In this document: positions 1-64,000 of the stretch, in pieces
Numbering within the stretch: position 1 is the stretch's first letter
Layout of the letters: every line of letters begins with the position of its first letter
Assembly: GCA_000156295.1 (NCBI GenBank)
Contig: DS999224.1
Location: forward strand, 132,398 to 196,397
Length of the DNA: 64,000 nt
Origin: a marine gamma proteobacterium HTCC2148
Lineage (GTDB): Bacteria; Pseudomonadota; Gammaproteobacteria; Pseudomonadales; Halieaceae
Direction of reading: 5' to 3'
Position numbers and translations under genes: made by a program
The notes under the pieces: generated by a model
What the model was told of the DNA's origin: nothing
Databases searched by the model: none
The model's input: only the letters and a program-made list of their open reading frames with translations

Positions 1-1
1 C

Positions 2-391
2 AGGGTTTCACTAGCTTTTGCAGCGGCCTCTGCCTTTAATAAAAATACAGAGCTAGTGTCTTTGTTAAGAGCGAGAATAGAAAATAACCTGGAAAACAAT
101 CCACGCTCATTCAGGTTACTTTTTTTGGCTCATATTTTTGGAATCGATGTATTTGAGCGTAAAGAAAGTCTCAAGAAAGTCGAGTTAAAAACTCGAGTTG
201 ATATTATGGTCTCTGAAAAGTCAGGCTTACCTGACGTTCTTCGAGAAGCGGCTGTAATCCTCGAGCAAATGAATGAAATAGATATGGCGCTGAAATTGAT
301 CGATAGGGCAGCCTTATTAAGGCCAGAAGGCCCTTACATTAGGAAAATGCAGGATAGATTAAAGTTGTCGATCGAAAGAGGCGATAACTAA
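2..391 (+). CDS. C-terminal fragment of an unidentified protein (5' end outside window)
   Basis: The reading frame is open from the left edge to the TAA at 389-391, so the gene starts upstream and only about 129 C-terminal residues are visible. A GTG at 56 lies inside this open frame and need not be the start. The visible part is soluble and helix-rich, with a tail (EMNEIDMALKLIDRAALLRPEGP) shaped like a tetratricopeptide helix pair. Such soluble tails occur at the end of Wzy/PglL-type O-antigen ligases and polymerases, which would suit the surface-glycan genes that follow, but no membrane segment is visible and this is only a guess. The DNA is AT-rich like the next gene. It ends 84 bases before the GTG of the following membrane protein on the same strand. 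Confidence 0.55.
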   Translation, partial: RVSLAFAAASAFNKNTELVSLLRARIENNLENNPRSFRLLFLAHIFGIDVFERKESLKKVELKTRVDIMVSEKSGLPDVLREAAVILEQMNEIDMALKLIDRAALLRPEGPYIRKMQDRLKLSIERGDN

Positions 392-433
392 TAAAGGGGT
401 CGACTCTAGTCTTATAAAGGTAGTATTAGGAAA

Positions 434-472
434 ATGAGTGTTGGTTGCGCGGGCAGTCTGGGGTATGTCTGA
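434..472 (+). other. possible leader minicistron upstream of the GT-C-like gene
   Basis: A 12-codon ATG-to-TGA frame preceded by AGGA at 428-431. Its stop codon lies two bases before the GTG start proposed for the 449-residue membrane protein. That gene has no clear ribosome binding site of its own, so translation may be coupled by re-initiation. A sequencing or natural frameshift joining the two frames is an alternative explanation. Confidence 0.3.
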
Positions 473-474
473 CA

Positions 475-1824
475 GTGAATAAAAGAAACAAACGTTATCC
501 GCTTTTTGCAAAAGTCGGCTTTGCATATATATTTTTCTTTTCTGCCATCGTGGCTGCAAAATGGATTCTAATATTTTCTTATGGCAGTCATCTGCCCTAC
601 TGGGACCAGTGGGATGCGGAGGCGGCTTTTTTATATAGACCGTTTTTGCTCGGCGAACTCGATTTCTTAGACTTAGTGTCGACTCACAACGAACACCGAA
701 TATTTACTCAGCGTGTGTTCGCGCTGTCGTTGTTTGTGATAAATGGTGACACCTGGGATCCTATGCTGCAGATGCTATCAAATGCATTGGTGCACGCTTT
801 TTCTATGCTGATTCTTTTGCATTATCTAAAGCCTGTAGTGGCGTCGAAGTATCACAGGTATCTTTATTTTCTAATGCTTAGCATGATTCTTGTACCATTC
901 GGCTGGAAAAATATGCTGGGCGGCTTTCAAGGGCAGTTCTATTTTTTGCTTTTATTCAGTTTTGTTTTCATTCAGCTCATGGCCGAGTCCAAATTTAAGG
1001 AAATAACGTGGTGGTTAGGTCTGGTGTGTGGAATCCTTGCTGCGTTGAGTATGGCGTCGGGCGCGATAACCCTCCTTAGTGGCGTTATCGTAATACTCGC
1101 GAAGACTTTTCAAAGTCGAGTCAAAACGAAAGAGCAGGTAATTTCAGCTGCTTTGGTTTTTAGTGTTGCGATTACTGCTATCGTCTTGACACCACATGTC
1201 CCTGGACATTCGGGCTTAAAAGCCGAGGGCCCATTACAGATAATAGAGGCGGCACTCGTGGTCTTTTCCTGGCCTATGGTTCACTTTCCAGCGGCCGCAT
1301 TTGTGCTTTACGCTCCAACTACTTTATTTTGCTATCTGATTCTCTCTTCCAGAGAACTCTGCAAGACTGAATATCTGTTCTATATTGGTGCGTCCGCGTG
1401 GGTAGTCGGACAGTTACTGACTATCTCTTATGGGCGAGCCAATGCAGTTTTGTTGAGCCCTCGTTACTTTGATATTTTTGTTATAGGCGTGATTCTGAAT
1501 GCCACCGCATGCTTCGGCTTGATTTCCATCTGTAAATTACGGAAGCGTTTGGTAATTAACATGATCGTTATTTGGTCAATATCTGCTGCTATTGGGCTAT
1601 GCATTGCTGTGTTGGAGCTCCCAATTGTAATGCAGTCTAAGTCAGATATGTCTTCGGTTCAGGAAGACAATGTTAGTGGATATTTATGTACAAGCGACGT
1701 GAGCTATTTAGAGAACAAGAGAAGAATGGAAATACCTTATCCTAGTGCACCCAGATTAAAAAAATTACTAGACGACCCAACTATTGTTAAGTTTCTACCA
1801 CCACAATTATATGAGTGTGATTAA
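475..1824 (+). CDS. polytopic membrane protein, probable GT-C-like glycosyltransferase
   Basis: A protein of about 449 residues with many hydrophobic segments spread along its length and a soluble C-terminal tail of roughly 70 residues. Just after the first membrane helix lies PYWDQWDAEA, followed by STHNEHRIF. Acidic residues in the first external loop are the hallmark of GT-C enzymes, which transfer sugars from polyprenyl-phosphate carriers on the outer face of the inner membrane, so that role is inferred. The exact family is not recognised. The start is uncertain: GTG at 475 gives MNKRNKRYP, a TTG at 445 is in frame, and a 12-codon minicistron (434-472) ends two bases before the GTG. The gene is AT-rich compared with the rest of the window, suggesting acquired DNA. 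It converges on the GT-C-like gene at 1907. Confidence 0.7.
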   Translation: MNKRNKRYPLFAKVGFAYIFFFSAIVAAKWILIFSYGSHLPYWDQWDAEAAFLYRPFLLGELDFLDLVSTHNEHRIFTQRVFALSLFVINGDTWDPMLQMLSNALVHAFSMLILLHYLKPVVASKYHRYLYFLMLSMILVPFGWKNMLGGFQGQFYFLLLFSFVFIQLMAESKFKEITWWLGLVCGILAALSMASGAITLLSGVIVILAKTFQSRVKTKEQVISAALVFSVAITAIVLTPHVPGHSGLKAEGPLQIIEAALVVFSWPMVHFPAAAFVLYAPTTLFCYLILSSRELCKTEYLFYIGASAWVVGQLLTISYGRANAVLLSPRYFDIFVIGVILNATACFGLISICKLRKRLVINMIVIWSISAAIGLCIAVLELPIVMQSKSDMSSVQEDNVSGYLCTSDVSYLENKRRMEIPYPSAPRLKKLLDDPTIVKFLPPQLYECD

Positions 1825-1906
1825 AAAGTTCATTGACGCGGTCTCGAAGCTTGTCATCAACCAGCATCTCGTTTCTAGACCAGTTTTAACCCTGAAAGGC
1901 GTCTAG

Positions 1907-3364
1907 TCATGGGCTAGCACAATGCTTCTCGTGGTAAGAAAAACTTGCGGAAAAGTAGGTGTGCAGGGTGCTTGTTGGCAAACGATGGAAATAGCCGGGA
2001 AAGGTAATTAGGTGACGGAAGCCACTAGCATTTAGTTGCTCACGATATCTCTCAGAATATTGGCTTCTATAATCTATTACCCTCACTATGCCACAGAGCG
2101 GCGTGTTCATTCTATATACCTGTCGGAAGCTTACGTTAACAGTTGGTATTCCTGAGTAATTGGCGTCAATAAATTCTCTTTCCGCTATGCTTTTCCCTTG
2201 TTGATTTAAAGATAGGTAAATAGATGCGGTTTGCTTTGCCATTGTCGCTAAGGCAAGAACCGCTGCGGCAAAAACTAAAAGCCTGTATTTCATAGTCAAT
2301 AATGTGGCAAAAGAAAAAGTTGCCAAAATATGTAAATGTGAGAAGTTTCGTTCAAAAAAAATCGGTTTAAATGAAAAATAAAAAATGTAAGCCAGGATTA
2401 GAATTGACGAGCCGACACATATTTTCATGCTTAATGAGAAGTTACATAGAGACCTCATGTCGAATAAAACAAGTAAAGGTGTCAATATCAGTAGCGGGAA
2501 GACCCAAAAAAAGAACTCTAAAATCCACGACAACTGTTTCAAATATGAATATTCAATTAGAGAATGGGGCGGATGTGAAGATGCGTACTGCGCAGACAGT
2601 TTTGTGACCGTTGCTAAAATTTTATCCGGGTTTGCAACGGCATAAGGCGCAGAGATAAAGATACCCACTAACGAGCTAAGTATCAGTAGCGCATAGAAAT
2701 GGTGTTTCTTGATATTTCTGTCGATTAGTATCAGCCATGCGGGCATAAATAGTAGCGGTAACAAGGAGAATTTGGTTGCAATGCAGGCCCCAATTACGAC
2801 TCCAGCGAGCGAGATACTTGCCTTAGGGCTTTTCTCGAATAGGCAAAGTGCAAAAAGAAGAATTGACGTAAAAAAATATAACAAGCTTTCCGGGCGTGCC
2901 TGCATATAGTCCGACATTAATGCAGGGTTACAAATGAGCAGAAGCACACCAAAAATTAGTGTCATCCACGTTGATTTTACTTGAATCATCGCAAGCCCGA
3001 ATAAGATTAAGGCCAGTGCTTGCAGTAGAAAGTTAAGATGCCTAAGTGACTTTACGGAACGCTCTGATTCAACCTGCATCCAATAGTGAGAAATTATCAT
3101 GTAAGGATAGAACTGATAGTGCATCTCTTGAAAATCAGGTATTAGTGCCGCTCTTCCCCAGTCTGGATTGTTGTCACCATTCCTTTCCATCGAAAGAGAG
3201 ACTTCAATTGGAATCCTATCGTCCATATTGAATGACTTTTCGATGTTGACAGTACGAGGTAGAATAAATCCGACAACTATTACAGCAAAAATGCAAGCAA
3301 TGGAAAATATTTTTATCGACCTTTCGGGGCCTGAACTAATTCTCGAATTGAAGAAAGTGCTCAT
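1907..3364 (-). CDS. polytopic membrane GT-C/ArnT-like glycosyltransferase, last gene of the glycan operon
   Basis: A 485-residue protein with an N-terminal membrane helix at about 20-36, an external loop with MDDRIPIEVSL at about 47-57, and then about eight further hydrophobic segments. The aspartate pair in the first loop and the overall layout fit PMT/ArnT-type GT-C transferases, which use polyprenyl-phosphate sugars as donors. It is the last gene of an operon that appears to build polyprenyl-phospho-arabinose, 15 bases after the GtrA-like gene. It is therefore the best candidate for the enzyme that transfers the pentose to a glycan, lipid or protein, as TfpW does for pilin in Pseudomonas aeruginosa. 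Substrate and acceptor are inference. The start is ATG at 3364. The DNA is AT-rich. Confidence 0.7.
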   Translation of the reverse strand: MSTFFNSRISSGPERSIKIFSIACIFAVIVVGFILPRTVNIEKSFNMDDRIPIEVSLSMERNGDNNPDWGRAALIPDFQEMHYQFYPYMIISHYWMQVESERSVKSLRHLNFLLQALALILFGLAMIQVKSTWMTLIFGVLLLICNPALMSDYMQARPESLLYFFTSILLFALCLFEKSPKASISLAGVVIGACIATKFSLLPLLFMPAWLILIDRNIKKHHFYALLILSSLVGIFISAPYAVANPDKILATVTKLSAQYASSHPPHSLIEYSYLKQLSWILEFFFWVFPLLILTPLLVLFDMRSLCNFSLSMKICVGSSILILAYIFYFSFKPIFFERNFSHLHILATFSFATLLTMKYRLLVFAAAVLALATMAKQTASIYLSLNQQGKSIAEREFIDANYSGIPTVNVSFRQVYRMNTPLCGIVRVIDYRSQYSERYREQLNASGFRHLITFPGYFHRLPTSTLHTYFSASFSYHEKHCASP

Positions 3365-3379
3365 GTTAAAAGTGTCTAT

Positions 3380-3802
3380 TCATAATTCTTCAGTCGCTGA
3401 ATTATCTTTAAACGCAAAAAATTTATATAGCAAGAAAGTGGCAAGCATGGGTAATGCTAGGGAAAAAGCATGAGCTATTTCCTCAACATACTTTTTAAGT
3501 CCAAGTAATTCAAATAACATTGCAAAAGCGATTGCTCCGGCCCATACAAGAGGTACAAAACTCAAGTTTATCGCTATAAACCGTTTAGCCTGAGTTTTAA
3601 TTGGAATAACCGAATGGGGAAAAATAAATAACCTATTCAGTGCAAATGCCGTCGCCATACCTACGCCATAAGCAATCGGAACAGCAGCGTAAAACTCAAT
3701 CCAATCAGAAATCATATACCGCACGACCCAGTTCACGCTCGCCGCTGTTATACCGACGAACAGAAAACCAATAAACTGTTTAGTAAAGAAACTCTTCAGC
3801 AC
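3380..3802 (-). CDS. GtrA family membrane protein
   Basis: A 140-residue protein with four predicted membrane helices and the GtrA family pattern: FLFVGITAASVNW near the N-terminus, ALNRLFIF after helix 2 and a C-terminal LYKFFAF. GtrA proteins are thought to flip or help deliver polyprenyl-phosphate sugars, or to act as accessories of the membrane transferase. The mycobacterial GtrA relative Rv3789 sits beside dprE1 and dprE2, as this one sits in an operon with their homologues. The GTG start at 3802 overlaps the end of the FAD oxidoreductase gene by 7 bases, which indicates translational coupling. The family is clear; the exact role here is inferred. Confidence 0.85.
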   Translation of the reverse strand: MLKSFFTKQFIGFLFVGITAASVNWVVRYMISDWIEFYAAVPIAYGVGMATAFALNRLFIFPHSVIPIKTQAKRFIAINLSFVPLVWAGAIAFAMLFELLGLKKYVEEIAHAFSLALPMLATFLLYKFFAFKDNSATEEL

Positions 3803-5088
3803 GTGTCAATCATCTTGGCCATGGCACGCCCGAAATCGATACTTTCTGAAATTCCGCGGTCCTCGGGATAGTAGTATGAGGTGTCGGCGATGAATAGCCC
3901 CTGCACCGGGAGTTTTACCGGCGGTAGCTTGCCTAGGAAGCCTGGTTCACAAATTGGCTGGGCAAACCGATAACGGCTGGCGCGTATATCAAGAAAATCC
4001 TCGTTACTTAAATCGGGATTAATTTTCATTAGGTAGGTTTTGACTTTTTCGATAAATACTTCATCCCGCTCTAGGTACTTGGGATGTTCTCCGGGTAGAT
4101 AGAAAGGGACATAAACAATTGCGTTGCCCAGCGGCCTCAGGTTGCTGTATTCAACCAAGCCTGGAATATCCATTTCATCGTCATTGGTATTAATCCAAAA
4201 GTTGCCACTCAGAGGCTTGCTAAGCTTAGCGATCACGCAGACAACTGCAATGTTGTTCACCGATCTGTACTTATCTAGAATATCATCAGGAAGATCAGGA
4301 AAAACTCGAGGAATATAAGGTAGCGGGATTGTACTGATCACTTTGCTAAAGTGATGCTGGCCGCCTTCAGTTTCAACTCCAGTGATTTGCGAATCTTGCA
4401 TCAAAACGCGTTTTACGGGCTCACCTAGGTGGAGCTCAGCATCGTTTTCTTCTAGAAAAAACTGCAACGCGTCTAATAATGTCTGTGATCCGCCGTCCAG
4501 ATAACCCAATTTTTCTTTGAATAGATTATATCGCGAACGACCTAATCTCCGGATGCGGCTCCATATCCAGGCTGCCGAGAGATTTCCTGTGAAGTGATGA
4601 AATTTGTATTCAAAAAGCTTCCGCCACATGACTTCATAGACGTCCTCACCTACCCATTTTTTTATCCAAGCGGTAGCTTCAACATCGTCCAGGCTCTTCC
4701 AGTCTTTGCGTTTGGTGGCGAAAAATGCCATAAGCCCATAACGTATTTTGCCAATCAACGAGAGTCCGCTAAAGCGTAGAAGGGCAATGGGGTTTCCCCA
4801 CGGCTGCAGTTTGTTGTTAAACCAATAGCCCATTCGGGTCTCGGTCCAGTTCATGCGGTCTGCAATACCAAGCTCTTCTAAAAGAGTCAGAAAGCCAGTG
4901 TCAGACGTACAGTGGAAGTGATAGTAACGTTCAATTTGTAACCCGGAAAAATCGAAACATGCGGTCATTCCTCCAACACGGTCATCTGCTTCGAAGATAA
5001 CGGGTTGGTAGCCGTCAAGTATCAGTTGGTATGCAACGGCTAGGCCCATGGGCCCGGCCCCCAGCACTGCTATACGTTCTTTAGCCAT
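3796..5088 (-). CDS. NAD(P)/FAD-dependent oxidoreductase, amine-oxidase/protoporphyrinogen-oxidase-like
   Basis: A 430-residue flavoprotein. The N-terminus carries the dinucleotide-binding signature VLGAGPMGLAVAYQL and then FEADDRVGGM, typical of the flavin-containing amine oxidase / phytoene desaturase / UDP-galactopyranose mutase superfamily. A C-terminal FAD segment lies at GLFIADTSYYYPEDRGISESI. Members of this group recur in surface-glycan clusters beside GtrA and GT2 genes, but their substrate is not established. Here it may act on a lipid-linked or nucleotide sugar. The start is ATG at 5088, because the upstream epimerase stop (5090-5088) overlaps it in a TGATG junction; the TTG one codon earlier is not needed. 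It overlaps the GtrA gene downstream. Confidence 0.8.
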   Translation of the reverse strand: MAKERIAVLGAGPMGLAVAYQLILDGYQPVIFEADDRVGGMTACFDFSGLQIERYYHFHCTSDTGFLTLLEELGIADRMNWTETRMGYWFNNKLQPWGNPIALLRFSGLSLIGKIRYGLMAFFATKRKDWKSLDDVEATAWIKKWVGEDVYEVMWRKLFEYKFHHFTGNLSAAWIWSRIRRLGRSRYNLFKEKLGYLDGGSQTLLDALQFFLEENDAELHLGEPVKRVLMQDSQITGVETEGGQHHFSKVISTIPLPYIPRVFPDLPDDILDKYRSVNNIAVVCVIAKLSKPLSGNFWINTNDDEMDIPGLVEYSNLRPLGNAIVYVPFYLPGEHPKYLERDEVFIEKVKTYLMKINPDLSNEDFLDIRASRYRFAQPICEPGFLGKLPPVKLPVQGLFIADTSYYYPEDRGISESIDFGRAMAKMIDTC

Positions 5089-6026
5089 CAAAATTCCAGT
5101 ACGACTTTGCTGTATTCAGGGTGGGCAAAGGTTTCATCAAGCGCATCTTGCAGCGGCGTACTAGGCACGCCGAAAATGTCTGGCCAGTCAATAACTTCAA
5201 AGTCATCTTTTGCTGTCAAGGCGGCAAGTTGCTCTGTAGTAAAAGGAGGATCGCTGTCAAAAATGGCCCAAATCGATAGTAAGGAGTAAAACAGTGAATA
5301 CGGGATCTTTAGAATAATGGCGCTGGCACTCGTGGCTCTCTTCACCGCCTGTATCAGGTCGATGTAGTCGATACGCTCTTGCCCGGATATGTTGTATGTG
5401 CCATTTAGGCTGTGGTTTTCGACACAACTAATGATGATATTGCTGAAATCCCCAGCGTAGAGTGGCTGTCGCATATAGCGGCCATGACCGGGTATCGGAA
5501 AAACAGGCACCTTCTTCATAAAGCGCGAAAGCCAGCCAATATGTTTCCGGTCGAACCAGCCAAACATGAGTGTCGGTCGCAGTATAGGGCAAGGTATTCC
5601 GCTATCAAGAACCATCTTTTCTTGGCGCTTTTTGCTTTTTGTATACATATCGTCGGCAACTGACTCGACTACTGATGAGCTAATGTGAACCGTTCGCGGG
5701 ACACCATATCGTCTTATCGCTTGAAGAATATTCTCTGTCGCTGTCTCGTTATTGAGAGCAAATTCATCCGCTTTCAAGCCACCGATCTGCGCCTGCAGAA
5801 TGACTACCGCGTGCGCCCCCTCAAAATGTCGCACCCAGTCGCCGGTTCGGGCGAGGTCAGCCAATTCGCATGTTACGTCTGGATGCAATTTGGCCAAAAC
5901 TTCAAGATTATGTTGATGCTTGTCGACGACAACTAGGTCTGTATAGCCCCTCGCCTTGAGGCGCGGTATAAGGTTTTGACCCACTAGACCAGCACCTCCC
6001 GGGAGAACAATTTTTTGGGAGTTCAT
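5088..6026 (-). CDS. NAD-dependent epimerase/dehydratase family protein
   Basis: A 312-residue extended short-chain dehydrogenase. The Rossmann glycine motif is GGAGLVGQNL near residue 10. A serine run (HISSSVVE) precedes a YTKSK sequence that fits the YxxxK catalytic pair, and PILRPTLMFGW matches the substrate-binding region of NDP-sugar epimerases. The substrate cannot be read from the sequence; an NDP-sugar or a lipid-linked sugar is likely given the neighbours. A longer frame reaches 6089, but the ATG at 6026 overlaps the stop of the preceding reductase gene in an ATGA junction and directly precedes the glycine motif, so it is preferred. The gene lies between the DprE2-like reductase and the FAD oxidoreductase, two positions absent from the mycobacterial set. 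Confidence 0.82.
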   Translation of the reverse strand: MNSQKIVLPGGAGLVGQNLIPRLKARGYTDLVVVDKHQHNLEVLAKLHPDVTCELADLARTGDWVRHFEGAHAVVILQAQIGGLKADEFALNNETATENILQAIRRYGVPRTVHISSSVVESVADDMYTKSKKRQEKMVLDSGIPCPILRPTLMFGWFDRKHIGWLSRFMKKVPVFPIPGHGRYMRQPLYAGDFSNIIISCVENHSLNGTYNISGQERIDYIDLIQAVKRATSASAIILKIPYSLFYSLLSIWAIFDSDPPFTTEQLAALTAKDDFEVIDWPDIFGVPSTPLQDALDETFAHPEYSKVVLEF

Positions 6027-6766
6027 ATGTCCATCCGATTGAATATAAATCGTGGAAGGTGACGAATGATCATCATAATGATCAGCCATTTACCTGGGGC
6101 ATAGACTACCGGCCGTTCTTTTGCCATGCCGTTGACGATTGTCTGCGCTACGGCAGTCACGTCTGCCATTTTAGGACCTTCGTCACTAAGATGGGCTGTC
6201 ATAGGAGTCTGGGTCGGCCCGGGTTTGACTAAAGTGATAACAACATCTGTGCCAGCAAAGCGGTGCTGTAGTCCCTGAGCGTACCGCGTCAATAATCCCT
6301 TGGCGGCACCATATATGTAGTTGGATTTTCTACCGCGGTCACCTGCTACTGAGCCAATTATTCCTATTTGCCCCCTGCCTGAGATAGACATCTTGTTGGC
6401 GAACGCCTCGGCGAAGAGAGCTGGAGAAATGCCGTTGACGCTCAGTTCATTGGCACTTCTGGCCAAATCATTCTGGCAGGCTTCCTGGTCGGGGAGAGAG
6501 CCATGCGCAATGAGCACGCAATCTACATCGCCTGCCTGGCAAATTTCGCGAACAATGTCTTCGATAGAGCTGGGAGTGACAAGGTCTCCCTCGATTATTC
6601 GAATCACTGAGCCGGGGCTTCTCACCCTTAGGTCCTGCACTACCGACTCTGCGCGCTCTTTATTTCTGGCAACCAGGGTCAGGTCCAGATCTTCTTTAGT
6701 GAGCCAAATTCGCGCGCAATGCTCCGCGATTGCAGAGGTGGCACCAACGATTGCATAACGTTTCAT
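6023..6766 (-). CDS. DprE2-like short-chain reductase (decaprenylphosphoryl-keto-ribose reductase family)
   Basis: A 247-residue classical short-chain dehydrogenase. The cofactor motif is GATSAIAEHCA near the N-terminus. The catalytic residues are the serine in IIGSVAGDRG and the pair in YIYGAAKG (YxxxK). In mycobacteria DprE2 uses NADH to reduce the 2'-keto intermediate made by DprE1, completing epimerisation of polyprenyl-phosphoribose to polyprenyl-phosphoarabinose at the cytoplasmic membrane. The call rests on SDR family features plus its place 7 bases after a recognisable DprE1-like gene; the two normally work as a pair. The ATG at 6766 is the only good start. The stop overlaps the following epimerase gene by 4 bases. 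Confidence 0.82.
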   Translation of the reverse strand: MKRYAIVGATSAIAEHCARIWLTKEDLDLTLVARNKERAESVVQDLRVRSPGSVIRIIEGDLVTPSSIEDIVREICQAGDVDCVLIAHGSLPDQEACQNDLARSANELSVNGISPALFAEAFANKMSISGRGQIGIIGSVAGDRGRKSNYIYGAAKGLLTRYAQGLQHRFAGTDVVITLVKPGPTQTPMTAHLSDEGPKMADVTAVAQTIVNGMAKERPVVYAPGKWLIIMMIIRHLPRFIFNRMDI

Positions 6767-6773
6767 AAATTAG

Positions 6774-8066
6774 TTACCACCCCATTAAACGGCGTGAAAG
6801 ACCGGAACTGATGCCTGGGTCGCGATAAGCTGTGAATTGACTGAGATTTGGGTATCCGTTAGTAAATAGGTCTTCAGGCATTCTGGCGTCTTTTGCGGGA
6901 TAAAGACGCCCTTTGGCTTCTTTGACAATGGCATCCAGTCGATCGAATAATTGCGATGTCTTCTTCCCTCGGTTGGGAAAGTCCAAGGCAAGGGTCACAC
7001 CTTCCAGGGGAAAACTCAACAAACCGGGGGAAGGTTTATTACCAAAGGTTTTAAGTACTGAGAGAAACGACCCCTGGCCAGATGTAGAGATCTCATCAAG
7101 AACTGCATCAATAGCGGGCTGACCGGCCTGACGAGGAATAACCAGCTGGTATTGATAAAAGCCACGAGGGCCATACATCCGATTCCAGTTTAAAATGCCG
7201 TCCAGTGGGTAGAAGTAGGATTGGTAATGGCTCTTGTTCATGCCGCGCTTTGTTTTGTGGGCGTAGAAATACGCTTGATTAAAAGCAGATACGCTCAGAC
7301 CATTTACCAGCGAAAATGGCGGGACAAAGGGTATGCCCAATTTACGGCCGGCTGGCAAGGTTTCACCGGGAATCTCGCTGTGATTGGCCCGAATGAAAAT
7401 GCCTCGCTTGTGCTTGTTAGAGCTGCAATCTATCCAGGAGACTGTGTACTCCCAGTTCGCCTCAGACTCTTCACTCAGCTGGAAAAACTCGCTTAGGTTC
7501 GAAAAGAATAAAGTTTCTGTATCGAGCCAGCTTGATTCAATAGGTTTGAGGTTAATCGATAGCTGCTTTATTACACCTGTGAGCCCAAGCCCACCTGCAG
7601 TGGCTTCAAACCAGCCGCTTTTCTCGGAAGGCGAGCAGGTGATCAGTTCGCCATCTGTACGCTCAAGTTTAAGCCAGTTGACATGGCTGCTGAAGCAGCC
7701 CTGCGAGTGGTGATTCTTGCCATGGACATCATTGGCTAGCGCTCCGGCCATGGTGACATATTGTGTGCCTGGGGTGACAGGCAGCATCCAGCCTTTTGGT
7801 GCAAATATGCGCTGGATATCACCGAGTAAAACGCCTGCTTCGCATACCAGTTCGCCTGACACAGGGTTAAAACTGAGAAACCTATCGAGATCACGTGTGA
7901 AGAGCAGGTTGCCGACTGGGTTGAGGCATACATCGCCGTAGCTCCGGCCCATACCATGCGCTAATATTTTCTTGTCCGGGTGCTCGATGTGAAGTGAAGA
8001 TGCCCGAGACAACGGGATATAGGGATGCTCCTCTTCGCTCAGTCTTCCCCAGGAACGCAACTTCAC
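6774..8066 (-). CDS. DprE1-like FAD-dependent oxidase (decaprenylphosphoryl-ribose 2'-oxidase family)
   Basis: A 430-residue flavoenzyme of the vanillyl-alcohol-oxidase/FAD-binding-4 type. It shows HGMGRSYGD (about 37-45), the flavin-contact motif NDVHGKNHHS (about 113-121), and C-terminal LSFPLEGVTLALDFP and RLYPAKDAR. The last two match regions of mycobacterial DprE1 that hold the benzothiazinone-target cysteine and the active-site lysine. DprE1 oxidises the 2'-hydroxyl of polyprenyl-phosphoribose. Here the lysine is kept (about residue 392), but the cysteine position appears to be alanine (about residue 360). The GTG at 8066 is chosen because it overlaps the upstream TGA in a GTGA junction; the frame upstream of it, in the UbiA gene, is cysteine/tryptophan-rich and unlike the family. 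Confidence 0.88.
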   Translation of the reverse strand: MKLRSWGRLSEEEHPYIPLSRASSLHIEHPDKKILAHGMGRSYGDVCLNPVGNLLFTRDLDRFLSFNPVSGELVCEAGVLLGDIQRIFAPKGWMLPVTPGTQYVTMAGALANDVHGKNHHSQGCFSSHVNWLKLERTDGELITCSPSEKSGWFEATAGGLGLTGVIKQLSINLKPIESSWLDTETLFFSNLSEFFQLSEESEANWEYTVSWIDCSSNKHKRGIFIRANHSEIPGETLPAGRKLGIPFVPPFSLVNGLSVSAFNQAYFYAHKTKRGMNKSHYQSYFYPLDGILNWNRMYGPRGFYQYQLVIPRQAGQPAIDAVLDEISTSGQGSFLSVLKTFGNKPSPGLLSFPLEGVTLALDFPNRGKKTSQLFDRLDAIVKEAKGRLYPAKDARMPEDLFTNGYPNLSQFTAYRDPGISSGLSRRLMGW

Positions 8067-9499
8067 AGATTGAATCCAGTTGTTCCAATAACAACCACAG
8101 CACCAAAAATGAGGCCACACGCTAAGCTCACCTTATCGGTTACAGCAAATACGACGGGATCATCATGCATTTCACCTCGGTGCGCCTTCAGCCATATCCA
8201 GCTGACCCAGAACAGCACTACTGCAACGGCTCCCCATACCATTTCGGGAAGCCTGTACAGCTGCTCACTGGCTGAACTGTCAATATATAAGGCGAGTACA
8301 AGCACCGAAACAAATCCGGCCGCTACCCCTAGCATCTGTATAAATGGCATATCATTATGCGAGTATCCGCGGCCATGAAGGTTTTGTTTGCCACTCTTTT
8401 CCGTTAGCTCCTGTAATTCAACGAATCGTTTAACAAAGGCCAGAGAAAGAAAGAGAAAGACAGAAAAAGCCAGCAGCCAAAATGACACACCTAGTGATAT
8501 CGCTGCAGCGCCCGCAATGACTCTGAGCGTATACAGACCGGCCAGCACCAAGCAGTCAAGCAGAACAATCCTTTTGAAAACAACGGAATAAGCGCAAGTG
8601 AGGCAATAATATATCAGCAGCGTCATCGCGAAAGCAGGACTGACCAATAAAGCTATCGCGGCGCTGGCAAGCAGCAAGGCAGGTGCAAGTATAATGCCGG
8701 AGGCGATCGAGGCCTTGCCCGATGCGAAAGCCCTGTTGCATTTGCGAGGATGTTGACGGTCGCTCTCAAGGTCGAGTAAATCATTGGCGATGTAAACAGA
8801 GGAAGAGCACAGGCTGAAGGAAATAAATGCCAGAGCAAGCGTAAAAATGATGCTGGGGTCGGTGATTTGATGGGCGGCGACTGCGGGTATGAACAACAAC
8901 AGGTTTTTCGCCCATTGGTGCACCCTCAAAAGTTTGGGAAAGTCTGCAAGTGCTGCCTTGGGCGCTTGGAATTGCTTCTCAACAGGGCAAAGAAGTCTGG
9001 CGGACTCTACCAGCGATTGGGAGTTGCTAACTAGCACTGCGCTTTGTGCTCCTTCCCAGACCTGCAGGTCAGCTTCTGTGTCACCGACGTAGCTGAAACC
9101 ATCATCGGGGAATAGTGCCCCCAGTGCCTCGCGCTTGGCGGTGCCTTTCATGTTAATCTTGCCACCGCTTGCCAGAGATCGTTCAAAAATACCGAGATGC
9201 TCCGACACGTCATTGGCAATTTGCTGGTCGGCTGCTGTGCATAGCAGCAGTTTGCGACCTGCAGTACGCTGCTCTTCCAACCACCCGATCAATTCTCGAT
9301 TATAAGGAAGAGACGCAGGATCAGGCTTAGCCAATGCGCTTAACTTTTGTTTAAAATGCGCTTTCCCCTGTAACAGCCAAAATGGAAGCGCAAACAGAGA
9401 CAGTGGATGCTTCCTCACTAGCAGGAGCAGCGACTCATGAAGCGTGTCGGTGTGAACAAGCGTGCCGTCTAGGTCAACGGCGATTGGGGTATTTTCCAT
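8063..9499 (-). CDS. HAD phosphatase-UbiA prenyltransferase fusion, probable polyprenyl-phosphate phosphoribosyltransferase
   Basis: A 478-residue two-domain protein. Residues 1-170 form a HAD-type phosphatase, with the nucleophile motif VDLDGTL at about 8-14, LLCTAAD at about 86-92 and VGDTEAD at about 138-144. Residues 180-478 form a UbiA membrane domain, with the metal-binding motif NDLLDLESD at about 239-247 and a second region DCLVLAGLYTLR. Mycobacterial Rv3806c, a UbiA protein, joins phosphoribosyl pyrophosphate to decaprenyl phosphate, and a separate enzyme must remove the 5-phosphate. The fused HAD domain could do that step here. This is the first gene of the operon and overlaps the DprE1-like gene by 4 bases. 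The frame extends to 9652, but the ATG at 9499 directly precedes the HAD motif. Confidence 0.85.
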   Translation of the reverse strand: MENTPIAVDLDGTLVHTDTLHESLLLLVRKHPLSLFALPFWLLQGKAHFKQKLSALAKPDPASLPYNRELIGWLEEQRTAGRKLLLCTAADQQIANDVSEHLGIFERSLASGGKINMKGTAKREALGALFPDDGFSYVGDTEADLQVWEGAQSAVLVSNSQSLVESARLLCPVEKQFQAPKAALADFPKLLRVHQWAKNLLLFIPAVAAHQITDPSIIFTLALAFISFSLCSSSVYIANDLLDLESDRQHPRKCNRAFASGKASIASGIILAPALLLASAAIALLVSPAFAMTLLIYYCLTCAYSVVFKRIVLLDCLVLAGLYTLRVIAGAAAISLGVSFWLLAFSVFLFLSLAFVKRFVELQELTEKSGKQNLHGRGYSHNDMPFIQMLGVAAGFVSVLVLALYIDSSASEQLYRLPEMVWGAVAVVLFWVSWIWLKAHRGEMHDDPVVFAVTDKVSLACGLIFGAVVVIGTTGFNL

Positions 9500-9657
9500 A
9501 ATATTGATCTGTAGGAGCCGGGCGTTTTGACCATCCATGGGAATGCGGAGTACGCAAGACGAGCATGTTAGTGAATAAGGGTAACCGAACGAAGGTTGGA
9601 AATCCATTTTACAAGCTCTCAAAGCACGTCTCTTAAGCGACCTAGGACTCAATTGAC

Positions 9658-10620
9658 TTGAAAAATCAGAATCAATTTAGGCGCAAACTTGGCTTTGCTG
9701 CTTTTAGTTTGCTGTTTCTGACGGTGCTCTATTTTTTTGGGTTCATGTGGCTTGAATTTGATAGCAACCATAAGGCTTCAGGCTTCGCCTTGCTTGGCCA
9801 GACGCTTCCTTTGGCTGCAGTGATCATATTTATTTCATTTCTTCTGAGGTATGCTCGCTGGCATGGCCTTATAAATAAAGCTGGTTATTCGGTTCGCATA
9901 AGTGAAGGACTGTTGGCATACCTGGCAGGGTTCGCTTTTACCGCGTCACCCGGAAAGGCAGGTGAGCTAGTTCGATGCCGCTATTTTTCCGCCTTTGGTG
10001 TGCCTGTCAGAACAACATTTGCAGCCTTTTTGTACGAACGTTCCATGGATCTATTAGTGGTTTTAGCCTTGTCTGCTTTAGCCTTGTGGGCGAGTAGCCT
10101 TTTTATTCCGGCGGCGGCATTTGTCTTGTTGGTTCTGGGAATACTAATTGCGATAGCTCGCTGGGGCCATTGGATCGAAAAGAGAGGGATTCTAGGGCAA
10201 GAATCGATCATATTGTCGGCCTCTCGTTTTATCCGGGGAGGGGTAGATGATTGCAGAGTTTGGCTCAATCCATCCGATCTTTTGGTTAGTGCCGCAATGG
10301 GTATCATGGCCTGGTCCTTGGTGTGCGCAGCCTTTATTTGGGTATTAAGCTTTCTCGGCATAATGTTGCCACTTAGTCTGTCGTTCTCTCTTTACCCGAT
10401 GGCAATGCTGGCAGGTGCGGCCTCCATGATTCCTGGCGGAATAGGTACAACTGAAGCTGCGATTGTTTTACTGCTCAGTTCGGCAGGGGTTTCGATAGAG
10501 CAAGCCGCTCTGGCAGCGCTTGGTATTCGCGTTGCCACGCTGTGGTTTGCAATGGTTTGTGGGTTGGTGAGCGTGTTCATACTCGAACTGCGTAATGGAA
10601 AGACAACAACCAGCATTTAA
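9658..10620 (+). CDS. LPG-synthase-TM/flippase-like integral membrane protein
   Basis: A 320-residue protein with about eight hydrophobic segments and the pattern of the lysylphosphatidylglycerol synthase TM (UPF0104, AglD-like) family: a conserved region around AFTASPGKAGELVR, an FLYERSMDLL segment, and MIPGGIGTTEAAI near the C-terminus. These proteins are regarded as probable flippases for lipid-linked substrates. It is transcribed divergently from the arabinose-type operon, so it may move the lipid-linked product or a related lipid across the inner membrane; that role is inference. The start is TTG at 9658 with AGGA about 10 bases upstream. An in-frame TAG at 9643-9645 rules out a much longer N-terminus. 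The DNA is still AT-richer than the rfb genes that follow. Confidence 0.78.
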   Translation: MKNQNQFRRKLGFAAFSLLFLTVLYFFGFMWLEFDSNHKASGFALLGQTLPLAAVIIFISFLLRYARWHGLINKAGYSVRISEGLLAYLAGFAFTASPGKAGELVRCRYFSAFGVPVRTTFAAFLYERSMDLLVVLALSALALWASSLFIPAAAFVLLVLGILIAIARWGHWIEKRGILGQESIILSASRFIRGGVDDCRVWLNPSDLLVSAAMGIMAWSLVCAAFIWVLSFLGIMLPLSLSFSLYPMAMLAGAASMIPGGIGTTEAAIVLLLSSAGVSIEQAALAALGIRVATLWFAMVCGLVSVFILELRNGKTTTSI

Positions 10621-10643
10621 AATGCGATCTCCTCAGTCTGTTT

Positions 10644-10662
10644 ACCTGAGTTATCGTCAGGT
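10644..10662. repeat. perfect inverted repeat upstream of rfbA
   Basis: The arms ACCTGA (10644-10649) and TCAGGT (10657-10662) are perfect reverse complements around a 7-base spacer. The repeat sits 24 bases after the flippase-like gene and overlaps the likely -35 region of the rfbA promoter. It could be an operator or the stem of a weak terminator; there is no T-run after it, which argues against the second. Confidence 0.4.
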
Positions 10663-10683
10663 TAGGCCCTTTGTAGCTATAAT
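10654..10683 (+). promoter_or_regulatory. candidate sigma-70 promoter of rfbA-rfbC
   Basis: A perfect TATAAT lies at 10678-10683, with TCGTCA (4 of 6 matches to TTGACA) at 10654-10659 and an 18-base spacer. It lies 30 bases before the rfbA ATG. The inverted repeat at 10644-10662 overlaps the -35 element. Confidence 0.5.
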
Positions 10684-10713
10684 GCCCGATTAGATCTCCG
10701 AGAATTTCACTTC

Positions 10714-11631
10714 ATGAGCTATACAGCGCCCAGTTCAGCCTATAAAGGCATCATCCTCGCCGGGGGGTCTGGCAGTCGCCTGCATCCGCTGACCAGCACC
10801 GTATCCAAGCAGTTAATGCCGATTTACGACAAACCGATGATCTATTACCCCCTGGCCACCCTGATGCTGGCGGGGATTCGGGACATTCTGGTGATCACCA
10901 CCCCCCGTGACCAGACGGCCTTTGCCGACCTGTTGGGCGATGGCTCGCGTTGGGGCATCAGCATCAGTTACGCGGTACAGCCCAGCCCGGATGGCCTGGC
11001 TCAGGCATTCATACTGGGCGAAGACTTCATTGGCACCGACAGGGTCTCCCTGGTGCTGGGGGACAACATCTTCTACGGCGGCGGTTTTACCGTAAAACTG
11101 CAAAGCGCAGCCCAGCGCGAGTCCGGTGCCTCGGTGTTTGCCTACTACGTGCAGGATCCGGAGCGCTACGGCGTGGTCTCCTTCGATGCCGATGGGGTAG
11201 CCCGGGATATTGAGGAAAAACCGGAGAAGCCGAAGTCTCATTACGCAGTCACCGGCCTGTACTTCTACGACAACGATGTCGTGGATGTGGCCAAATCGAT
11301 CCAGCCCTCGCCCCGCGGTGAGCTGGAAATTACCGACGTCAACAAGGTTTACATGGAGCGCGGCAAACTCAACGTGGAAGTCATGAGCCGCGGCAGCGCC
11401 TGGCTGGATACCGGTACCCACAATTCACTGCTGGATGCCGCCAACTTTGTGCGAGTGGTGGAAGAGCGCCAGGGACTGAAGATCGCCTGCCCCGAAGAAG
11501 TGGCCTTCCGCATGGGCTACATCAGCGCCGAGCAATTGCTGGCTCTGGCTGCCCCCCTGGAAAAGAGTGGTTACGGACTCTATCTCAAGGGCTTGCTCAA
11601 TGATGATGGGGTAGTCTTCCATGAAGTTTGA
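10714..11631 (+). CDS. rfbA: glucose-1-phosphate thymidylyltransferase
   Basis: A 305-residue cytoplasmic enzyme that joins glucose-1-phosphate to dTTP, making dTDP-glucose, the first step of dTDP-L-rhamnose and related deoxysugar synthesis. The nucleotidyltransferase signature [14 protein letters not shown] lies near residue 15, followed by [16 protein letters not shown], the metal/substrate region [13 protein letters not shown], and [20 protein letters not shown]. The length fits RmlA. The ATG at 10714 follows a good promoter. It overlaps rfbC by 11 bases, so the two are co-translated. Base composition shifts here to the GC-richer style of the rest of the window. Confidence 0.96.
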
Positions 11632-12169
11632 GGCCACCCCGCTGCAAGGGGTATACCTGCTGACGCCAAAGGTATTTGGCGATGAGCGCGGGTTTTTCAT
11701 GGAGAGCTGGAACGCAACTACCTTCGCCAACGAAGGCTTCGACATGCACTTTGTGCAGGACAACCACAGCCGCTCGGCCAAAGGTATTCTGCGCGGCCTG
11801 CACTACCAGACCGAGCATACCCAGGGCAAGCTGGTGCGGGTCACGGCAGGCGCAGTGTTTGACGTGGCGGTAGACATGCGCCGAGACTCGCCAACCCTGG
11901 GCCAATGGTATGGCGTCACCCTGAGCGCCGAGAATCACCAGATGTTGTGGGTGCCCGCAGGCTTTGCCCACGGCTTCTATGTGCTCACCGATGTCGCTGA
12001 CTTCCAGTACAAGTGTACCGAGGTCTACCACCCAGCAAGTGAGATAGCCCTGGCCTGGGACGATCCCCAGGTGGGGATTAAATGGCCAGTGCCAGCAGGC
12101 CAGCAGCCGCAGCTATCGGGCAAAGATAAAGAGGGTCTGGCCTTTAACGAGGCGCCGTTGCTGGATTGA
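11621..12169 (+). CDS. rfbC: dTDP-4-dehydrorhamnose 3,5-epimerase
   Basis: A 182-residue cupin-fold enzyme that epimerises C3 and C5 of dTDP-4-keto-6-deoxyglucose. The family motifs are [33 protein letters not shown] (with the catalytic histidine in GLHYQ), the aspartate in [14 protein letters not shown] and [13 protein letters not shown]. The ATG lies inside the end of rfbA. Its TGA at 12167-12169 abuts, without a single spare base, the stop codon of the convergent rfbB gene. The final reductase gene rfbD is not in the window, so the end product is either completed elsewhere or is another deoxysugar. Confidence 0.95.
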
Positions 12170-13231
12170 TTAAAGCAGCGGCCGCCACCAGTCCTCGTTT
12201 GCCAGGTACCAATCCAGGGTTTTGCCCAGCCCGGTCTCGAAAGTCTCCGCCGGCTGATAGCCCAGTTCATTGCTGATCTTGGTGGCATCAATGGCATAGC
12301 GCCAGTCGTGACCCGCCCGGTCTTCCACAAAGGTAATCAAATCCCTGGCACTGCCGCCACTGGCACAGGGCGAATCGGGGAATCGTTGCGCCAGGCTGGT
12401 ATCGGCTGCAAAGCGCGCATCCATCTGTTCACACAATAGATGCACTATATCCAGGTTGTTCCATTCGTTGTTGCCGCCAATGTTATAGGTCTCCCCCACC
12501 ACACCGTCTAGCAGGACTTTCTCAATACCCCGGCAGTGATCAGCTACATACAGCCAGTCACGGATATTGCTGCCGTCCCCGTATACCGGCAGAGGTAAGC
12601 CCCGCAGGATATTGGTCAGGCACAGGGGAACCAGCTTTTCCGGAAAGTGATACGGTCCGTAATTGTTGGAGCAGTTACTGGTAGTCACCTGCAGGCCATA
12701 GGTATGAAGGTACGCACGCACCAAATGATCTGAGGCCGCCTTACTCGCCGAATAGGGCGAGTTAGGCTCGTATTTCTGTTCTTCATAAAAGCCCGGCGCA
12801 TCAGGCGTTAACGAACCGTACACCTCATCGGTGGACACATGATGGAAGCGATGTGGCCGCGGCGAATCGCCACCAAGCCAATGCTCCCTGGCCGCCTTCA
12901 ACAGACTGTGCGTGCCAACAACATTGGTTTCGATGAAGGCATCCGGGCCGGTGATTGAGCGATCCACATGGCTCTCGGCGGCAAAGTGGACCAGAGTATC
13001 GACTGAGTGCTCGCGCAATGTCGCCAGCACGGTGTCGTAATCACAAATATCCGCATGCACAAAAGAAAAGCCGTCTGTGCCCTCCAGCGAGGCCAGGTTG
13101 GCTCGGTTGCCAGCATAGGTGAGGGCATCGAAGGCGACAATACGATCATCGGGATATTGGCTGCGCCAGTAATGCACAAAGTTGGCGCCAATAAAACCGG
13201 CTGCGCCGGTTACGAGTATACTTTTCGACAA
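12170..13231 (-). CDS. rfbB: dTDP-glucose 4,6-dehydratase
   Basis: A 353-residue NAD-dependent extended SDR enzyme that turns dTDP-glucose into dTDP-4-keto-6-deoxyglucose. It shows the cofactor motif VTGAAGFIGANFVHYW at the N-terminus, HFAAESHVDRSI, the HVSTDEVYGSL catalytic segment, YSASKAASDHLV (YxxxK) and NCSNNYGPYHFPEKL, all typical of RmlB. It lies tail-to-tail with rfbC rather than in the usual rfbBDAC order. The region upstream (13232-13290), before the DUF2304 gene on the same strand, is short and shows no clear terminator, so read-through from the apaH-GT operon is possible. Confidence 0.95.
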   Translation of the reverse strand: MSKSILVTGAAGFIGANFVHYWRSQYPDDRIVAFDALTYAGNRANLASLEGTDGFSFVHADICDYDTVLATLREHSVDTLVHFAAESHVDRSITGPDAFIETNVVGTHSLLKAAREHWLGGDSPRPHRFHHVSTDEVYGSLTPDAPGFYEEQKYEPNSPYSASKAASDHLVRAYLHTYGLQVTTSNCSNNYGPYHFPEKLVPLCLTNILRGLPLPVYGDGSNIRDWLYVADHCRGIEKVLLDGVVGETYNIGGNNEWNNLDIVHLLCEQMDARFAADTSLAQRFPDSPCASGGSARDLITFVEDRAGHDWRYAIDATKISNELGYQPAETFETGLGKTLDWYLANEDWWRPLL

Positions 13232-13290
13232 CGCTAGTGGTTCCGTATGTGGTTTTTTGAGGGTCTAACTGGCGAAAAAGAAGGTTGTCA

Positions 13291-13683
13291 TCACTGGTTC
13301 TTGGTGCCTGAATTAAGCCGCTGTTCATTTGAGGCAGTATTTTCTTTTCGGCTTTTTGATCTCATTTCAGCTTCCAGCATCGCTAATCTCTGTATCAATC
13401 GCTGGTTTCGTAATTCGATTCGAGAGCGCTCTATATCCATCAAGAGAATTTTGATTACTAGTATCGCAATCGCTAACGTTAAGGCGAGTATGGGGGGAGA
13501 AGCGATGCCGAGAAAAGCCGAAAATTTGTCGAAAAGGCTAGGTACGAAGCCCAGTAGCGTAAAAGCCACAGCAACAATAGTCCAGCCTAGACCGTGACTT
13601 ACATGGAGCTTGTCTTTGCGCATTAGCAATATGATCGAAAATGCTACTAGAAGTCCAATGCACCCGGTGACTAAAGAAGCCAT
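13291..13683 (-). CDS. DUF2304 family membrane protein
   Basis: A 130-residue protein with three hydrophobic segments in the first 90 residues, followed by a charged, probably coiled-coil tail (RIELRNQRLIQRLAMLEAEM). This is the layout of DUF2304 proteins, which are usually encoded directly after a dolichol-phosphate-mannose-synthase-like GT2, as here, and are thought to help that enzyme or anchor it. The frame extends to 13758, but the ATG at 13683 shares one base with the GT2 stop codon (TGATG), so it is the coupled start. It is the last gene of the rsmA-apaG-apaH-GT4-GT2 run. Confidence 0.75.
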   Translation of the reverse strand: MASLVTGCIGLLVAFSIILLMRKDKLHVSHGLGWTIVAVAFTLLGFVPSLFDKFSAFLGIASPPILALTLAIAILVIKILLMDIERSRIELRNQRLIQRLAMLEAEMRSKSRKENTASNEQRLNSGTKNQ

Positions 13684-14426
13684 CAGCCGACCACCCGTGG
13701 CCTGTGATAGCGTCGCGCTAATTGCCTTTTGGACAAGCCAAGAATCAAGGTCTGGCACATGTAGTAGATAACCATCATCCAGGAGTTGAAAACACGGGAC
13801 TTTCCATTCAATCGAGGCTGCATTGGAACCTTCACATCAGCAATTTTTATACCTTTACTTTGTAGGAGCAACAGCACACCGATATCCTGGTAATCTAGTA
13901 GCGTGGCTCTCCAGCCAGCGAGTTCGCGAATGGCCTTGCTATTGTAAACGCGCAAACCGGAAGTTATGTCTTCAAGGGTAAGGCCTGAGAATTTTTTCAT
14001 CAATATCCAGGCAAATTTCCTCATAAAAGACCCGCGTTCCGTGCAGGCGCCGATGCTTACATCTGCAACCCCTTGCGACACTGGTCGAAGTAAGTCTTGC
14101 AGTGCGCTGGCTTCGTGCTGTCCATCGGCGTCCATAGTGATGACAACATCATAGCCGTGGCGCAGGGCGTAGCGCAGCCCTGTCTGCATTGCACCCCATG
14201 CACCCAATTGTGCAGGCAAAGGGATAATGTTAGCACCTGCTTTCTTCGCTTTGAGTATGGTGTCGTCTGTGCTGGCATCGTCAATCACGAAGATGGGGAA
14301 GTCGCAGGCTTCGCGGATTTCTGAGATCACTTGCGAAATAACCTCCCCCTCATTGAATGCGGGAATCATGATTGCTACGGAAGATAACATGGTTTTGCCT
14401 TCATCCTTGAGAGCGGTTATTGTCAT
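13683..14426 (-). CDS. family 2 glycosyltransferase, polyprenyl-phosphate sugar synthase-like
   Basis: A 247-residue GT-A-fold enzyme without membrane helices. It shows the N-terminal IMIPAFNEGEVI, the FVIDDASTDDT motif, the metal-binding VVITMDADGQHE (DxD type) and the ITSGLRVYN region, typical of dolichol-phosphate-mannose-synthase-like proteins. The enzyme probably transfers a sugar from a nucleotide donor to polyprenyl phosphate on the cytoplasmic face, feeding a GT-C transferase. It is coupled on both sides: ATGA with the GT4 gene upstream and TGATG with DUF2304 downstream. The sugar is unknown. Confidence 0.85.
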   Translation of the reverse strand: MTITALKDEGKTMLSSVAIMIPAFNEGEVISQVISEIREACDFPIFVIDDASTDDTILKAKKAGANIIPLPAQLGAWGAMQTGLRYALRHGYDVVITMDADGQHEASALQDLLRPVSQGVADVSIGACTERGSFMRKFAWILMKKFSGLTLEDITSGLRVYNSKAIRELAGWRATLLDYQDIGVLLLLQSKGIKIADVKVPMQPRLNGKSRVFNSWMMVIYYMCQTLILGLSKRQLARRYHRPRVVG

Positions 14427-15637
14427 GATATTGGCTGGTCTACAGTGTCTGTATTCATCAGTCGACGATACATATCAGCGATGTTTTTGGCTGACGTTTC
14501 AATATGAAAATCTGTTTCGAAACGTTGCTGAGCAAACTTCCCGAAAAGGTGCATGATATCACGGTTATCGCGGAAATTGTGCAATGATTGGGTGAGCTCT
14601 GCGGTGCTCTCGGGGTTCACATGCAATCCCGTATTGCCGTGTTTTACTACCCACTTCATCCCCGCCCCTGGGATTTTGGTGACAATAGCGGCCTTGCCGA
14701 GGCTCATCGCCTCTAAAAGTACCATGCCAAAGGCCTCTGTGCGCTCTATTGAGGGCAGGCAAAGGCAGTCGCAGGCATGAAATTGAGCCGCCAACGCGTC
14801 ATCGGGCAATTTGCCATAGAAGGTGATTTTCGAGCTGGCATCGAGTTCGGCGGCCAGTTTGCGTAAGGTGTTATCAAGTTCGCCGGTGCCCACTAGATGC
14901 AGTTCGATGCCCTCTGACTGTGCTATCGCCCTGATGAGATATTCGAACCCTTTGTAGTAGGTGAGCCGACCGATGGCGAGCACCCTGAGCGTATCAGATT
15001 CCCTATGGTCGCTGGCTGCAAGTGCATTGACTAGCTTGGATGGATCCAGCCCTAGCGGCACTACTTCACATTTATCTTTAAACGGTCTCAGTGGCTCGCT
15101 GCTATCCAGATAGGGCGGAGAGGTGGCGATAATTTTTGCGCTACGCTTGAGCAGTGCGCTCTCGAAGGGGCGATAAAGGCGGTAAAAGGTTCGCAGACCC
15201 GAAGAATGGGTGGATGCGAGCACGTCTGCGTGCCAGTGGATAACCCATGGAATTTTGCGGGCTGAGGGGAGGAAGAGAGCACAGAACGCAGACACATTGG
15301 GCATATGCAGGTGCAGAAGGTCTGGCTTATCTCGCTTGATCATTTTGCTGAGTAAGCGAGGGAAGGTTGGGCTGATGGGAGTGAAGAGCAGTCTGGCCCA
15401 GACCGCTGCCCGTGTTACTGGCAATTGTTGCTCGCCAGATTGATAGGTTTCGCTGGCGCTGTTCAGGCTTATTTGGGATTGATGTACCAGTGCGCCTGGT
15501 TCCAGGCCTTGCCTTATCTGGGCGGCCATCAAATCTCTTAAATAGGTTTCCATGCCCCCGGCGTAAGGCGGAAAATATTTGCCAATATGCAATATTTTCA
15601 GGGGCTTTATCCGTTGCTTACCTATGACTTCGAGCAT
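14423..15637 (-). CDS. family 4 glycosyltransferase
   Basis: A GT-B-fold transferase of about 404 residues. The N-terminal glycine loop is [19 protein letters not shown], followed by [12 protein letters not shown], the linker VVPLGLDP, the donor-domain start [18 protein letters not shown], and the C-terminal [19 protein letters not shown] with the EX7E motif typical of GT4 enzymes. It probably adds a sugar to a growing surface polysaccharide. The chosen start is ATG at 15637 (overlapping apaH by 16 bases); ATG at 15667 (46-base overlap) is also possible. In either case the gene is fused to the end of the rsmA-apaG-apaH operon. Confidence 0.88.
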
Positions 15638-16449
15638 TTCCCGTTCTCGCACTGACACCGAGTCCATTCTCTAATTTCCAGACAATACAGCGACATGGCC
15701 CCACCCCAAACACACCCGGTATCCAACCCGATGGCATTGGGGCTATCAGTAATGCCTTCCAGCGAAGCCCAGTGACCAAATAAAATTTTATCATCCCTGC
15801 TCTTGCGATTGGGGTGACTAAACCAGGCGGAAACCTTTTTCACGCCCTCATTAGGTCTTGCTCCTTTGCTCTCAAGATCCAGCCAACCTTCTTCAGAGCA
15901 GTAACGCATGCGAGTCAGGTAGTTGGTGATGACGCGTAAACGATCCATTCCCCTCAAGTCCTTCGACCAGATCGCAGGTTCATTGCCATACATATGCTGA
16001 AAGAATTCTAGGCAATTCGGGCTTTGAAGCACAGCCTCTACTTCTCTTGCCCGCTTGATCGCTTTTTTAACGCTCCACTGCGGCGGAATGCCCGCATGCA
16101 CCATGGTATAGCCATGTTCATGGTGAATGAGCGGGCGGTGCAGCAGCCAGTTGAGCAGTTCCTCCCGGTCGGGCGCGCTGAGGATTTCGTCCAGGGTGTC
16201 TGATTTACTGGGCCGGCGTACACCGGCCGCTACTGCCAACAAATGTAGATCGTGATTGCCCAACACCATCACCAGGTTGTCGCGCATTTTATAGAAAAAA
16301 CGCAGTGTTTTCAGGCACTTGGGGCCACGATTGACGATGTCGCCGACAGACCAGAGTACATCGGTTTTTGGGTCAAATTTGACCTTCTTCAGCAGGCACT
16401 TAAGTGGTTGCAGGCAGCCTTGGATATCACCGACAACGTAAGTGCTCAC
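15622..16449 (-). CDS. apaH: symmetrical bis(5'-nucleosyl)-tetraphosphatase
   Basis: A 275-residue metallophosphoesterase that splits Ap4A into two ADP. The metal motifs occur in order: [11 protein letters not shown] (residues 6-16), [30 protein letters not shown] and FGHWASLEG. The length matches ApaH. In many gammaproteobacteria it closes the lptD-surA-pdxA-rsmA-apaG-apaH operon. Here it lies 4 bases after apaG, but a glycosyltransferase gene starts inside its 3' end, so surface-glycan genes may share its transcript. Confidence 0.95.
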
Positions 16450-16453
16450 GGCG

Positions 16454-16867
16454 CTAATTCAACGCGGTTGGGGTGTGCAGGGTAAATGCGGGAATGGGTA
16501 CCTCAAAGTTGGGCAGCTCTTCCGGTGGTACTTCCATAGGCTCGCGTACCACCATGAAATAGTTACCTTTCATGAACCCCACCGGAGTCGCGAGGGTGGC
16601 ACCGCTGGTGTAGCGAAAAGATCCCCCGGGCTGAATGATGGGTTGTTCGCCGACCACACCTTCACCGCGCACTTCCTGTACGTCATCGTCTGCATCAGTA
16701 ATCAACCAGTGTCGAGACAGCAACTGTACAGGCATGTCACCGGCATTGCTGATGGTAATGGTGTAAGCAAATGTGTAGCGCCCGTCGTCAGGGGTGGAGT
16801 GGCGGGGCAGGTAGGCGGTAACCACGCTGACCCCTACTAGCTTAGGATTGAATTCTATATTAGACAT
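16454..16867 (-). CDS. apaG: ApaG family protein
   Basis: A 137-residue protein with an Ig-like beta-sandwich (DUF525), showing [43 protein letters not shown] and a [10 protein letters not shown] segment. The molecular role of ApaG is not well defined; it is linked to Ap4A metabolism and cation tolerance by its operon. The ATG at 16867, overlapping the end of rsmA by 8 bases, gives the usual MSN-like start; an ATG three codons earlier is also in frame. Confidence 0.93.
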
Positions 16868-17654
16868 TTGTGGCATTCGTGATGGTGATAAATTGAGTGA
16901 GTTGGAGTGTTTCAGCCCTGGCTGCAGGGTCTATGCCCAGTGCTTCCAGTCCGTCACCGTTAATTAGGCCCTTTAAATTATTGCGCAGGGTCTTGCGACG
17001 TTGGGCAAAGGCGGTTTGCACCACCTTTCTGAGTTGGTTTCCGTCGCAAGCTGGCCAGGGTGATTGTTGGTAGGGTTTTAGCCTGACAATGGCCGACTGC
17101 ACTTTGGGCGGCGGATTGAATGCTTCAGGCGGTACATCGAACAGGTGTTCTACCTCGCATTGGTATTGGGTCATTATTCCTAGCCGTCCCCAGGTTTTGT
17201 TGCCGGGCTGCGCGGCGAGACGTTCAACCACCTCAAGCTGCAGCATAAAATGCATGTCTTCGATGATAGCGGCGTTTTCCAGTAGTTTGAAGATCAGCGG
17301 GGTGGAAATGTTGTAGGGCAGGTTGCCCACAATGCGCAGCTTCTTATCGCCGTCTACGAGAGAGGAAAAATCGAATTTAAGCGCGTCTGCGCTGTGGAGT
17401 TTAAAACCTTTGTGGATACTGAAGGCCGCCAGCAGACCGGCTATCAGGTCTCTATCGAGCTCGATCACATCAAGCTGGCAACCTGAGGAAACCAGGGCCT
17501 CTGTCAGGGCGCCCTGGCCGGGACCAATTTCAACAATGTGATCGCTTTCCCTGGACGCAATAGCGCCCGCAATACCCCCAATGACGCTATCGTCGGTCAG
17601 GAAGTTCTGCCCGAACCGCTTGCGCGGGGCATGTTGTCTGGGGGCCTTTGACAT
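16860..17654 (-). CDS. rsmA: 16S rRNA dimethyladenosine transferase
   Basis: A 264-residue SAM-dependent enzyme that dimethylates two adjacent adenosines near the 3' end of 16S rRNA. It shows RKRFGQNFLTDDSVI at the N-terminus, the SAM-binding loop VEIGPGQGALTEAL, the catalytic GNLPYNIST motif and the C-terminal AFAQRRKTLRNNL. It is normally the gene after pdxA, but here about 6 kb of surface-glycan genes separate it from pdxA, and it must therefore have its own promoter in the 123-base divergent gap before the ABC permease gene. Confidence 0.96.
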   Translation of the reverse strand: MSKAPRQHAPRKRFGQNFLTDDSVIGGIAGAIASRESDHIVEIGPGQGALTEALVSSGCQLDVIELDRDLIAGLLAAFSIHKGFKLHSADALKFDFSSLVDGDKKLRIVGNLPYNISTPLIFKLLENAAIIEDMHFMLQLEVVERLAAQPGNKTWGRLGIMTQYQCEVEHLFDVPPEAFNPPPKVQSAIVRLKPYQQSPWPACDGNQLRKVVQTAFAQRRKTLRNNLKGLINGDGLEALGIDPAARAETLQLTQFITITNATNV

Positions 17655-17699
17655 GCCGCCATTGTACCTGCTGTTGTGTTCATTACTACTGTTGCAGGA

Positions 17700-17724
17700 T
17701 GTTACATGGATGAATTCTGTTACA
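17700..17724. repeat. direct repeat TGTTACA in the rsmA/wzm divergent gap
   Basis: The heptamer TGTTACA occurs at 17700-17706 and again at 17718-17724, an 18-base period, in the region that must hold the promoters for both rsmA and the ABC exporter genes. The second copy contains a TACACT -10-like element for the plus strand. It may be a regulator site, but this is weak evidence. Confidence 0.25.
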
Positions 17725-17777
17725 CTTTAAATTGCGACAATTTAGAAATCACACACTTTTAGAAGCCCGCCTATTCA

Positions 17778-18554
17778 ATGACTGTCTCTCAGTACTTTCG
17801 CCTTATCAACATCCATGCCCGGATGTTACTTAAAGTGGATGCTAATACGTTCAAACTTGGGTTCCTGTGGTGGTTCCTTGAACCGCTGATGTGGGTGGGT
17901 GTGTTCTATGTGGTTTTTAACCTGATTCTGGACTCTCGCAAGGGCGGCGACTTCATGGTTTTTCTGACCTGCGGCAAATTTGCTTTTATATGGTTCTCTA
18001 AAACTGTGATTCAGGCGTCTGGCAGTATTGTTGCCAGCAAGGGCCTGGTTGGCAAAATCAATATCCCCAAGTCTGTCTGGCCGATGTCGGCGATTCAGGA
18101 GAGTCTTTACCGGCAGTCTTCGGTTTATTTGCTGTTGTTTGTGATCCTGGCTTTTTTTGGAATCTACCCAGATATCACCTGGCTCTGGCTGGTACCCGTA
18201 TTATTTGTAATGTACCTGATGATTGTGGCGGTTGGTTTGGCGGGGGCCTATATGGTGTGCGTAGTGCGCGATTTTCAGAAATTCATCACTCTGGGTATGA
18301 CTTTTCTGCTGTTCACTTCGGGGATATTCTGGGACGTGCGCGACGTGGGCAGTGAGGAAAAAACGCAGTTCTTGCTGGCGATAAATCCTCTCGCCTTTAT
18401 GCTGGATGCACATCGCCAGATATTAATGCATGACACTGCGCCTGCGGTGCTGCACCTGTTGCTGATCGGAGTAGGTGCTTCAATATTGATAGGGCTGATG
18501 CTTTTACTGATGCGTCGCTACAATCATTATCTCGCCTTAAAGGTGATCACATGA
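17778..18554 (+). CDS. ABC-2 type polysaccharide/polyol phosphate exporter permease (Wzm-like)
   Basis: A 258-residue permease with about six membrane helices. The N-terminus (FRLINIHARMLLKVDANTF) and the FLWWFLEPLMWVGVFY segment are typical of the Wzm/KpsM/TagG group, which moves undecaprenyl- or lipid-linked polysaccharide across the inner membrane. It overlaps the partner ATPase gene in an ATGA junction, so the two form one exporter. The gene reads away from rsmA and is part of the block inserted between pdxA and rsmA. The exported glycan is probably assembled by the glycosyltransferases of this locus; that link is inference. Confidence 0.9.
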   Translation: MTVSQYFRLINIHARMLLKVDANTFKLGFLWWFLEPLMWVGVFYVVFNLILDSRKGGDFMVFLTCGKFAFIWFSKTVIQASGSIVASKGLVGKINIPKSVWPMSAIQESLYRQSSVYLLLFVILAFFGIYPDITWLWLVPVLFVMYLMIVAVGLAGAYMVCVVRDFQKFITLGMTFLLFTSGIFWDVRDVGSEEKTQFLLAINPLAFMLDAHRQILMHDTAPAVLHLLLIGVGASILIGLMLLLMRRYNHYLALKVIT

Positions 18555-19318
18555 CAGCAGGGTCTGACAGAAAATTGATGTTGGAGCTCAAGCATGTGTC
18601 TTTGGATTATCACTCCAGTAAGGGCACATTTGACCATGGTGTACACCATGTGCTGAATGATGTTTCTTTCAAACTCTATGAAAACGAAACACTAGGTATT
18701 ATTGGCCGTAACGGTGTAGGCAAAACCACTAGCTTGCGCATAATGGCCGACATTCTTGCGCCAACACGCGGTGACATTATTACTCGTCGAGGAGCAACTG
18801 CGTCCTTGCTTACGCTGGGTCTAGGGTTTCGACCCGACCTCAGCGGTCGCGACAATGCGATGCTCTCTGCGGTGCTGCAGGGAGCATCAGAACGAGAGGC
18901 CATCGGTTTTCTCGAAGAGATTAAGGGTTTCTCCGAACTTGGTGATTCCTTTGAAGAACCGGTAAAAACCTACTCTTCCGGCATGCGGTCGCGGTTGGGT
19001 TTTACCACCGCACTAATGACCCACGTGGATATATTGCTAATCGATGAGGTGTTAAGCGTTGGCGATGCCCAATTCAAAGCGAAGGCCGAGCAAGCCATGA
19101 AAGAGAGGATTTGTGGTGAGCAAACGGTTGTTTTTGTATCTCACTCCGATTCCCAGGTGCAAAACCTCTGCGACAGGGTGATTTGGCTCGATAAGGGCAG
19201 TATTGCGGCACAGGGCGATCCTGAAACGGTGATTGCCCAGTACAGGGAATCGATACGCACTCAGACTCGAGCGAATAAAAAAAGACTTGCTGATGTCAGC
19301 ACTGACTTAAAGGCCTAG
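18551..19318 (+). CDS. ABC polysaccharide exporter ATP-binding protein (Wzt-like)
   Basis: A 255-residue ATPase. Walker A is IIGRNGVGKTT, the signature region is YSSGMRSRLGF, and Walker B is ILLIDEVLSVGD, followed by the H-loop VFVSHS. The sequence GLGFRPDLSGRDNAML between Walker A and the signature is characteristic of Wzt/KpsT/TagH proteins. There is no long C-terminal carbohydrate-binding domain of the kind that reads modified chain ends in some Wzt proteins, so export probably does not depend on terminal-residue recognition by this subunit. Its TAG stop overlaps the stop of the convergent 851-residue gene within a shared CTAG. Confidence 0.92.
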   Translation: MTAGSDRKLMLELKHVSLDYHSSKGTFDHGVHHVLNDVSFKLYENETLGIIGRNGVGKTTSLRIMADILAPTRGDIITRRGATASLLTLGLGFRPDLSGRDNAMLSAVLQGASEREAIGFLEEIKGFSELGDSFEEPVKTYSSGMRSRLGFTTALMTHVDILLIDEVLSVGDAQFKAKAEQAMKERICGEQTVVFVSHSDSQVQNLCDRVIWLDKGSIAAQGDPETVIAQYRESIRTQTRANKKRLADVSTDLKA

Positions 19319-21870
19319 TTAAGCTTGGCGGCAAGCAATATGCCGTTTTCCGTATCTAACACCACGGTATAAACCCGGTTCAGCCTGGAGCTGACTTGTC
19401 TGGCTGCAGTCTCCGCCACCAATGGTGTCTCCCCCGGTGCCAGTATGAGTGAGCGTACGATAATGACGTTGTCAGCGAGAATTTTTGGCATGGTGTCGAT
19501 AGTTGAGTCCTTGCGCACGTGGGCAGGTATAGGTAGCAAATGATACTTGGTGCGCAGAGCCTGCAAGTTCAGGTACTCCCTTTCGTTAACGATCAGCACA
19601 GGCTTATTACTGCCGCCGATAAAATTGGCGGCCTGCTCGGTAAATTCAAGTAATTCATGATCCTGCGCAATGTCGAGATGGACGTTGCGATGGGTGCTGT
19701 AGTATCTGCGAGTATCATCGGCTTGCTGGATGATGTTGATACTCCAGCGCAGGTCGAGGATTAGCCATGCCGATATTGCGCAAATGATGATGCTGGTAAA
19801 GGGTGATGTGTTTACTTGCCGCAGCAGTCCGGCCAACAGTGCGGTAATCAATAGCCAACCCGCCATTAAAAGGGGCAGTTTGATCGGCGACGATTCCGAC
19901 CCTGCGGACACGTAGTTAATTGATTTTTGCGACCAGTGAGACATTGTCGTCCAGTCTTGCAAGGTCAGTGATAGCATGTCTAATAAGGTGCGGGTGCAAA
20001 TCTTAAGTGAGCGTACCTCCACCTTCCGGTCTTCGTCTTCATGGAACAGTAGGCCAATTTCGGTGACTGTTCCTGTCCAGTTTGGTGACACATCCAGATT
20101 AATGGTTTTTTCCCCCGGTGCGCCTGTGTCGATGGAGTGGAGGTCTTCTTCGCCCGGGCCGTTGCGCCAGAAAAAGCGTCGCTCTAATCTATTTTCGCCG
20201 CCTGTATCCAGTTTTAATATCTTGGCTTGATCAGCATTGATGTGCACGCCGCCGCTGGATAAAACTGCAATACCACCATCAAAACGTGTGACAACGCCGG
20301 CGTTACCTATGATTTGACCGCCACCCACGACAATAGCGAGTTGCCTGGCATCGAAGCTTCTTGAGTGACCATTGGTCGCCGGGTATTGGCTTGCTAAATA
20401 GAAGCCAGCGATCAACACTGCCAACACTAGACCAACGGCGGGCACAGCCCAGGTTCGCTTGTTGGCTTTGTTTGCTTCGCGGTAACTAGATAATTCACGG
20501 GCACTCAGCAACAGTCCAAAAATTAATGCAGGCACCATGTGCATGGGTAGCCGATTAATCGCGGTCCAGTTTTTAGCCCAGAGGCCCTGTTCCGTAAAGG
20601 AAAAAATGGCTAATTGGGTCGCAACCAGTAGTAAAAACAGGCTAGCGACGGCGTGACGGAGAGGTCCTCGTGGCATTGCAAAAAGACCAAGGATGCAGAT
20701 GACGACCATGGACCACAAAAGGTGCCAGGTGCTGCTCTCGTAGAAATTGGCCCAGTAAGCGTCCGACAGGCTGAACTCCATAAGCCTGTAGTTGCCGATC
20801 ATCGGCACATAGATGCGGTCATTGTTGATGCCTAGCCCGCCGATGACCGGTAGGTCCACATAGTGGATGCCGCTAACCCAAGCTAGCGAGGCCATGGTAA
20901 CCAGGGCTAAAGTAATGATTGCTGAAAGACGGGGCCGTGTCGTGACGGCCAACAGTGCAAGGGCCACCATGAACCACACCATTCCTTCGTTTTTGACGGC
21001 GATGCCAAGCACAATTAGCATCAAGCCAAGGGCCTTGTGCCAGCGAGCACCGCGAACAATACCCCAAAGCAGAGCGACGAAGCCCAAGCCAGTGAAACTG
21101 GTTTGCCAGATGTCGGCTTGTCCGGCCAGGGCCAGATGCGAACCTATTAGGGGAATAGAGACCAGAAGATAGACTCCAAGCGCAGAGCTCCACCTAGGTA
21201 GCTCTGCTTCCCGGCAATGTCCGTAAAAAGCTAAAGCGAGGGCGACACCACAAAATAGCGTGGGGAAATTAATGAGTTGCTCATGCCATTGTCCCAGCGC
21301 GGTCGCCGCCCAGAGCGCGATCACCGAAACGAATTTTGGATAAGCAGCTCCGAAGGTATTGTAAGTAGCTGTCGCTTTCCCTTGCTCCCAGGCGACAGCA
21401 CTGTCTAGTGGCACGACATTGCCTAGATAAAACCAGGCCTTGCTACGGTACATCCAGGTTTGCCAGGCATCCCAGGGGAATACGGGGCGGTGCAGGACTT
21501 CAATCGCGACAAGCGCAAGGTGAACTGCTGCCCAGCCTGCAAACACCCAAAACAAGACTGCGTAAAAAGTGGAAGGCCTGCCATTGTGTGGCTGAAATGC
21601 CAGCCGTCGGCTCTTTATGAAAGCGACGCCACCGGAAAGTGAGACCAGGCCGATAATGCCAATGGGTAGACCGAAGCTGATGTATCCCAGCAGCCAGGAC
21701 TGCGCAAGCAATAGGCCATTTACACCCGCCATACCCAGTAAAAAGGCATATCCTAGTTGGCGAAGCTTGTGCGCGGGTTGGGGGTTAAGACGAGATTCGA
21801 TCGCCGCGAGCCAAAAATACGCTCCCATCCAGGGAAGCAGCAGGCTGAGCATGAGTTTCAGGATATCCAT
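19315..21870 (-). CDS. very large membrane protein, GT-C-like, with a beta-rich extracytoplasmic insert
   Basis: An 851-residue protein not assigned to a named family. Residues 1-470 hold roughly a dozen hydrophobic segments. The first large loop has RPVFPWDAWQTWMYRSKAW, with the acidic residue and aromatic setting typical of GT-C transferases. Residues about 480-640 are soluble and rich in short beta stretches (for example GTVTEIGLLFHEDEDRKVEVRSLKI in part), resembling the carbohydrate-binding beta-sandwich seen in some membrane transferases. Two more hydrophobic segments and a soluble tail of about 140 residues follow. It is probably a periplasm-facing glycosyltransferase for the exported or lipid-linked glycan. 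It lies 16 bases after the 605-residue gene on the same strand and ends inside the Wzt-like gene's stop codon. Confidence 0.65.
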   Translation of the reverse strand: MDILKLMLSLLLPWMGAYFWLAAIESRLNPQPAHKLRQLGYAFLLGMAGVNGLLLAQSWLLGYISFGLPIGIIGLVSLSGGVAFIKSRRLAFQPHNGRPSTFYAVLFWVFAGWAAVHLALVAIEVLHRPVFPWDAWQTWMYRSKAWFYLGNVVPLDSAVAWEQGKATATYNTFGAAYPKFVSVIALWAATALGQWHEQLINFPTLFCGVALALAFYGHCREAELPRWSSALGVYLLVSIPLIGSHLALAGQADIWQTSFTGLGFVALLWGIVRGARWHKALGLMLIVLGIAVKNEGMVWFMVALALLAVTTRPRLSAIITLALVTMASLAWVSGIHYVDLPVIGGLGINNDRIYVPMIGNYRLMEFSLSDAYWANFYESSTWHLLWSMVVICILGLFAMPRGPLRHAVASLFLLLVATQLAIFSFTEQGLWAKNWTAINRLPMHMVPALIFGLLLSARELSSYREANKANKRTWAVPAVGLVLAVLIAGFYLASQYPATNGHSRSFDARQLAIVVGGGQIIGNAGVVTRFDGGIAVLSSGGVHINADQAKILKLDTGGENRLERRFFWRNGPGEEDLHSIDTGAPGEKTINLDVSPNWTGTVTEIGLLFHEDEDRKVEVRSLKICTRTLLDMLSLTLQDWTTMSHWSQKSINYVSAGSESSPIKLPLLMAGWLLITALLAGLLRQVNTSPFTSIIICAISAWLILDLRWSINIIQQADDTRRYYSTHRNVHLDIAQDHELLEFTEQAANFIGGSNKPVLIVNEREYLNLQALRTKYHLLPIPAHVRKDSTIDTMPKILADNVIIVRSLILAPGETPLVAETAARQVSSRLNRVYTVVLDTENGILLAAKLN

Positions 21871-21886
21871 TTCCTGTTGTGTCCTT

Positions 21887-23704
21887 TTAGCCGGTTTTGG
21901 TTATTTGCCCAGTGGCCTTGCGTGCGGCTTCTCTTATTGCGACCCACGCACTCAATGCACCCGAAAACCCAGCAGCATAATCTCTAAATTCCCCAAGTAG
22001 AGATTCGGCTGACGCCCCCTCTGGCAGACCTTTTATATCAGTGATCTCGTCGAGCTGTTGCATGGATTGATTGACGTTACTCGCACTCTCCTCCAGCCAA
22101 CCCTGCCATTCGGGTGCTCTTATCGTACCATCCTTGAGCAATTCGTCTAGCTGAACCTGATCCAGTCCCTGAAGCTCTGCAACTTCTCTTCGATAGATGG
22201 ACTTAAGTCCTCTGCTATCTGTTTCTGAAAGCCGTTTTGCCATCGCAGCCAGGCCGGCGAGGCGTGCCTCGGGGCTGATACCTGCTTGATAGTCAGTGTG
22301 ATCAGTCACGTATTTGCCAATATTCAGGCGACCTTTGCCGCTGTTGGGTTCGTGCTCAGTTGACTCTTTTCGTTCATCAACGGGGATATGGGGTACGCAG
22401 AAGTCGTAGTGCAAAACCGCAGAATTCGGGTGTAAATACTCGGTCATCGAACCGAACAGGTAGTCCTCGCCGCGAAAAACCGGGAAATAAGGTGGCAACA
22501 GCTGTGAATTATCGAGGCCTGTAACCTGCGACATGACGGCCATTTTGTCGAAGCATGGGCGAGGGTAACCCATCCAGTAGTTGCGTCCGGTCAGGGCGCC
22601 CTGCAGACCGCCAGGAAAAGACATGAGTCTTTGTAATGAATCTCCGCCTGAAAAATAAAGCCAGGCTGTATTGGGTGAGCCGGGGTCGCCCAGGGTGCCG
22701 CTCTGCGTGACAAGAACCGGTGATCCCGCATCCCACAAAACAAATGAGCCCGAGTTTGCGTCGGCCAGGTCTTCAGGGGCTATGGGCTTGTCGCCCAATT
22801 TGCGAGCGGCTTGACCAATGGTAAGGCCCAGGCACTGGGCGTGCCCTGACAGGGGGTCTAGTTCAGCAGGTAGCGCGTTGGCCAGCATCGCTTGCTGGTT
22901 GGCGTAAAAATCTACCTCTCTTTCTACAGGGCGAAATTCAATGCCTGCTTTTTTATGGGGCGACTGGAATGCGTTGCAGATAACGTCATCGTCCATGACG
23001 ATAGCTCGACAGCCCACCGAGAGTAACAAGCTCAGGTTACGAGCGACGCCGTAGGTTTTGTGTTCCGTCCATTTTTCACGATCGATCAGGAAACGTATTC
23101 CATTTTCCTGATCTGGCCGCTCAGTGATCAGGGCATCCATAAATTCCCTGGCTTCATCGGCTCCGAAGTAATGCATGTCTCGGGGCGAGGTCAGGTTGAA
23201 TCGTTCTACCGCATCGCGGTTTTGGCCTGCGTTTGCCTGGTCGCGAGAATCATCGATCAAGAACAGGGATTCATGCCGGGTCAGGTTGCCCGTGCGGAGC
23301 ATAGATTCCAGTAATCGCTCCACGGCAGTGGGGCGATCGCAGGTAATGATGAAAACCCGGGTAGTGGGGAGATCGACAGGCGCAGCAACTTGGGCGTTCA
23401 GTCGCTCGCATACGGATTCAGCGGTCACCAGTAGGCTCGCATCTTTGAGCATGTTGAGCACGTTCATCACGTCAGCCTGCTGGCCGGCGAGTTCTGGTAC
23501 TGATGAGGCTAGTACGTCAGCATGATTTTCCAGGGTGCGAAACTTGCGACACAGCTGCATGGCATGTGCGACCGGTGCCCCGACTAAAAGCTGCGCATCG
23601 CTGAACTTATCCATAAGCATCGCAGCGCCGTTGAACATTGGCACCACCTCGCATTCAGTAAAGGCGTAAAGGCCGGAGGGGGCGATGGTTTGGACGTCGG
23701 TCAT
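21887..23704 (-). CDS. GT-A-like glycosyltransferase with possible PqqD/RRE-like N-terminal domain, function unknown
   Basis: A 605-residue soluble protein with no hydrophobic helix. Residues about 1-105 (FNGAAMLMDKFSDAQLL, then a helix, then LNMLKDASLLVTAES) resemble the winged-helix PqqD/RRE fold that binds peptides or guides partners; this match is by eye and weak. Residues about 113-440 look like a GT-A domain: RVFIITCDRPTAVERLLESM, LIDDSRD, and the acidic metal site AIVMDDDVICN. The last 140 residues are helical. Such proteins are probably sugar transferases of surface-glycan assembly, but donor and acceptor cannot be read. It lies 73 bases downstream of pdxA on the same strand and could share the lptD-surA-pdxA transcript. 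Confidence 0.6.
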   Translation of the reverse strand: MTDVQTIAPSGLYAFTECEVVPMFNGAAMLMDKFSDAQLLVGAPVAHAMQLCRKFRTLENHADVLASSVPELAGQQADVMNVLNMLKDASLLVTAESVCERLNAQVAAPVDLPTTRVFIITCDRPTAVERLLESMLRTGNLTRHESLFLIDDSRDQANAGQNRDAVERFNLTSPRDMHYFGADEAREFMDALITERPDQENGIRFLIDREKWTEHKTYGVARNLSLLLSVGCRAIVMDDDVICNAFQSPHKKAGIEFRPVEREVDFYANQQAMLANALPAELDPLSGHAQCLGLTIGQAARKLGDKPIAPEDLADANSGSFVLWDAGSPVLVTQSGTLGDPGSPNTAWLYFSGGDSLQRLMSFPGGLQGALTGRNYWMGYPRPCFDKMAVMSQVTGLDNSQLLPPYFPVFRGEDYLFGSMTEYLHPNSAVLHYDFCVPHIPVDERKESTEHEPNSGKGRLNIGKYVTDHTDYQAGISPEARLAGLAAMAKRLSETDSRGLKSIYRREVAELQGLDQVQLDELLKDGTIRAPEWQGWLEESASNVNQSMQQLDEITDIKGLPEGASAESLLGEFRDYAAGFSGALSAWVAIREAARKATGQITKTG

Positions 23705-23777
23705 GTGGGGCTCTTGTCGGGGAAAAGAGGGAGTTTAGAGGGGGTAGGGTTGGCTGTAAACCGCAGAGGGCAGGCCC

Positions 23778-24770
23778 TTAGCTGGTTTGAGTTGATTGGC
23801 TCATATCGATAGCCATTCGCAGAGCAGATTTAAGGCTGCCGGTATCAGCCCTTCCTGAACCAGCTAGATCAAGGGCAGTACCGTGATCCACCGAAGTGCG
23901 AATAACAGGAAGCCCCAGCGTTACATTCACCGCTTCACCGAAACTTGTGTATTTCAGGGTGGGAAGGCCCTGGTCATGGTACATGGCCAGCACTGCATCG
24001 CAGTTGGACAGTACTTTCGGATTAAAGGCGGTATCTGCCGGGAGCGGGCCCTGTAACTGCATGCCGGCATCGCGCAGTTTCTCTAGCACCGGGATGATGA
24101 TATCCAGTTCTTCCCGACCCATGTGACCGCCTTCGCCGGCGTGCGGGTTGAGCCCTAGTACAGCTATTTTCGGGCTAGCCAGGCCAAATTTGCTTTGCAG
24201 GTCGCGGTGGAGGATGTTCAGGGTATCTTCCAGCATGTCAGCATTAATGGCGTCGGCAACGTCGCGCAGGGGCAGGTGGGTAGTAGCGAGGGCGACACGC
24301 ATCTCCTTGCTGGCCAACATCATCACAACGCTGCGGGTATCGGTGGCCTCCGCGAGCAGCTCGGTGTGGCCTGAAAACGGGATGCCGGCTTCATTGATGA
24401 CTGATTTTTGCACTGGGGCAGTAACCATGGCGTTGCAGCGGCCAGCAAGGCAGGCGTCCACCGCCGCGTGCAGCGTGTTGACGACATAGCTGGCGTTGGC
24501 CGGGTCTGGTTGGCCGGGTTTGCAGGGCACGGTCAGGCTGACGGGATAGACTTGCAGGGTGCCCGGTTGATGAGGACTCGGCTCGCCTAATGGACCATCT
24601 ATAACTTGTATCTCAACTTCGAGATCGAGAATTTTGGCGCGCTCTCGCATCAGCTGCGGGTCACAAATGGCGACTAATTCGGCATTCCAGGCGTGTTGGG
24701 CGATGGCGAGCGTTACATCGGGGCCGATGCCGGCGGGCTCACCAGGCGTCAGGGCGATTCTGGGGATCAC
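23778..24770 (-). CDS. pdxA: 4-hydroxythreonine-4-phosphate dehydrogenase
   Basis: A 330-residue NAD-dependent enzyme of vitamin B6 (pyridoxal phosphate) synthesis. It shows the N-terminal [24 protein letters not shown], the metal ligands in TTHLPLRDV and [14 protein letters not shown], and [15 protein letters not shown] near the C-terminus. The length matches E. coli PdxA (329). It lies 22 bases after surA, in the standard order lptD-surA-pdxA. The usual next gene, rsmA, is missing here and lies 6.1 kb further on. Confidence 0.96.
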
Positions 24771-24792
24771 AGGATTTGGTCATCCCCGTGCG

Positions 24793-26070
24793 TCACTTAA
24801 TATCCACAAAAGCTTCATCACGAATCTGTCTTAGCCAGGCGTCCAACTCTTCCTGGTACTTGCGGTTGTGCAGGTAATTCATGGCCATGTTTTTGGTGGC
24901 AGTGTCGGTCATGTCCTCGTCTCGACGATCCAGCACTTCCAGTACGTGCCAGCCGAATTGGCTTTTAACCGGATCGGATATCTCTCCCACTGCTGTAATT
25001 TGCATGGTTTGCTCAAATTCGGGCACCATCTGGCCGGGGTCAGTCCATCCGAGGTCGCCGCCTTCCTGTGCTGAGCCAATATCTTCAGAGTATTCCCTGG
25101 CCAAATCGGCAAAGTCTTCGCCGTCTTCGGCGCGAGCTTTCAAGCTGGTCACCAGTGCTTTGGCCTGGCCGTCGGTCATGATTTCCGATGGCTTGACCAG
25201 AATATGGCGAACCTTGGTCTGGCTCACCATCATGTTTTCACCGCCGCGGCGGTCTGCCATGTGCACCAGGTGGAAACCGCTATCGGACTTTACCAGTGTG
25301 GTTTTACCCTTGCTCAGTCCCGGCGCTACGTCCGAGAACAGTGATGGCAGGTCATCCAGCTTGCGCCATCCCAGGTTGCCGCCGGTAAAATTGTAGGGAC
25401 CGGGGGCACTGACTACCTCGTCAAACGGCGCGCCGGCACTTATTTCTTCGAGCAATCGCGTCACATAAGCTTCCGCGCGCTCAACTTCAGCCGCTGGCGC
25501 ACCAGGTGATACCGCTAATAATGCATGCATTATCTGGTATTCAGGTTGAGTCAGCTTTTGCCCTTCTTCGGTGGCAAGAAAGTTTTCTACTTCCTGTTCC
25601 GTGATCTCAATCCGTTGATTAACGTTACCCTGCTGAACCCGCTGGATGATCAATTCCTTGCGAATTTGCTCGCGCATAACCTGGTAAGACTGGCCTTGTT
25701 GCTCCAGGGCCATGCGGAACTGATCCAGGCTTAAGCCGTTTTGCGCGGCAACCCGTTGCATGGCACCGTTTAACTGAGTGTCGGAAATACGCACACCTAC
25801 GCGCGCACCCTTTTGCATCTGAATGCTTTCCAAAATCAGTCTGTCCAGGGTCTCCCTGATCAAAACATCCTCAGGAGGCATCTCTACTCCCCGAGTGCTG
25901 ATGTTCTCGGTGACGGATGTCATTCGCTCGCGCAGTTCGCTGGCCATGATGATGTCATCTTCAACGACGGCGATCACCTGGTCCAGCATCTGGGTTTCTG
26001 CCCGGGCAAGGCCGGTGGCAAGTGCGGAAGCTGTCAGGCAAGTGCCCAACAGCATGGCTTTAATATTCAC
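24793..26070 (-). CDS. surA: periplasmic chaperone and peptidyl-prolyl isomerase
   Basis: A 425-residue protein that escorts outer-membrane proteins through the periplasm. It has an N-terminal signal peptide (hydrophobic core ending ATGLARAET), a helical SurA N-domain with EDDIIMASELRERM, then two parvulin domains: one around YQIMHALLAVSP to GFHLVHMADRRGG and one around VRHILVKPSEIM to GWHVLEVLDRRDED. The length matches E. coli SurA (428). Its start overlaps the end of lptD by 11 bases. LptD is itself a SurA-dependent outer-membrane protein, which suits the coupling. Confidence 0.95.
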   Translation of the reverse strand: MNIKAMLLGTCLTASALATGLARAETQMLDQVIAVVEDDIIMASELRERMTSVTENISTRGVEMPPEDVLIRETLDRLILESIQMQKGARVGVRISDTQLNGAMQRVAAQNGLSLDQFRMALEQQGQSYQVMREQIRKELIIQRVQQGNVNQRIEITEQEVENFLATEEGQKLTQPEYQIMHALLAVSPGAPAAEVERAEAYVTRLLEEISAGAPFDEVVSAPGPYNFTGGNLGWRKLDDLPSLFSDVAPGLSKGKTTLVKSDSGFHLVHMADRRGGENMMVSQTKVRHILVKPSEIMTDGQAKALVTSLKARAEDGEDFADLAREYSEDIGSAQEGGDLGWTDPGQMVPEFEQTMQITAVGEISDPVKSQFGWHVLEVLDRRDEDMTDTATKNMAMNYLHNRKYQEELDAWLRQIRDEAFVDIK

Positions 26071-28453
26071 TATCGGTAAAACCTCGAATCATGTCTTTCA
26101 TTATGCCGCTGGCACGGCTGCCAACGCCGCCCATGCCTTTAAGCACGATTTGTACCTGGGTGGAGTCTTCCCGCTCAAGTGTCGGATCGATAAAGCCAGG
26201 GTTTTCCCCGGCGGTGTTATCAAAGTAACGCAGGTGCAGCAGTCGCACCTTCCAGCAGCAGGTATCATATTCCACTCCGAACATATCTTCTACGCTCTCA
26301 CCGGCTTCAATGGAGTAGTTCACCGCCGCAAAAACGCTCCAATTTTGGCTGGTAGGCACATAGAACGAAAAGTGGGCCTCTTCAGTGGGTGGCTGGGTGG
26401 TGATGACCGTGGTCAGAGGGCGTCGATAGGTATAGCCCACGTTATAGATGCTGCCATTGTCACGTTGATAGCTGGTGAAGAAGTTACCAGAGTTCACCTT
26501 GTCGCTATAGGGGTCCCAGACCACGCTGGTGCGCGCACTGAGACGTTCGTTTGGGAAAAATGACAACTCTCCTGCCACCTCAGAACCGCCGCTGGCTAGC
26601 GGTGGATCCTTGCGACCTAGGCGTACTTCACGATCCCTAAAATAGAAGATCTGTCCCAAACTGGCGTTGAATTCTTCGCGACCATCTTCCTGATCAATAA
26701 AGCGGGTGGTGATACCCACCGAGAGCTGGTCTGAGTCGTCAATGCGATCCCGACCGGAAAAACGCGTTTCACGAAACAGTTGGTTGTAGGTGAAGGTCAG
26801 TTCGGCACTGTCGAAGTCCGGGTTGCCGGTCTGGTCCTGGTATTTGCTGTAAAGATAGTAGAGCCTTGGTTCCAGGGTCTGGACCATTGAATTGCCGAAT
26901 AACTCCGTGTCTCGGTCGAAGAACAGACCTGCGTCCAGGTTTATCATTGGAGCGCCTGCATCCGGCGCTTGTTCTTTGAAATTGTTGTGCCTGTCCAGGT
27001 CGTAACTAAGATAGCGATACTTGGCTGTGGGCTTGAAAAAGCCATAAGTCCAGAGCATAGGGTAGGTAGCGCCTGCCTCGGTGTAGATGCGCTCGCCGGT
27101 GACTCTATTGGTATCGGTGTCAAAGTTGGAGTATTGCGCCAGGAAAATCGGGTCTATCTCAAACGGCGTGCCATCGGGACGATACCTGCCGGTCAGCTGG
27201 GGTAATTTCTTGTAGTCGTTGTTAATGTCGTCCGCCAGACTCTGAAATTGCTGAACCTCCAGGGTAGCCATCCACTGATCCCCAAGGTAGTCCAGGGCGC
27301 CCAACTGCAACAGCGCGGTGCGACGTTTGGAATCCAGACTGGAGGTTTGCAGATCCTTCATATAATTGACATCACTGGCCTTGCTGTAGTCTATCTGCGA
27401 GCGCCAGCGCTGCTCAAAAAGCCCGTTTTGCCTGACGACGGCCAGCCAACGATCATAGTTGCGTTCGCTGGGGTAATCGTCTTCGTAGCGTTTGTCGTTG
27501 TCCATGAAGGCACCGCCAAAGGTCCAGCTACCCAACACGGGGTTGAGGTATCGTGCTTTCGCCTCATGATTGATACCTCGCTCTTCGATGTAACGAGGCG
27601 TGTAAAGCAGGTCGTAGTTGGGGGCTGCATTCCAGTAGACGGGCATCGCCACATCGATACCACCGCGTGAGTCCGAGCCTATGTCTGGCCAGAGCACGCC
27701 GGAGCGGCGCCTGTCATCAATTGGAAACTGTATCCAGGGCAGATAAATAACGGGCACATCGGCAATGCGGATTTTGGCGCCGCGTGCCACCGCCAACCCT
27801 TCTTCCACATTCAGCTCGAGCTTTTCCGCCTGAATCAACCATTCATTCTCGTTGGGCGCACAGTAACTGAGCTCTCCGTCGTGAATGTGAAGAAGGCCGT
27901 CCTTATCGCGCTCCAGAATGTTTGCGCTGCCGCGCATGTGCAGATTATGTAAAACCCATTGGCTGGATTCAATCGACGCAACGCCCGTTTCTGAGTAAAT
28001 CTGTGCTCGTTCACCGCGCAGTAAAATACCGGGTTCACGCAACGTGATATTACCTTCGAGTATGCCCATGCTCTCAAGCCGATCCAGACTGACCTGATCT
28101 GCGCGCATCTGTCGGTAGCCCTGGGTCAGTGATACCCCGCCGCTGAGGATGGCGGTGTTTTCATACAGTTCAACCTCACTGGCATCGGCGTTAATAGGCG
28201 CGTTATCGGGCGAAACAGAGGTGTCCACATCCCGCAGTGGATCCATGTAGCGCCCTTGGCAGTCAATGCATCGGTCATCGCGCAACTCTGGCGGCACATC
28301 CTTGATATCAGTCCAGTCCAGGGGGTGTGCCTCGGACGGCTCACTGCTATCCTGTGCCAGCGCGGGCAGCGTCATTAATGCGAATGCCACGGCGAGACCC
28401 AGGCGACTCAACGTGCTAGCTCGCAGATTCGGATGGGTAGTGCTGGATGTCAT
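26060..28453 (-). CDS. lptD: LPS-assembly outer membrane protein LptD
   Basis: A 797-residue beta-barrel protein that places lipopolysaccharide in the outer leaflet together with LptE. A signal peptide ends near ALMTLPALAQDS. An N-terminal cysteine pair CIDC is followed by an OstA/jellyroll domain (INADASEVELYENTAILSGG) and a long C-terminal barrel with many aromatic-ended strands. The adjacent cysteines in VEYDTCCWKVRL match the pair that forms the disulfides needed for LptD maturation. It is the first gene of its operon, with a 121-base divergent gap to amgK. Its presence shows the organism makes LPS or a lipooligosaccharide that the nearby glycan genes may modify. Confidence 0.95.
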   Translation of the reverse strand: MTSSTTHPNLRASTLSRLGLAVAFALMTLPALAQDSSEPSEAHPLDWTDIKDVPPELRDDRCIDCQGRYMDPLRDVDTSVSPDNAPINADASEVELYENTAILSGGVSLTQGYRQMRADQVSLDRLESMGILEGNITLREPGILLRGERAQIYSETGVASIESSQWVLHNLHMRGSANILERDKDGLLHIHDGELSYCAPNENEWLIQAEKLELNVEEGLAVARGAKIRIADVPVIYLPWIQFPIDDRRRSGVLWPDIGSDSRGGIDVAMPVYWNAAPNYDLLYTPRYIEERGINHEAKARYLNPVLGSWTFGGAFMDNDKRYEDDYPSERNYDRWLAVVRQNGLFEQRWRSQIDYSKASDVNYMKDLQTSSLDSKRRTALLQLGALDYLGDQWMATLEVQQFQSLADDINNDYKKLPQLTGRYRPDGTPFEIDPIFLAQYSNFDTDTNRVTGERIYTEAGATYPMLWTYGFFKPTAKYRYLSYDLDRHNNFKEQAPDAGAPMINLDAGLFFDRDTELFGNSMVQTLEPRLYYLYSKYQDQTGNPDFDSAELTFTYNQLFRETRFSGRDRIDDSDQLSVGITTRFIDQEDGREEFNASLGQIFYFRDREVRLGRKDPPLASGGSEVAGELSFFPNERLSARTSVVWDPYSDKVNSGNFFTSYQRDNGSIYNVGYTYRRPLTTVITTQPPTEEAHFSFYVPTSQNWSVFAAVNYSIEAGESVEDMFGVEYDTCCWKVRLLHLRYFDNTAGENPGFIDPTLEREDSTQVQIVLKGMGGVGSRASGIMKDMIRGFTDSEY

Positions 28454-28574
28454 TCGTGTCAGGAGTTCTTCTGATTAAAGGGCGGATTCTAATGCATAGG
28501 TTTGCCCTTGTCCGAGAAAATTTGACCCCTTGGGGCGCGCGATACTTTCATTTACGCTATTTGAGGAGAGCTCA

Positions 28575-29600
28575 TTGGCAGTCCGCCACCCACCCGCAGG
28601 ACTATTACCCTGGGCGCAAGCCACCCTTGGCGGCGTAAAAGTCAGTGAACTGGCTTCGGTCGCTGGGGATGCCAGTGCCAGGAGATACTTCCGTCTGCAT
28701 TTCGAAGGTCAAACCTATATCGCAGTAGAAGCTCCGCCGACCAGTGAGAAAAACACCGAATTCCTGGCTGTCAGGGGTATGTTAGAGCGGGCCGGAATCA
28801 CTGTGCCCAGGCTTTATGGCGCAGACCTGGAGAACGGCTTTATGCTGCTGGGCGATCTCGGTGATCGCCTGCTGCTGGATGAGTTGACGCCCGATACTGT
28901 CGATGCCAGCTATCAGCAGGCCTTTGATGTCTTGCTCACCCTGGGCGCTATAGAACCGGATGACCCTCGCTGGCCGTCTTATGACGACGCCCTGTTTAGT
29001 GAGGAGCTGAGCCGCTTTCCACAGTGGTTTGTGAATGCATTGCTTGCGTGTGACTTGCCTCCAGAACCGGTTTGGCGGCCTTTTGCTGATCTGTTAAAGC
29101 GCAATGCCCTGGAGCAGCCCCGCGTGCTGGTGCACCGCGATTTCCACAGCCGCAATCTCATGCCCCAGGCAGACGGTTCTCTGGCAGTGATTGATTTTCA
29201 GGACTCAGTGATGGGGCCGGTGAGCTATGACCTGGTATCGCTGCTGCGTGACTGTTATGTCCGCTGGACACCTGTGCAGGTTGAGCAATGGGCGTTGGCG
29301 TATTTGAGCCTGATGCAGAGTAAAGGGCAGCTCGTTGATGTAGCAGCAGGTCAATTCCTTTGTTGGTTCGATCTGATGGGGCTGGAACGTCACATTAAAG
29401 TATTGGGCACGTTTGCGCGACTGTATTTGCGGGATCGGAAATCCGGATACCTTCAAGATCTGCCCTTAGTACTGCTGTATGTGCGAGAGATGCTGGAAAA
29501 ATACCGAACGGAGTTACCTGAGGTCGCAGCCTTTGCCGATTGGTTTGAGATGTCACTGATGCCGGTCATCGATACGCAGCCCTGGGCCAAGCCCTCATGA
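28575..29600 (+). CDS. amgK: N-acetylmuramate/N-acetylglucosamine anomeric kinase
   Basis: A 341-residue aminoglycoside-phosphotransferase-fold kinase. It shows SVAGDASARRYFRL near the N-terminus, the catalytic VLVHRDFHSRNLMP (HxDxxxxN) and the magnesium motif VIDFQDSVMGPVSYDL. AmgK phosphorylates the anomeric carbon of MurNAc recovered from the cell wall; MurU then makes UDP-MurNAc, a route that bypasses fosfomycin-sensitive MurA. The TTG start at 28575 is preferred over the TTG at 28530 because GAGGAG at 28563-28568 lies 6 bases before it. It overlaps murU in an ATGA junction and is divergent from lptD, as in Pseudomonas. Confidence 0.9.
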   Translation: MAVRHPPAGLLPWAQATLGGVKVSELASVAGDASARRYFRLHFEGQTYIAVEAPPTSEKNTEFLAVRGMLERAGITVPRLYGADLENGFMLLGDLGDRLLLDELTPDTVDASYQQAFDVLLTLGAIEPDDPRWPSYDDALFSEELSRFPQWFVNALLACDLPPEPVWRPFADLLKRNALEQPRVLVHRDFHSRNLMPQADGSLAVIDFQDSVMGPVSYDLVSLLRDCYVRWTPVQVEQWALAYLSLMQSKGQLVDVAAGQFLCWFDLMGLERHIKVLGTFARLYLRDRKSGYLQDLPLVLLYVREMLEKYRTELPEVAAFADWFEMSLMPVIDTQPWAKPS

Positions 29601-30283
29601 AGGCGATGATTCTGGCAGCGGGCTTTGGCGAACGCATGCGTCCGCTCACCGATCATACTCCCAAGCCCTTGTTGCGTGTGGCCGATGTGCCGTTGATCGA
29701 CTATCACATCCGCGCTTTGGCAGCAGCCGGTTTCACCGAGTTGGTCATTAATGTGTCTCATCTGGCGCAGCAGATTGTTGAGCACTGCGGCGATGGTTCT
29801 CGGTGGGGATTGAGCATTGCCTACTCGAGAGAACATGAGCCGCTGGAAACAGCGGGCGGTATTCATCGGGCTTTGCCATTGCTCGGTGAGCAGCCATTTT
29901 TAGTGATCAACGCAGACGTGTGGATTGATTATCCCTTTGATGAGCTGATGGACTATCGCTTTAAACCCTGGGAGTCGGCTCACCTGGTGATGGTGGATAA
30001 TCCGCCGCAGCATCCCCTGGGAGATTTTTGCCTGGGCGACGACGGCGTGGTCCAGTATCGCCCGGTTGATGGTCAGGGCTATACCTATTCCGGTGTTGGT
30101 GTGTTTTCAGCGGATTTTTTTACAGCCATTTCGGCGGGGAAATTACCGCTTCGACCCCTGTTGGATGATGCAATTGGTAGCGGCTGCCTGGGTGCTGAAT
30201 ATTATCCGGGAGATTGGCAGGATGTGGGTACACCTGAGCGGCTGGCTGCATTGGATGTCAGGGTTCGGTCAGTAATTTCATAG
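29597..30283 (+). CDS. murU: N-acetylmuramate-1-phosphate uridylyltransferase
   Basis: A 228-residue nucleotidyltransferase with the sugar-nucleotide signature MILAAGFGERMRPLTDHTPKP at the N-terminus, the lipid-free GT-A-like core, VINADVWIDYPF (metal-binding aspartate) and VGTPERLAALD at the C-terminus. The size and the coupling to amgK identify it as MurU, which makes UDP-MurNAc in cell-wall recycling, rather than a mannose- or glucose-1-phosphate enzyme. Confidence 0.9.
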   Translation: MKAMILAAGFGERMRPLTDHTPKPLLRVADVPLIDYHIRALAAAGFTELVINVSHLAQQIVEHCGDGSRWGLSIAYSREHEPLETAGGIHRALPLLGEQPFLVINADVWIDYPFDELMDYRFKPWESAHLVMVDNPPQHPLGDFCLGDDGVVQYRPVDGQGYTYSGVGVFSADFFTAISAGKLPLRPLLDDAIGSGCLGAEYYPGDWQDVGTPERLAALDVRVRSVIS

Positions 30284-30359
30284 CAATATGTCGGCCCATC
30301 TCGTCCCTGACCGCGATAGCAGGTAGAATGGCGAGATTAACCTTTTGGAGCCCTCGCTA

Positions 30360-31028
30360 ATGGCTGAATACCTGATTGCCCCCTCCATACTCTCTGCTGA
30401 TTTTGCTCGTCTGGGCGAAGAGGTCGACAATGTATTAGAAGCGGGTGCCGACGTGGTGCATTTCGACGTGATGGACAACCATTACGTACCCAACCTGACC
30501 ATTGGCCCCATGGTCTGCAAGGCCCTGCGTAATCATGGGGTGACTGCCCCAATTGATGTGCACCTGATGGTAAGCCCGGTAGATAGCCTGATTGGAGATT
30601 TTGCCGAGGCTGGAGCGTCTTTTATTACTTTCCACCCTGATGCATCTACCCACGTGGACCGCTCCTTGCAGATGATCCGCAGCGCAGGCTGTCAGTCAGG
30701 GCTGGTTTTCAACCCGGCAATGGGACTGGATGCCCTGAAATACGTTATGGACAAGGTGGACATGATTTTGTTGATGTCGGTTAATCCAGGCTTTGGCGGT
30801 CAATCTTTTATTCCCGGCACATTGGACAAGCTGCGCGAGGCACGGACTTTAATTGACGCGTCAGGTTATGACATTCGCCTGGAGATCGATGGTGGTGTGT
30901 CGGCGAAAAATATCGCTGAAATAGCCGCTGCCGGAGCGGATACCTTTGTTGCCGGGTCTGCGATTTTCAATCAGCCAGATTATGCGACGGTGATTGCTGA
31001 GATGCGGTCACAGCTCGCCACTGTTTAA
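30360..31028 (+). CDS. rpe: ribulose-phosphate 3-epimerase
   Basis: A 222-residue TIM-barrel enzyme of the pentose phosphate pathway. Motifs are [17 protein letters not shown], the metal ligands in [19 protein letters not shown] and [19 protein letters not shown], and the second aspartate in [11 protein letters not shown]. The ATG at 30360 follows GGAG at 30347-30350. In Pseudomonas it precedes gph and trpE; here gph is absent and the trp leader region follows directly. Confidence 0.95.
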
Positions 31029-31088
31029 GACGCAAGGCGGCTGGTGTTTCTCGGGACTCATCTGCTCTCAAGCCGCCTTCCAAGCCAT

Positions 31089-31116
31089 TTGCCAATACTA
31101 TCTGTCAATGTACAAT
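31089..31116 (+). promoter_or_regulatory. candidate sigma-70 promoter of the trp leader/trpEGDC transcript
   Basis: TTGCCA (31089-31094) and TACAAT (31111-31116) are separated by 16 bases, each matching the consensus at most positions. Transcription would begin near 31123, about 20 bases before the leader peptide start and about 140 before trpE. Confidence 0.55.
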
Positions 31117-31143
31117 GGGCACCCCTTGAATTCGGAGAAAGCT

Positions 31144-31212
31144 GTGCAAACAGCCCCGCGTAATAGCATTGAGTTAGCCTCAATGCGTGAGATCACTTGC
31201 TGGCGATGGTAG
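31144..31212 (+). CDS. trpL: trp leader peptide, 22 residues, ending Cys-Trp-Arg-Trp
   Basis: A short frame with a GTG start at 31144, preceded 6 bases upstream by GGAG (31134-31137), reading to TAG at 31210-31212. Two of its last three codons are TGG, in the sequence TGC TGG CGA TGG TAG. This is the arrangement of a tryptophan-sensing leader peptide, where scarce Trp-tRNA stalls the ribosome. The promoter 28 bases upstream and trpE 52 bases downstream support the role. No GC-rich hairpin followed by a T-run lies between it and trpE, so control would have to work through another RNA fold or through trpE translation. A shorter ATG start exists at 31183. Confidence 0.6.
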   Translation: MQTAPRNSIELASMREITCWRW

Positions 31213-31241
31213 CCAGGAACGCACCACGACCTGATTACGCA
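31184..31241 (+). promoter_or_regulatory. possible RNA fold spanning the trp leader stop codon
   Basis: TGCGT (31184-31188) can pair with ACGCA (31237-31241), and ATCA (31192-31195) with TGAT (31232-31235). A smaller stem can form inside from TGGC (31201-31204) and GCCA (31212-31215), enclosing the second Trp codon and the stop. A ribosome stalled at the Trp codons would disrupt these pairings. The fold is proposed by eye only. Confidence 0.3.
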
Positions 31242-31264
31242 CATTCAATCTCCGAGGAACACCC

Positions 31265-32749
31265 ATGAATCCGCAGGACTTTGCCGCTCTGGCGGCACAA
31301 GACTACAACCGTATACCCGTCAGCCTTGAAGTGCTGGCTGATCTGGAAACCCCTATCAGTGCTTACCGCAAATTGGCAGAAGGGCCTTACTCCTTCTTCT
31401 TTGAGTCGGTTCAGGGCGGTGAGAAGTGGGGTCGTTACTCAATTATTGGTTTGCCTTGCCGAACTGTGCTCAAAGTCCATGGCTATCAGGCAGATATTTA
31501 TGTGGACGGTCAACTGCAGGAAAGCCACGAGGTAGAGGACCCTTTGGCGTTCGCCGAAGATTTCCAACACCGCTATCGCACCGCGCCAAGAGATGATCTT
31601 CCTGTCTTTCACGGTGGCCTGGTGGGCTATTTTGGCTACGATACCGTTCGCTATGTCGAGCCTCGTCTAGCGCCCGGGGTGCCTGAAGATGAGCTGGGTA
31701 ATCCCGATATCCTGTTGATGGTGTCCGAGGAAGTATTGGTCTTTGATAACCTCGCAGGCACCATTCGTCTGGTGATCAATGCTGATCCCTCGCAACACAA
31801 TGCGCTGGAGAGGGCGAACCAGCGACTGCAAGCGCTGGTTGCCAAACTCCCCGAGCCAATGCCGGCGCTGCCAGAGGTGGTGCTGGGTGCTGCCGATAGT
31901 TCAGATCTGGAGCAGCAGGCCGATTCGCACTTTACCGAGGAGCAATACTACGAAGCCGTAGAAAAGGTAAAGGATTATGTGCTGGCAGGCGACGTCATGC
32001 AGGTAGTGCCTTCCCAGCGCATGAGCGTGCCTTTTTCTGCGCCGCCGCTGAATCTTTATCGCGCGCTGCGTAATCTCAACCCGTCACCGTATATGTATTA
32101 CCTGGACCTGGAAGATTTCCACATCGTGGGCTCATCGCCTGAAATTCTGGCGCGGCTGGAAAAGGGGCTGGTGACCGTACGCCCTATTGCAGGCACTCGT
32201 CGGCGTGGCTACACCGAGGATGAGGACAAGGCTCTGGAAGAGGAGTTGCTGGCTGATCCCAAGGAAATTGCGGAGCATCTGATGCTAATCGATCTGGGGC
32301 GCAACGATGTGGGTCGCATCGCCCAGACCGGTACTGTAGAACTGACAGACAAAATGGTTGTTGAGCGTTATTCACATGTCATGCATATCGTATCCAACGT
32401 CACTGGCGAGTTAAAAGACGACAAGACAGCGATTGATGTTCTTAGGGCAACGCTTCCCGCGGGTACATTGAGCGGCGCTCCCAAGATTAGAGCCATGGAA
32501 ATTATCGACGAGCTGGAGCCGGTCAAGCGTGGCGTTTACGGTGGTGCAGTGGGCTATATTTCATGGGCGGGCGATATGGATACGGCGATAGCCATTCGCA
32601 CCGCTGTGATCAAAGATGGCAAACTGTATGTGCAGGCAGGCGGCGGTGTGGTTGCAGACTCTGTGCCACGACTGGAATGGAAAGAAACTCATAACAAGGC
32701 TCGTGCAATGTTTCGCGCGGCCTCCATGGTTCTGGCAGGGGAGGAGTAA
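31265..32749 (+). CDS. trpE: anthranilate synthase component I
   Basis: A 494-residue chorismate-using enzyme that, with TrpG, makes anthranilate, the first committed step of tryptophan synthesis. The N-terminal region with [17 protein letters not shown] is the part that binds feedback tryptophan in the family. The catalytic C-terminal half has the [47 protein letters not shown] and [11 protein letters not shown] motifs. The ATG follows GAGGA (31254-31258). It is followed by trpG after 3 bases. It is probably regulated by the leader peptide upstream. Confidence 0.97.
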
Positions 32750-32752
32750 ACC

Positions 32753-33331
32753 ATGCTACTGATGATCGATAATTACGACTCCTTCACTTATAACGTGGTG
32801 CAGTACCTGGGCGAGTTGGGCGCAGACGTTCATGTAGTGCGCAATGATGAAATTGCAGTGGCGGATATTGCCGCGCTGTCCCCGGAGAAAATAGTGATCT
32901 CCCCCGGCCCCTGCACTCCTAACGAGGCGGGCGTGTCCATGGCTGTGATTAAAGAATATGCGGGTAAGCTGCCCATTCTTGGGATTTGCCTGGGACACCA
33001 GAGCATCGGCCAGGCCTTTGGTGGTGAAGTCATTCGCGCCAGAAAGGTTATGCACGGCAAGACTTCCCCTGTGCACCATCGAGGAGACGGTGTTTTTCGC
33101 GGCCTGAGTCAACCTTTCGAGGCGACGCGCTACCACAGTCTGGTGGTTGCTAAAGACAGCCTGCCCGAATGTCTGGAGGTTACTGCCTGGACCCAGACTG
33201 AATCTGGTGAGGTTGACGAAATCATGGGACTTCGCCATCGGGAGCTGGCGATAGAGGGTGTACAGTTCCACCCGGAATCTATTCTTACTGCGCATGGTCA
33301 CGACTTGCTGCGCAATTTCCTGGAGCAATAA
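32753..33331 (+). CDS. trpG: anthranilate synthase component II (glutamine amidotransferase)
   Basis: A 192-residue class I glutamine amidotransferase that supplies ammonia to TrpE. It shows [16 protein letters not shown] at the start, the oxyanion region [12 protein letters not shown], the nucleophile in [16 protein letters not shown], and the catalytic histidine-glutamate in [10 protein letters not shown]. It may also serve 4-aminobenzoate synthesis, as TrpG does in some bacteria. It is one base from trpD. Confidence 0.96.
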
Positions 33332-33332
33332 C

Positions 33333-34373
33333 ATGGATATTCAAAAAGCTGTTGTCGCTCTGGTAGAGCCCAGGGATCTCACTCGCGAGGAAATGGCGGG
33401 CGTCATGCGCCAGGTCATGTCCGGAGACGCCACCGACGCCCAGATCGGTGCGTTACTGGTTGCCCTGCGGATCAAAGGCGAGACCATTGATGAAATAGCT
33501 GGTGCCGCTCAGGTCATGCGCGAGCTGGCTACACCGGTAACGGTGGACTGTCCCCACCTGGTGGACCTGGTGGGCACCGGTGGCGACGGCGCTAACCTGT
33601 TTAATGTGTCTACCGCATCGACGTTCGTCGTGGCTGCTGCGGGCGCGCACGTGGCCAAGCACGGTAACCGCGGAGTATCGTCCAGCAGTGGCAGTTCTGA
33701 CGTTCTGGAAACATTGGGTTTGCCTCTGGATCTGGATCCCAAACAAGTCGCCAGGGCGATCGAAGAAGTTGGAGTGGGGTTTATGTTTGCTCCTGCCCAT
33801 CACAGTGCCATGCGCTATGCGGTAGGTCCCCGCCGTGAATTGGGAATGCGTACCATTTTTAATGTATTGGGTCCGCTGACCAATCCGGCGGGAGTTAAGC
33901 GCCAGGTGATTGGCGTATTTTCTGCAGAGCTTTGTGAACCTCTGGCGCAAGTCTGTAAGACACTGGGTGCCGAGCATGTGATGGTGCTTCATTCGGATGA
34001 TGGTCTGGATGAAATATCCATTGCGGCAGGTACGCAGGTTGCAGAATTGCGGGCCGGTACTGTCGAGACCTATCACATTAATCCTGAGGACTTTGGCGTT
34101 CGGCGTGAGAGTTTGGAAGGATTATCAGTGACCGATTCACATGCGTCTGCGGCACTGATTCGCAACGCGCTCGCGGGCAAGAATGATGAGGCTTCTCGCA
34201 AGGCCGCGGCGATAATTGCATTGAACGCGGGCGCTACTATTTATGTGGCCGGCGTTGCCAGCACCCTGGCCGATGGTGTTGATATGGCGGAGGACCTGTT
34301 GGCCACTGGCCAGGCAGCAGAGAAGCTCAAGTCTTTCATTGATTTCACCCAGTTGATGCGTGGCGGGGCTTGA
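33333..34373 (+). CDS. trpD: anthranilate phosphoribosyltransferase
   Basis: A 346-residue enzyme that joins phosphoribosyl pyrophosphate to anthranilate. Motifs are [36 protein letters not shown] and [21 protein letters not shown]. The long frame begins at 33258 inside trpG, but the ATG at 33333, one base after the trpG stop, gives the normal N-terminus and length. Confidence 0.97.
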
Positions 34374-34380
34374 TCGAACG

Positions 34381-35181
34381 ATGGCTGTGAACCCTCCCAC
34401 TATTTTACGCAAGATTCTGGCCCGCAAGGCCCAGGAGGTAGCCTCGCGCCGCAGCAGGCAGTCTTTGGGTAGTCTCGAATCACTGATCAAGGAGCAGTCG
34501 CCGCCTCGGGGTTTTACCGCAGCAATGGCGGCAAAAGTTGCCCGCTCCGAGCCTGCGGTTATCGCCGAAGTGAAAAAGGCGTCGCCCAGCAAGGGCATTA
34601 TTCGGGCAGACTTCCAGCCTGCAGATATTGCTTCCAGCTATGCTAGCGGAGGAGCAACCTGTTTGTCTGTGCTTACCGATATCGACTTTTTTCAGGGCTC
34701 AGACGAATATTTGCAGCAGGCTCGAAAGGCCTGCGAGCTGCCGGTGATTCGTAAGGACTTTACCGTCGATCCTTATCAGGTAGTGGAAGCACGAGCCATA
34801 GGTGCCGATGCAATCTTGCTTATTGTCGCGGCCCTTGCGTATGACCAAATGCGCGAGTTGGCCGAGGTTGCATTTGATTTTGAGCTAGATGTGTTGGTAG
34901 AAGTGCATGACCGGGCTGAACTGGATCGTGCTCTGGAGCTAGAGACCCAGCTGGTAGGTATCAACAACCGGGATTTACATAGTTTCGACATGCGCCTGGA
35001 GACCACACTGGAGCTTTTGCCTCACATCCCTGAGGACCGGGTTGTGGTGACAGAGAGCGGAATTCACACGCCTGCAGACGTGGCAGTGATGCGCGAGCGA
35101 AACGTACATGCCTTCCTGGTAGGAGAGGCTTTTATGCGCGCCGAGGAGCCGGGGGAAAAGCTAAAAGAGTTGTTTTTCTAA
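34381..35181 (+). CDS. trpC: indole-3-glycerol phosphate synthase
   Basis: A 266-residue TIM-barrel enzyme that closes the indole ring. It shows [69 protein letters not shown] and [13 protein letters not shown], all family motifs. It is the stand-alone form, not fused to TrpF. The ATG at 34381 lies 7 bases after trpD. It converges on crp. Confidence 0.97.
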
Positions 35182-35243
35182 TGACGCTGACGGTCGAGTA
35201 AAAGTATTTATATCGGTATTTGTTGCTCGATGCCGCACTGAGA

Positions 35244-35888
35244 CTAACGAGCCCCAAACACCACCATGGTTTTACCAGTAACAGATACCAGTCCGTCCTC
35301 TTCGAGCGCCTTCAGCACGCGTCCTGCCATTTCCCTGGAACAGCCCACAATTTTACCCAACTCCTGGCGGGTGATCTTGATTTGCATGCCATCTGGATGG
35401 GTCATAGCATCGGGCTCCAGGCAGAGGTCTATCAGGGTATGAGCAATGCGCCCAGAGACATCGACGAAAGCCAGGTCTGTGAGCTTGCGAGTGGTCTGAC
35501 GCAGGCGTTTGCCTAACTGCCGGGCTATGGCGTAAAGCACATCGGGGTAATGAGCGCTGATCTGGTGAAATTTATCGTAGCTAATCTCAGCGACTTCGCA
35601 TTCAGTCTTGGCGACGACCATCGCGCTGCGCGAACTCACATCGTCCTCAAACAAACCCATTTCGCCAACAAAATCGCCGGGGTTGAGGTAGCTGACAACC
35701 AACATGTGGCCTGGCTCTGACACATCCTCCACCATTACGGAGACAGAACCCTCTAAAATCAGGTAAAGCTTGTCGCCAGCCTCGCCCTGATTCATTACAT
35801 TCCCTTTGGCCTTGTATTGCTGCCGTTGGCAATGTCGCAGAAAGTTTTCCACGTTGGGGATATTGCTGGTCACTTGCGGTTTTAGCAC
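35244..35888 (-). CDS. crp: cAMP-binding transcription factor of the CRP/Vfr type
   Basis: A 214-residue regulator, the same length as Pseudomonas Vfr. Residues about 15-130 form the cyclic-nucleotide domain with LNPGDFVGEMGLFE and a following SRSAMVVAKTECEVAEI, where the glutamate and the arginine-serine pair contact cAMP in the family. A C-helix region is followed by a winged helix with ITRQELGKIVGCSREMAGRVLKALEEDG, very close to the CRP recognition helix. The start is GTG at 35888: AAGG lies 8 bases upstream, while the longer TTG frame to 35945 adds an arginine/lysine-rich stretch not expected in the family. It is divergent from osmC-like and converges on trpC. Confidence 0.93.
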   Translation of the reverse strand: MLKPQVTSNIPNVENFLRHCQRQQYKAKGNVMNQGEAGDKLYLILEGSVSVMVEDVSEPGHMLVVSYLNPGDFVGEMGLFEDDVSSRSAMVVAKTECEVAEISYDKFHQISAHYPDVLYAIARQLGKRLRQTTRKLTDLAFVDVSGRIAHTLIDLCLEPDAMTHPDGMQIKITRQELGKIVGCSREMAGRVLKALEEDGLVSVTGKTMVVFGAR

Positions 35889-36004
35889 ACGCTTTACCTT
35901 ATTTTTGCTTCGGTGTGATTCGATTCTAGCCCAGACGCATCTCAAGTAAAATGATATATCTTGTGCTAAGCTCCTGCGCCTGTTTTTTTGTAGTTGAGGA
36001 ACCG

Positions 36005-36436
36005 ATGAAAGCGACGGTTAAATGGACTGATGGTGCCATGTTCGTGGGCGAATCTGGCAGTGGTCACGCGGTGGTGATGGACGGCTCAGAAGAACTGGGA
36101 GGCCGCAATTTAGGGCCTCGCCCTATGGAGATGCTCCTTATCGGCGCGGGCGGCTGCTCTACCTATGACGTCATGAGCATGCTGAAAAAGTCGCGACAGA
36201 AGGTTGTCGACTGTCGGGTGGAAATTGAGGCAGAGCGCGCTGACGCGGTGCCAGCGGTGTTTACTAAAATCAATTTGCACTTTGTAGTGAGCGGCGTTGC
36301 CCTGAAGGACAACCAGGTTAAGCGTGCGGTGGAATTATCGGCAGAGAAGTATTGCAGTGCCTCTATTATGTTGGGCGCCGCTGGCGTAGAAATAACCCAC
36401 AGTTATGAAATCGAGGAGTTCCAGGCGGCGAATTAA
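36005..36436 (+). CDS. OsmC/YhfA family protein
   Basis: A 143-residue protein of the OsmC/Ohr fold, with GPRPMEMLLIGAGGCSTYDVMSML, where the cysteine is the first conserved thiol, and YCSASIMLGAAGVEITHSYEI holding the second. OsmC proteins reduce organic peroxides, while the YhfA branch has no firm role. The neighbouring crp gene is shared with E. coli yhfA, which supports the YhfA branch. The ATG at 36005 follows TTGAGGA; the frame upstream is a hydrophobic run inside the divergent promoter region. Confidence 0.9.
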   Translation: MKATVKWTDGAMFVGESGSGHAVVMDGSEELGGRNLGPRPMEMLLIGAGGCSTYDVMSMLKKSRQKVVDCRVEIEAERADAVPAVFTKINLHFVVSGVALKDNQVKRAVELSAEKYCSASIMLGAAGVEITHSYEIEEFQAAN

Positions 36437-36476
36437 AGCTTGTGTTTGTGGGTGTCTATGCCGGCACCAAGCGCCA

Positions 36477-37121
36477 TCAAATTCTGTAGCTGCTGCCAGT
36501 CATTAATCCTGACATCGCTGTCATTGCATTTTTCACTGGCGTTGGAAAGTCCTTGCCGCCCGCTTTGAGGGCATTGCTTCCGTGGCGTTCCTCGTCTTCC
36601 AGCATTTTTTGCAAAATGAGCTGCGACTTGCGATCGTCCCCGGGAAGTTCCTTGAGGTGATCTTTCAGGTGATTGCACACTCGCTCTTCGGTGGCGGCGA
36701 CGAAGCCGAGGCTGACATTGTCACCGAGTGCGCCAGCGATGGCACCCAGCGCGAATGACATGCCATACCAGGCGGGGTTCAGATAGCTGGTGTGGCTATC
36801 GAGTTCTCGCAGACGCTGTTCACACCAGACCAGGTGATCAATCTCTTCGTCGGCGGCCTGTTGCATTTCTTCGCGCACTTTCGGCAGGCGTGCGGTCAGC
36901 GCCTGGCCCTGGTAAAGCGCCTGGGCACACACTTCTCCGGTATGGTTGACTCGCATCAAGCCGGCCACGTGTTTGCGGTCCGATTCATCCAGCTCGGTAT
37001 CGGTATGGCCCTCGGCGGGCGAGGGACGCCCTGCCGAATGACCTTGATTGGTGATGGTACGCATCACCGAGTCGGTCTCGCTGATGAATCTGTCAATCAG
37101 TGAAAGTCTGCGCTTGCGCAT
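36477..37121 (-). CDS. coq7: demethoxyubiquinone hydroxylase
   Basis: A 214-residue membrane-associated diiron enzyme that hydroxylates demethoxyubiquinone, a late step in ubiquinone synthesis and a sign of aerobic respiration. The iron ligands are visible as the glutamate in HTGEVCAQALYQG, the ExxH in DEEIDHLVWCE, the glutamate in FVAATEERVCNH and the ExxH in EDEERHGSNAL. The start at 37121 follows AAGAG and lies 19 bases after purD; a longer frame reaches into purD. It is the last gene of the aroQ-to-coq7 run. Confidence 0.94.
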   Translation of the reverse strand: MRKRRLSLIDRFISETDSVMRTITNQGHSAGRPSPAEGHTDTELDESDRKHVAGLMRVNHTGEVCAQALYQGQALTARLPKVREEMQQAADEEIDHLVWCEQRLRELDSHTSYLNPAWYGMSFALGAIAGALGDNVSLGFVAATEERVCNHLKDHLKELPGDDRKSQLILQKMLEDEERHGSNALKAGGKDFPTPVKNAMTAMSGLMTGSSYRI

Positions 37122-37140
37122 TTTGTGGTGCTCTTTGAAC

Positions 37141-38430
37141 TCAGTCCTGACTATAGCGCGCGATTGCGCGCCAGCCAATGTCCCGGCGCAGGGTCACGCC
37201 CTCCCAACTGATCTTGTCCACCCCAAGGTAACAGTCCTTTTGGGCAGCAGCGATGTCATCGCCCAGCGCGGTGACGCACAACACGCGACCGCCGCTGGTC
37301 ACGATCTTGTCGCCATCTTGCTTGGTTCCTGCATGAAATACCTTGATATTGTCTGCCTGCGGTGCGGCCAGCCCTTGAATGACAGCGCCTTTGCCGTAGC
37401 TTGCGGGATAACCGCCGGCGGCCAATACCACGCCAATGGCGCAACGCTGATCCCAGTGGGCACTGATCGTGTCCAGCTTTTTATCCAGCGCTGACTCACA
37501 AAGCGCCACCAGGTCTGATTGCAGGCGAACCATAATAGGCTGGGTTTCCGGGTCGCCAAAACGGCAGTTATATTCAATCACTTTGGGCTCACCCTCGGGT
37601 GAAATCATCAAACCCGCGTATAAGAAGCCCGTGTAATCGTTGCCCTCGGTAGCCATTCCGCGCACGGTTGGCATGATCACTTCATCCATAATGCGCTGGT
37701 GAATCACATCATTTACCACCGGGGCCGGCGAGTAGGCGCCCATGCCACCCGTATTGGGGCCGATGTCGCCTTCGCCAATGCGTTTGTGGTCCTGGCTGGT
37801 GGCCATGGGAAGAACGTTTGCACCGTCGACCATAACAATAAAACTGGCTTCCTCACCCTCGAGGAATTCCTCTATCACTACACGACAGCCGGCGTCGCCA
37901 AAGGCATTGCCAGAAAGCATATCGGTGACAGCTTCCTCGGCCTGCTCCAGCGTTTCGGCGACGATTACACCCTTGCCCGCTGCCAGACCATCGGCCTTAA
38001 CGACAATAGGTGCGCCCTGCTCACGCAGGTAAGCCAGTGCCGGTTCGACCTCAGTGAAATTTGCATAAGCGCCGGTGGGAATCTGGTGGCGAGCGAGAAA
38101 GTCTTTGGTGAAGGCTTTTGATCCTTCCAATTGGGCGGCGTCAGCGCTGGGGCCAAAGCAACGCAAATTGCGCTGGGCAAAGTAATCGACGATACCTTCT
38201 ACGAGGGGAGCTTCAGGGCCAACAATAGTCAGGCCAACCTGATTGTGCTCGGCGAAATCTGCCAGGGCAGGGAAGTCCATGACATCGAGGGCAATATTTT
38301 CGATACCGTGTTCGTTGGCGGTACCAGCATTGCCAGGCGCAACATAAATAGTTTCCGCCTTGTCAGACTGGGCGGCTTTCCACGCGAGGGCGTGTTCGCG
38401 ACCGCCGCTGCCAATAATCAAAACATTCAC
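37141..38430 (-). CDS. purD: phosphoribosylamine-glycine ligase
   Basis: A 429-residue ATP-grasp enzyme of purine synthesis. It shows MNVLIIGSGGREHALAWK at the start, GPEAPLVEGIVDYF, PIVVKADGLAAGKGVIV, QDHKRIGEGDIGPNTGGMG and EYNCRFGDPETQ. It lies 23 bases after purH, the standard purHD pair. Confidence 0.97.
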   Translation of the reverse strand: MNVLIIGSGGREHALAWKAAQSDKAETIYVAPGNAGTANEHGIENIALDVMDFPALADFAEHNQVGLTIVGPEAPLVEGIVDYFAQRNLRCFGPSADAAQLEGSKAFTKDFLARHQIPTGAYANFTEVEPALAYLREQGAPIVVKADGLAAGKGVIVAETLEQAEEAVTDMLSGNAFGDAGCRVVIEEFLEGEEASFIVMVDGANVLPMATSQDHKRIGEGDIGPNTGGMGAYSPAPVVNDVIHQRIMDEVIMPTVRGMATEGNDYTGFLYAGLMISPEGEPKVIEYNCRFGDPETQPIMVRLQSDLVALCESALDKKLDTISAHWDQRCAIGVVLAAGGYPASYGKGAVIQGLAAPQADNIKVFHAGTKQDGDKIVTSGGRVLCVTALGDDIAAAQKDCYLGVDKISWEGVTLRRDIGWRAIARYSQD

Positions 38431-38453
38431 TTGTGTCTCTCCAGGCCGAGCGA

Positions 38454-40022
38454 TTAGTGGCGGAAGTGGCGCATGCCGGTAAAGACCATGGCCATGCCAT
38501 GTTCATCCGCCGCGGCGATGATTTCGTCGTCACGAATCGAGCCGCCCGGCTGAATTACCGCCGCAATGCCTCGTTCGCCAGCGGCATCGATGCCATCACG
38601 GAACGGGAAGAAAGCGTCTGACGCCATTACCGAGCCCTTCACTGCCAGGCCGGCATGCTCCGCCTTGATGGCAGCAATCCTCGCGGAATTGACCCGGCTC
38701 ATCTGACCAGCACCCACACCTACCGTCTGGCCATTGTTGGCGTAAATAATCGCGTTGGATTTCACAAATTTGGCCACTTTCCAGGCAAATAGCAAGTCAC
38801 TCAGTTGCTGCTCTGTCGGCTGGACTTTGCTGACCACGTTCAGGTCTGCCGCGCTTACCATGCCCAGGTCGCGGTCCTGCACCAGCAATCCGCCGTTGAC
38901 TCGTTTGTAGTCCAGCGCCGGACCCTGGGGTGACCACTGGCCGCACTCAAGTAGACGCACGTTTTTCTTTTCTGCCACTGCAGCAGCGGCTTCGGGGCTG
39001 ACGCTAGGGGCAATGATCACCTCTACGAACTGTTGTTCGCAGATCGCTGCGGCGGTGGCAGCGTCCAGTTCCCGGTTGAAGGCGATAATGCCGCCAAAGG
39101 CAGACTCGGTGTCGGTATCGAAAGCCAGCTCGTAGGCTTTGCCGATGTCGCTGGCAATGGCAACGCCACAGGGGTTGGCATGTTTTACGATGACACAAGC
39201 GGGCTCGGAGAAGTTTTTAACGCATTCCAGGGCTGCATCGGTGTCTGCCACGTTGTTGTATGACAGTTCCTTACCCTGAATTTGCTTGGCAGTCGCAATG
39301 CCAGCTTCAGCAGGCTCTTTTTCCACGTAGAAAGCGGCTTTCTGGTGCGGATTCTCGCCGTAGCGCATCTCCTGCACTTTGTGAAACTGGGAGTTAAAGG
39401 TTCGTGCGAAGCTCGCAGAGCCACCGGGGACCAACTTGCCGAAATGGTTGGCAATGGCACCGTCGTAGGCGGCGGTGTGCTCGTAGGCTTTAATTGCGAG
39501 GTCGAAGCGGGTCGCCATGCTGGTGGCCCCTTCGTTGGCCTGCATTTCCGCCACGATGGTCGCGTAGTCACTGGCGTTGACGACGATATTGACGAAGCGA
39601 TGATTCTTGGCTGCTGCCCTGACCATGGTGGGCCCGCCTATATCAATATTCTCAACGGCGTCTTCAAGCGTGCAGTCTGGCTTGGCAACAGTGGCCTCGA
39701 AGGGGTAGAGGTTGACGACAACCATGTCGATGGCATCGATCCCGTGGTCTGCCATAACCGCATCGTCTTGCCCGCGTCTGGCGAGAATGCCACCGTGCAC
39801 TTTTGGGTGCAGGGTCTTGACGCGACCATCCATCATTTCCGGGAAACCGGTGTATTGGGAAACCTCGGTAACGTCCAGACCGTTTTCCTGCAGCAATTTG
39901 TATGTGCCGCCAGTGGAAAGCAGTTCTATACCCATTGCGCGCAGGCTACTGGCGAACTCAACGATCCCGGATTTGTCGGAAACGCTGATCAGGGCTCGTG
40001 ACACTTTAACCATCTCACTCAT
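38454..40022 (-). CDS. purH: bifunctional AICAR transformylase/IMP cyclohydrolase
   Basis: A protein of about 522 residues that performs the last two steps of IMP synthesis. The N-terminal cyclohydrolase domain has [26 protein letters not shown] and [15 protein letters not shown]. The C-terminal transformylase domain has [20 protein letters not shown] and [14 protein letters not shown]. The start is placed at ATG 40022, just after fis; ATG at 40013 is equally possible, and the longer frame to 40043 overlaps fis. Confidence 0.96.
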
Positions 40023-40026
40023 CGCC

Positions 40027-40344
40027 CTAATCCTTGCTGTCAATCAGTTGGTATTGCTTGAGCTTCTTGCGCAAGGTGCCCCGGTTCAGGCCCAGCATGA
40101 TGGAAGCCTTGGTCTGGTTGTTGCGCGTGTAGGCCATGATCTCCTCCAGCAGAGGGGCTTCCATTTCGGCAAGTACCATCTGGTAAACATCTGTGGATAG
40201 CTGGCCATCCAGTTCCGCAAGGTATTTGCGCACGCTGGCGGTCACGGCGTTGCGTAAGTTGGATGCTTCGTTGGTTTGAAGCTGCTCATCGTTGGCGGCA
40301 GTGTCGCCTTCTGCTGGCGAGTGGAGGGGTTCAGCCCTGGTCAT
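40027..40344 (-). CDS. fis: DNA-binding protein Fis
   Basis: A 105-residue nucleoid protein. The C-terminal helix-turn-helix is clear: [24 protein letters not shown]. The central helices ([18 protein letters not shown]) match Fis dimer contacts. It overlaps the end of dusB in an ATGA junction, the standard gammaproteobacterial dusB-fis pair. Confidence 0.96.
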
Positions 40345-41324
40345 GCTGCGATTTCCTTATGACGGTCGATATTAAAAAGTCGGGTTATTTGTTGCAGTTG
40401 CTCCGCCGGCGTTTGCAGTCCGTTAAAGGCTGCCCGGTGCGAGCGATAGTCGGGCTGGCCCTGTAGGTACCAGCTGACATGTTTGCGAGCGATGCGTACG
40501 CCCATGAATTCGCCATAAAAATCATGCAACGCCAGCAGGTGACGTCGAAGAATGGCGAACTGTTTTTCTGGAGTTACCGAAACAATGGTTTCTCCGGAGA
40601 GGTGCGCGGCGATCTGGCCGCATAGCCAGGGTTTACCCTGAGCAGCACGACCGACCATGACACCTGCAGCGCCGGTGCGGCGGATCACTGCGGCGGCTTT
40701 CTCGGGGGTGTCTATGTCGCCATTGGCGAACACTGGGAATTCGGTGGCTGCTACAATAGCGGCAATAGTGTCGTACTCTGCCGCGCCTTCGAATTTGCAG
40801 GCCCGGGTGCGGCCATGAACAGCCAATGCTGCAATCCCTGCGTCCTGAGCGATTCGGGCAATATTGATGCCGTTGCGTTCACCGGGGTTGGCGCCGGTGC
40901 GAATTTTGAGGGTTACGGGCACATCTACGGACTTGACCACGGTGTGCAGAATATCTTTTACCAGTGCTTCGTCTGCTAAAAGCGCAGAACCAGCGGCCTT
41001 TTTACAGACTTTCTTCGCCGGGCAGCCCATATTGATATCGATGATCTGGGCACCCTGGCTCACGTTGTATTGCGCTGCTGCGGCCAATTCCAGCGGTTCG
41101 CTACCGGCAATTTGCACCGAGCGGGGTTCTACTTCGAAGTCATGAACACTGCGCCAGGCTGTCTTGCGGGAGTCTCTCAGGCGAGGGTTGCTGCTGATCA
41201 TTTCGGAGACGACTAGCCCAGCACCCATCTCGGCGCACAAGCGGCGAAACGGCAAGTCTGTTACGCCTGCCATTGGGGCAAGGGCAACCGGGTTGGCCAG
41301 TTTGTAGGGTCCGATTCGCGGCAT
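40341..41324 (-). CDS. dusB: tRNA-dihydrouridine synthase B
   Basis: A 327-residue FMN enzyme that reduces uridine in tRNA. It shows [39 protein letters not shown], the proton donor region [28 protein letters not shown] and [17 protein letters not shown]. The start at 41324 (MPRIGPYKL) gives the family length; in-frame ATGs lie at 41345 and further upstream without better ribosome sites. A 166-base gap to prmA holds no gene. Confidence 0.94.
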
Positions 41325-41490
41325 CAAAAACGCTATGCAAAGCATGGTGTGAAAAAGAGGCGGTATCATACTCCCAAGGCGGTACTCGGGGAAGATTATC
41401 TGCACAAAAATTCGCCAGTTTGTGCAGTCGGTCAACATTCCTGTCTGTTCTGCTCAGGGGTGAGTCCGCTATGACCTAACAAGCTGGGGT

Positions 41491-42381
41491 TTACTTCGCG
41501 GTTTCGCCTCTCAGGCATACCCAGCCTTCGTGCTCGCCAGCAATTCGCAAGGAAACCCAGGGGGCATAGTGCTCGATCATGCCAGGTGCCTGAGTATTTA
41601 GCAGGCCTGAAAGCATCAGGGTGCCACCCGGTTTGAGGCAGTGCAGCAAAGTGTTTGAGAGCTCCATCAATGGCCCTGCCAGGATGTTGGCAATGACGGT
41701 GTCGGCGCGCTGCTGCCAGTGATCGGCATCATATTGTCCAGGTAGCGCGACAGGCAGAACGGCTGAATCAACGCCATTGCGCTGTGCGTTGTCTTTGCTG
41801 GCAACCAGCGCTTGCGGGTCGTTGTCTACGCCAAGCGCCTCGCAGGCGCCGAGTTTCAGGGCGGCCACCGCGAGAATGCCAGAGCCGCAGCCATAATCGA
41901 CGACGACTTGTTGTTCCATATTCATACCATCCAGCTCAGCCAGGCACAGCGCAGTAGTGGGATGGGTGCCAGTGCCGAATGCCAGGCCCGGATCCAGTAA
42001 CAAATTAACCGCATCTGGCTCGGGTGGTTCAAGCCAGCTGGGGCAAACCCAAAGGCGCTGGCCAAATTGCATGGGCTGGTAGTGCTTGATCCACTCCCGC
42101 TCCCAATCTTTGTCTTCCAGGATTTCGATGCGTTGGTTGCACTGTGCGAGGAGCTCCGTCGGGAAATGCGCCAGAGTTGCTTTCATATCTGTGTCAGCGG
42201 GATACAGGCCGGTCAGTCGGGTCTGGCCCCACAGAGGAGTCTCACCGACGGCGGGTTCCAGTACTGGCTGATCGGCGTTGTCTTCCAGGGTGACCGCCAC
42301 TGAGCCGCTGGCGAGCATTAGCTCTTCCAACTGCTCGACTTGTTCTGGGTGGGTGTCCAGTCGAAGCTGAATCCAGCTCAT
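41491..42381 (-). CDS. prmA: ribosomal protein L11 methyltransferase
   Basis: A 296-residue SAM-dependent enzyme that trimethylates ribosomal protein L11. An N-terminal substrate domain begins MSWIQLRLDTHPEQVEQLEE. The SAM motif is VVDYGCGSGILAVAALKLGA, preceded by LAFGTGTHPTTALCL and followed by NILAGPLMEL. The ATG at 42381 is chosen as the family start; an in-frame codon at 42453 would add an unrelated stretch. It follows accC. Confidence 0.95.
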   Translation of the reverse strand: MSWIQLRLDTHPEQVEQLEELMLASGSVAVTLEDNADQPVLEPAVGETPLWGQTRLTGLYPADTDMKATLAHFPTELLAQCNQRIEILEDKDWEREWIKHYQPMQFGQRLWVCPSWLEPPEPDAVNLLLDPGLAFGTGTHPTTALCLAELDGMNMEQQVVVDYGCGSGILAVAALKLGACEALGVDNDPQALVASKDNAQRNGVDSAVLPVALPGQYDADHWQQRADTVIANILAGPLMELSNTLLHCLKPGGTLMLSGLLNTQAPGMIEHYAPWVSLRIAGEHEGWVCLRGETAK

Positions 42382-42466
42382 CGGGATATGACCTGGTGGG
42401 CCTTGATTGCCAGGCGGTAGGGATTGGAGTCCGGTGACTGAACTCCAGTACAACGCAGAGCAAGCA

Positions 42467-43813
42467 TCAGTCTTCCAGTTTACTCTCTAGGTAGTGGATG
42501 CTTACGCCTCCCGTTTGGAAGGCACGGTCCCTGGTGAGGTCGCGGTGCAGAGGTGTGTTGGTGCGAATGCCCTCTATCACCAGTTCATCGAGTGCCTGGC
42601 GCATGCGAGCCAGGGCAACGTCTCGACTCTCGCCGAAGGTAATCACCTTGGCGATCAGTGAATCGTAAAACGGGGGCACCGTATAACCATCGTAAAGGTG
42701 AGAGTCGCAGCGCACTCCCAAGCCCCCGGGTGCGTGGAATGTGGTGACCTTGCCCGGAGACGGCAAAAAGTTTTGAGGATCCTCTGCATTGATCCGGCAC
42801 TCAAAGGAATGACCGTGAAACTTAATGTCCTCCTGTGTGGCCGACAGTGGCATACCGGCCGCGATACGTAGCTGTTCCTTAACGATATCGAAATTAGTGA
42901 TCATTTCGGTCACCGGGTGCTCCACTTGCACTCGGGTATTCATTTCGATGAAGTAAAAGCCGCCGTCCTCGTAGAGGAATTCGAAAGTGCCCGCGCCGCG
43001 ATAGCCGATCTCGATACAGGCGTTGACGCAGGCCTCGGCAACCTGGGCGCGCAGGTCCTCAGGGATACCTGGCGCTGGGGCTTCTTCCAAAACCTTCTGG
43101 TGCCGGCGTTGCAGTGAGCAGTCCCGGTCTCCCAGATGAATAGCGTTCCCCTGGCCATCGGCGATAATCTGGACTTCAACGTGTCGGGGTTTCTGTAGGA
43201 ATTTCTCCAGGTAGACCACATCAGAGCCGAAGGCCGCGGCAGCCTCACTCTTGGTCACTTCAATAGAGCTGATAAGGACTTCCTCGTTGTGCACCACCCG
43301 CATGCCTCGACCACCGCCGCCAGCCGCCGCTTTGACGATGATTGGGTAGCCAACACGCAGGGCAATTTCCTTGGTGCGGTCATGGTCATCGGTGAGCGGG
43401 CCATCTGAACCGGGCACGGTGGGCACACCTGAGCGCTTCATCGACTTAATGGCAGAGACTTTGTCGCCCATCAGTCTTATGGTGTCGGCGGTTGGGCCAA
43501 TGAAGGTAAATCCGCTTTTCTCGACCTGCTCAGCAAAGTCCGCATTTTCTGCTAGAAAGCCGTATCCAGGGTGAATGGCGGTGGTGTCTGTGACCTCTGC
43601 GGCTGAAATGATCGCGGGCACATTGAGATAGCTTTCAGTAGAGGAGGGCGGTCCAATGCAAACGGATTCGTCCGCCAGGCGTACGTGCATTAATTCGGCG
43701 TCGGCGGAAGAGTGTACCGCCACTGTCTTGATATCCAGTTCCTTGCAGGCGCGCAGTATGCGCAGGGCGATCTCACCGCGATTGGCGATCAGTACCTTGT
43801 CCAGTATGGGCAT
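42467..43813 (-). CDS. accC: acetyl-CoA carboxylase, biotin carboxylase subunit
   Basis: A 448-residue ATP-grasp enzyme that carboxylates the biotin on AccB in the first step of fatty acid synthesis. It shows [30 protein letters not shown], the ATP loop [36 protein letters not shown] and [19 protein letters not shown]. It lies 25 bases after accB. Confidence 0.98.
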
Positions 43814-43838
43814 TTGTTGATCCTCGAGGGCCGCAGCC

Positions 43839-44303
43839 TTAAACGATGGAGAACAGGGGCTGGTCGAATTCCACCGGCTCGCCGTTTTCCACCATGATGG
43901 CTTCGATGGTGCCGGCCTTGTCTGCTTCGATCTGGTTCATCATTTTCATCGCTTCAACGATGCAGATCACATCGCCTACTTTAACGGTCTGTCCCACTTC
44001 GGCAAAAGAGGGTGAAGTGGGCGCCGGAGACCGATAGAAGGTGCCCACCATGGGGGACTTGACGACATGCCCGCTGGTGGCCGGGGCACTGTCGGCGCTG
44101 GCGGCAACAGGAGCTGCCGCGGCTGCGGGCGCAACGGGCGCCGCCACCGGCGGTGCCGCGTACATGGGCGCCTGCGCGGGCATCATATTTTGGTTGCCAT
44201 TGCGACTGATACGGACGGATTCTTCGCCCTCTTTAATCTCAATTTCACCGATGTTTGACTCTTCCAGGAGTTCGATCAGCTTTTTAACCTTGCGAATATC
44301 CAT
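43839..44303 (-). CDS. accB: acetyl-CoA carboxylase, biotin carboxyl carrier protein
   Basis: A 154-residue protein. A helical N-terminus ([17 protein letters not shown]) is followed by an alanine/proline-rich linker at about 45-75 and a biotinyl domain with the biotin-lysine motif [10 protein letters not shown]. It passes carboxyl groups from AccC to the transferase AccAD, which is encoded elsewhere. Confidence 0.97.
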
Positions 44304-44325
44304 ATTGATATCTCTTCGTTAGTTG

Positions 44326-44769
44326 TCAGGATTGTTCCAGGTGGCGCAGTGCTGCCTGCAGCCCAAGTTCGTAGCCCTGTGGACCCAGTCCACAAATCAC
44401 TCCCTGGGCGAGATCAGAAAAATAAGAATGCTGGCGAAACTCTTCTCGCGCATGCACATTGGAAAGGTGAATCTCAATAAATGGAATTTCAACGGCGGCT
44501 AGTGCATCCCTGAGGGCTACGCTGGTGTGGGTAAAAGCAGCCGGATTGATCAGGATGAAATTAACGCCCTCGTGTCGGGCGTCTTGCACGCGCTCTACCA
44601 GTTCATACTCAGCGTTACTCTGCACGCAGAGCAGGTGATGGCCCTTGTCTTTGGCCAGTTGCTGCAACTGTTGGTTGATGTCGTTAAGCGTGGTTCTGCC
44701 GTAGATCTCAGGCTCGCGCTCGCCCAGCAGGTTCAGGTTAGGGCCGTGCAATACGAGAATGGTCGCCAT
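44326..44769 (-). CDS. aroQ: type II 3-dehydroquinate dehydratase
   Basis: A 147-residue shikimate-pathway enzyme. Motifs are [20 protein letters not shown], the catalytic region [20 protein letters not shown] and [19 protein letters not shown]. It heads the aroQ-accB-accC-prmA-dusB-fis-purHD-coq7 run; its promoter should lie in the 201-base gap before dsbD, which holds no convincing gene. Confidence 0.97.
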
Positions 44770-44970
44770 CTGGCTGAACTCCTGGGGGGCCGATCATTAT
44801 TTTTGCTAAGTTTGGCCCAATCCGTGCGTACTGTCTACCGACTCTGGTGTTTTTTGGTATTTTGGCAGCATTTAGCAGCTTAATTGCAGAAGTTAGCCTT
44901 TTTTGCGAAGTTGTCGCTATCTCCGTGGCGTTATTGTGTTGATAAGCCATGTTTTCCGAAGTTCGCTGAT

Positions 44971-46737
44971 TTAGGGTCTATCGTCGGCAAAGTTGCCCGC
45001 AACTAGCGTATTTTTAATAGAAACAGCCTCAAGCGCTTCGAGGACCGTGTCATTGGTTAGAATTTGCGGCAGTAAGAGCGGTTTTGCTGCCGGGTCGGCC
45101 GGGTACATGAGATATAAAGGGATACCGGTGCGGCCATGCCCGCTGATGAACCTGGCGATATCTTCGTCGTAATTGGTCCAATCTGCCACCATGTAGACGA
45201 CACCATGCTCTTCAAAGGCCGCCGTCATAGTGTCGGTGAGTAATACTGCGCTTTCGTTAGCGAGGCAGGTGATACACCAGTCTGCGGTGACATCGACGAA
45301 GACGGGTTTGCCATCGCGGCGCAAGGTATCCAGTGTCTGCTCCGACCAGGTCAGTTTGCCCTTGGCAAGCGACGCGCCGGCCATTCCGTTTTGGTCCAGT
45401 CCTCGCCAGCTGGCAAGGCTTAGCGCCAGTAGCGCGCACAACACTGCCAGTCCGCGTTTCCATCCACCGAGGCCCCAAAGCCACATTGCCATGCTCAGAA
45501 CCAGGGCACCGGCAAGTACCGCTGCCATCGTATTGACGCCGGTTTGCCTGCCCGCTACCCACAGCAGCCAGATTGCAGCGCCATAGAGCGGGAAGGCCAA
45601 AAATTGTTTGAGCGTCTCCATCCAGGCGCCGGGTTTGGGCATCAAGCCCCGTGCACCGCCGCTGTAACTGAACAGTAACAGAGGCGCTGCCATTCCAAGG
45701 CCCAGCGCTGCGAATACCGAAAGACCGATGGCTGCCGGTTGAGTGACGGCAAAGCCAAGAGCGGTCCCCATAAAGGGCGCTGTGCAAGGACTGGCAACTA
45801 CCACTGCCAGCACTCCGGTAAAGAAGCTGCCGGGCAGACCGTTGCGCTGCGCCAGACCGCTGCCTACGTTCATCAGGTTCCCACCCAGTTGCACCAGTCC
45901 GGACAGGGATAAGCCCATCACCAGAAACAGGTAGGCGAGGGCAATGACGAATCCGGGTGACTGCAGCTGAAATCCCCAGCCCACTGCTTTGCCCGCTTGC
46001 TGCAAGCTAATTAAGACTGCTGCAATCGCAACGAAGCTCAGCACCACGCCAGCGGTGTAAACCCAGCTATGCAGGTGGCGATCGTGATCGGTGCTGCGGG
46101 CGAAGCTGAGTACCTTCAAGGATAAAATCGGGAATACGCAGGGCATCAGGTTGAGAATAGCGCCGCCCAAAAAGGCCAGCAGCAGCATGTAGGGCAGGGA
46201 GCCCAGGTCCGTTGGCTGCTCGCGGACTGCGGGAACCTTTTTGCGCGCGGTGGGCGCGGCGATTTCGGTAACGGTTCCGCTGGGGGTCAGCGCAAAATGC
46301 TGGGTTTTGGGGGGATAGCAAAGACCCGCGTCCGCGCAGCCCTGAAAAGTGATCGCAAGCTGTGCGGGCTTCTCTAGCGGTTGCTCGCTCAGCAGCTGTA
46401 CATCGGCATTATTGTAGTAAACGCTGACATCACCGAAGTACTCATCATTGCGCTCCAGCGCCGGTGGGAAATCAGCGCTAACGCTGGCGGGGCTGCCGTC
46501 AATCTCTAATTTGAATTTGAAGGCGTGCTGGTACAGGTAGTAGCTGTCGGCTATTTGCCAGTAAAGACGCATATTCTGGGTATCTTCAACAGCGACCTCC
46601 AGTTGATAGGCCTCCTCAACGGGGAGAAACTCCGGGGCAGCATCGCCGCCAAGCAGCTGTGCCGAAGAGGAGCCCAAGGTCTGGCCAAGGGACAGGCTAG
46701 CGGTGAAAACGAGTAGTGCAGCGAGCAATGCGCGCAT
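44971..46737 (-). CDS. dsbD: thiol:disulfide interchange protein
   Basis: A 588-residue inner-membrane electron carrier that passes reducing power from cytoplasmic thioredoxin to periplasmic disulfide isomerases. It has a signal peptide (RALLAALLVFTASLSLG), an N-terminal domain with CADAGLCYPPKTQ, eight membrane helices with the paired cysteines in MPCVFPIL and ASPCTAPFMG, and a C-terminal thioredoxin domain with VDVTADWCITC. All six working cysteines are present. The ATG at 46737 gives the signal peptide; a longer frame adds an unlikely extension. It is on the same strand upstream of aroQ, as in Pseudomonas. Confidence 0.95.
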   Translation of the reverse strand: MRALLAALLVFTASLSLGQTLGSSSAQLLGGDAAPEFLPVEEAYQLEVAVEDTQNMRLYWQIADSYYLYQHAFKFKLEIDGSPASVSADFPPALERNDEYFGDVSVYYNNADVQLLSEQPLEKPAQLAITFQGCADAGLCYPPKTQHFALTPSGTVTEIAAPTARKKVPAVREQPTDLGSLPYMLLLAFLGGAILNLMPCVFPILSLKVLSFARSTDHDRHLHSWVYTAGVVLSFVAIAAVLISLQQAGKAVGWGFQLQSPGFVIALAYLFLVMGLSLSGLVQLGGNLMNVGSGLAQRNGLPGSFFTGVLAVVVASPCTAPFMGTALGFAVTQPAAIGLSVFAALGLGMAAPLLLFSYSGGARGLMPKPGAWMETLKQFLAFPLYGAAIWLLWVAGRQTGVNTMAAVLAGALVLSMAMWLWGLGGWKRGLAVLCALLALSLASWRGLDQNGMAGASLAKGKLTWSEQTLDTLRRDGKPVFVDVTADWCITCLANESAVLLTDTMTAAFEEHGVVYMVADWTNYDEDIARFISGHGRTGIPLYLMYPADPAAKPLLLPQILTNDTVLEALEAVSIKNTLVAGNFADDRP

Positions 46738-46826
46738 GTCTATCCTTATTGAGTTGAAGTGACCGGTTGCGAAGTCTACCAGTGTTAGCCTTATCTCCCA
46801 ATTCACTGCCCTGGCTGTACCGGCAG

Positions 46827-46835
46827 TGTTATAAT
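46827..46835 (+). promoter_or_regulatory. extended -10 promoter of the PCu(A)C gene
   Basis: TG at 46827-46828, one base, then a perfect TATAAT at 46830-46835 make an extended -10 element. No good -35 is seen at the usual distance, as is common for this class. It lies 44 bases before the GTG start; GGAG at 46869-46872 is the ribosome site. Confidence 0.5.
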
Positions 46836-46878
46836 GTATGACGCCGTTGCCTGGCGATAGTTTCCTCCGGAGTAATTC

Positions 46879-47346
46879 GTGTTTTTATCTCGTACCTTGT
46901 TAATTCCCGTTCTCGGTCTTTGCTCTGCTGTAGCGCTAGCCAGCGAGCCGGCGGTGACGCTGGCTGATGCCTGGATTCGGGCCTTGCCGCCGACTCAACC
47001 AGTGACCGCGGCGTATGTGGCTATCACTAATCCGGGCGCGATCCCGATTACGTTGACGGGGGCCGATATTGATGGCGTGGGTCGGGTAGAGATTCATACC
47101 ACCCGGGAAGTAGATGGGCTCGTCAGGATGGAGCAATTGACCACACTGACGATAGAACCGGGCGAGACCCAGGCTCTGGCCCCGGGCGGAGCGCATTTCA
47201 TGTTGTTTGACCTGGCTGCGATGCCACGAGCGGGCGACTATCAGCAGATGTGTTTGAACTTTCAGGACGGTGGCAAGGTCTGTACTGAAGCGGCGGTGCT
47301 CAAAAGCGCTGATGAGGGCCGGCATGATCACCATCAACACCACTAA
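46879..47346 (+). CDS. periplasmic copper chaperone PCu(A)C family
   Basis: A 155-residue secreted protein with signal peptide LLIPVLGLCSAVALASEP. The copper-binding set is visible: histidine in VEIHTTREVDG, methionine in LVRMEQ, and the histidine and methionine in GGAHFMLF. The C-terminal HDHHQHH may bind further metal. PCu(A)C proteins deliver Cu(I) to cytochrome c oxidase. It starts with GTG after CCGGAG and is followed by DUF2333 after 15 bases. Confidence 0.9.
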   Translation: MFLSRTLLIPVLGLCSAVALASEPAVTLADAWIRALPPTQPVTAAYVAITNPGAIPITLTGADIDGVGRVEIHTTREVDGLVRMEQLTTLTIEPGETQALAPGGAHFMLFDLAAMPRAGDYQQMCLNFQDGGKVCTEAAVLKSADEGRHDHHQHH

Positions 47347-47361
47347 TAAGGCGAACCACGG

Positions 47362-48408
47362 ATGAATGCAGTACAAGAAACCCTGGCTGACTGGCGCGAT
47401 AGCCTGATTGATTTGTTTCCAGATGCCAGGCCTGTGCGCTGGGTCTTGCTAGCGCTGGTCGCCTATCTCTTAATTGCAATTATCGTTGGCATGATCTGGA
47501 GTTTGCCCCCGGATCATTTTGACCCCAGTGAGAAGGCCGCCGAATATGCTGCCCAGGACGGTGGTGAAGTGGTGACCGGCTCGACCACCACTGCGGCCTT
47601 AATGGGAGTGATGGAAACGCTGCTTGAAAAACCTGGCGGCTACCTGCACAACGACCGTTTCCCTCCCGGCATCTGGTTGGACAATATGCCCAACTGGGAA
47701 TACGGCGCTCTGGTTCAGGTGCGGGATTTGTCCCGGGCCATGAGGGAGGTGTTTAGTCGTTCACAGTCCCAATCTACCGAAGACAAGGATCTGGCTATGG
47801 CAGAACCTCGCTACCACTTCGACTCTGACAGTTGGATCCTGCCCTCTTCTGAGTCCGAGTACCGTCAGGCTCAGGACTATACTCGCGGCTATTTTCGTCG
47901 CCTGTCTGATTCGACCCAGGCAGAAGCGCAGTTTTTTGCCCGGGCTGACAATCTCCGCTATTGGTTGTCGACGGTGAACACGCGCCTGGGTTCCCTGTCC
48001 CAGCGTCTTTCAGCGAGCGTAGGCCAGCGCCGCATCAATACCGACCTGGCAGGAGATGCGGGAGCCAGTCAGTCAACCGCAGCGCCTCGCGAGATGGAGG
48101 TAAAAACACCCTGGTTGGAAATTGACGATGTGTTTTACGAGGCGCGCGGCACCACCTGGGCATTAATTCACTTTCTCAAAGCGCTGGAGGTGGATTTCGC
48201 GGACGTATTAGCGAAGAAGAATGCGCGGGTCAGCTTGCAGCAAATCATTCGTGAACTGGAGGCCTCCCAGGAAACCCTGTGGAGCCCGCTTATTCTCAAT
48301 GGCACTGGCTTTGGCCTGGTTGCAAACCATTCCCTGGTGATGGCTTCTTATATCAGCCGGGCGAATGCCGCGATTATTGATTTGCGAGATCTTTTACTCC
48401 AGGGTTGA
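47362..48408 (+). CDS. DUF2333 family protein
   Basis: A 348-residue protein with one N-terminal membrane helix (WVLLALVAYLLIAIIVGMIW) and a soluble, helix-rich body with PPGIWLDNMPNWEYGALVQVRDL and EIDDVFYEARGTTWALIHFLKA, typical of DUF2333 proteins of gammaproteobacteria. The role is unknown. It is probably co-transcribed with the copper chaperone gene. Confidence 0.88.
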   Translation: MNAVQETLADWRDSLIDLFPDARPVRWVLLALVAYLLIAIIVGMIWSLPPDHFDPSEKAAEYAAQDGGEVVTGSTTTAALMGVMETLLEKPGGYLHNDRFPPGIWLDNMPNWEYGALVQVRDLSRAMREVFSRSQSQSTEDKDLAMAEPRYHFDSDSWILPSSESEYRQAQDYTRGYFRRLSDSTQAEAQFFARADNLRYWLSTVNTRLGSLSQRLSASVGQRRINTDLAGDAGASQSTAAPREMEVKTPWLEIDDVFYEARGTTWALIHFLKALEVDFADVLAKKNARVSLQQIIRELEASQETLWSPLILNGTGFGLVANHSLVMASYISRANAAIIDLRDLLLQG

Positions 48409-48411
48409 GCA

Positions 48412-48756
48412 TCAGTCCTGGAAATAACGCAGGCGTGTGCCGGTATCTAGAGAGAGGCGAATCTCGGTCGCTGACAGCTCTTTGGGGAAGTAGGTACCGG
48501 AGAGCTTAGCGTCCAGCAGGCTTGCACCTTCCAGATTGGTATGGCGAAAATCAATACCGCTGAGATCTGCATTGCGAAAATACGAGTTGCTGAAGTCAAG
48601 CCCGACGGCATTCATATTGCGCAGGTCACGACCACGGTAGTCGCCACTTTTCAGGTCGCTATTGTCCAGGGTATCCCGCTGCTCATTGAAACTCTTGATA
48701 TCCTCGTTCCGCAATAACTGATAAAGAGGATCGGGTTTGATAACGGGCTTGTTCAT
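48412..48756 (-). CDS. pentapeptide repeat protein
   Basis: A 114-residue cytoplasmic protein. Residues about 35-90 contain pentapeptide repeats of the A(D/N)LXX type (RNMNA, LDFSN, FRNAD, LSGID, FRHTN, LEGAS, LLDAK), which fold into a right-handed square helix. The function is unknown. The ATG at 48756 is chosen over a longer frame to 48843 that runs into the polB start. It is divergent from polB and converges on DUF2333 with a 3-base gap. Confidence 0.82.
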   Translation of the reverse strand: MNKPVIKPDPLYQLLRNEDIKSFNEQRDTLDNSDLKSGDYRGRDLRNMNAVGLDFSNSYFRNADLSGIDFRHTNLEGASLLDAKLSGTYFPKELSATEIRLSLDTGTRLRYFQD

Positions 48757-48833
48757 GCGAATACCTTTTGAAGAAAACCCCGGTTGGGGGGCATAGCTTA
48801 AATTTAACGGTGGGTGATGACAAGAGAGTCGCT

Positions 48834-51188
48834 TTGACAGCACAAACTTTTACCGGCTTCCTGCTCACGCGACATTGGCGTGACGGTCCTGGTGGCATTG
48901 AGCTTGAGTATTGGTTTGCCACGGACCAGGGGCCACTGTGCGCGCTGATGCATTCCGAGCAGAGTGTTTTTTTTCTCTCTGTGGCAGAAGCCGAGCAAGC
49001 GAAGGTGTTGGTTGGCGCTGTGTCTGGAGTGGAGTTTCGTGAGTTAAAGCTGCGCAACTTTGCCTTACAGCCTGTGGTGGGCGTCTACTGTCGCAGTTAC
49101 CGTCAGTCAAGGCGGCTGGCCGATCGATTGCAAGAGGCAGGTCTGGATCCATTAGAGGCCGACGTTAATCCGGCAGACCGGTTCCTGATCGAGCGCTTTA
49201 TTGCAGGCGGGGCCGAAATTCTGGGAGTCCCTGTTGATCGCGGGGGATATCTGCGCCTGGATAATCCATCGATTCGCAGCGCTCAGTATCAACCGAAACT
49301 CAAAGTGGTCTCTTTTGATATCGAAACTGCCATGTCCGGGGTGCAGCTTTTTTCCATTGCAGTGCACGGTGTTTTTGGCGATGAGCAGGCGCGAAAAGTG
49401 TTCATGTTGGGCGAGGGGGCGGAGCAGGATTACGTGCAGACCTGCTCCAGCCAGGAGACGCTGCTGCAGGCCTTTCTCGATTGGCTTGAGGCCTATGATC
49501 CTGATGTATTGATCGGCTGGAATGTTATCAATTTTGACTGCTGGTACCTGCAACGGGTCGCGGATCACCTGAGCCGAAGGCTTCTTTTGGGCCGAGACCG
49601 GCGACCAGCGCACTGGCGCAACCTGGATGATGATGGTGAGCGCAAGGCGATACAGTGCCCGGGCAGGCTGGTGCTCGATGGCATCGATATGCTGCGGGCC
49701 GCTTTTTACAGTTTCGAGAGTTTTGCTCTAAACAACGTCGCTCATGAGTTGTTGGGCGAAGGTAAGTTGATCCATGGGTTGGACCGGGGCGAGGAGATCG
49801 GGCGCCAGTTTCGGGAGGACAAGAGCTCACTCGCGGCTTATAACCTGCAAGACTGCGAGCTCGTTTCGCGTATTTTTCAGGTCACGTCGATGATGGACTT
49901 CGCGATAGCTCGAACGGCGATGACGGGGTTGAACATGGATCGAATGGGCGGGTCAGTCGCTTCTTTTGACAACCTTTACCTGCCGCGGTTGCACCGTGCC
50001 GGGTACGTGGCACCCAACGCCAGCGAAGACCATACCGCCAGTCCCGGAGGATGGGTGCTGGATTCTACCCCCGGTATTTATGAGCACGTGTTAGTGCTGG
50101 ATTTCAAGAGCCTGTATCCCAGCATTATCCGCACCTTTGGTATCGATCCACTGGGACTCGCACTGGGTGTTTCTGCAGAGCTGGATGAGGAGGCCACCGT
50201 GCCTGGTTTTTTGGAAGCACGCTTTGCTCGTGAGGGACATATTCTGCCGCAATTGATTCAGCAGCTTTGGCAGCAGCGTGACGAGGCCAAGCGTGTGGGA
50301 GATGCGCCACTGTCGCAGGCTATCAAGATCATTATGAATAGTTTTTACGGTGTATTGGGTACGCCGGGATGCCGCTTTTTCGATGCCCGGCTGGCGAGTT
50401 CTATTACTCGCCGTGGCCATCAAATATTACAGCGCACCCGCGACTATATTGAGGAAGCGGGCCAGCGGGTTATTTACGGCGACACAGACTCGGTTTTTGT
50501 ATGGATTCACGAGGCAGAATCAAACGAGGCGGCGGTGTCAGCAGGAAAAGCATTGGAGCGGGATTTAAATCGTTGGTGGAGTGAGCAGATAGCCAATGAA
50601 TTCGCTCTGGATAGTGCGCTGGAGCTCGAATTTGAAACGCATTACAAGCGCTTTCTTATGCCCACCATAAGAGGCTCTGAAAAAGGCAGTAAGAAGCGTT
50701 ATGCCGGCGTGGTATCGGCCGCGAGTGGCGACCAGTTGGTGTTTAAAGGACTGGAGAATGTGCGCACAGATTGGACCCGTTTGGCCCGGGACTTCCAGGA
50801 AGAGCTTTATCGCCGGGTGTTTTATGACGAGCCGTTCGAGGATTATGTTAAGCAGGTGACTGCCCAGTTACGAGCGGGGGAATGCGATTCACAGCTGGTT
50901 TATCGCAAGCGTTTGCGACGCAAACTCGATGAGTACGAGCGCAATGTGCCACCCCACGTGCAGGCGGCGAGGTTGTATGAAGAGCGGGGCCTGCAGGCCC
51001 CTACTCGAGGCAGTTGGGTGGAGTACGTGATAACCACAGCGGGTGCTGAACCCGCTCAAAGTTCAAAAGCATCGCTGGATTATGAGCAATACGTGGAGCG
51101 TCAGCTGCAGCCTGTAGCTGACGGTATCCTGAGCTTTGTGGGGCTAAGCTATCGCGGCCTGGTGGATAAGCAAATTGATCTTTTCTGA
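48834..51188 (+). CDS. polB: DNA polymerase II
   Basis: A 784-residue family B polymerase, against 783 in E. coli. The 3'-5' exonuclease motifs are VVSFDIETAMSG, IGWNVINFDCWYLQRV and the AAYNLQDCELV segment. The polymerase motifs are VLDFKSLYPSIIRTF, KIIMNSFYGVLGTPGCRFFD and the catalytic VIYGDTDSVFVW. The TTG start at 48834 has AGAGAG 5 bases upstream and its N-terminus (LTRHWRD) aligns with E. coli PolB; the longer frame to 48768 does not. The enzyme restarts stalled replication and takes part in SOS repair in E. coli, but no LexA box was seen upstream here. Confidence 0.96.
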   Translation: MTAQTFTGFLLTRHWRDGPGGIELEYWFATDQGPLCALMHSEQSVFFLSVAEAEQAKVLVGAVSGVEFRELKLRNFALQPVVGVYCRSYRQSRRLADRLQEAGLDPLEADVNPADRFLIERFIAGGAEILGVPVDRGGYLRLDNPSIRSAQYQPKLKVVSFDIETAMSGVQLFSIAVHGVFGDEQARKVFMLGEGAEQDYVQTCSSQETLLQAFLDWLEAYDPDVLIGWNVINFDCWYLQRVADHLSRRLLLGRDRRPAHWRNLDDDGERKAIQCPGRLVLDGIDMLRAAFYSFESFALNNVAHELLGEGKLIHGLDRGEEIGRQFREDKSSLAAYNLQDCELVSRIFQVTSMMDFAIARTAMTGLNMDRMGGSVASFDNLYLPRLHRAGYVAPNASEDHTASPGGWVLDSTPGIYEHVLVLDFKSLYPSIIRTFGIDPLGLALGVSAELDEEATVPGFLEARFAREGHILPQLIQQLWQQRDEAKRVGDAPLSQAIKIIMNSFYGVLGTPGCRFFDARLASSITRRGHQILQRTRDYIEEAGQRVIYGDTDSVFVWIHEAESNEAAVSAGKALERDLNRWWSEQIANEFALDSALELEFETHYKRFLMPTIRGSEKGSKKRYAGVVSAASGDQLVFKGLENVRTDWTRLARDFQEELYRRVFYDEPFEDYVKQVTAQLRAGECDSQLVYRKRLRRKLDEYERNVPPHVQAARLYEERGLQAPTRGSWVEYVITTAGAEPAQSSKASLDYEQYVERQLQPVADGILSFVGLSYRGLVDKQIDLF

Positions 51189-51208
51189 GCGGATGAGCGC
51201 GTGTTGAA

Positions 51209-52210
51209 TCAGTCGCCGAAAAACTCTTTTCGCAGCGCCGGATAATCAGCTGCAGGGAGCCGCGGGCCATAATTAGCAACTATTTTTCCCGCTGCCAGGC
51301 TGGCGAAGCGGCCTGCTGTGGGGAAATCTTCGCCGCGGGTAATCGCATAAAGGAAGGCCCCGGCAAACATATCGCCTGCACCGTTACTGTCCACCGCGTG
51401 TACCTTGTGTGGTGGCACTTCTACCAGTGCTTCGCCATCGAAGGTCACAGCCCCTTCGCTGCCCAGAGTGATGACGAAAGTATCTGCGACCAGCTTCAGT
51501 TTCTCGATGGCTGCCTCAAGGTTGTCTGTCTGGCCCCAGCCCAGCGCTTCTGCCTTGTTACAAAATGCCAGATTGACGCGATCGCCAACCATCTCTTCCA
51601 TGCCCTCGCGGAAAAATTCAACCATGCCTGGGTCAGAGAAGCTGATAGACGTTTTCACTCCGGCCTCTTCTGCAATTGATTTAGCTTTGATTGCTGCGGC
51701 CCTGCCCGTAGGAGAGGTCACCAGGTAGCCTTCTATATAAAGGTATTCTGATTGAGTAATCGCGCCTGGGACCAATTGTTCTTCGGACAGGGTCTCACTA
51801 ATTGACAGGTTTGTGTTCATGCTGCGTTCGGCGTCAGGGGAAATAAGGACCAGGCATTTCCCGGTAGTGCCTTCTTCTCGTTCGCCAGTCAGGCAGTGGT
51901 CTACGCCAGCCGCTTCCATATCGGCGATGTAAATATCACCGTCTGAGTCGTTAGCCACTTTGCAGGACATGAAGGTGGGGCCGCCAAATTGTGCTGCCGC
52001 AATCATTGAGTTGCCCGCGCTGCCGCCACTAGCGTGGCTGGCTTTCACCAGGTGGCCTTCAAGATGACCCAGTAACTCAGCCTGGCGGTCAGCATCGACC
52101 AGGGTCATCATGCCTTTTTCGACGTTCATTTGGCTCAGCTCGATGTCCTGCACCTTGATTTCGGTATCCACCAGCGCTGCGCCGATCCCGTATGCGACGT
52201 ACTTTTTCAT
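51209..52210 (-). CDS. PfkB family sugar/nucleoside kinase
   Basis: A 333-residue ribokinase-fold enzyme. It shows an N-terminal GIGAALVDTEI, the substrate glycine pair in ASGGSAGNSMIAAAQFGG, and the catalytic VDSNGAGDMFAGAFLYA, which carries the anion hole and base aspartate (DSNGAGD in place of the more usual DTTGAGD). Relatives are annotated as adenosine kinase or ribokinase-like; the substrate is not certain. It is separated from mrcB by a 123-base divergent gap. Confidence 0.85.
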   Translation of the reverse strand: MKKYVAYGIGAALVDTEIKVQDIELSQMNVEKGMMTLVDADRQAELLGHLEGHLVKASHASGGSAGNSMIAAAQFGGPTFMSCKVANDSDGDIYIADMEAAGVDHCLTGEREEGTTGKCLVLISPDAERSMNTNLSISETLSEEQLVPGAITQSEYLYIEGYLVTSPTGRAAAIKAKSIAEEAGVKTSISFSDPGMVEFFREGMEEMVGDRVNLAFCNKAEALGWGQTDNLEAAIEKLKLVADTFVITLGSEGAVTFDGEALVEVPPHKVHAVDSNGAGDMFAGAFLYAITRGEDFPTAGRFASLAAGKIVANYGPRLPAADYPALRKEFFGD

Positions 52211-52333
52211 GTTTTTGGTCCTGTATAAGATCAGCCGGCTATTATCCGGAAAAACGTGCGGGTTGAAAGCTCTTTAATGCTTGGCGTCCACGACCGGGAA
52301 AACAATTAACGAAGTGCGTTACACTCGCGCGCT

Positions 52334-54583
52334 ATGAGAAAAACCCGTCACCTCCTGTTCAAGCTCCTCATGGTTTTCCTGGTTATTGCTACGGGATATC
52401 TGGTTTATCTTGATGCGCGCATCACCACGACCTTTGCCGATAAAATGTGGGAACTGCCCGCCAAGGTGTTTGCAAGGCCTCTGGAATTGTACTCAGGTGC
52501 CGAATTAAGCCCCGATGATCTGGCTTACGAACTGGAGGTGCTTGGCTATCGCAAGGTTAGCCATACTCGCAACCCAGGGCAGGTGGCCCGCAACCGCGGG
52601 CGTTTTGAAATTTACACCCGGGGCTTCGATTTTCCAGGAGAGCGCGAGCCGGCCCGGCGGGTGATTGTGGAACTGGGTGCGACCCGGGTGCAATCTGTTA
52701 GCGAAAGCGGCAGCGGTGTCGACCTGATGCGCCTGGATCCTGCGCAAATAGGTGGCATTTACCCCTCCCACGGTGAGGACCGCATGTTGGTGCGCCTTGA
52801 GGATGTGCCTGACACCCTGTGGCAGGCCTTGATGGCGGTGGAAGACCAGCGCTTTTACCAGCACTGGGGTTTTTCGATTACCGGTATTGCCAGGGCTGCA
52901 TACAGTAATCTGGTTTCAGGCCGGGTGGTTGCTGGCGGGAGTACCATTACTCAGCAATTAGTGAAAAACTATTACCTGACACCTGAGCGCACCATCGTGC
53001 GCAAACTCAACGAAGTGTTGATGGCCGTTTTGCTGGAGCTGCATTACGACAAAGACCAGATTCTGGAGAGCTATCTCAATGAAGTTTATCTGGGTCAGGA
53101 AGGGCCGCGGGCTATTCACGGTTTTGCCCTGGCCGCGCGACACTACTTTGATACTCCGTTGGATCAGCTGGGATTGCACCAGCAGGCCCTGCTGGTAGGC
53201 ATGATCAAAGGACCATCGCTTTACAATCCGCAACGAAATCCCCAGCGAGCAACAGAACGGCGCAACGTGGTGCTGAATCTTATGGTGGAGCAGGAGGTGA
53301 TTTCCCAGGAGCATGCAATGGTTGCCCGGGCGATGCCCCTTGGCCTGAATACCGCCCCTAAAATTCGCGATACCTTTCCAGCATACCTGGATCTGGTGCG
53401 ACGACAGTTGCGGCAGGATTATCGAGAGGAAGACCTGACCTCTGAGGGGCTGGGGATTCTGACTGCTTTTGATCCGCTGTTGCAGCATCAGCTGGAGCGC
53501 AGCACCAGCGCGGTGATGAACCAGTTAGATAAGGGCGGGGAACTTGAGAGCGCCTCCATTGTGACTCGTTTTGACAGCGGGGAAGTCGCCGCTCTGGTGG
53601 GTGGGCGCAAGGTCAGCTATGCCGGTTTTAATCGCGCATTGGATGCCCGCAGGCCAGCCGGTTCGTTGCTTAAGCCAGCTGTTTACCTGGCAGCATTGGA
53701 ACAGCCCGAGCGATATTCCCTGGCTTCTGTAATCGCAGACACTGAGTTGTCGATATCCCAGCCCAGTGGCGAGCCCTGGCAGCCGCGAAATTTCGACCGC
53801 GTCGCCCATGGGGAGGTACTGCTGTTTAAGGCGCTGTCCAAATCTTACAATCTGGCCACTGCCCGGTTGGGTATGGACCTGGGCATTGATGCCGTAGTTG
53901 ATATGCTGCGCCGGTTGGGCATTGAACATTATATTCCTGAAGTGCCGGCCTTGACCTTGGGTGCAGGGGAATACTCACCGTTTGATATGGCGACTATGTA
54001 CCAGACCATTGCTTCTGGTGGCTATCGTACACCGCTGAAGACCATTCGAACGGTGCTGGACGCACGCGGTGAAATCGATACTCGCTATGAGCTCACCTAC
54101 GATCGCGAAGTCAGTCTGCAGGCGGTTTACCTGCTGCAATACGCCCTGATCGATGTGATGCGCAACGGCACAGGAAGAGGCGCTTACCGATCTGTGCCTG
54201 ATACCCTGACGCTTGCAGGCAAAACGGGCACCACTAATAATGGGCGCGATTCCTGGTTTGCGGGCTTCTCCGGAGACCTGCTGACGGTAAGTTGGGTTGG
54301 TCGTGATGACAATGGTGGTACCGGCCTGACTGGAAGTAGCGGGGCCCTGAAGGTTTGGTCGCACTTTATGGGAGCAGCCAGCAAACGCTCGCTGGCCTAT
54401 AACATGCCGGAAGGTCTGGCGGTTCAGACCATCGATACCAGCAATGGCTATCTGACTGGAGAAGGCTGTCCCAACGCGCAGAGCATGCCGTTTATGGAGG
54501 GGTCACAGCCCAGACGCAACACCAACTGTGCGCCCAAGAAGAGCGGCATTCGCGATTGGTTCCAGTCGCTTTTTGGTCACTAG
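52334..54583 (+). CDS. mrcB: penicillin-binding protein 1B, bifunctional
   Basis: A 749-residue inner-membrane enzyme that polymerises and crosslinks peptidoglycan. It has a short cytoplasmic tail and one membrane helix at about 8-28, then a UB2H-type domain. The GT51 domain shows VEDQRFYQHWGFS and AGGSTITQQLVKNYYL. The transpeptidase domain has the serine nucleophile in PAGSLLKPAVY (SxxK), KSYNLATARLG (SxN) and LAGKTGTTNNGRDSW (KTG). The stop at 54581-54583 touches the stop of a small minus-strand ORF. Confidence 0.96.
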   Translation: MRKTRHLLFKLLMVFLVIATGYLVYLDARITTTFADKMWELPAKVFARPLELYSGAELSPDDLAYELEVLGYRKVSHTRNPGQVARNRGRFEIYTRGFDFPGEREPARRVIVELGATRVQSVSESGSGVDLMRLDPAQIGGIYPSHGEDRMLVRLEDVPDTLWQALMAVEDQRFYQHWGFSITGIARAAYSNLVSGRVVAGGSTITQQLVKNYYLTPERTIVRKLNEVLMAVLLELHYDKDQILESYLNEVYLGQEGPRAIHGFALAARHYFDTPLDQLGLHQQALLVGMIKGPSLYNPQRNPQRATERRNVVLNLMVEQEVISQEHAMVARAMPLGLNTAPKIRDTFPAYLDLVRRQLRQDYREEDLTSEGLGILTAFDPLLQHQLERSTSAVMNQLDKGGELESASIVTRFDSGEVAALVGGRKVSYAGFNRALDARRPAGSLLKPAVYLAALEQPERYSLASVIADTELSISQPSGEPWQPRNFDRVAHGEVLLFKALSKSYNLATARLGMDLGIDAVVDMLRRLGIEHYIPEVPALTLGAGEYSPFDMATMYQTIASGGYRTPLKTIRTVLDARGEIDTRYELTYDREVSLQAVYLLQYALIDVMRNGTGRGAYRSVPDTLTLAGKTGTTNNGRDSWFAGFSGDLLTVSWVGRDDNGGTGLTGSSGALKVWSHFMGAASKRSLAYNMPEGLAVQTIDTSNGYLTGEGCPNAQSMPFMEGSQPRRNTNCAPKKSGIRDWFQSLFGH

Positions 54584-54739
54584 TCAGAATACATAATTTC
54601 CCACCATCTCGATCAGCGTGTCTGCCCATTTCTTGGGGGTAGGTCCTCGCCGATTGGCGCAATGACTCAAAGGAAAGCGACAGGCCACAAGAAAGCAGAG
54701 CACCAACGGCCAACTGCGTAGCTTCAATACTGCCCTCAT
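54584..54739 (-). CDS. small putative lipoprotein, 51 residues
   Basis: An ATG-to-TGA frame not overlapping any other gene. The start has a strong ribosome site, GGAG five bases upstream. The N-terminus is lysine/arginine-bearing, then hydrophobic, and meets a lipobox-like FLVAC near residue 20, so the mature protein would be a cysteine-anchored peptide of about 32 residues with a charged and then amphipathic end. The stop codon abuts that of mrcB with no gap. No family is recognised. A chance frame cannot be excluded, but signal, lipobox and ribosome site together favour a real gene. Confidence 0.55.
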   Translation of the reverse strand: MRAVLKLRSWPLVLCFLVACRFPLSHCANRRGPTPKKWADTLIEMVGNYVF

Positions 54740-54910
54740 AAACACTCCGCTTTTTATACCTCAGGCGTTCATTTTGGTATTTCTGTAGCGACAGTGATTG
54801 AAAATTGATCGCTTTGTTGATCTGGACCGATTAGAAATTCCCCTGTTTTCGCTCTCGGTCGAACTTGATGCCTGGGTTACACTGCTGATCCCCCATGGTT
54901 GGAGCTCCAA

Positions 54911-55339
54911 GTGCGTCGTTTGAGTATCAGATCCCCTTTGTTGTGGCTCGCGCTGAGTCTGGTACTGAGTGCGTGTGGCTCAAACCCCTATTCGCTGCCA
55001 AAAATTGAGACTGGCGAGCCCGAGACGACTGAAACGGTGCCCAGCCAGCCCCCTGTTGTAGAACCTGCAAAGCCTCCTCGAACTGATGCCACCAGTGCTC
55101 ACAGCGGATTGATTTCCAAGGCAGACGCTGCGCGGGATCGTGGCGACTACGATCAGTCTCTGGCTTACCTTGAACGAGCCCAGCGGATCGACCCCGACAA
55201 TGCAGATATCTATCTGGGATTGGCTCAAACGCACGCCGCAGCTGGCAATATGAACCAGGCGAATGCCACCGCTGAGCGTGGGCTGCTTTACTGCTATGGG
55301 AGTCGGCAATGCGATGCTTTGAGGGCCTACACGCGTTAG
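54911..55339 (+). CDS. lipoprotein with tetratricopeptide repeat
   Basis: A 142-residue lipoprotein. The signal ends at the lipobox LVLSACGSN. A proline/threonine-rich linker (about 25-65) leads to a TPR pair: AARDRGDYDQSLAYLERAQRIDPDN and IYLGLAQTHAAAGNMNQANATAERG. The last part has a cysteine pair (CYGSRQC) that could form a disulfide. The GTG at 54911 is preferred because GGAG (54901-54904) lies 6 bases upstream. Its partner is unknown; the nearby mrcB suggests cell-wall work, but that is a guess. It overlaps the stop of the convergent ABC gene by 4 bases. Confidence 0.82.
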   Translation: MRRLSIRSPLLWLALSLVLSACGSNPYSLPKIETGEPETTETVPSQPPVVEPAKPPRTDATSAHSGLISKADAARDRGDYDQSLAYLERAQRIDPDNADIYLGLAQTHAAAGNMNQANATAERGLLYCYGSRQCDALRAYTR

Positions 55340-56814
55340 CGGTTCTCGCAGCTCACTTCAAATCCATCAGCGTCAGGCTCGAAACGCAGATGCTGATTAA
55401 TGCAGTTAGGTACGTCACCGATAGAGTGGCTCACGAAAATTACCTGGCTGTCACAGTTACTTGCGATGTGGTCGATGGCGCGCAGCATCAGGCGACGATG
55501 ATGGCCATCCAGCCCCAGGGTTGGCTCGTCCAATAGCAGAATGGTCGGTGACTTGACCATGGCCCGCGCCAGCAAGACCATGCGTTGCACGCCGAAGGAC
55601 AGCGCGTCGAAGCTTTCCCGTTCGATATGCTCCAGGCCCAGTGCTGCGAGCCACTGCTGTGACACTGATTTTTGTTCGTCACCCCAGGTGTCATAAAGAC
55701 CTATGCTGTCAAAGAACCCGGACAGCACCACTTCCAGTGCTTTCATGCCCCGGGCGAAGTTGAGGTGTAGCTGGTTGTCGAGCTGGCCGTACTTCTGTTT
55801 GATATCCCATATGCTTTCTCCCGAGCCGCGTCGAATACCGAACAGGGTAATGTCCTGACCGTAAGCTTTGTGATTGTCACCAGTGATGAGGCTGAGCAGG
55901 GTGCTTTTGCCGCAGCCATTGGGGCCGGAGATATAGCAGTGTTGCCCTTGATCGAATTGCCAATGCACGTTTTTTAATACCTGTAGTCCGTCGTAGATGA
56001 CATCGACGTCCTTCAGGTCGAGTAGTGGGCAGTTGTCGGGTACGGCGTAGTTTCGCGGCGCAGGTGGTGGAAGTTTGCCAAGTAATGGAAGCGGCGGATG
56101 CAGCAGCGTCCTGACATCTGCTTGTGCCAGTACATCCTTGCGTTCACCTGATGCAATCACTGCGCCATTGTCTAATACCAGCAAGTGAGAAATTCCCGCA
56201 GGCAAGTCTTCCTCTTGCCGACATAGCATCAGCACAGCTTGATCGGAGCGAAGTAGCTCGTCGATGATACCGCTCAGTTCGCGTTGGGAGCTGCTGTCCA
56301 GGCCATCTAACGGTGAGTCGAGTATCAGTAGCGCGGGATCGCTCAGTATTGCCTTGATCAACAGGGTCTTGCGCATTTCCCCGGTAGAGATAAAGCGTAA
56401 TCCCCGATCGAGAGCATATCCTATGCCCAGCCTCGTCACCCAGTAATGGAAACGTTCATCTGCTGCTTGTCTGTTTAGAATCGTATCGCGCACCAGGGTA
56501 CCGGGATCGTTGGCATCGGCCCGAGTTTCTGAGTCGTCCAGCTTTTTATCTCGCTCGCACAGTGCACGTGCTTGTTCAAAGCAGACATAGGCCACTCCGC
56601 TGGAGTCGATTTCAGGTGAGCCTTGATACTCGCCGCTGTAGTGATTGGCCTGACCGCAGATTATGTTCGCCAGGCTGGTTTTGCCCGCACCATTGGGTCC
56701 CAGGCAAGCCCATTGCTCTCCCGTTTGGACCTGCCAACTGATGTGTTTGAGTGCGGGCAGTGCGCGGTAGACCAACTGCACATCGCGTAGGCTAAATAGT
56801 GGCGAATATTTCAT
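55336..56814 (-). CDS. tandem ABC ATPase, ModF/PhrA-like
   Basis: A 492-residue protein with two ATPase domains and no membrane part. The first Walker A is LGPNGAGKTSLANI, with FISTGEMRKTLL and LLILDSPLDGLD. The second is ISGPNGCGKSTLLSLI, with SFGVQRMVLLARAM and ILLLDEPTLGLDG and the H-loop FVSHS. The first domain's signature is STGEM in place of LSGGQ. The length and layout match E. coli ModF/PhrA (490 residues), whose role is unsettled. No molybdate genes flank it. Confidence 0.85.
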   Translation of the reverse strand: MKYSPLFSLRDVQLVYRALPALKHISWQVQTGEQWACLGPNGAGKTSLANIICGQANHYSGEYQGSPEIDSSGVAYVCFEQARALCERDKKLDDSETRADANDPGTLVRDTILNRQAADERFHYWVTRLGIGYALDRGLRFISTGEMRKTLLIKAILSDPALLILDSPLDGLDSSSQRELSGIIDELLRSDQAVLMLCRQEEDLPAGISHLLVLDNGAVIASGERKDVLAQADVRTLLHPPLPLLGKLPPPAPRNYAVPDNCPLLDLKDVDVIYDGLQVLKNVHWQFDQGQHCYISGPNGCGKSTLLSLITGDNHKAYGQDITLFGIRRGSGESIWDIKQKYGQLDNQLHLNFARGMKALEVVLSGFFDSIGLYDTWGDEQKSVSQQWLAALGLEHIERESFDALSFGVQRMVLLARAMVKSPTILLLDEPTLGLDGHHRRLMLRAIDHIASNCDSQVIFVSHSIGDVPNCINQHLRFEPDADGFEVSCENR

Positions 56815-56850
56815 AACAAAGCCGTTCCGGTGTTGCTTGTAACTGGCACA

Positions 56851-57516
56851 ATGGGCTGGCTTAATCCTCTAAATCATTATGGATGTGTACTGTTGTCGGT
56901 TTCCCTGTTACAGCTGATTGAAGCGCGCCTGCCGGCGTACTCCCCGAAAAAGCCTTTACTGCGTCCGCTAATGAAACGTTCGGCGGTCGCTATGGTGTTG
57001 CAAGTTCGCCAAGGCGAGCTGAACATTCTAATGATCAAGAGGGCAGAAAGGGAAGGTGATCCCTGGTCTGGCCATATGGCGTTTCCCGGTGGTCGCATGG
57101 ATAAAACGGATGCCAACGGTTATTCGGTGGCGGTGCGAGAGACTGAAGAAGAGGTCGGTCTGACCCTGGGGCCTCAGGATCGCTGCCTCGGGCGACTTAG
57201 CGATCTTAATGCCCGTCCTCGCAAACACACGCTGGGGATGGCGGTCAGCCCCTTTATTTTTCATCTCGAGCGGGAGGTTGAGTTTACGCCCAATTATGAA
57301 GTCGCCGAGGTGGTATGGGTGCCCCTGGAGTTCCTCCTGGATTCCGGCAACCGCGAAAAAATGACTTGGGATTACAAAGGCGTGAAAATCCCTCTCCCTT
57401 GCTATCAATATGAGCAGCGCTGTATTTGGGGACTCTCGCTGATGATGCTGGATGAATTAATGGATCTGGTTGAAGGCGGCGATAATCCGTTGCGTCCGCG
57501 TTGGAGGCGTGCGTAG
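56851..57516 (+). CDS. Nudix hydrolase, CoA pyrophosphatase-like
   Basis: A protein of about 221 residues. The Nudix box is visible as GGRMDKTDANGYSVAVRETEEEVG, with GHMAFPGGR before it, as in CoA pyrophosphatases that cut CoA to 3',5'-ADP and phosphopantetheine. The start is uncertain: ATG at 56851 is given, GTG at 56830 and TTG at 56893 are alternatives, and the N-terminal 20 residues before LLQLIEARLP may not belong. It is divergent from the ABC gene. Confidence 0.85.
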   Translation: MGWLNPLNHYGCVLLSVSLLQLIEARLPAYSPKKPLLRPLMKRSAVAMVLQVRQGELNILMIKRAEREGDPWSGHMAFPGGRMDKTDANGYSVAVRETEEEVGLTLGPQDRCLGRLSDLNARPRKHTLGMAVSPFIFHLEREVEFTPNYEVAEVVWVPLEFLLDSGNREKMTWDYKGVKIPLPCYQYEQRCIWGLSLMMLDELMDLVEGGDNPLRPRWRRA

Positions 57517-57539
57517 TGTATTGCAGTGCTGCGGTGGGT

Positions 57540-58694
57540 TTAGTGAAGTATTAGGCTAGGGTCGGGCGAGCTACCCCGCTTTTTAGCACGGTACATGGCT
57601 TTGTCGGCTTTCTCTTCAAGCTCCGCTCGACTTAACCCGTCCCCGGGATATAGAGCGAACCCGCAGCTGACTTTGAGCGCCATCACCTCATTGCGGGCTT
57701 TGACCGGTTGTTCCACCGCAGCGACTAGTTTGGCAGCGATTTCTGGCAAGTCGTCGGATGAACGCATGTTTTCCATCAGTACGACAAATTCGTCTCCGCC
57801 CAGCCGCGCAATGAGGTCTATGTCTCTGACCTGATGGCGCAAACGCTCTCCCAGCATTTTCAGTAATGCGTCTCCCATACCGTGGCCGTGGGTATCGTTT
57901 ACTTGTTTGAAATCATCCAGGTCGAACATGATTAGGCCGATGGTCTTTCCGGTGATTTCCGCTCTTTCCAATAGGTGCGCCATGCGTTGCTCATAGAAGC
58001 GACGGTTGTAAAGTCCGGTGAGGTCATCATGGTTGGAGAGGAATTCAAGTTCGCTGTTGGCACCTTGTAAGGCTTCTCGCAGATGTTTGTTCATTTCTGC
58101 GTACACCTTAATGATGCTGATGACAGAGAGCCCCATTGCGCCGTATGAAAGGGTGATGGCCATGTTGTAGTTTTGCGGCAAGATGATCTGGGTGAACTGC
58201 ACGCCCAGGCGCTCCAGTCCGAGTATGACTGACCAAATGATGAGCACCAGGGCGGTCCAGAACAAGCCGGCGCCAGTGCCGCCAACAACGGAAGCCATAA
58301 CCGGCGCCAGGATTAACAGGGCAAAAGTAGGAGAACGAGTGCCGCCAAAGTAGGCGCAGGCAATGGCAAACGCGCCGGTATAAACCAGCAGTAACAGGTG
58401 CAGCGCCGCAATGCGATTGTTCAGGTACCTTAGTATCAGTACGCTGACCAGCACGCTGAGGCCGATAATGGCCAGCAATGTGGTCGCAGCGAAGCGTCCT
58501 TGCGGTGATATGTCGATAACGAGAGGTATTACAACGGGGACGCCGATGACGGTTATCAGGCAAAAGAAGCTTGTAATCGCAAGTATGCGTTGGCGATAGT
58601 GCTCTTCGTCTAATGGCCGCATGGGATCGCGACCGGTACACAGCGCTATCCACCAGTCTCTAATGCGGGTTAGATGTTGCAGCACGTTTTTCAT
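57540..58694 (-). CDS. membrane-bound diguanylate cyclase
   Basis: A 384-residue c-di-GMP synthase. The first 200 residues hold about six membrane helices of MASE type, followed by a short helix linker and a GGDEF domain. The active motif RLGGDEFVVL lies at about 297-306, and the product-inhibition site RDID sits exactly five residues before it (290-293), so feedback control is likely intact. LSNHDDLTGLYNRRFYEQRM marks the domain start. No partner sensor gene is adjacent. Confidence 0.93.
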   Translation of the reverse strand: MKNVLQHLTRIRDWWIALCTGRDPMRPLDEEHYRQRILAITSFFCLITVIGVPVVIPLVIDISPQGRFAATTLLAIIGLSVLVSVLILRYLNNRIAALHLLLLVYTGAFAIACAYFGGTRSPTFALLILAPVMASVVGGTGAGLFWTALVLIIWSVILGLERLGVQFTQIILPQNYNMAITLSYGAMGLSVISIIKVYAEMNKHLREALQGANSELEFLSNHDDLTGLYNRRFYEQRMAHLLERAEITGKTIGLIMFDLDDFKQVNDTHGHGMGDALLKMLGERLRHQVRDIDLIARLGGDEFVVLMENMRSSDDLPEIAAKLVAAVEQPVKARNEVMALKVSCGFALYPGDGLSRAELEEKADKAMYRAKKRGSSPDPSLILH

Positions 58695-58793
58695 AGGATC
58701 GTTGTAGTTATTCGTGCACTTACCTTGTTATACATCAAGGCTGCTGGCAGAGCCCTGTTTAATCCGGACATTCCCTTAGTCTTTGAGGTTTTT

Positions 58794-59405
58794 TTACTCC
58801 ATGTCCCCACGCATGAAGGCGCGGGTATCGAGCATTAGGTCGCGCAGGGCGGGATCCTCGCGGCTCGCCTCCAGTAGCGCCGGTGCCTCTACTTTTCCTG
58901 CGACAAAGGCAGCGACCAGATCCAGCAACACTGGAGACATTTTGGGGTCATGCGCCCAGCGGGGCGAATCTACCAGTGCACCCGTGACATGCTGGTTGCT
59001 CAGTTTGAGCCAATATCCGCCGCAACTGGACAGCTGATAATCACCTACTCTGCCAAAACTGATGTTTGGGGTGCTGGGGTTGAAGCCGCCCGGTGCAAGC
59101 TGATCGATACGTTGCAGCGCCATGACCCAGCTCGAGCCGGTGGGGAACAGCTTGGCTTCAGGCCGGCAGTTATCTTCACGCTTGAGCCAGATACGCACCT
59201 GCTCAGTAGGACTTGCTCCCCGCATTGTTTTGGCAATGTCCAGATCAACGGAGTTGCCCTTGCCAGCAATGACGGTACCGGAAACCACCAGATCGGTTGT
59301 GGCTTGAACATCGGCGAAAGAGCCCTGCCACAGGCACTCGCACTCGGCGAAGCCAGCCTTGGTAAAAACCAGTAGGGGTAAACAGTATAGAATGCGACGC
59401 AGCAT
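58794..59405 (-). CDS. exported protein of unknown function
   Basis: A 203-residue protein with a signal peptide (RRILYCLPLLVFTKAGFAE). The mature part begins CECLWQGSF and has a further cysteine pair (DNCRPE and SSCGGYW). GTVIAGKGNSVDLDIAKTMRG suggests a small beta domain of a type seen in secreted proteins with conserved cysteines, but no family is certain. The ATG at 59405 overlaps the end of hemB by 6 bases, so it may be co-transcribed with hemB. Confidence 0.7.
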   Translation of the reverse strand: MLRRILYCLPLLVFTKAGFAECECLWQGSFADVQATTDLVVSGTVIAGKGNSVDLDIAKTMRGASPTEQVRIWLKREDNCRPEAKLFPTGSSWVMALQRIDQLAPGGFNPSTPNISFGRVGDYQLSSCGGYWLKLSNQHVTGALVDSPRWAHDPKMSPVLLDLVAAFVAGKVEAPALLEASREDPALRDLMLDTRAFMRGDME

Positions 59406-59409
59406 CGGG

Positions 59410-61711
<2,302 letters not shown>

Positions 61712-61798
61712 AGGTTTTCATGCTCTGGCTGGTAATGCTTGCCCTTTTAAAGGCCGGGGCAGGATTATCGGGCCTTGGCGAGAGAATATCCAGCGGCC

Positions 61799-62221
61799 TT
61801 AGAATGGCTTGAGCACTGCAAGCAACACCATGCCAAACAAAAACAGGACAGGGACCTCATTGAAGAAACGGTAAAATACGTGACCGTGTTCATCACGGCT
61901 ATCCAGCATAGCTTTCACGTAGCGGCCACACTGGAAGTGATAGACCACCAGAAAAGCCATGCCAGCGAGCTTCAGCCAAAGCCATTTTGCTTGCAACAAT
62001 GCAGGATTAAGAATGAGTAAGCCAATTCCCAGCGCTGCGAGAATAAACATAAAGGGGGTGATAAAGCGGTATAGCCGATGTGCCATTTGAGCCAGCGTGG
62101 CTTTGGTTTCGGGGTTTTCTGCCGCCGCATAATTGACGAATATTCTCGGCAGGTAAAACAGTCCCGCAAACCAGCAAACCATGAAGATTATGTGCAGGGC
62201 TTTTAGCCAGAGCCAGAGCAT
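61799..62221 (-). CDS. hemJ: HemJ family protoporphyrinogen oxidase / CopD-like membrane protein
   Basis: A 140-residue protein with four membrane helices, LKALHIIFMVCWFAGLFYLPR at the start (with the heme-ligand-type histidine), HRLYRFITPFM in the middle and WLKLAGMAFLVVYHFQCGRY. The pattern matches HemJ (UPF0093), which oxidises protoporphyrinogen IX. Its place beside hemL and hemB supports this over the related copper-resistance CopD. Confidence 0.85.
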   Translation of the reverse strand: MLWLWLKALHIIFMVCWFAGLFYLPRIFVNYAAAENPETKATLAQMAHRLYRFITPFMFILAALGIGLLILNPALLQAKWLWLKLAGMAFLVVYHFQCGRYVKAMLDSRDEHGHVFYRFFNEVPVLFLFGMVLLAVLKPF

Positions 62222-62236
62222 AAATTGTGTTCCTTG

Positions 62237-63982
62237 TTATAACTGTGCGAGGGTGAACTTCTCAATACTTTCACGAGTAATCACCCCGTGCAAAATCGGT
62301 TGGCTGGTCGAGCGGCTGCGCTCGTAAACGCAAACTGTTTCTGCGGTGTCTTTGCCAATACCGTCCATGGCTTGCCTCAGGCTGGCCTGCATTGGTACCG
62401 ATGTTTGAGTCCAGCGTCGGATGTCTGCTTCTGTAACGTCAACTTCTTCCACCTCGCCGTGCTGCGCCAACCAGTCGAGTAATTCAGTGCCCTTGACGAG
62501 ATACAGGTCAATTCCATCTCGGCCGACCAAACACCAGGTGGGGTTGAACTCAAGCAGAGGTTCCCTGTCTTCCTGTGTCAGTACCGCAGGGACTCGCACC
62601 GCTCGGGTATCCATGATTGAGCCGACATGAGTGCGGTGTAGCAGTTGGTTCAAGGGATCATCTGGAGCTGCGCGCTGCATCTGTCGAAGAATAGTCTGAT
62701 GCAGGGAGCGCTGGCGAAAAAGTCCAGTGTGAGTCAGCGTAGCAGCTACTATCGCCAGCATTGCCGGCATGGCGATGCTCATGGAGTGCGTTAGTTCAAG
62801 CACAGCAAGTATGGCAGCTAGTGGTGCGTTCATGATGGCGCCCATTGCAGAGCCCATACCAATAAGAATGTAGAGGGTTGGGTCTGAGGCCAGGCCGGGC
62901 ATGAACTGATTGCCGATCATGCCCATTGCTCCGCCCAGACAGGCGCCAATTAACAGATTGGGACCGATAATGCCTACCGGCATGCCTGCTCCCACGGTAA
63001 TTGAAGTGGCGATTATTTTTGCCCCAGCGATAACGACCAGGGCCAAAAGGGCGACTTCTCCGTTGAGCGCCAGACGCAGAGTGTCATAACCTATGCCCAT
63101 GATTTCTGGCACAAATAAGGCTAGCGCGCCGGTGATAACGCCGGCAGCGGTAAAGCGAAAAATGACAGCGTGATGGGACAATCGCGCTGTGTGCTTGCTG
63201 ATCTGCACGAAAGCCACCACGGCCAGTCCGCAGGAGAAGCCTAACAAAACGATATACGGAATTTCCCACAAAGACGTCAGCTGCAGACTGGGAATGTTAA
63301 ATACAGCGCCTCCTGTGGCAAAGGTGCGGCTGACCGCCGAGGCCGAGACCGCGGCCAGCATTACGGGGATGAAACCGACCACCGTGTACTCGGCGATAAT
63401 CACCTCCATCGCAAAAATCACACCCGCCAGGGGGGTGTTAAAAGCAGCGGCAATGCCGCCGGCCGTGCCGCAGGCAATCAGCACGCGAAGGCTGTTATTG
63501 GGCAGGCCGAGTCGCTGGCCCAGCAGGCTGTTGATCGCGCCCCCCAAATGAACGCCGGGGCCCTCGCGCCCCCCGGACTGACCTGAAGCGAGGGCAAAAG
63601 CGCCCCCAAAAAACTGAATAATGGCATTGCGGGCGGGGAGGGCGCCGTAATGAGAGTGCATTCGACTCAGCACGTGAACAATGCCGACTTCCCGATCTTC
63701 GTTCCTCAGCATTTGATAGCAGATCCCCAGTAGCAGGGCCCCGATCGCCGGCAGAAGGAAGCGAAACAGGGGTGGCAAGGACTCGAAATCTTCACCGCTA
63801 TTGCCCACGCCCCAAAGCGCAGCTAGATAGGCGATGCTCTCTTCAAAGCCAAGAATGACCAGGCCGGAAGCGACGCCGCCGATAACGCCCAGTAGTGAGT
63901 AGGCCAATACGGAGTCGTAGTTGGTCAGAAGTCGTCTGTAGTTGCTGATCAGTTTCCGCACGAACTTTAGGGTTCCGCTCAA
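62237..63982 (-). CDS. ClC family chloride channel/transporter with C-terminal CBS-like region
   Basis: A protein of about 581 residues with a ClC membrane core and a soluble C-terminus (about 430-581, CBS-like). The gating motif GGREGPGVHLGG is intact, with the gating glutamate near residue 140. The selectivity motif GSGIP is missing, and the proton-coupling glutamate (E203 in E. coli ClC) appears to be valine in FAMEVII, near residue 194. These changes resemble channels rather than antiporters. The visible start is TTG at 63982, but the frame stays open to the right edge, so the true start may lie outside the window; a GTG at 63961 is also possible. Confidence 0.9.
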   Translation of the reverse strand: MSGTLKFVRKLISNYRRLLTNYDSVLAYSLLGVIGGVASGLVILGFEESIAYLAALWGVGNSGEDFESLPPLFRFLLPAIGALLLGICYQMLRNEDREVGIVHVLSRMHSHYGALPARNAIIQFFGGAFALASGQSGGREGPGVHLGGAINSLLGQRLGLPNNSLRVLIACGTAGGIAAAFNTPLAGVIFAMEVIIAEYTVVGFIPVMLAAVSASAVSRTFATGGAVFNIPSLQLTSLWEIPYIVLLGFSCGLAVVAFVQISKHTARLSHHAVIFRFTAAGVITGALALFVPEIMGIGYDTLRLALNGEVALLALVVIAGAKIIATSITVGAGMPVGIIGPNLLIGACLGGAMGMIGNQFMPGLASDPTLYILIGMGSAMGAIMNAPLAAILAVLELTHSMSIAMPAMLAIVAATLTHTGLFRQRSLHQTILRQMQRAAPDDPLNQLLHRTHVGSIMDTRAVRVPAVLTQEDREPLLEFNPTWCLVGRDGIDLYLVKGTELLDWLAQHGEVEEVDVTEADIRRWTQTSVPMQASLRQAMDGIGKDTAETVCVYERSRSTSQPILHGVITRESIEKFTLAQL

Positions 63983-64000
63983 AAAGCCAATATTACCAGT

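What the first reader, a model, noticed from the sequence alone, without database searches (positions are those of the whole stretch)
1907..9499. Mycobacterial-type polyprenyl-phospho-arabinose pathway in a gammaproteobacterial glycan operon
Seven minus-strand genes, joined by overlaps or gaps of at most 15 bases, encode UbiA-type phosphoribosyltransferase, DprE1-like oxidase, DprE2-like reductase, an epimerase, an FAD oxidoreductase, GtrA and a GT-C-like protein. UbiA, DprE1, DprE2 and GtrA are the mycobacterial set (Rv3806c, Rv3790, Rv3791, Rv3789) that makes and uses decaprenyl-phosphoarabinose. The motifs are visible in each protein. The operon therefore probably makes a lipid-linked pentofuranose and hands it to a membrane transferase for a surface glycan or glycoprotein, as in arabinosylated Pseudomonas pilin.
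Basis: partly seen in the sequence, partly recalled or inferred. Interest (0 to 1): 0.75.

Follow-up and report, generated by a model that had tools for sequence, protein, structure and literature searches.

The report
Lipid-linked pentose operon with extra epimerase
A bacterium carries a gene set that builds a five-carbon sugar on a membrane lipid, much as the tuberculosis bacterium does, together with two further enzymes that travel with this gene set across proteobacteria and probably turn the sugar into a different one before it is added to the cell surface.

Summary
Seven minus-strand genes (1907-9499) overlap or lie at most 15 bp apart, and the families named are real: HAD-UbiA phosphoribosyltransferase fusion, DprE1, DprE2, GtrA. 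Such pathways are in print (three-component pentofuranose systems, PMC11127046), so the core is a new member of a known kind.

Both are tied to DprE1. In 369 class genomes EPI is in 13, the FAD orthologue in the same 13, and all 13 have DprE1 (in 70 of 369). In a Burkholderiales sample 6 of 6 EPI genomes have DprE1 (26 of 240). The order HAD-UbiA/DprE1/DprE2/(membrane protein)/EPI/FAD/GtrA recurs in Alpha-, Beta- and Gammaproteobacteria. But 57 of the 70 DprE1 genomes have neither EPI nor FAD, so plain arabinofuranose should not need them.

Best reading: undP-ribofuranose becomes undP-arabinofuranose, which EPI and FAD convert to another lipid-linked pentose (L-xylopyranose and D-lyxofuranose are untested candidates); GtrA flips it and a GT-C-like protein adds it to a surface glycan, likelier O-polysaccharide than pilin. 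The final sugar is inferred, not shown.

The parts
8063..9499 (-). HAD phosphatase - UbiA polyprenyl-phosphate phosphoribosyltransferase fusion (PPPRS with N-terminal PRP-like domain)
   Evidence: PRK08238 642.9 bits, cut-off 351; 8j8j decaprenyl-phosphate phosphoribosyltransferase 4.3e-24 with the NDxxDxExDRxHPxK stretch conserved; DxDGT seen in the sequence
6774..8066 (-). DprE1-like FAD oxidase (ORF listed as 6774-8120; likely GTG start at 8066)
   Evidence: NF053785 6.7e-94, below its cut-off; DprE1 structures about 1e-60, HGKNHHS and LYxAKDxR stretches conserved; GTGA overlap
6023..6766 (-). DprE2-like SDR reductase
   Evidence: NF053786 2.5e-46, below cut-off; 21gq_C DprE2 1.6e-27 best solved structure
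5088..6026 (-). EPI: extended SDR, putative sugar epimerase, conserved partner of DprE1 (ORF listed as 5088-6089)
   Evidence: PF01370 8.9e-17; glycine-rich motif, S-S-S and YxxxK invariant in 41 rows; model pLDDT 83.4, epimerase/NDUFA9 fold; co-occurrence
3796..5088 (-). FAD: PRK07233 flavoenzyme, partner of EPI (ORF listed as 3796-5091)
   Evidence: PRK07233 542.3 bits, cut-off 252; same 13 of 369 genomes as EPI; model pLDDT 89.8; phytoene desaturase / PPO / UGM fold class
3380..3802 (-). GtrA family membrane protein, putative flippase of the lipid-linked sugar
   Evidence: PF04138 3.9e-10; GtrA match in 74 of 80 EPI loci
1907..3364 (-). multi-span membrane protein, possible GT-C transferase of no known family
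   Evidence: no family match; about 9 hydrophobic spans; 15 bases after gtrA; no relative among the ORFs compared
445..1824 (+). second possible GT-C transferase (WDQW ... HNEHR), convergent with the operon
   Evidence: two close relatives lie between dprE2 and EPI in L155 and L161 (34-36% identity; profile of the two 9e-91); only a weak match (1.5e-4) to the 36-member main cluster of proteins in that slot
9658..10620 (+). divergent LPG_synthase_TM / flippase-like membrane protein
   Evidence: PF03706 3.1e-38; homologue in 18 of 80 EPI loci
10714..13231 (.). RmlA-, RmlC-, RmlB-like genes of the surrounding glycan locus
   Evidence: my reading of the translations, no family search; used as queries, with matches in 10, 8 and 16 of 80 loci
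17778..19318 (+). ABC-2 permease and ATPase, likely polysaccharide exporter (Wzm/Wzt-like)
   Evidence: PF01061 6.8e-08, PF00005 4.7e-19

Best explanation
The operon makes a lipid-linked pentose other than plain arabinofuranose for addition to a surface polysaccharide. [quoted passage not shown] (2) DprE1 oxidises C2 and DprE2 reduces it, giving undP-D-arabinofuranose; (3) EPI and the FAD enzyme together convert this to a further lipid-linked pentose; (4) GtrA brings it across the membrane; (5) a GT-C-like protein (1907-3364 and/or 445-1824) adds it to the O-chain. The families of steps 1, 2 and 4 are shown by profile matches; their activities are inferred from characterised relatives. Step 3's involvement is inferred from co-occurrence and operon order; its product is unknown. 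Step 5's enzyme and acceptor are inferred from the locus.
For: Families of each protein. Published prototype: PPPRS+PRP, flippase, GT-C, with DprE1/E2 where Araf is added and an SDR where Xylf is added. EPI in 13 of 369 class genomes, all 13 with DprE1 (70 of 369); FAD orthologues in the same 13 (chance of 12 of 12 others 8e-10, relatedness ignored). In 9 of the 12 DprE1 lies in the same held stretch. Second sample: Burkholderiales, 6 of 240 with EPI (one, G774, only 37% identical), all 6 with DprE1 (26 of 240) on the same contig within 6 kb; without the seed genome, 5 of 5, 8.5e-6. Named loci: a match (E 1e-4 or better) to FAD in 78, GtrA 74, DprE2 70, DprE1 67, HAD-UbiA 64 of 80; of the 13 without DprE1 in the stretch held, 11 were searched whole and 11 of 11 have it; the other two end at DprE2. 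Same six genes in a row on four annotated plasmids. 57 of 70 DprE1 genomes have neither EPI nor FAD. Distant FAD homologues lie in sugar loci beside GtrB-like or SDR genes.
Against: Nothing shows the substrate of EPI or FAD. In 3 of 12 class genomes EPI is not near DprE1 (other contig in two, about 1.3 Mb away in one), though that last DprE1 locus (L088) keeps a 77-bit EPI fragment after DprE2. DprE1 and DprE2 scores are below NCBIfam's equivalog cut-offs. The two membrane proteins match no GT-C family. The 80 named loci were the best of at least 520 relatives, not a random sample. FAD's nearest solved folds are phytoene desaturase and protoporphyrinogen oxidase, which do not act on sugars. 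GtrA is not exclusive to EPI loci: L245 has HAD-UbiA, DprE1, DprE2 and GtrA without EPI. A GalU-like gene (my reading) lies after GtrA in 5 of 12 class EPI loci, which could point to a nucleotide sugar.
Confidence: 0.6

Rival explanations
1. The end product is plain undP-D-arabinofuranose; EPI, FAD and GtrA serve a second sugar used in the same glycan and merely travel in the same gene cassette.
For: EPI-FAD-GtrA lies apart from UbiA-DprE1-DprE2 in some genomes (L089 of G341, L098 of G402), so it is a module of its own; a GalU-like gene follows GtrA in 5 of 12 class EPI loci; distant FAD-type enzymes occur in loci without a DprE1 match.
Against: Every EPI genome examined whole has DprE1 (13 of 13, 6 of 6, 11 of 11), which an independent sugar would not require; the four annotated plasmid operons list no further lipid-sugar synthase next to the six genes. 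The 80 loci were not screened for such a synthase; the most frequent ORF family after GtrA besides the flippase-like one looks like a methyltransferase (6 loci, my reading).
Confidence: 0.25
2. EPI and FAD modify the polyprenyl carrier (for example its reduction state) rather than the sugar.
Confidence: 0.08
3. The acceptor is a pilin or another glycoprotein, as in Pseudomonas paraeruginosa, rather than the O-polysaccharide. (This rival concerns the acceptor only and can be true together with steps 1-4 of the best explanation.)
For: The published P. paraeruginosa D-Araf genes (PSPA7_6245-6251) glycosylate type IV pili and lie far from the pilin gene by their locus numbers, so absence of a pilin nearby proves little.
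Against: Rml-like genes, glycosyltransferases and an ABC-2 exporter pair surround the operon.
Confidence: 0.2

Closest known systems
Three-component pentofuranose systems (Citrobacter youngae O1/O2; Kelly et al. 2024, PMC11127046)
   Same: PPPRS with N-terminal HAD phosphatase, flippase, GT-C enzyme, auxiliary epimerase(s), in a surface-glycan locus.
   Different: GtrA instead of a MATE flippase; DprE1/E2 plus a further SDR and a PRK07233 flavoenzyme; transferases not assignable to GT136 here.
Mycobacterial decaprenyl-phospho-arabinose pathway (Rv3806c, DprE1, DprE2, Rv3789)
   Different: Phosphatase is a fused HAD domain, not Rv3807c; EPI and FAD have no place in that pathway as described in PMC11127046; acceptor differs.
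Pseudomonas paraeruginosa D-Araf pilin glycosylation (PSPA7_6245-6251, TfpW; PMC12369383)
   Same: D-Araf genes including ubiA in a gammaproteobacterium.
   Different: The word epimerase does not occur in that paper's text; pilin acceptor; I could not compare sequences.
UDP-galactopyranose mutase (Glf)
   Different: Ranks below phytoene desaturase and PPO; no sequence membership shown.

Membership tests
Three-component pentofuranose system | polyprenyl-phosphate phosphoribosyltransferase with HAD phosphatase | tested here: met
   PRK08238 642.9 bits over cut-off 351; 8j8j match and conserved motif; HAD Pfam match alone is under its cut-off
Three-component pentofuranose system | flippase gene in the operon | tested here: met
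   GtrA PF04138 above cut-off; the prototype uses a MATE protein, so the type differs; flippase activity untested
Three-component pentofuranose system | GT-C transferase (GT136 in the prototype) | tested here: inconclusive
   1907-3364 and 445-1824 match no Pfam, NCBIfam or PHROGs family; about 9 and 7 hydrophobic spans
Three-component pentofuranose system | pentofuranose added to a glycan after polymerisation | not testable with these tools
   needs sugar analysis
DprE1 | equivalog score and conserved stretches | tested here: inconclusive
   6.7e-94 but 315.6 of 500 bits; nine best solved structures all DprE1, HGKNHHS and AKD stretches conserved
DprE2 | equivalog score; SDR motifs | tested here: inconclusive
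   158.4 of 250 bits; PRK07102 scores higher, 233.1 of 267; best structure DprE2
PRK07233 flavoenzyme | score above curated cut-off over full length | tested here: met
   542.3 bits, cut-off 252, residues 6-429
UDP-galactopyranose mutase | fold and catalytic residues | tested here: inconclusive
Xylf epimerase ORF13 of C. youngae O2 | sequence relationship to EPI | not tested
   ORF13's sequence was in no collection I reached; in the 6 Enterobacterales HAD-UbiA loci without DprE1 (L240-L244, L246) no called ORF matched EPI, RmlB or DprE2 at 1e-4, so no stand-in was found

The most novel reading that the evidence does not exclude
The six-gene cassette is an undescribed route to lipid-linked L-xylopyranose: ribofuranose from PRPP is inverted at C2 (DprE1/DprE2) to D-arabinofuranose, the FAD enzyme acts as a mutase-like ring changer to arabinopyranose, and EPI inverts C4, which turns D-arabino into L-xylo. 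Three activities for exactly three changes. If FAD is instead an oxidase that works with EPI at C3, the product would be D-lyxofuranose; PMC11127046 says Lyxf occurs in no solved carbohydrate structure.
Probability: 0.25. Interest if true: 0.82.

Novelty: new variant of a known kind. Interest (0 to 1): 0.55.

Why it matters
Two enzymes of unknown function are tied to the DprE1 pathway (a tuberculosis drug target) in many environmental and plant-associated proteobacteria. If they convert lipid-linked arabinose to another pentose, this adds a branch to pentose chemistry on polyprenyl phosphate and gives a gene marker for rare pentoses in surface glycans. The claim is directly testable with two purified proteins and synthetic farnesyl-phospho-pentoses, a donor type already used in PMC11127046 (farnesyl-P-Xylf).

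Tried and rejected
Rejected: that the operon is a chance ORF array (families and order recur in dozens of loci). Rejected: that DprE1 always comes with EPI/FAD (57 of 70 class DprE1 genomes have neither). Rejected: that the WDxW...HNEHR motif marks the transferase generally; the pattern is in 7 of 59 proteins from the slot between dprE2 and EPI, in 8 of 80 named loci, and in 0 of 69 class/relative loci. Led nowhere: paper searches for lyxofuranose in bacterial glycans; the one bacterial case opened is a branched L-lyxofuranose (dihydrohydroxystreptose) in a Coxiella LPS (PMC9503072, one passage), another sugar than plain D-Lyxf. Searches for L-xylose together with LPS or this gene set gave listings; of these I opened passages of PMC10450222 (beta-L-xylose in the minor, branched repeating unit of a Ralstonia solanacearum O-chain, all residues pyranose) and PMC12409901 (nothing relevant). 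Whether that strain has the cassette was not checked. L-xylose in Xanthomonas and Stenotrophomonas O-chains is recalled, from no call. ORF13 of C. youngae could not be obtained; an Enterobacterales search for a stand-in gave none. Fold lists do not exclude families absent from them.

Dropped or limited rows: of 69 other class genomes with DprE1, neighbourhoods were fetched for 57; 12 were not. One search counts 69 stretches: 12 with EPI (above 250 bits), 57 with DprE1 and no EPI in the stretch; these 57 are 45 from class genomes without EPI, 3 (L088, L091, L097) from genomes whose EPI lies elsewhere, and 9 from relatives whose whole genomes were not searched for EPI. In the 57, no FAD above 250 bits and no GtrA by tblastn; tblastn misses GtrA easily (7 of 12 EPI loci found; two more by ORF blastp). 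The DprE1 tree (FastTree) kept 125 rows; its EPI label is by stretch, so the three loci just named count as without EPI, and its EPI rows come mostly from a search biased to EPI. The genome search scored at most 5 to 9 candidates a genome for EPI.
Full report
What is there. Seven minus-strand genes from 9499 down to 1907 form one operon-like block with overlaps of 1-7 bases and gaps of 7 and 15 bases. Two listed ORF starts are too long: DprE1 most likely begins at the GTG at 8066 and EPI at the ATG at 6026, both in four-base overlaps with the preceding stop, and relatives align from about there. The genes are a HAD-UbiA fusion, DprE1, DprE2, an extended SDR (EPI), a PRK07233 flavoenzyme (FAD), GtrA and an unclassified membrane protein. 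The DprE1 and DprE2 matches are strong in E-value but under NCBIfam's equivalog cut-offs. Against solved structures DprE1 retains the HGKNHHS and LYxAKDxR stretches, and the UbiA part retains NDxxDxExDRxHPxK. At the place of the cysteine that benzothiazinones hit in M. tuberculosis DprE1 (recalled) the window has alanine.

The known part. Kelly et al. 2024 (PMC11127046; abstract, passages, section 11 and the first part of section 12 read) describe a polyprenyl phosphoribose synthase with a HAD phosphatase domain, a flippase and a GT-C transferase that add pentofuranoses to O-polysaccharides in the periplasm. They state that candidate systems for Araf-containing glycans have DprE1/E2 homologues, that an SDR (ORF13) changes Ribf to Xylf, and that Lyxf, which would need both C2 and C3 inverted, is in no solved structure. 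P. paraeruginosa makes D-Araf for its pilins with genes PSPA7_6245-6251 (PMC12369383, passages). The HAD-UbiA-DprE1-DprE2 part of the window is therefore a new member of a known kind.

Distribution. The operon is accessory: of 58 genomes (the window's own, 7 congeners, 50 others), 0 of 7 congeners have a DprE1 match better than 2e-10, while 9 of 50 others have one at 1e-118 or better. Across the class DprE1 is in 70 of 369 genomes. EPI is in 13 of 369, the weakest at 7e-94 and nothing else down to 1e-20; FAD orthologues (8e-136 or better) are in the same 13; four further genomes, none of them with DprE1, have only distant FAD homologues. All 13 are among the 70. Without the window's genome, 12 of 12 against 69 of 368 has a chance probability of 8e-10 (relatedness ignored, but the 13 are in 13 genera). 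In a Burkholderiales sample EPI is in 6 of 240 (five at 51-68% identity, one at 37%) and DprE1 in 26 of 240, all 6 included and adjacent; the sample was centred on a genome known to have both.

Order. In 80 named loci found with an EPI profile (best of at least 520 relatives) window proteins matched at 1e-4 or better as follows: FAD 78, GtrA 74, DprE2 70, DprE1 67, HAD-UbiA 64. The usual order is HAD-UbiA, DprE1, DprE2, a large membrane protein or none, EPI, FAD, GtrA. Of 69 loci with EPI downstream of DprE2, 27 have under 500 bases between the matches and 42 over 1500. Thirteen lack DprE1 in the stretch held; 11 were searched as whole genomes and 11 of 11 have it. Annotated plasmids of Burkholderia stagnalis, Rhizobium tumorigenes, a Rhodobacteraceae strain and Agrobacterium salinitolerans show the same six genes in a row. 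On a DprE1 tree of 125 rows the EPI label needs 11 changes against 40.4 in shuffles (0 of 500 as low), with at least 6 forced, so the pair was gained or lost several times yet is clustered. The window lies in a starred set of 48 rows, 44 with EPI in the stretch.

EPI and FAD are not needed for DprE1 as such: 57 of the 70 class DprE1 genomes have neither. In three class genomes EPI lies away from DprE1, and one of these (L088) keeps an EPI fragment behind DprE2. GtrA mostly goes with EPI but L245 has it in a DprE1 locus without EPI.

Candidate products (established sugar chemistry, applied by me). From D-arabino, inversion at C4 gives L-xylo and inversion at C3 gives D-lyxo. C4 carries the ring oxygen in a furanose, so C4 inversion needs a ring change first, which a mutase-like flavoenzyme could supply. 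beta-L-xylose is a side residue present in only part of the repeats of a Ralstonia solanacearum O-chain, in pyranose form (PMC10450222, passages), which is how a post-polymerisation addition looks; no gene link was tested. These are hypotheses.

Setting and acceptor. Rml-like genes, glycosyltransferases and an ABC-2 permease/ATPase pair lie at 10714-19318, next to genes matching metallophosphatase (apaH-like), rRNA dimethylase, PdxA, SurA and LptD families. This is an O-antigen-like locus. The transferase is uncertain: 1907-3364 has no relative among the ORFs compared, while 445-1824 has two close relatives in the slot between dprE2 and EPI.

Verdict. Real, mostly a known pathway; the conserved EPI-FAD extension is what I found no account of, in the listings and the passages of the papers opened, all from an open-licence library.

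Noticed in passing
window 445-1824: Plus-strand membrane protein with WDQW...HNEHR, related to proteins found inside this operon elsewhere (L155, L161); perhaps a better candidate transferase than 1907-3364.
   Followed up: partly
window 19315-23704: An 851-residue multi-span membrane protein and a 605-residue protein without hydrophobic spans, both without a Pfam match, beside an ABC-2 exporter pair.
   Followed up: no
window 6774-8066: The residue at the benzothiazinone-target cysteine of mycobacterial DprE1 (recalled) aligns with alanine here.
   Followed up: no
L218, L219, L220, L221: Distant PRK07233 homologues sit in sugar loci beside GtrB-like or SDR genes; in L218 the two ORFs overlap. 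This flavoenzyme class may act on polyprenyl-phospho-sugars in general.
   Followed up: partly
L240, L241, L242, L243 (Enterobacterales sample, HAD-UbiA without DprE1): A 122-133-residue membrane protein that reads as SMR-like lies beside HAD-UbiA, a possible third kind of flippase besides MATE and GtrA.
   Followed up: no
L142, L148, L149, L183, L197, L198: An ORF of about 220-250 residues after GtrA reads as a class I methyltransferase; the added sugar may be methylated in these strains.
   Followed up: no
L088 (G341): An EPI fragment of 77 bits follows DprE2 although the genome's full EPI-FAD-GtrA set lies about 1.3 Mb away.
   Followed up: no
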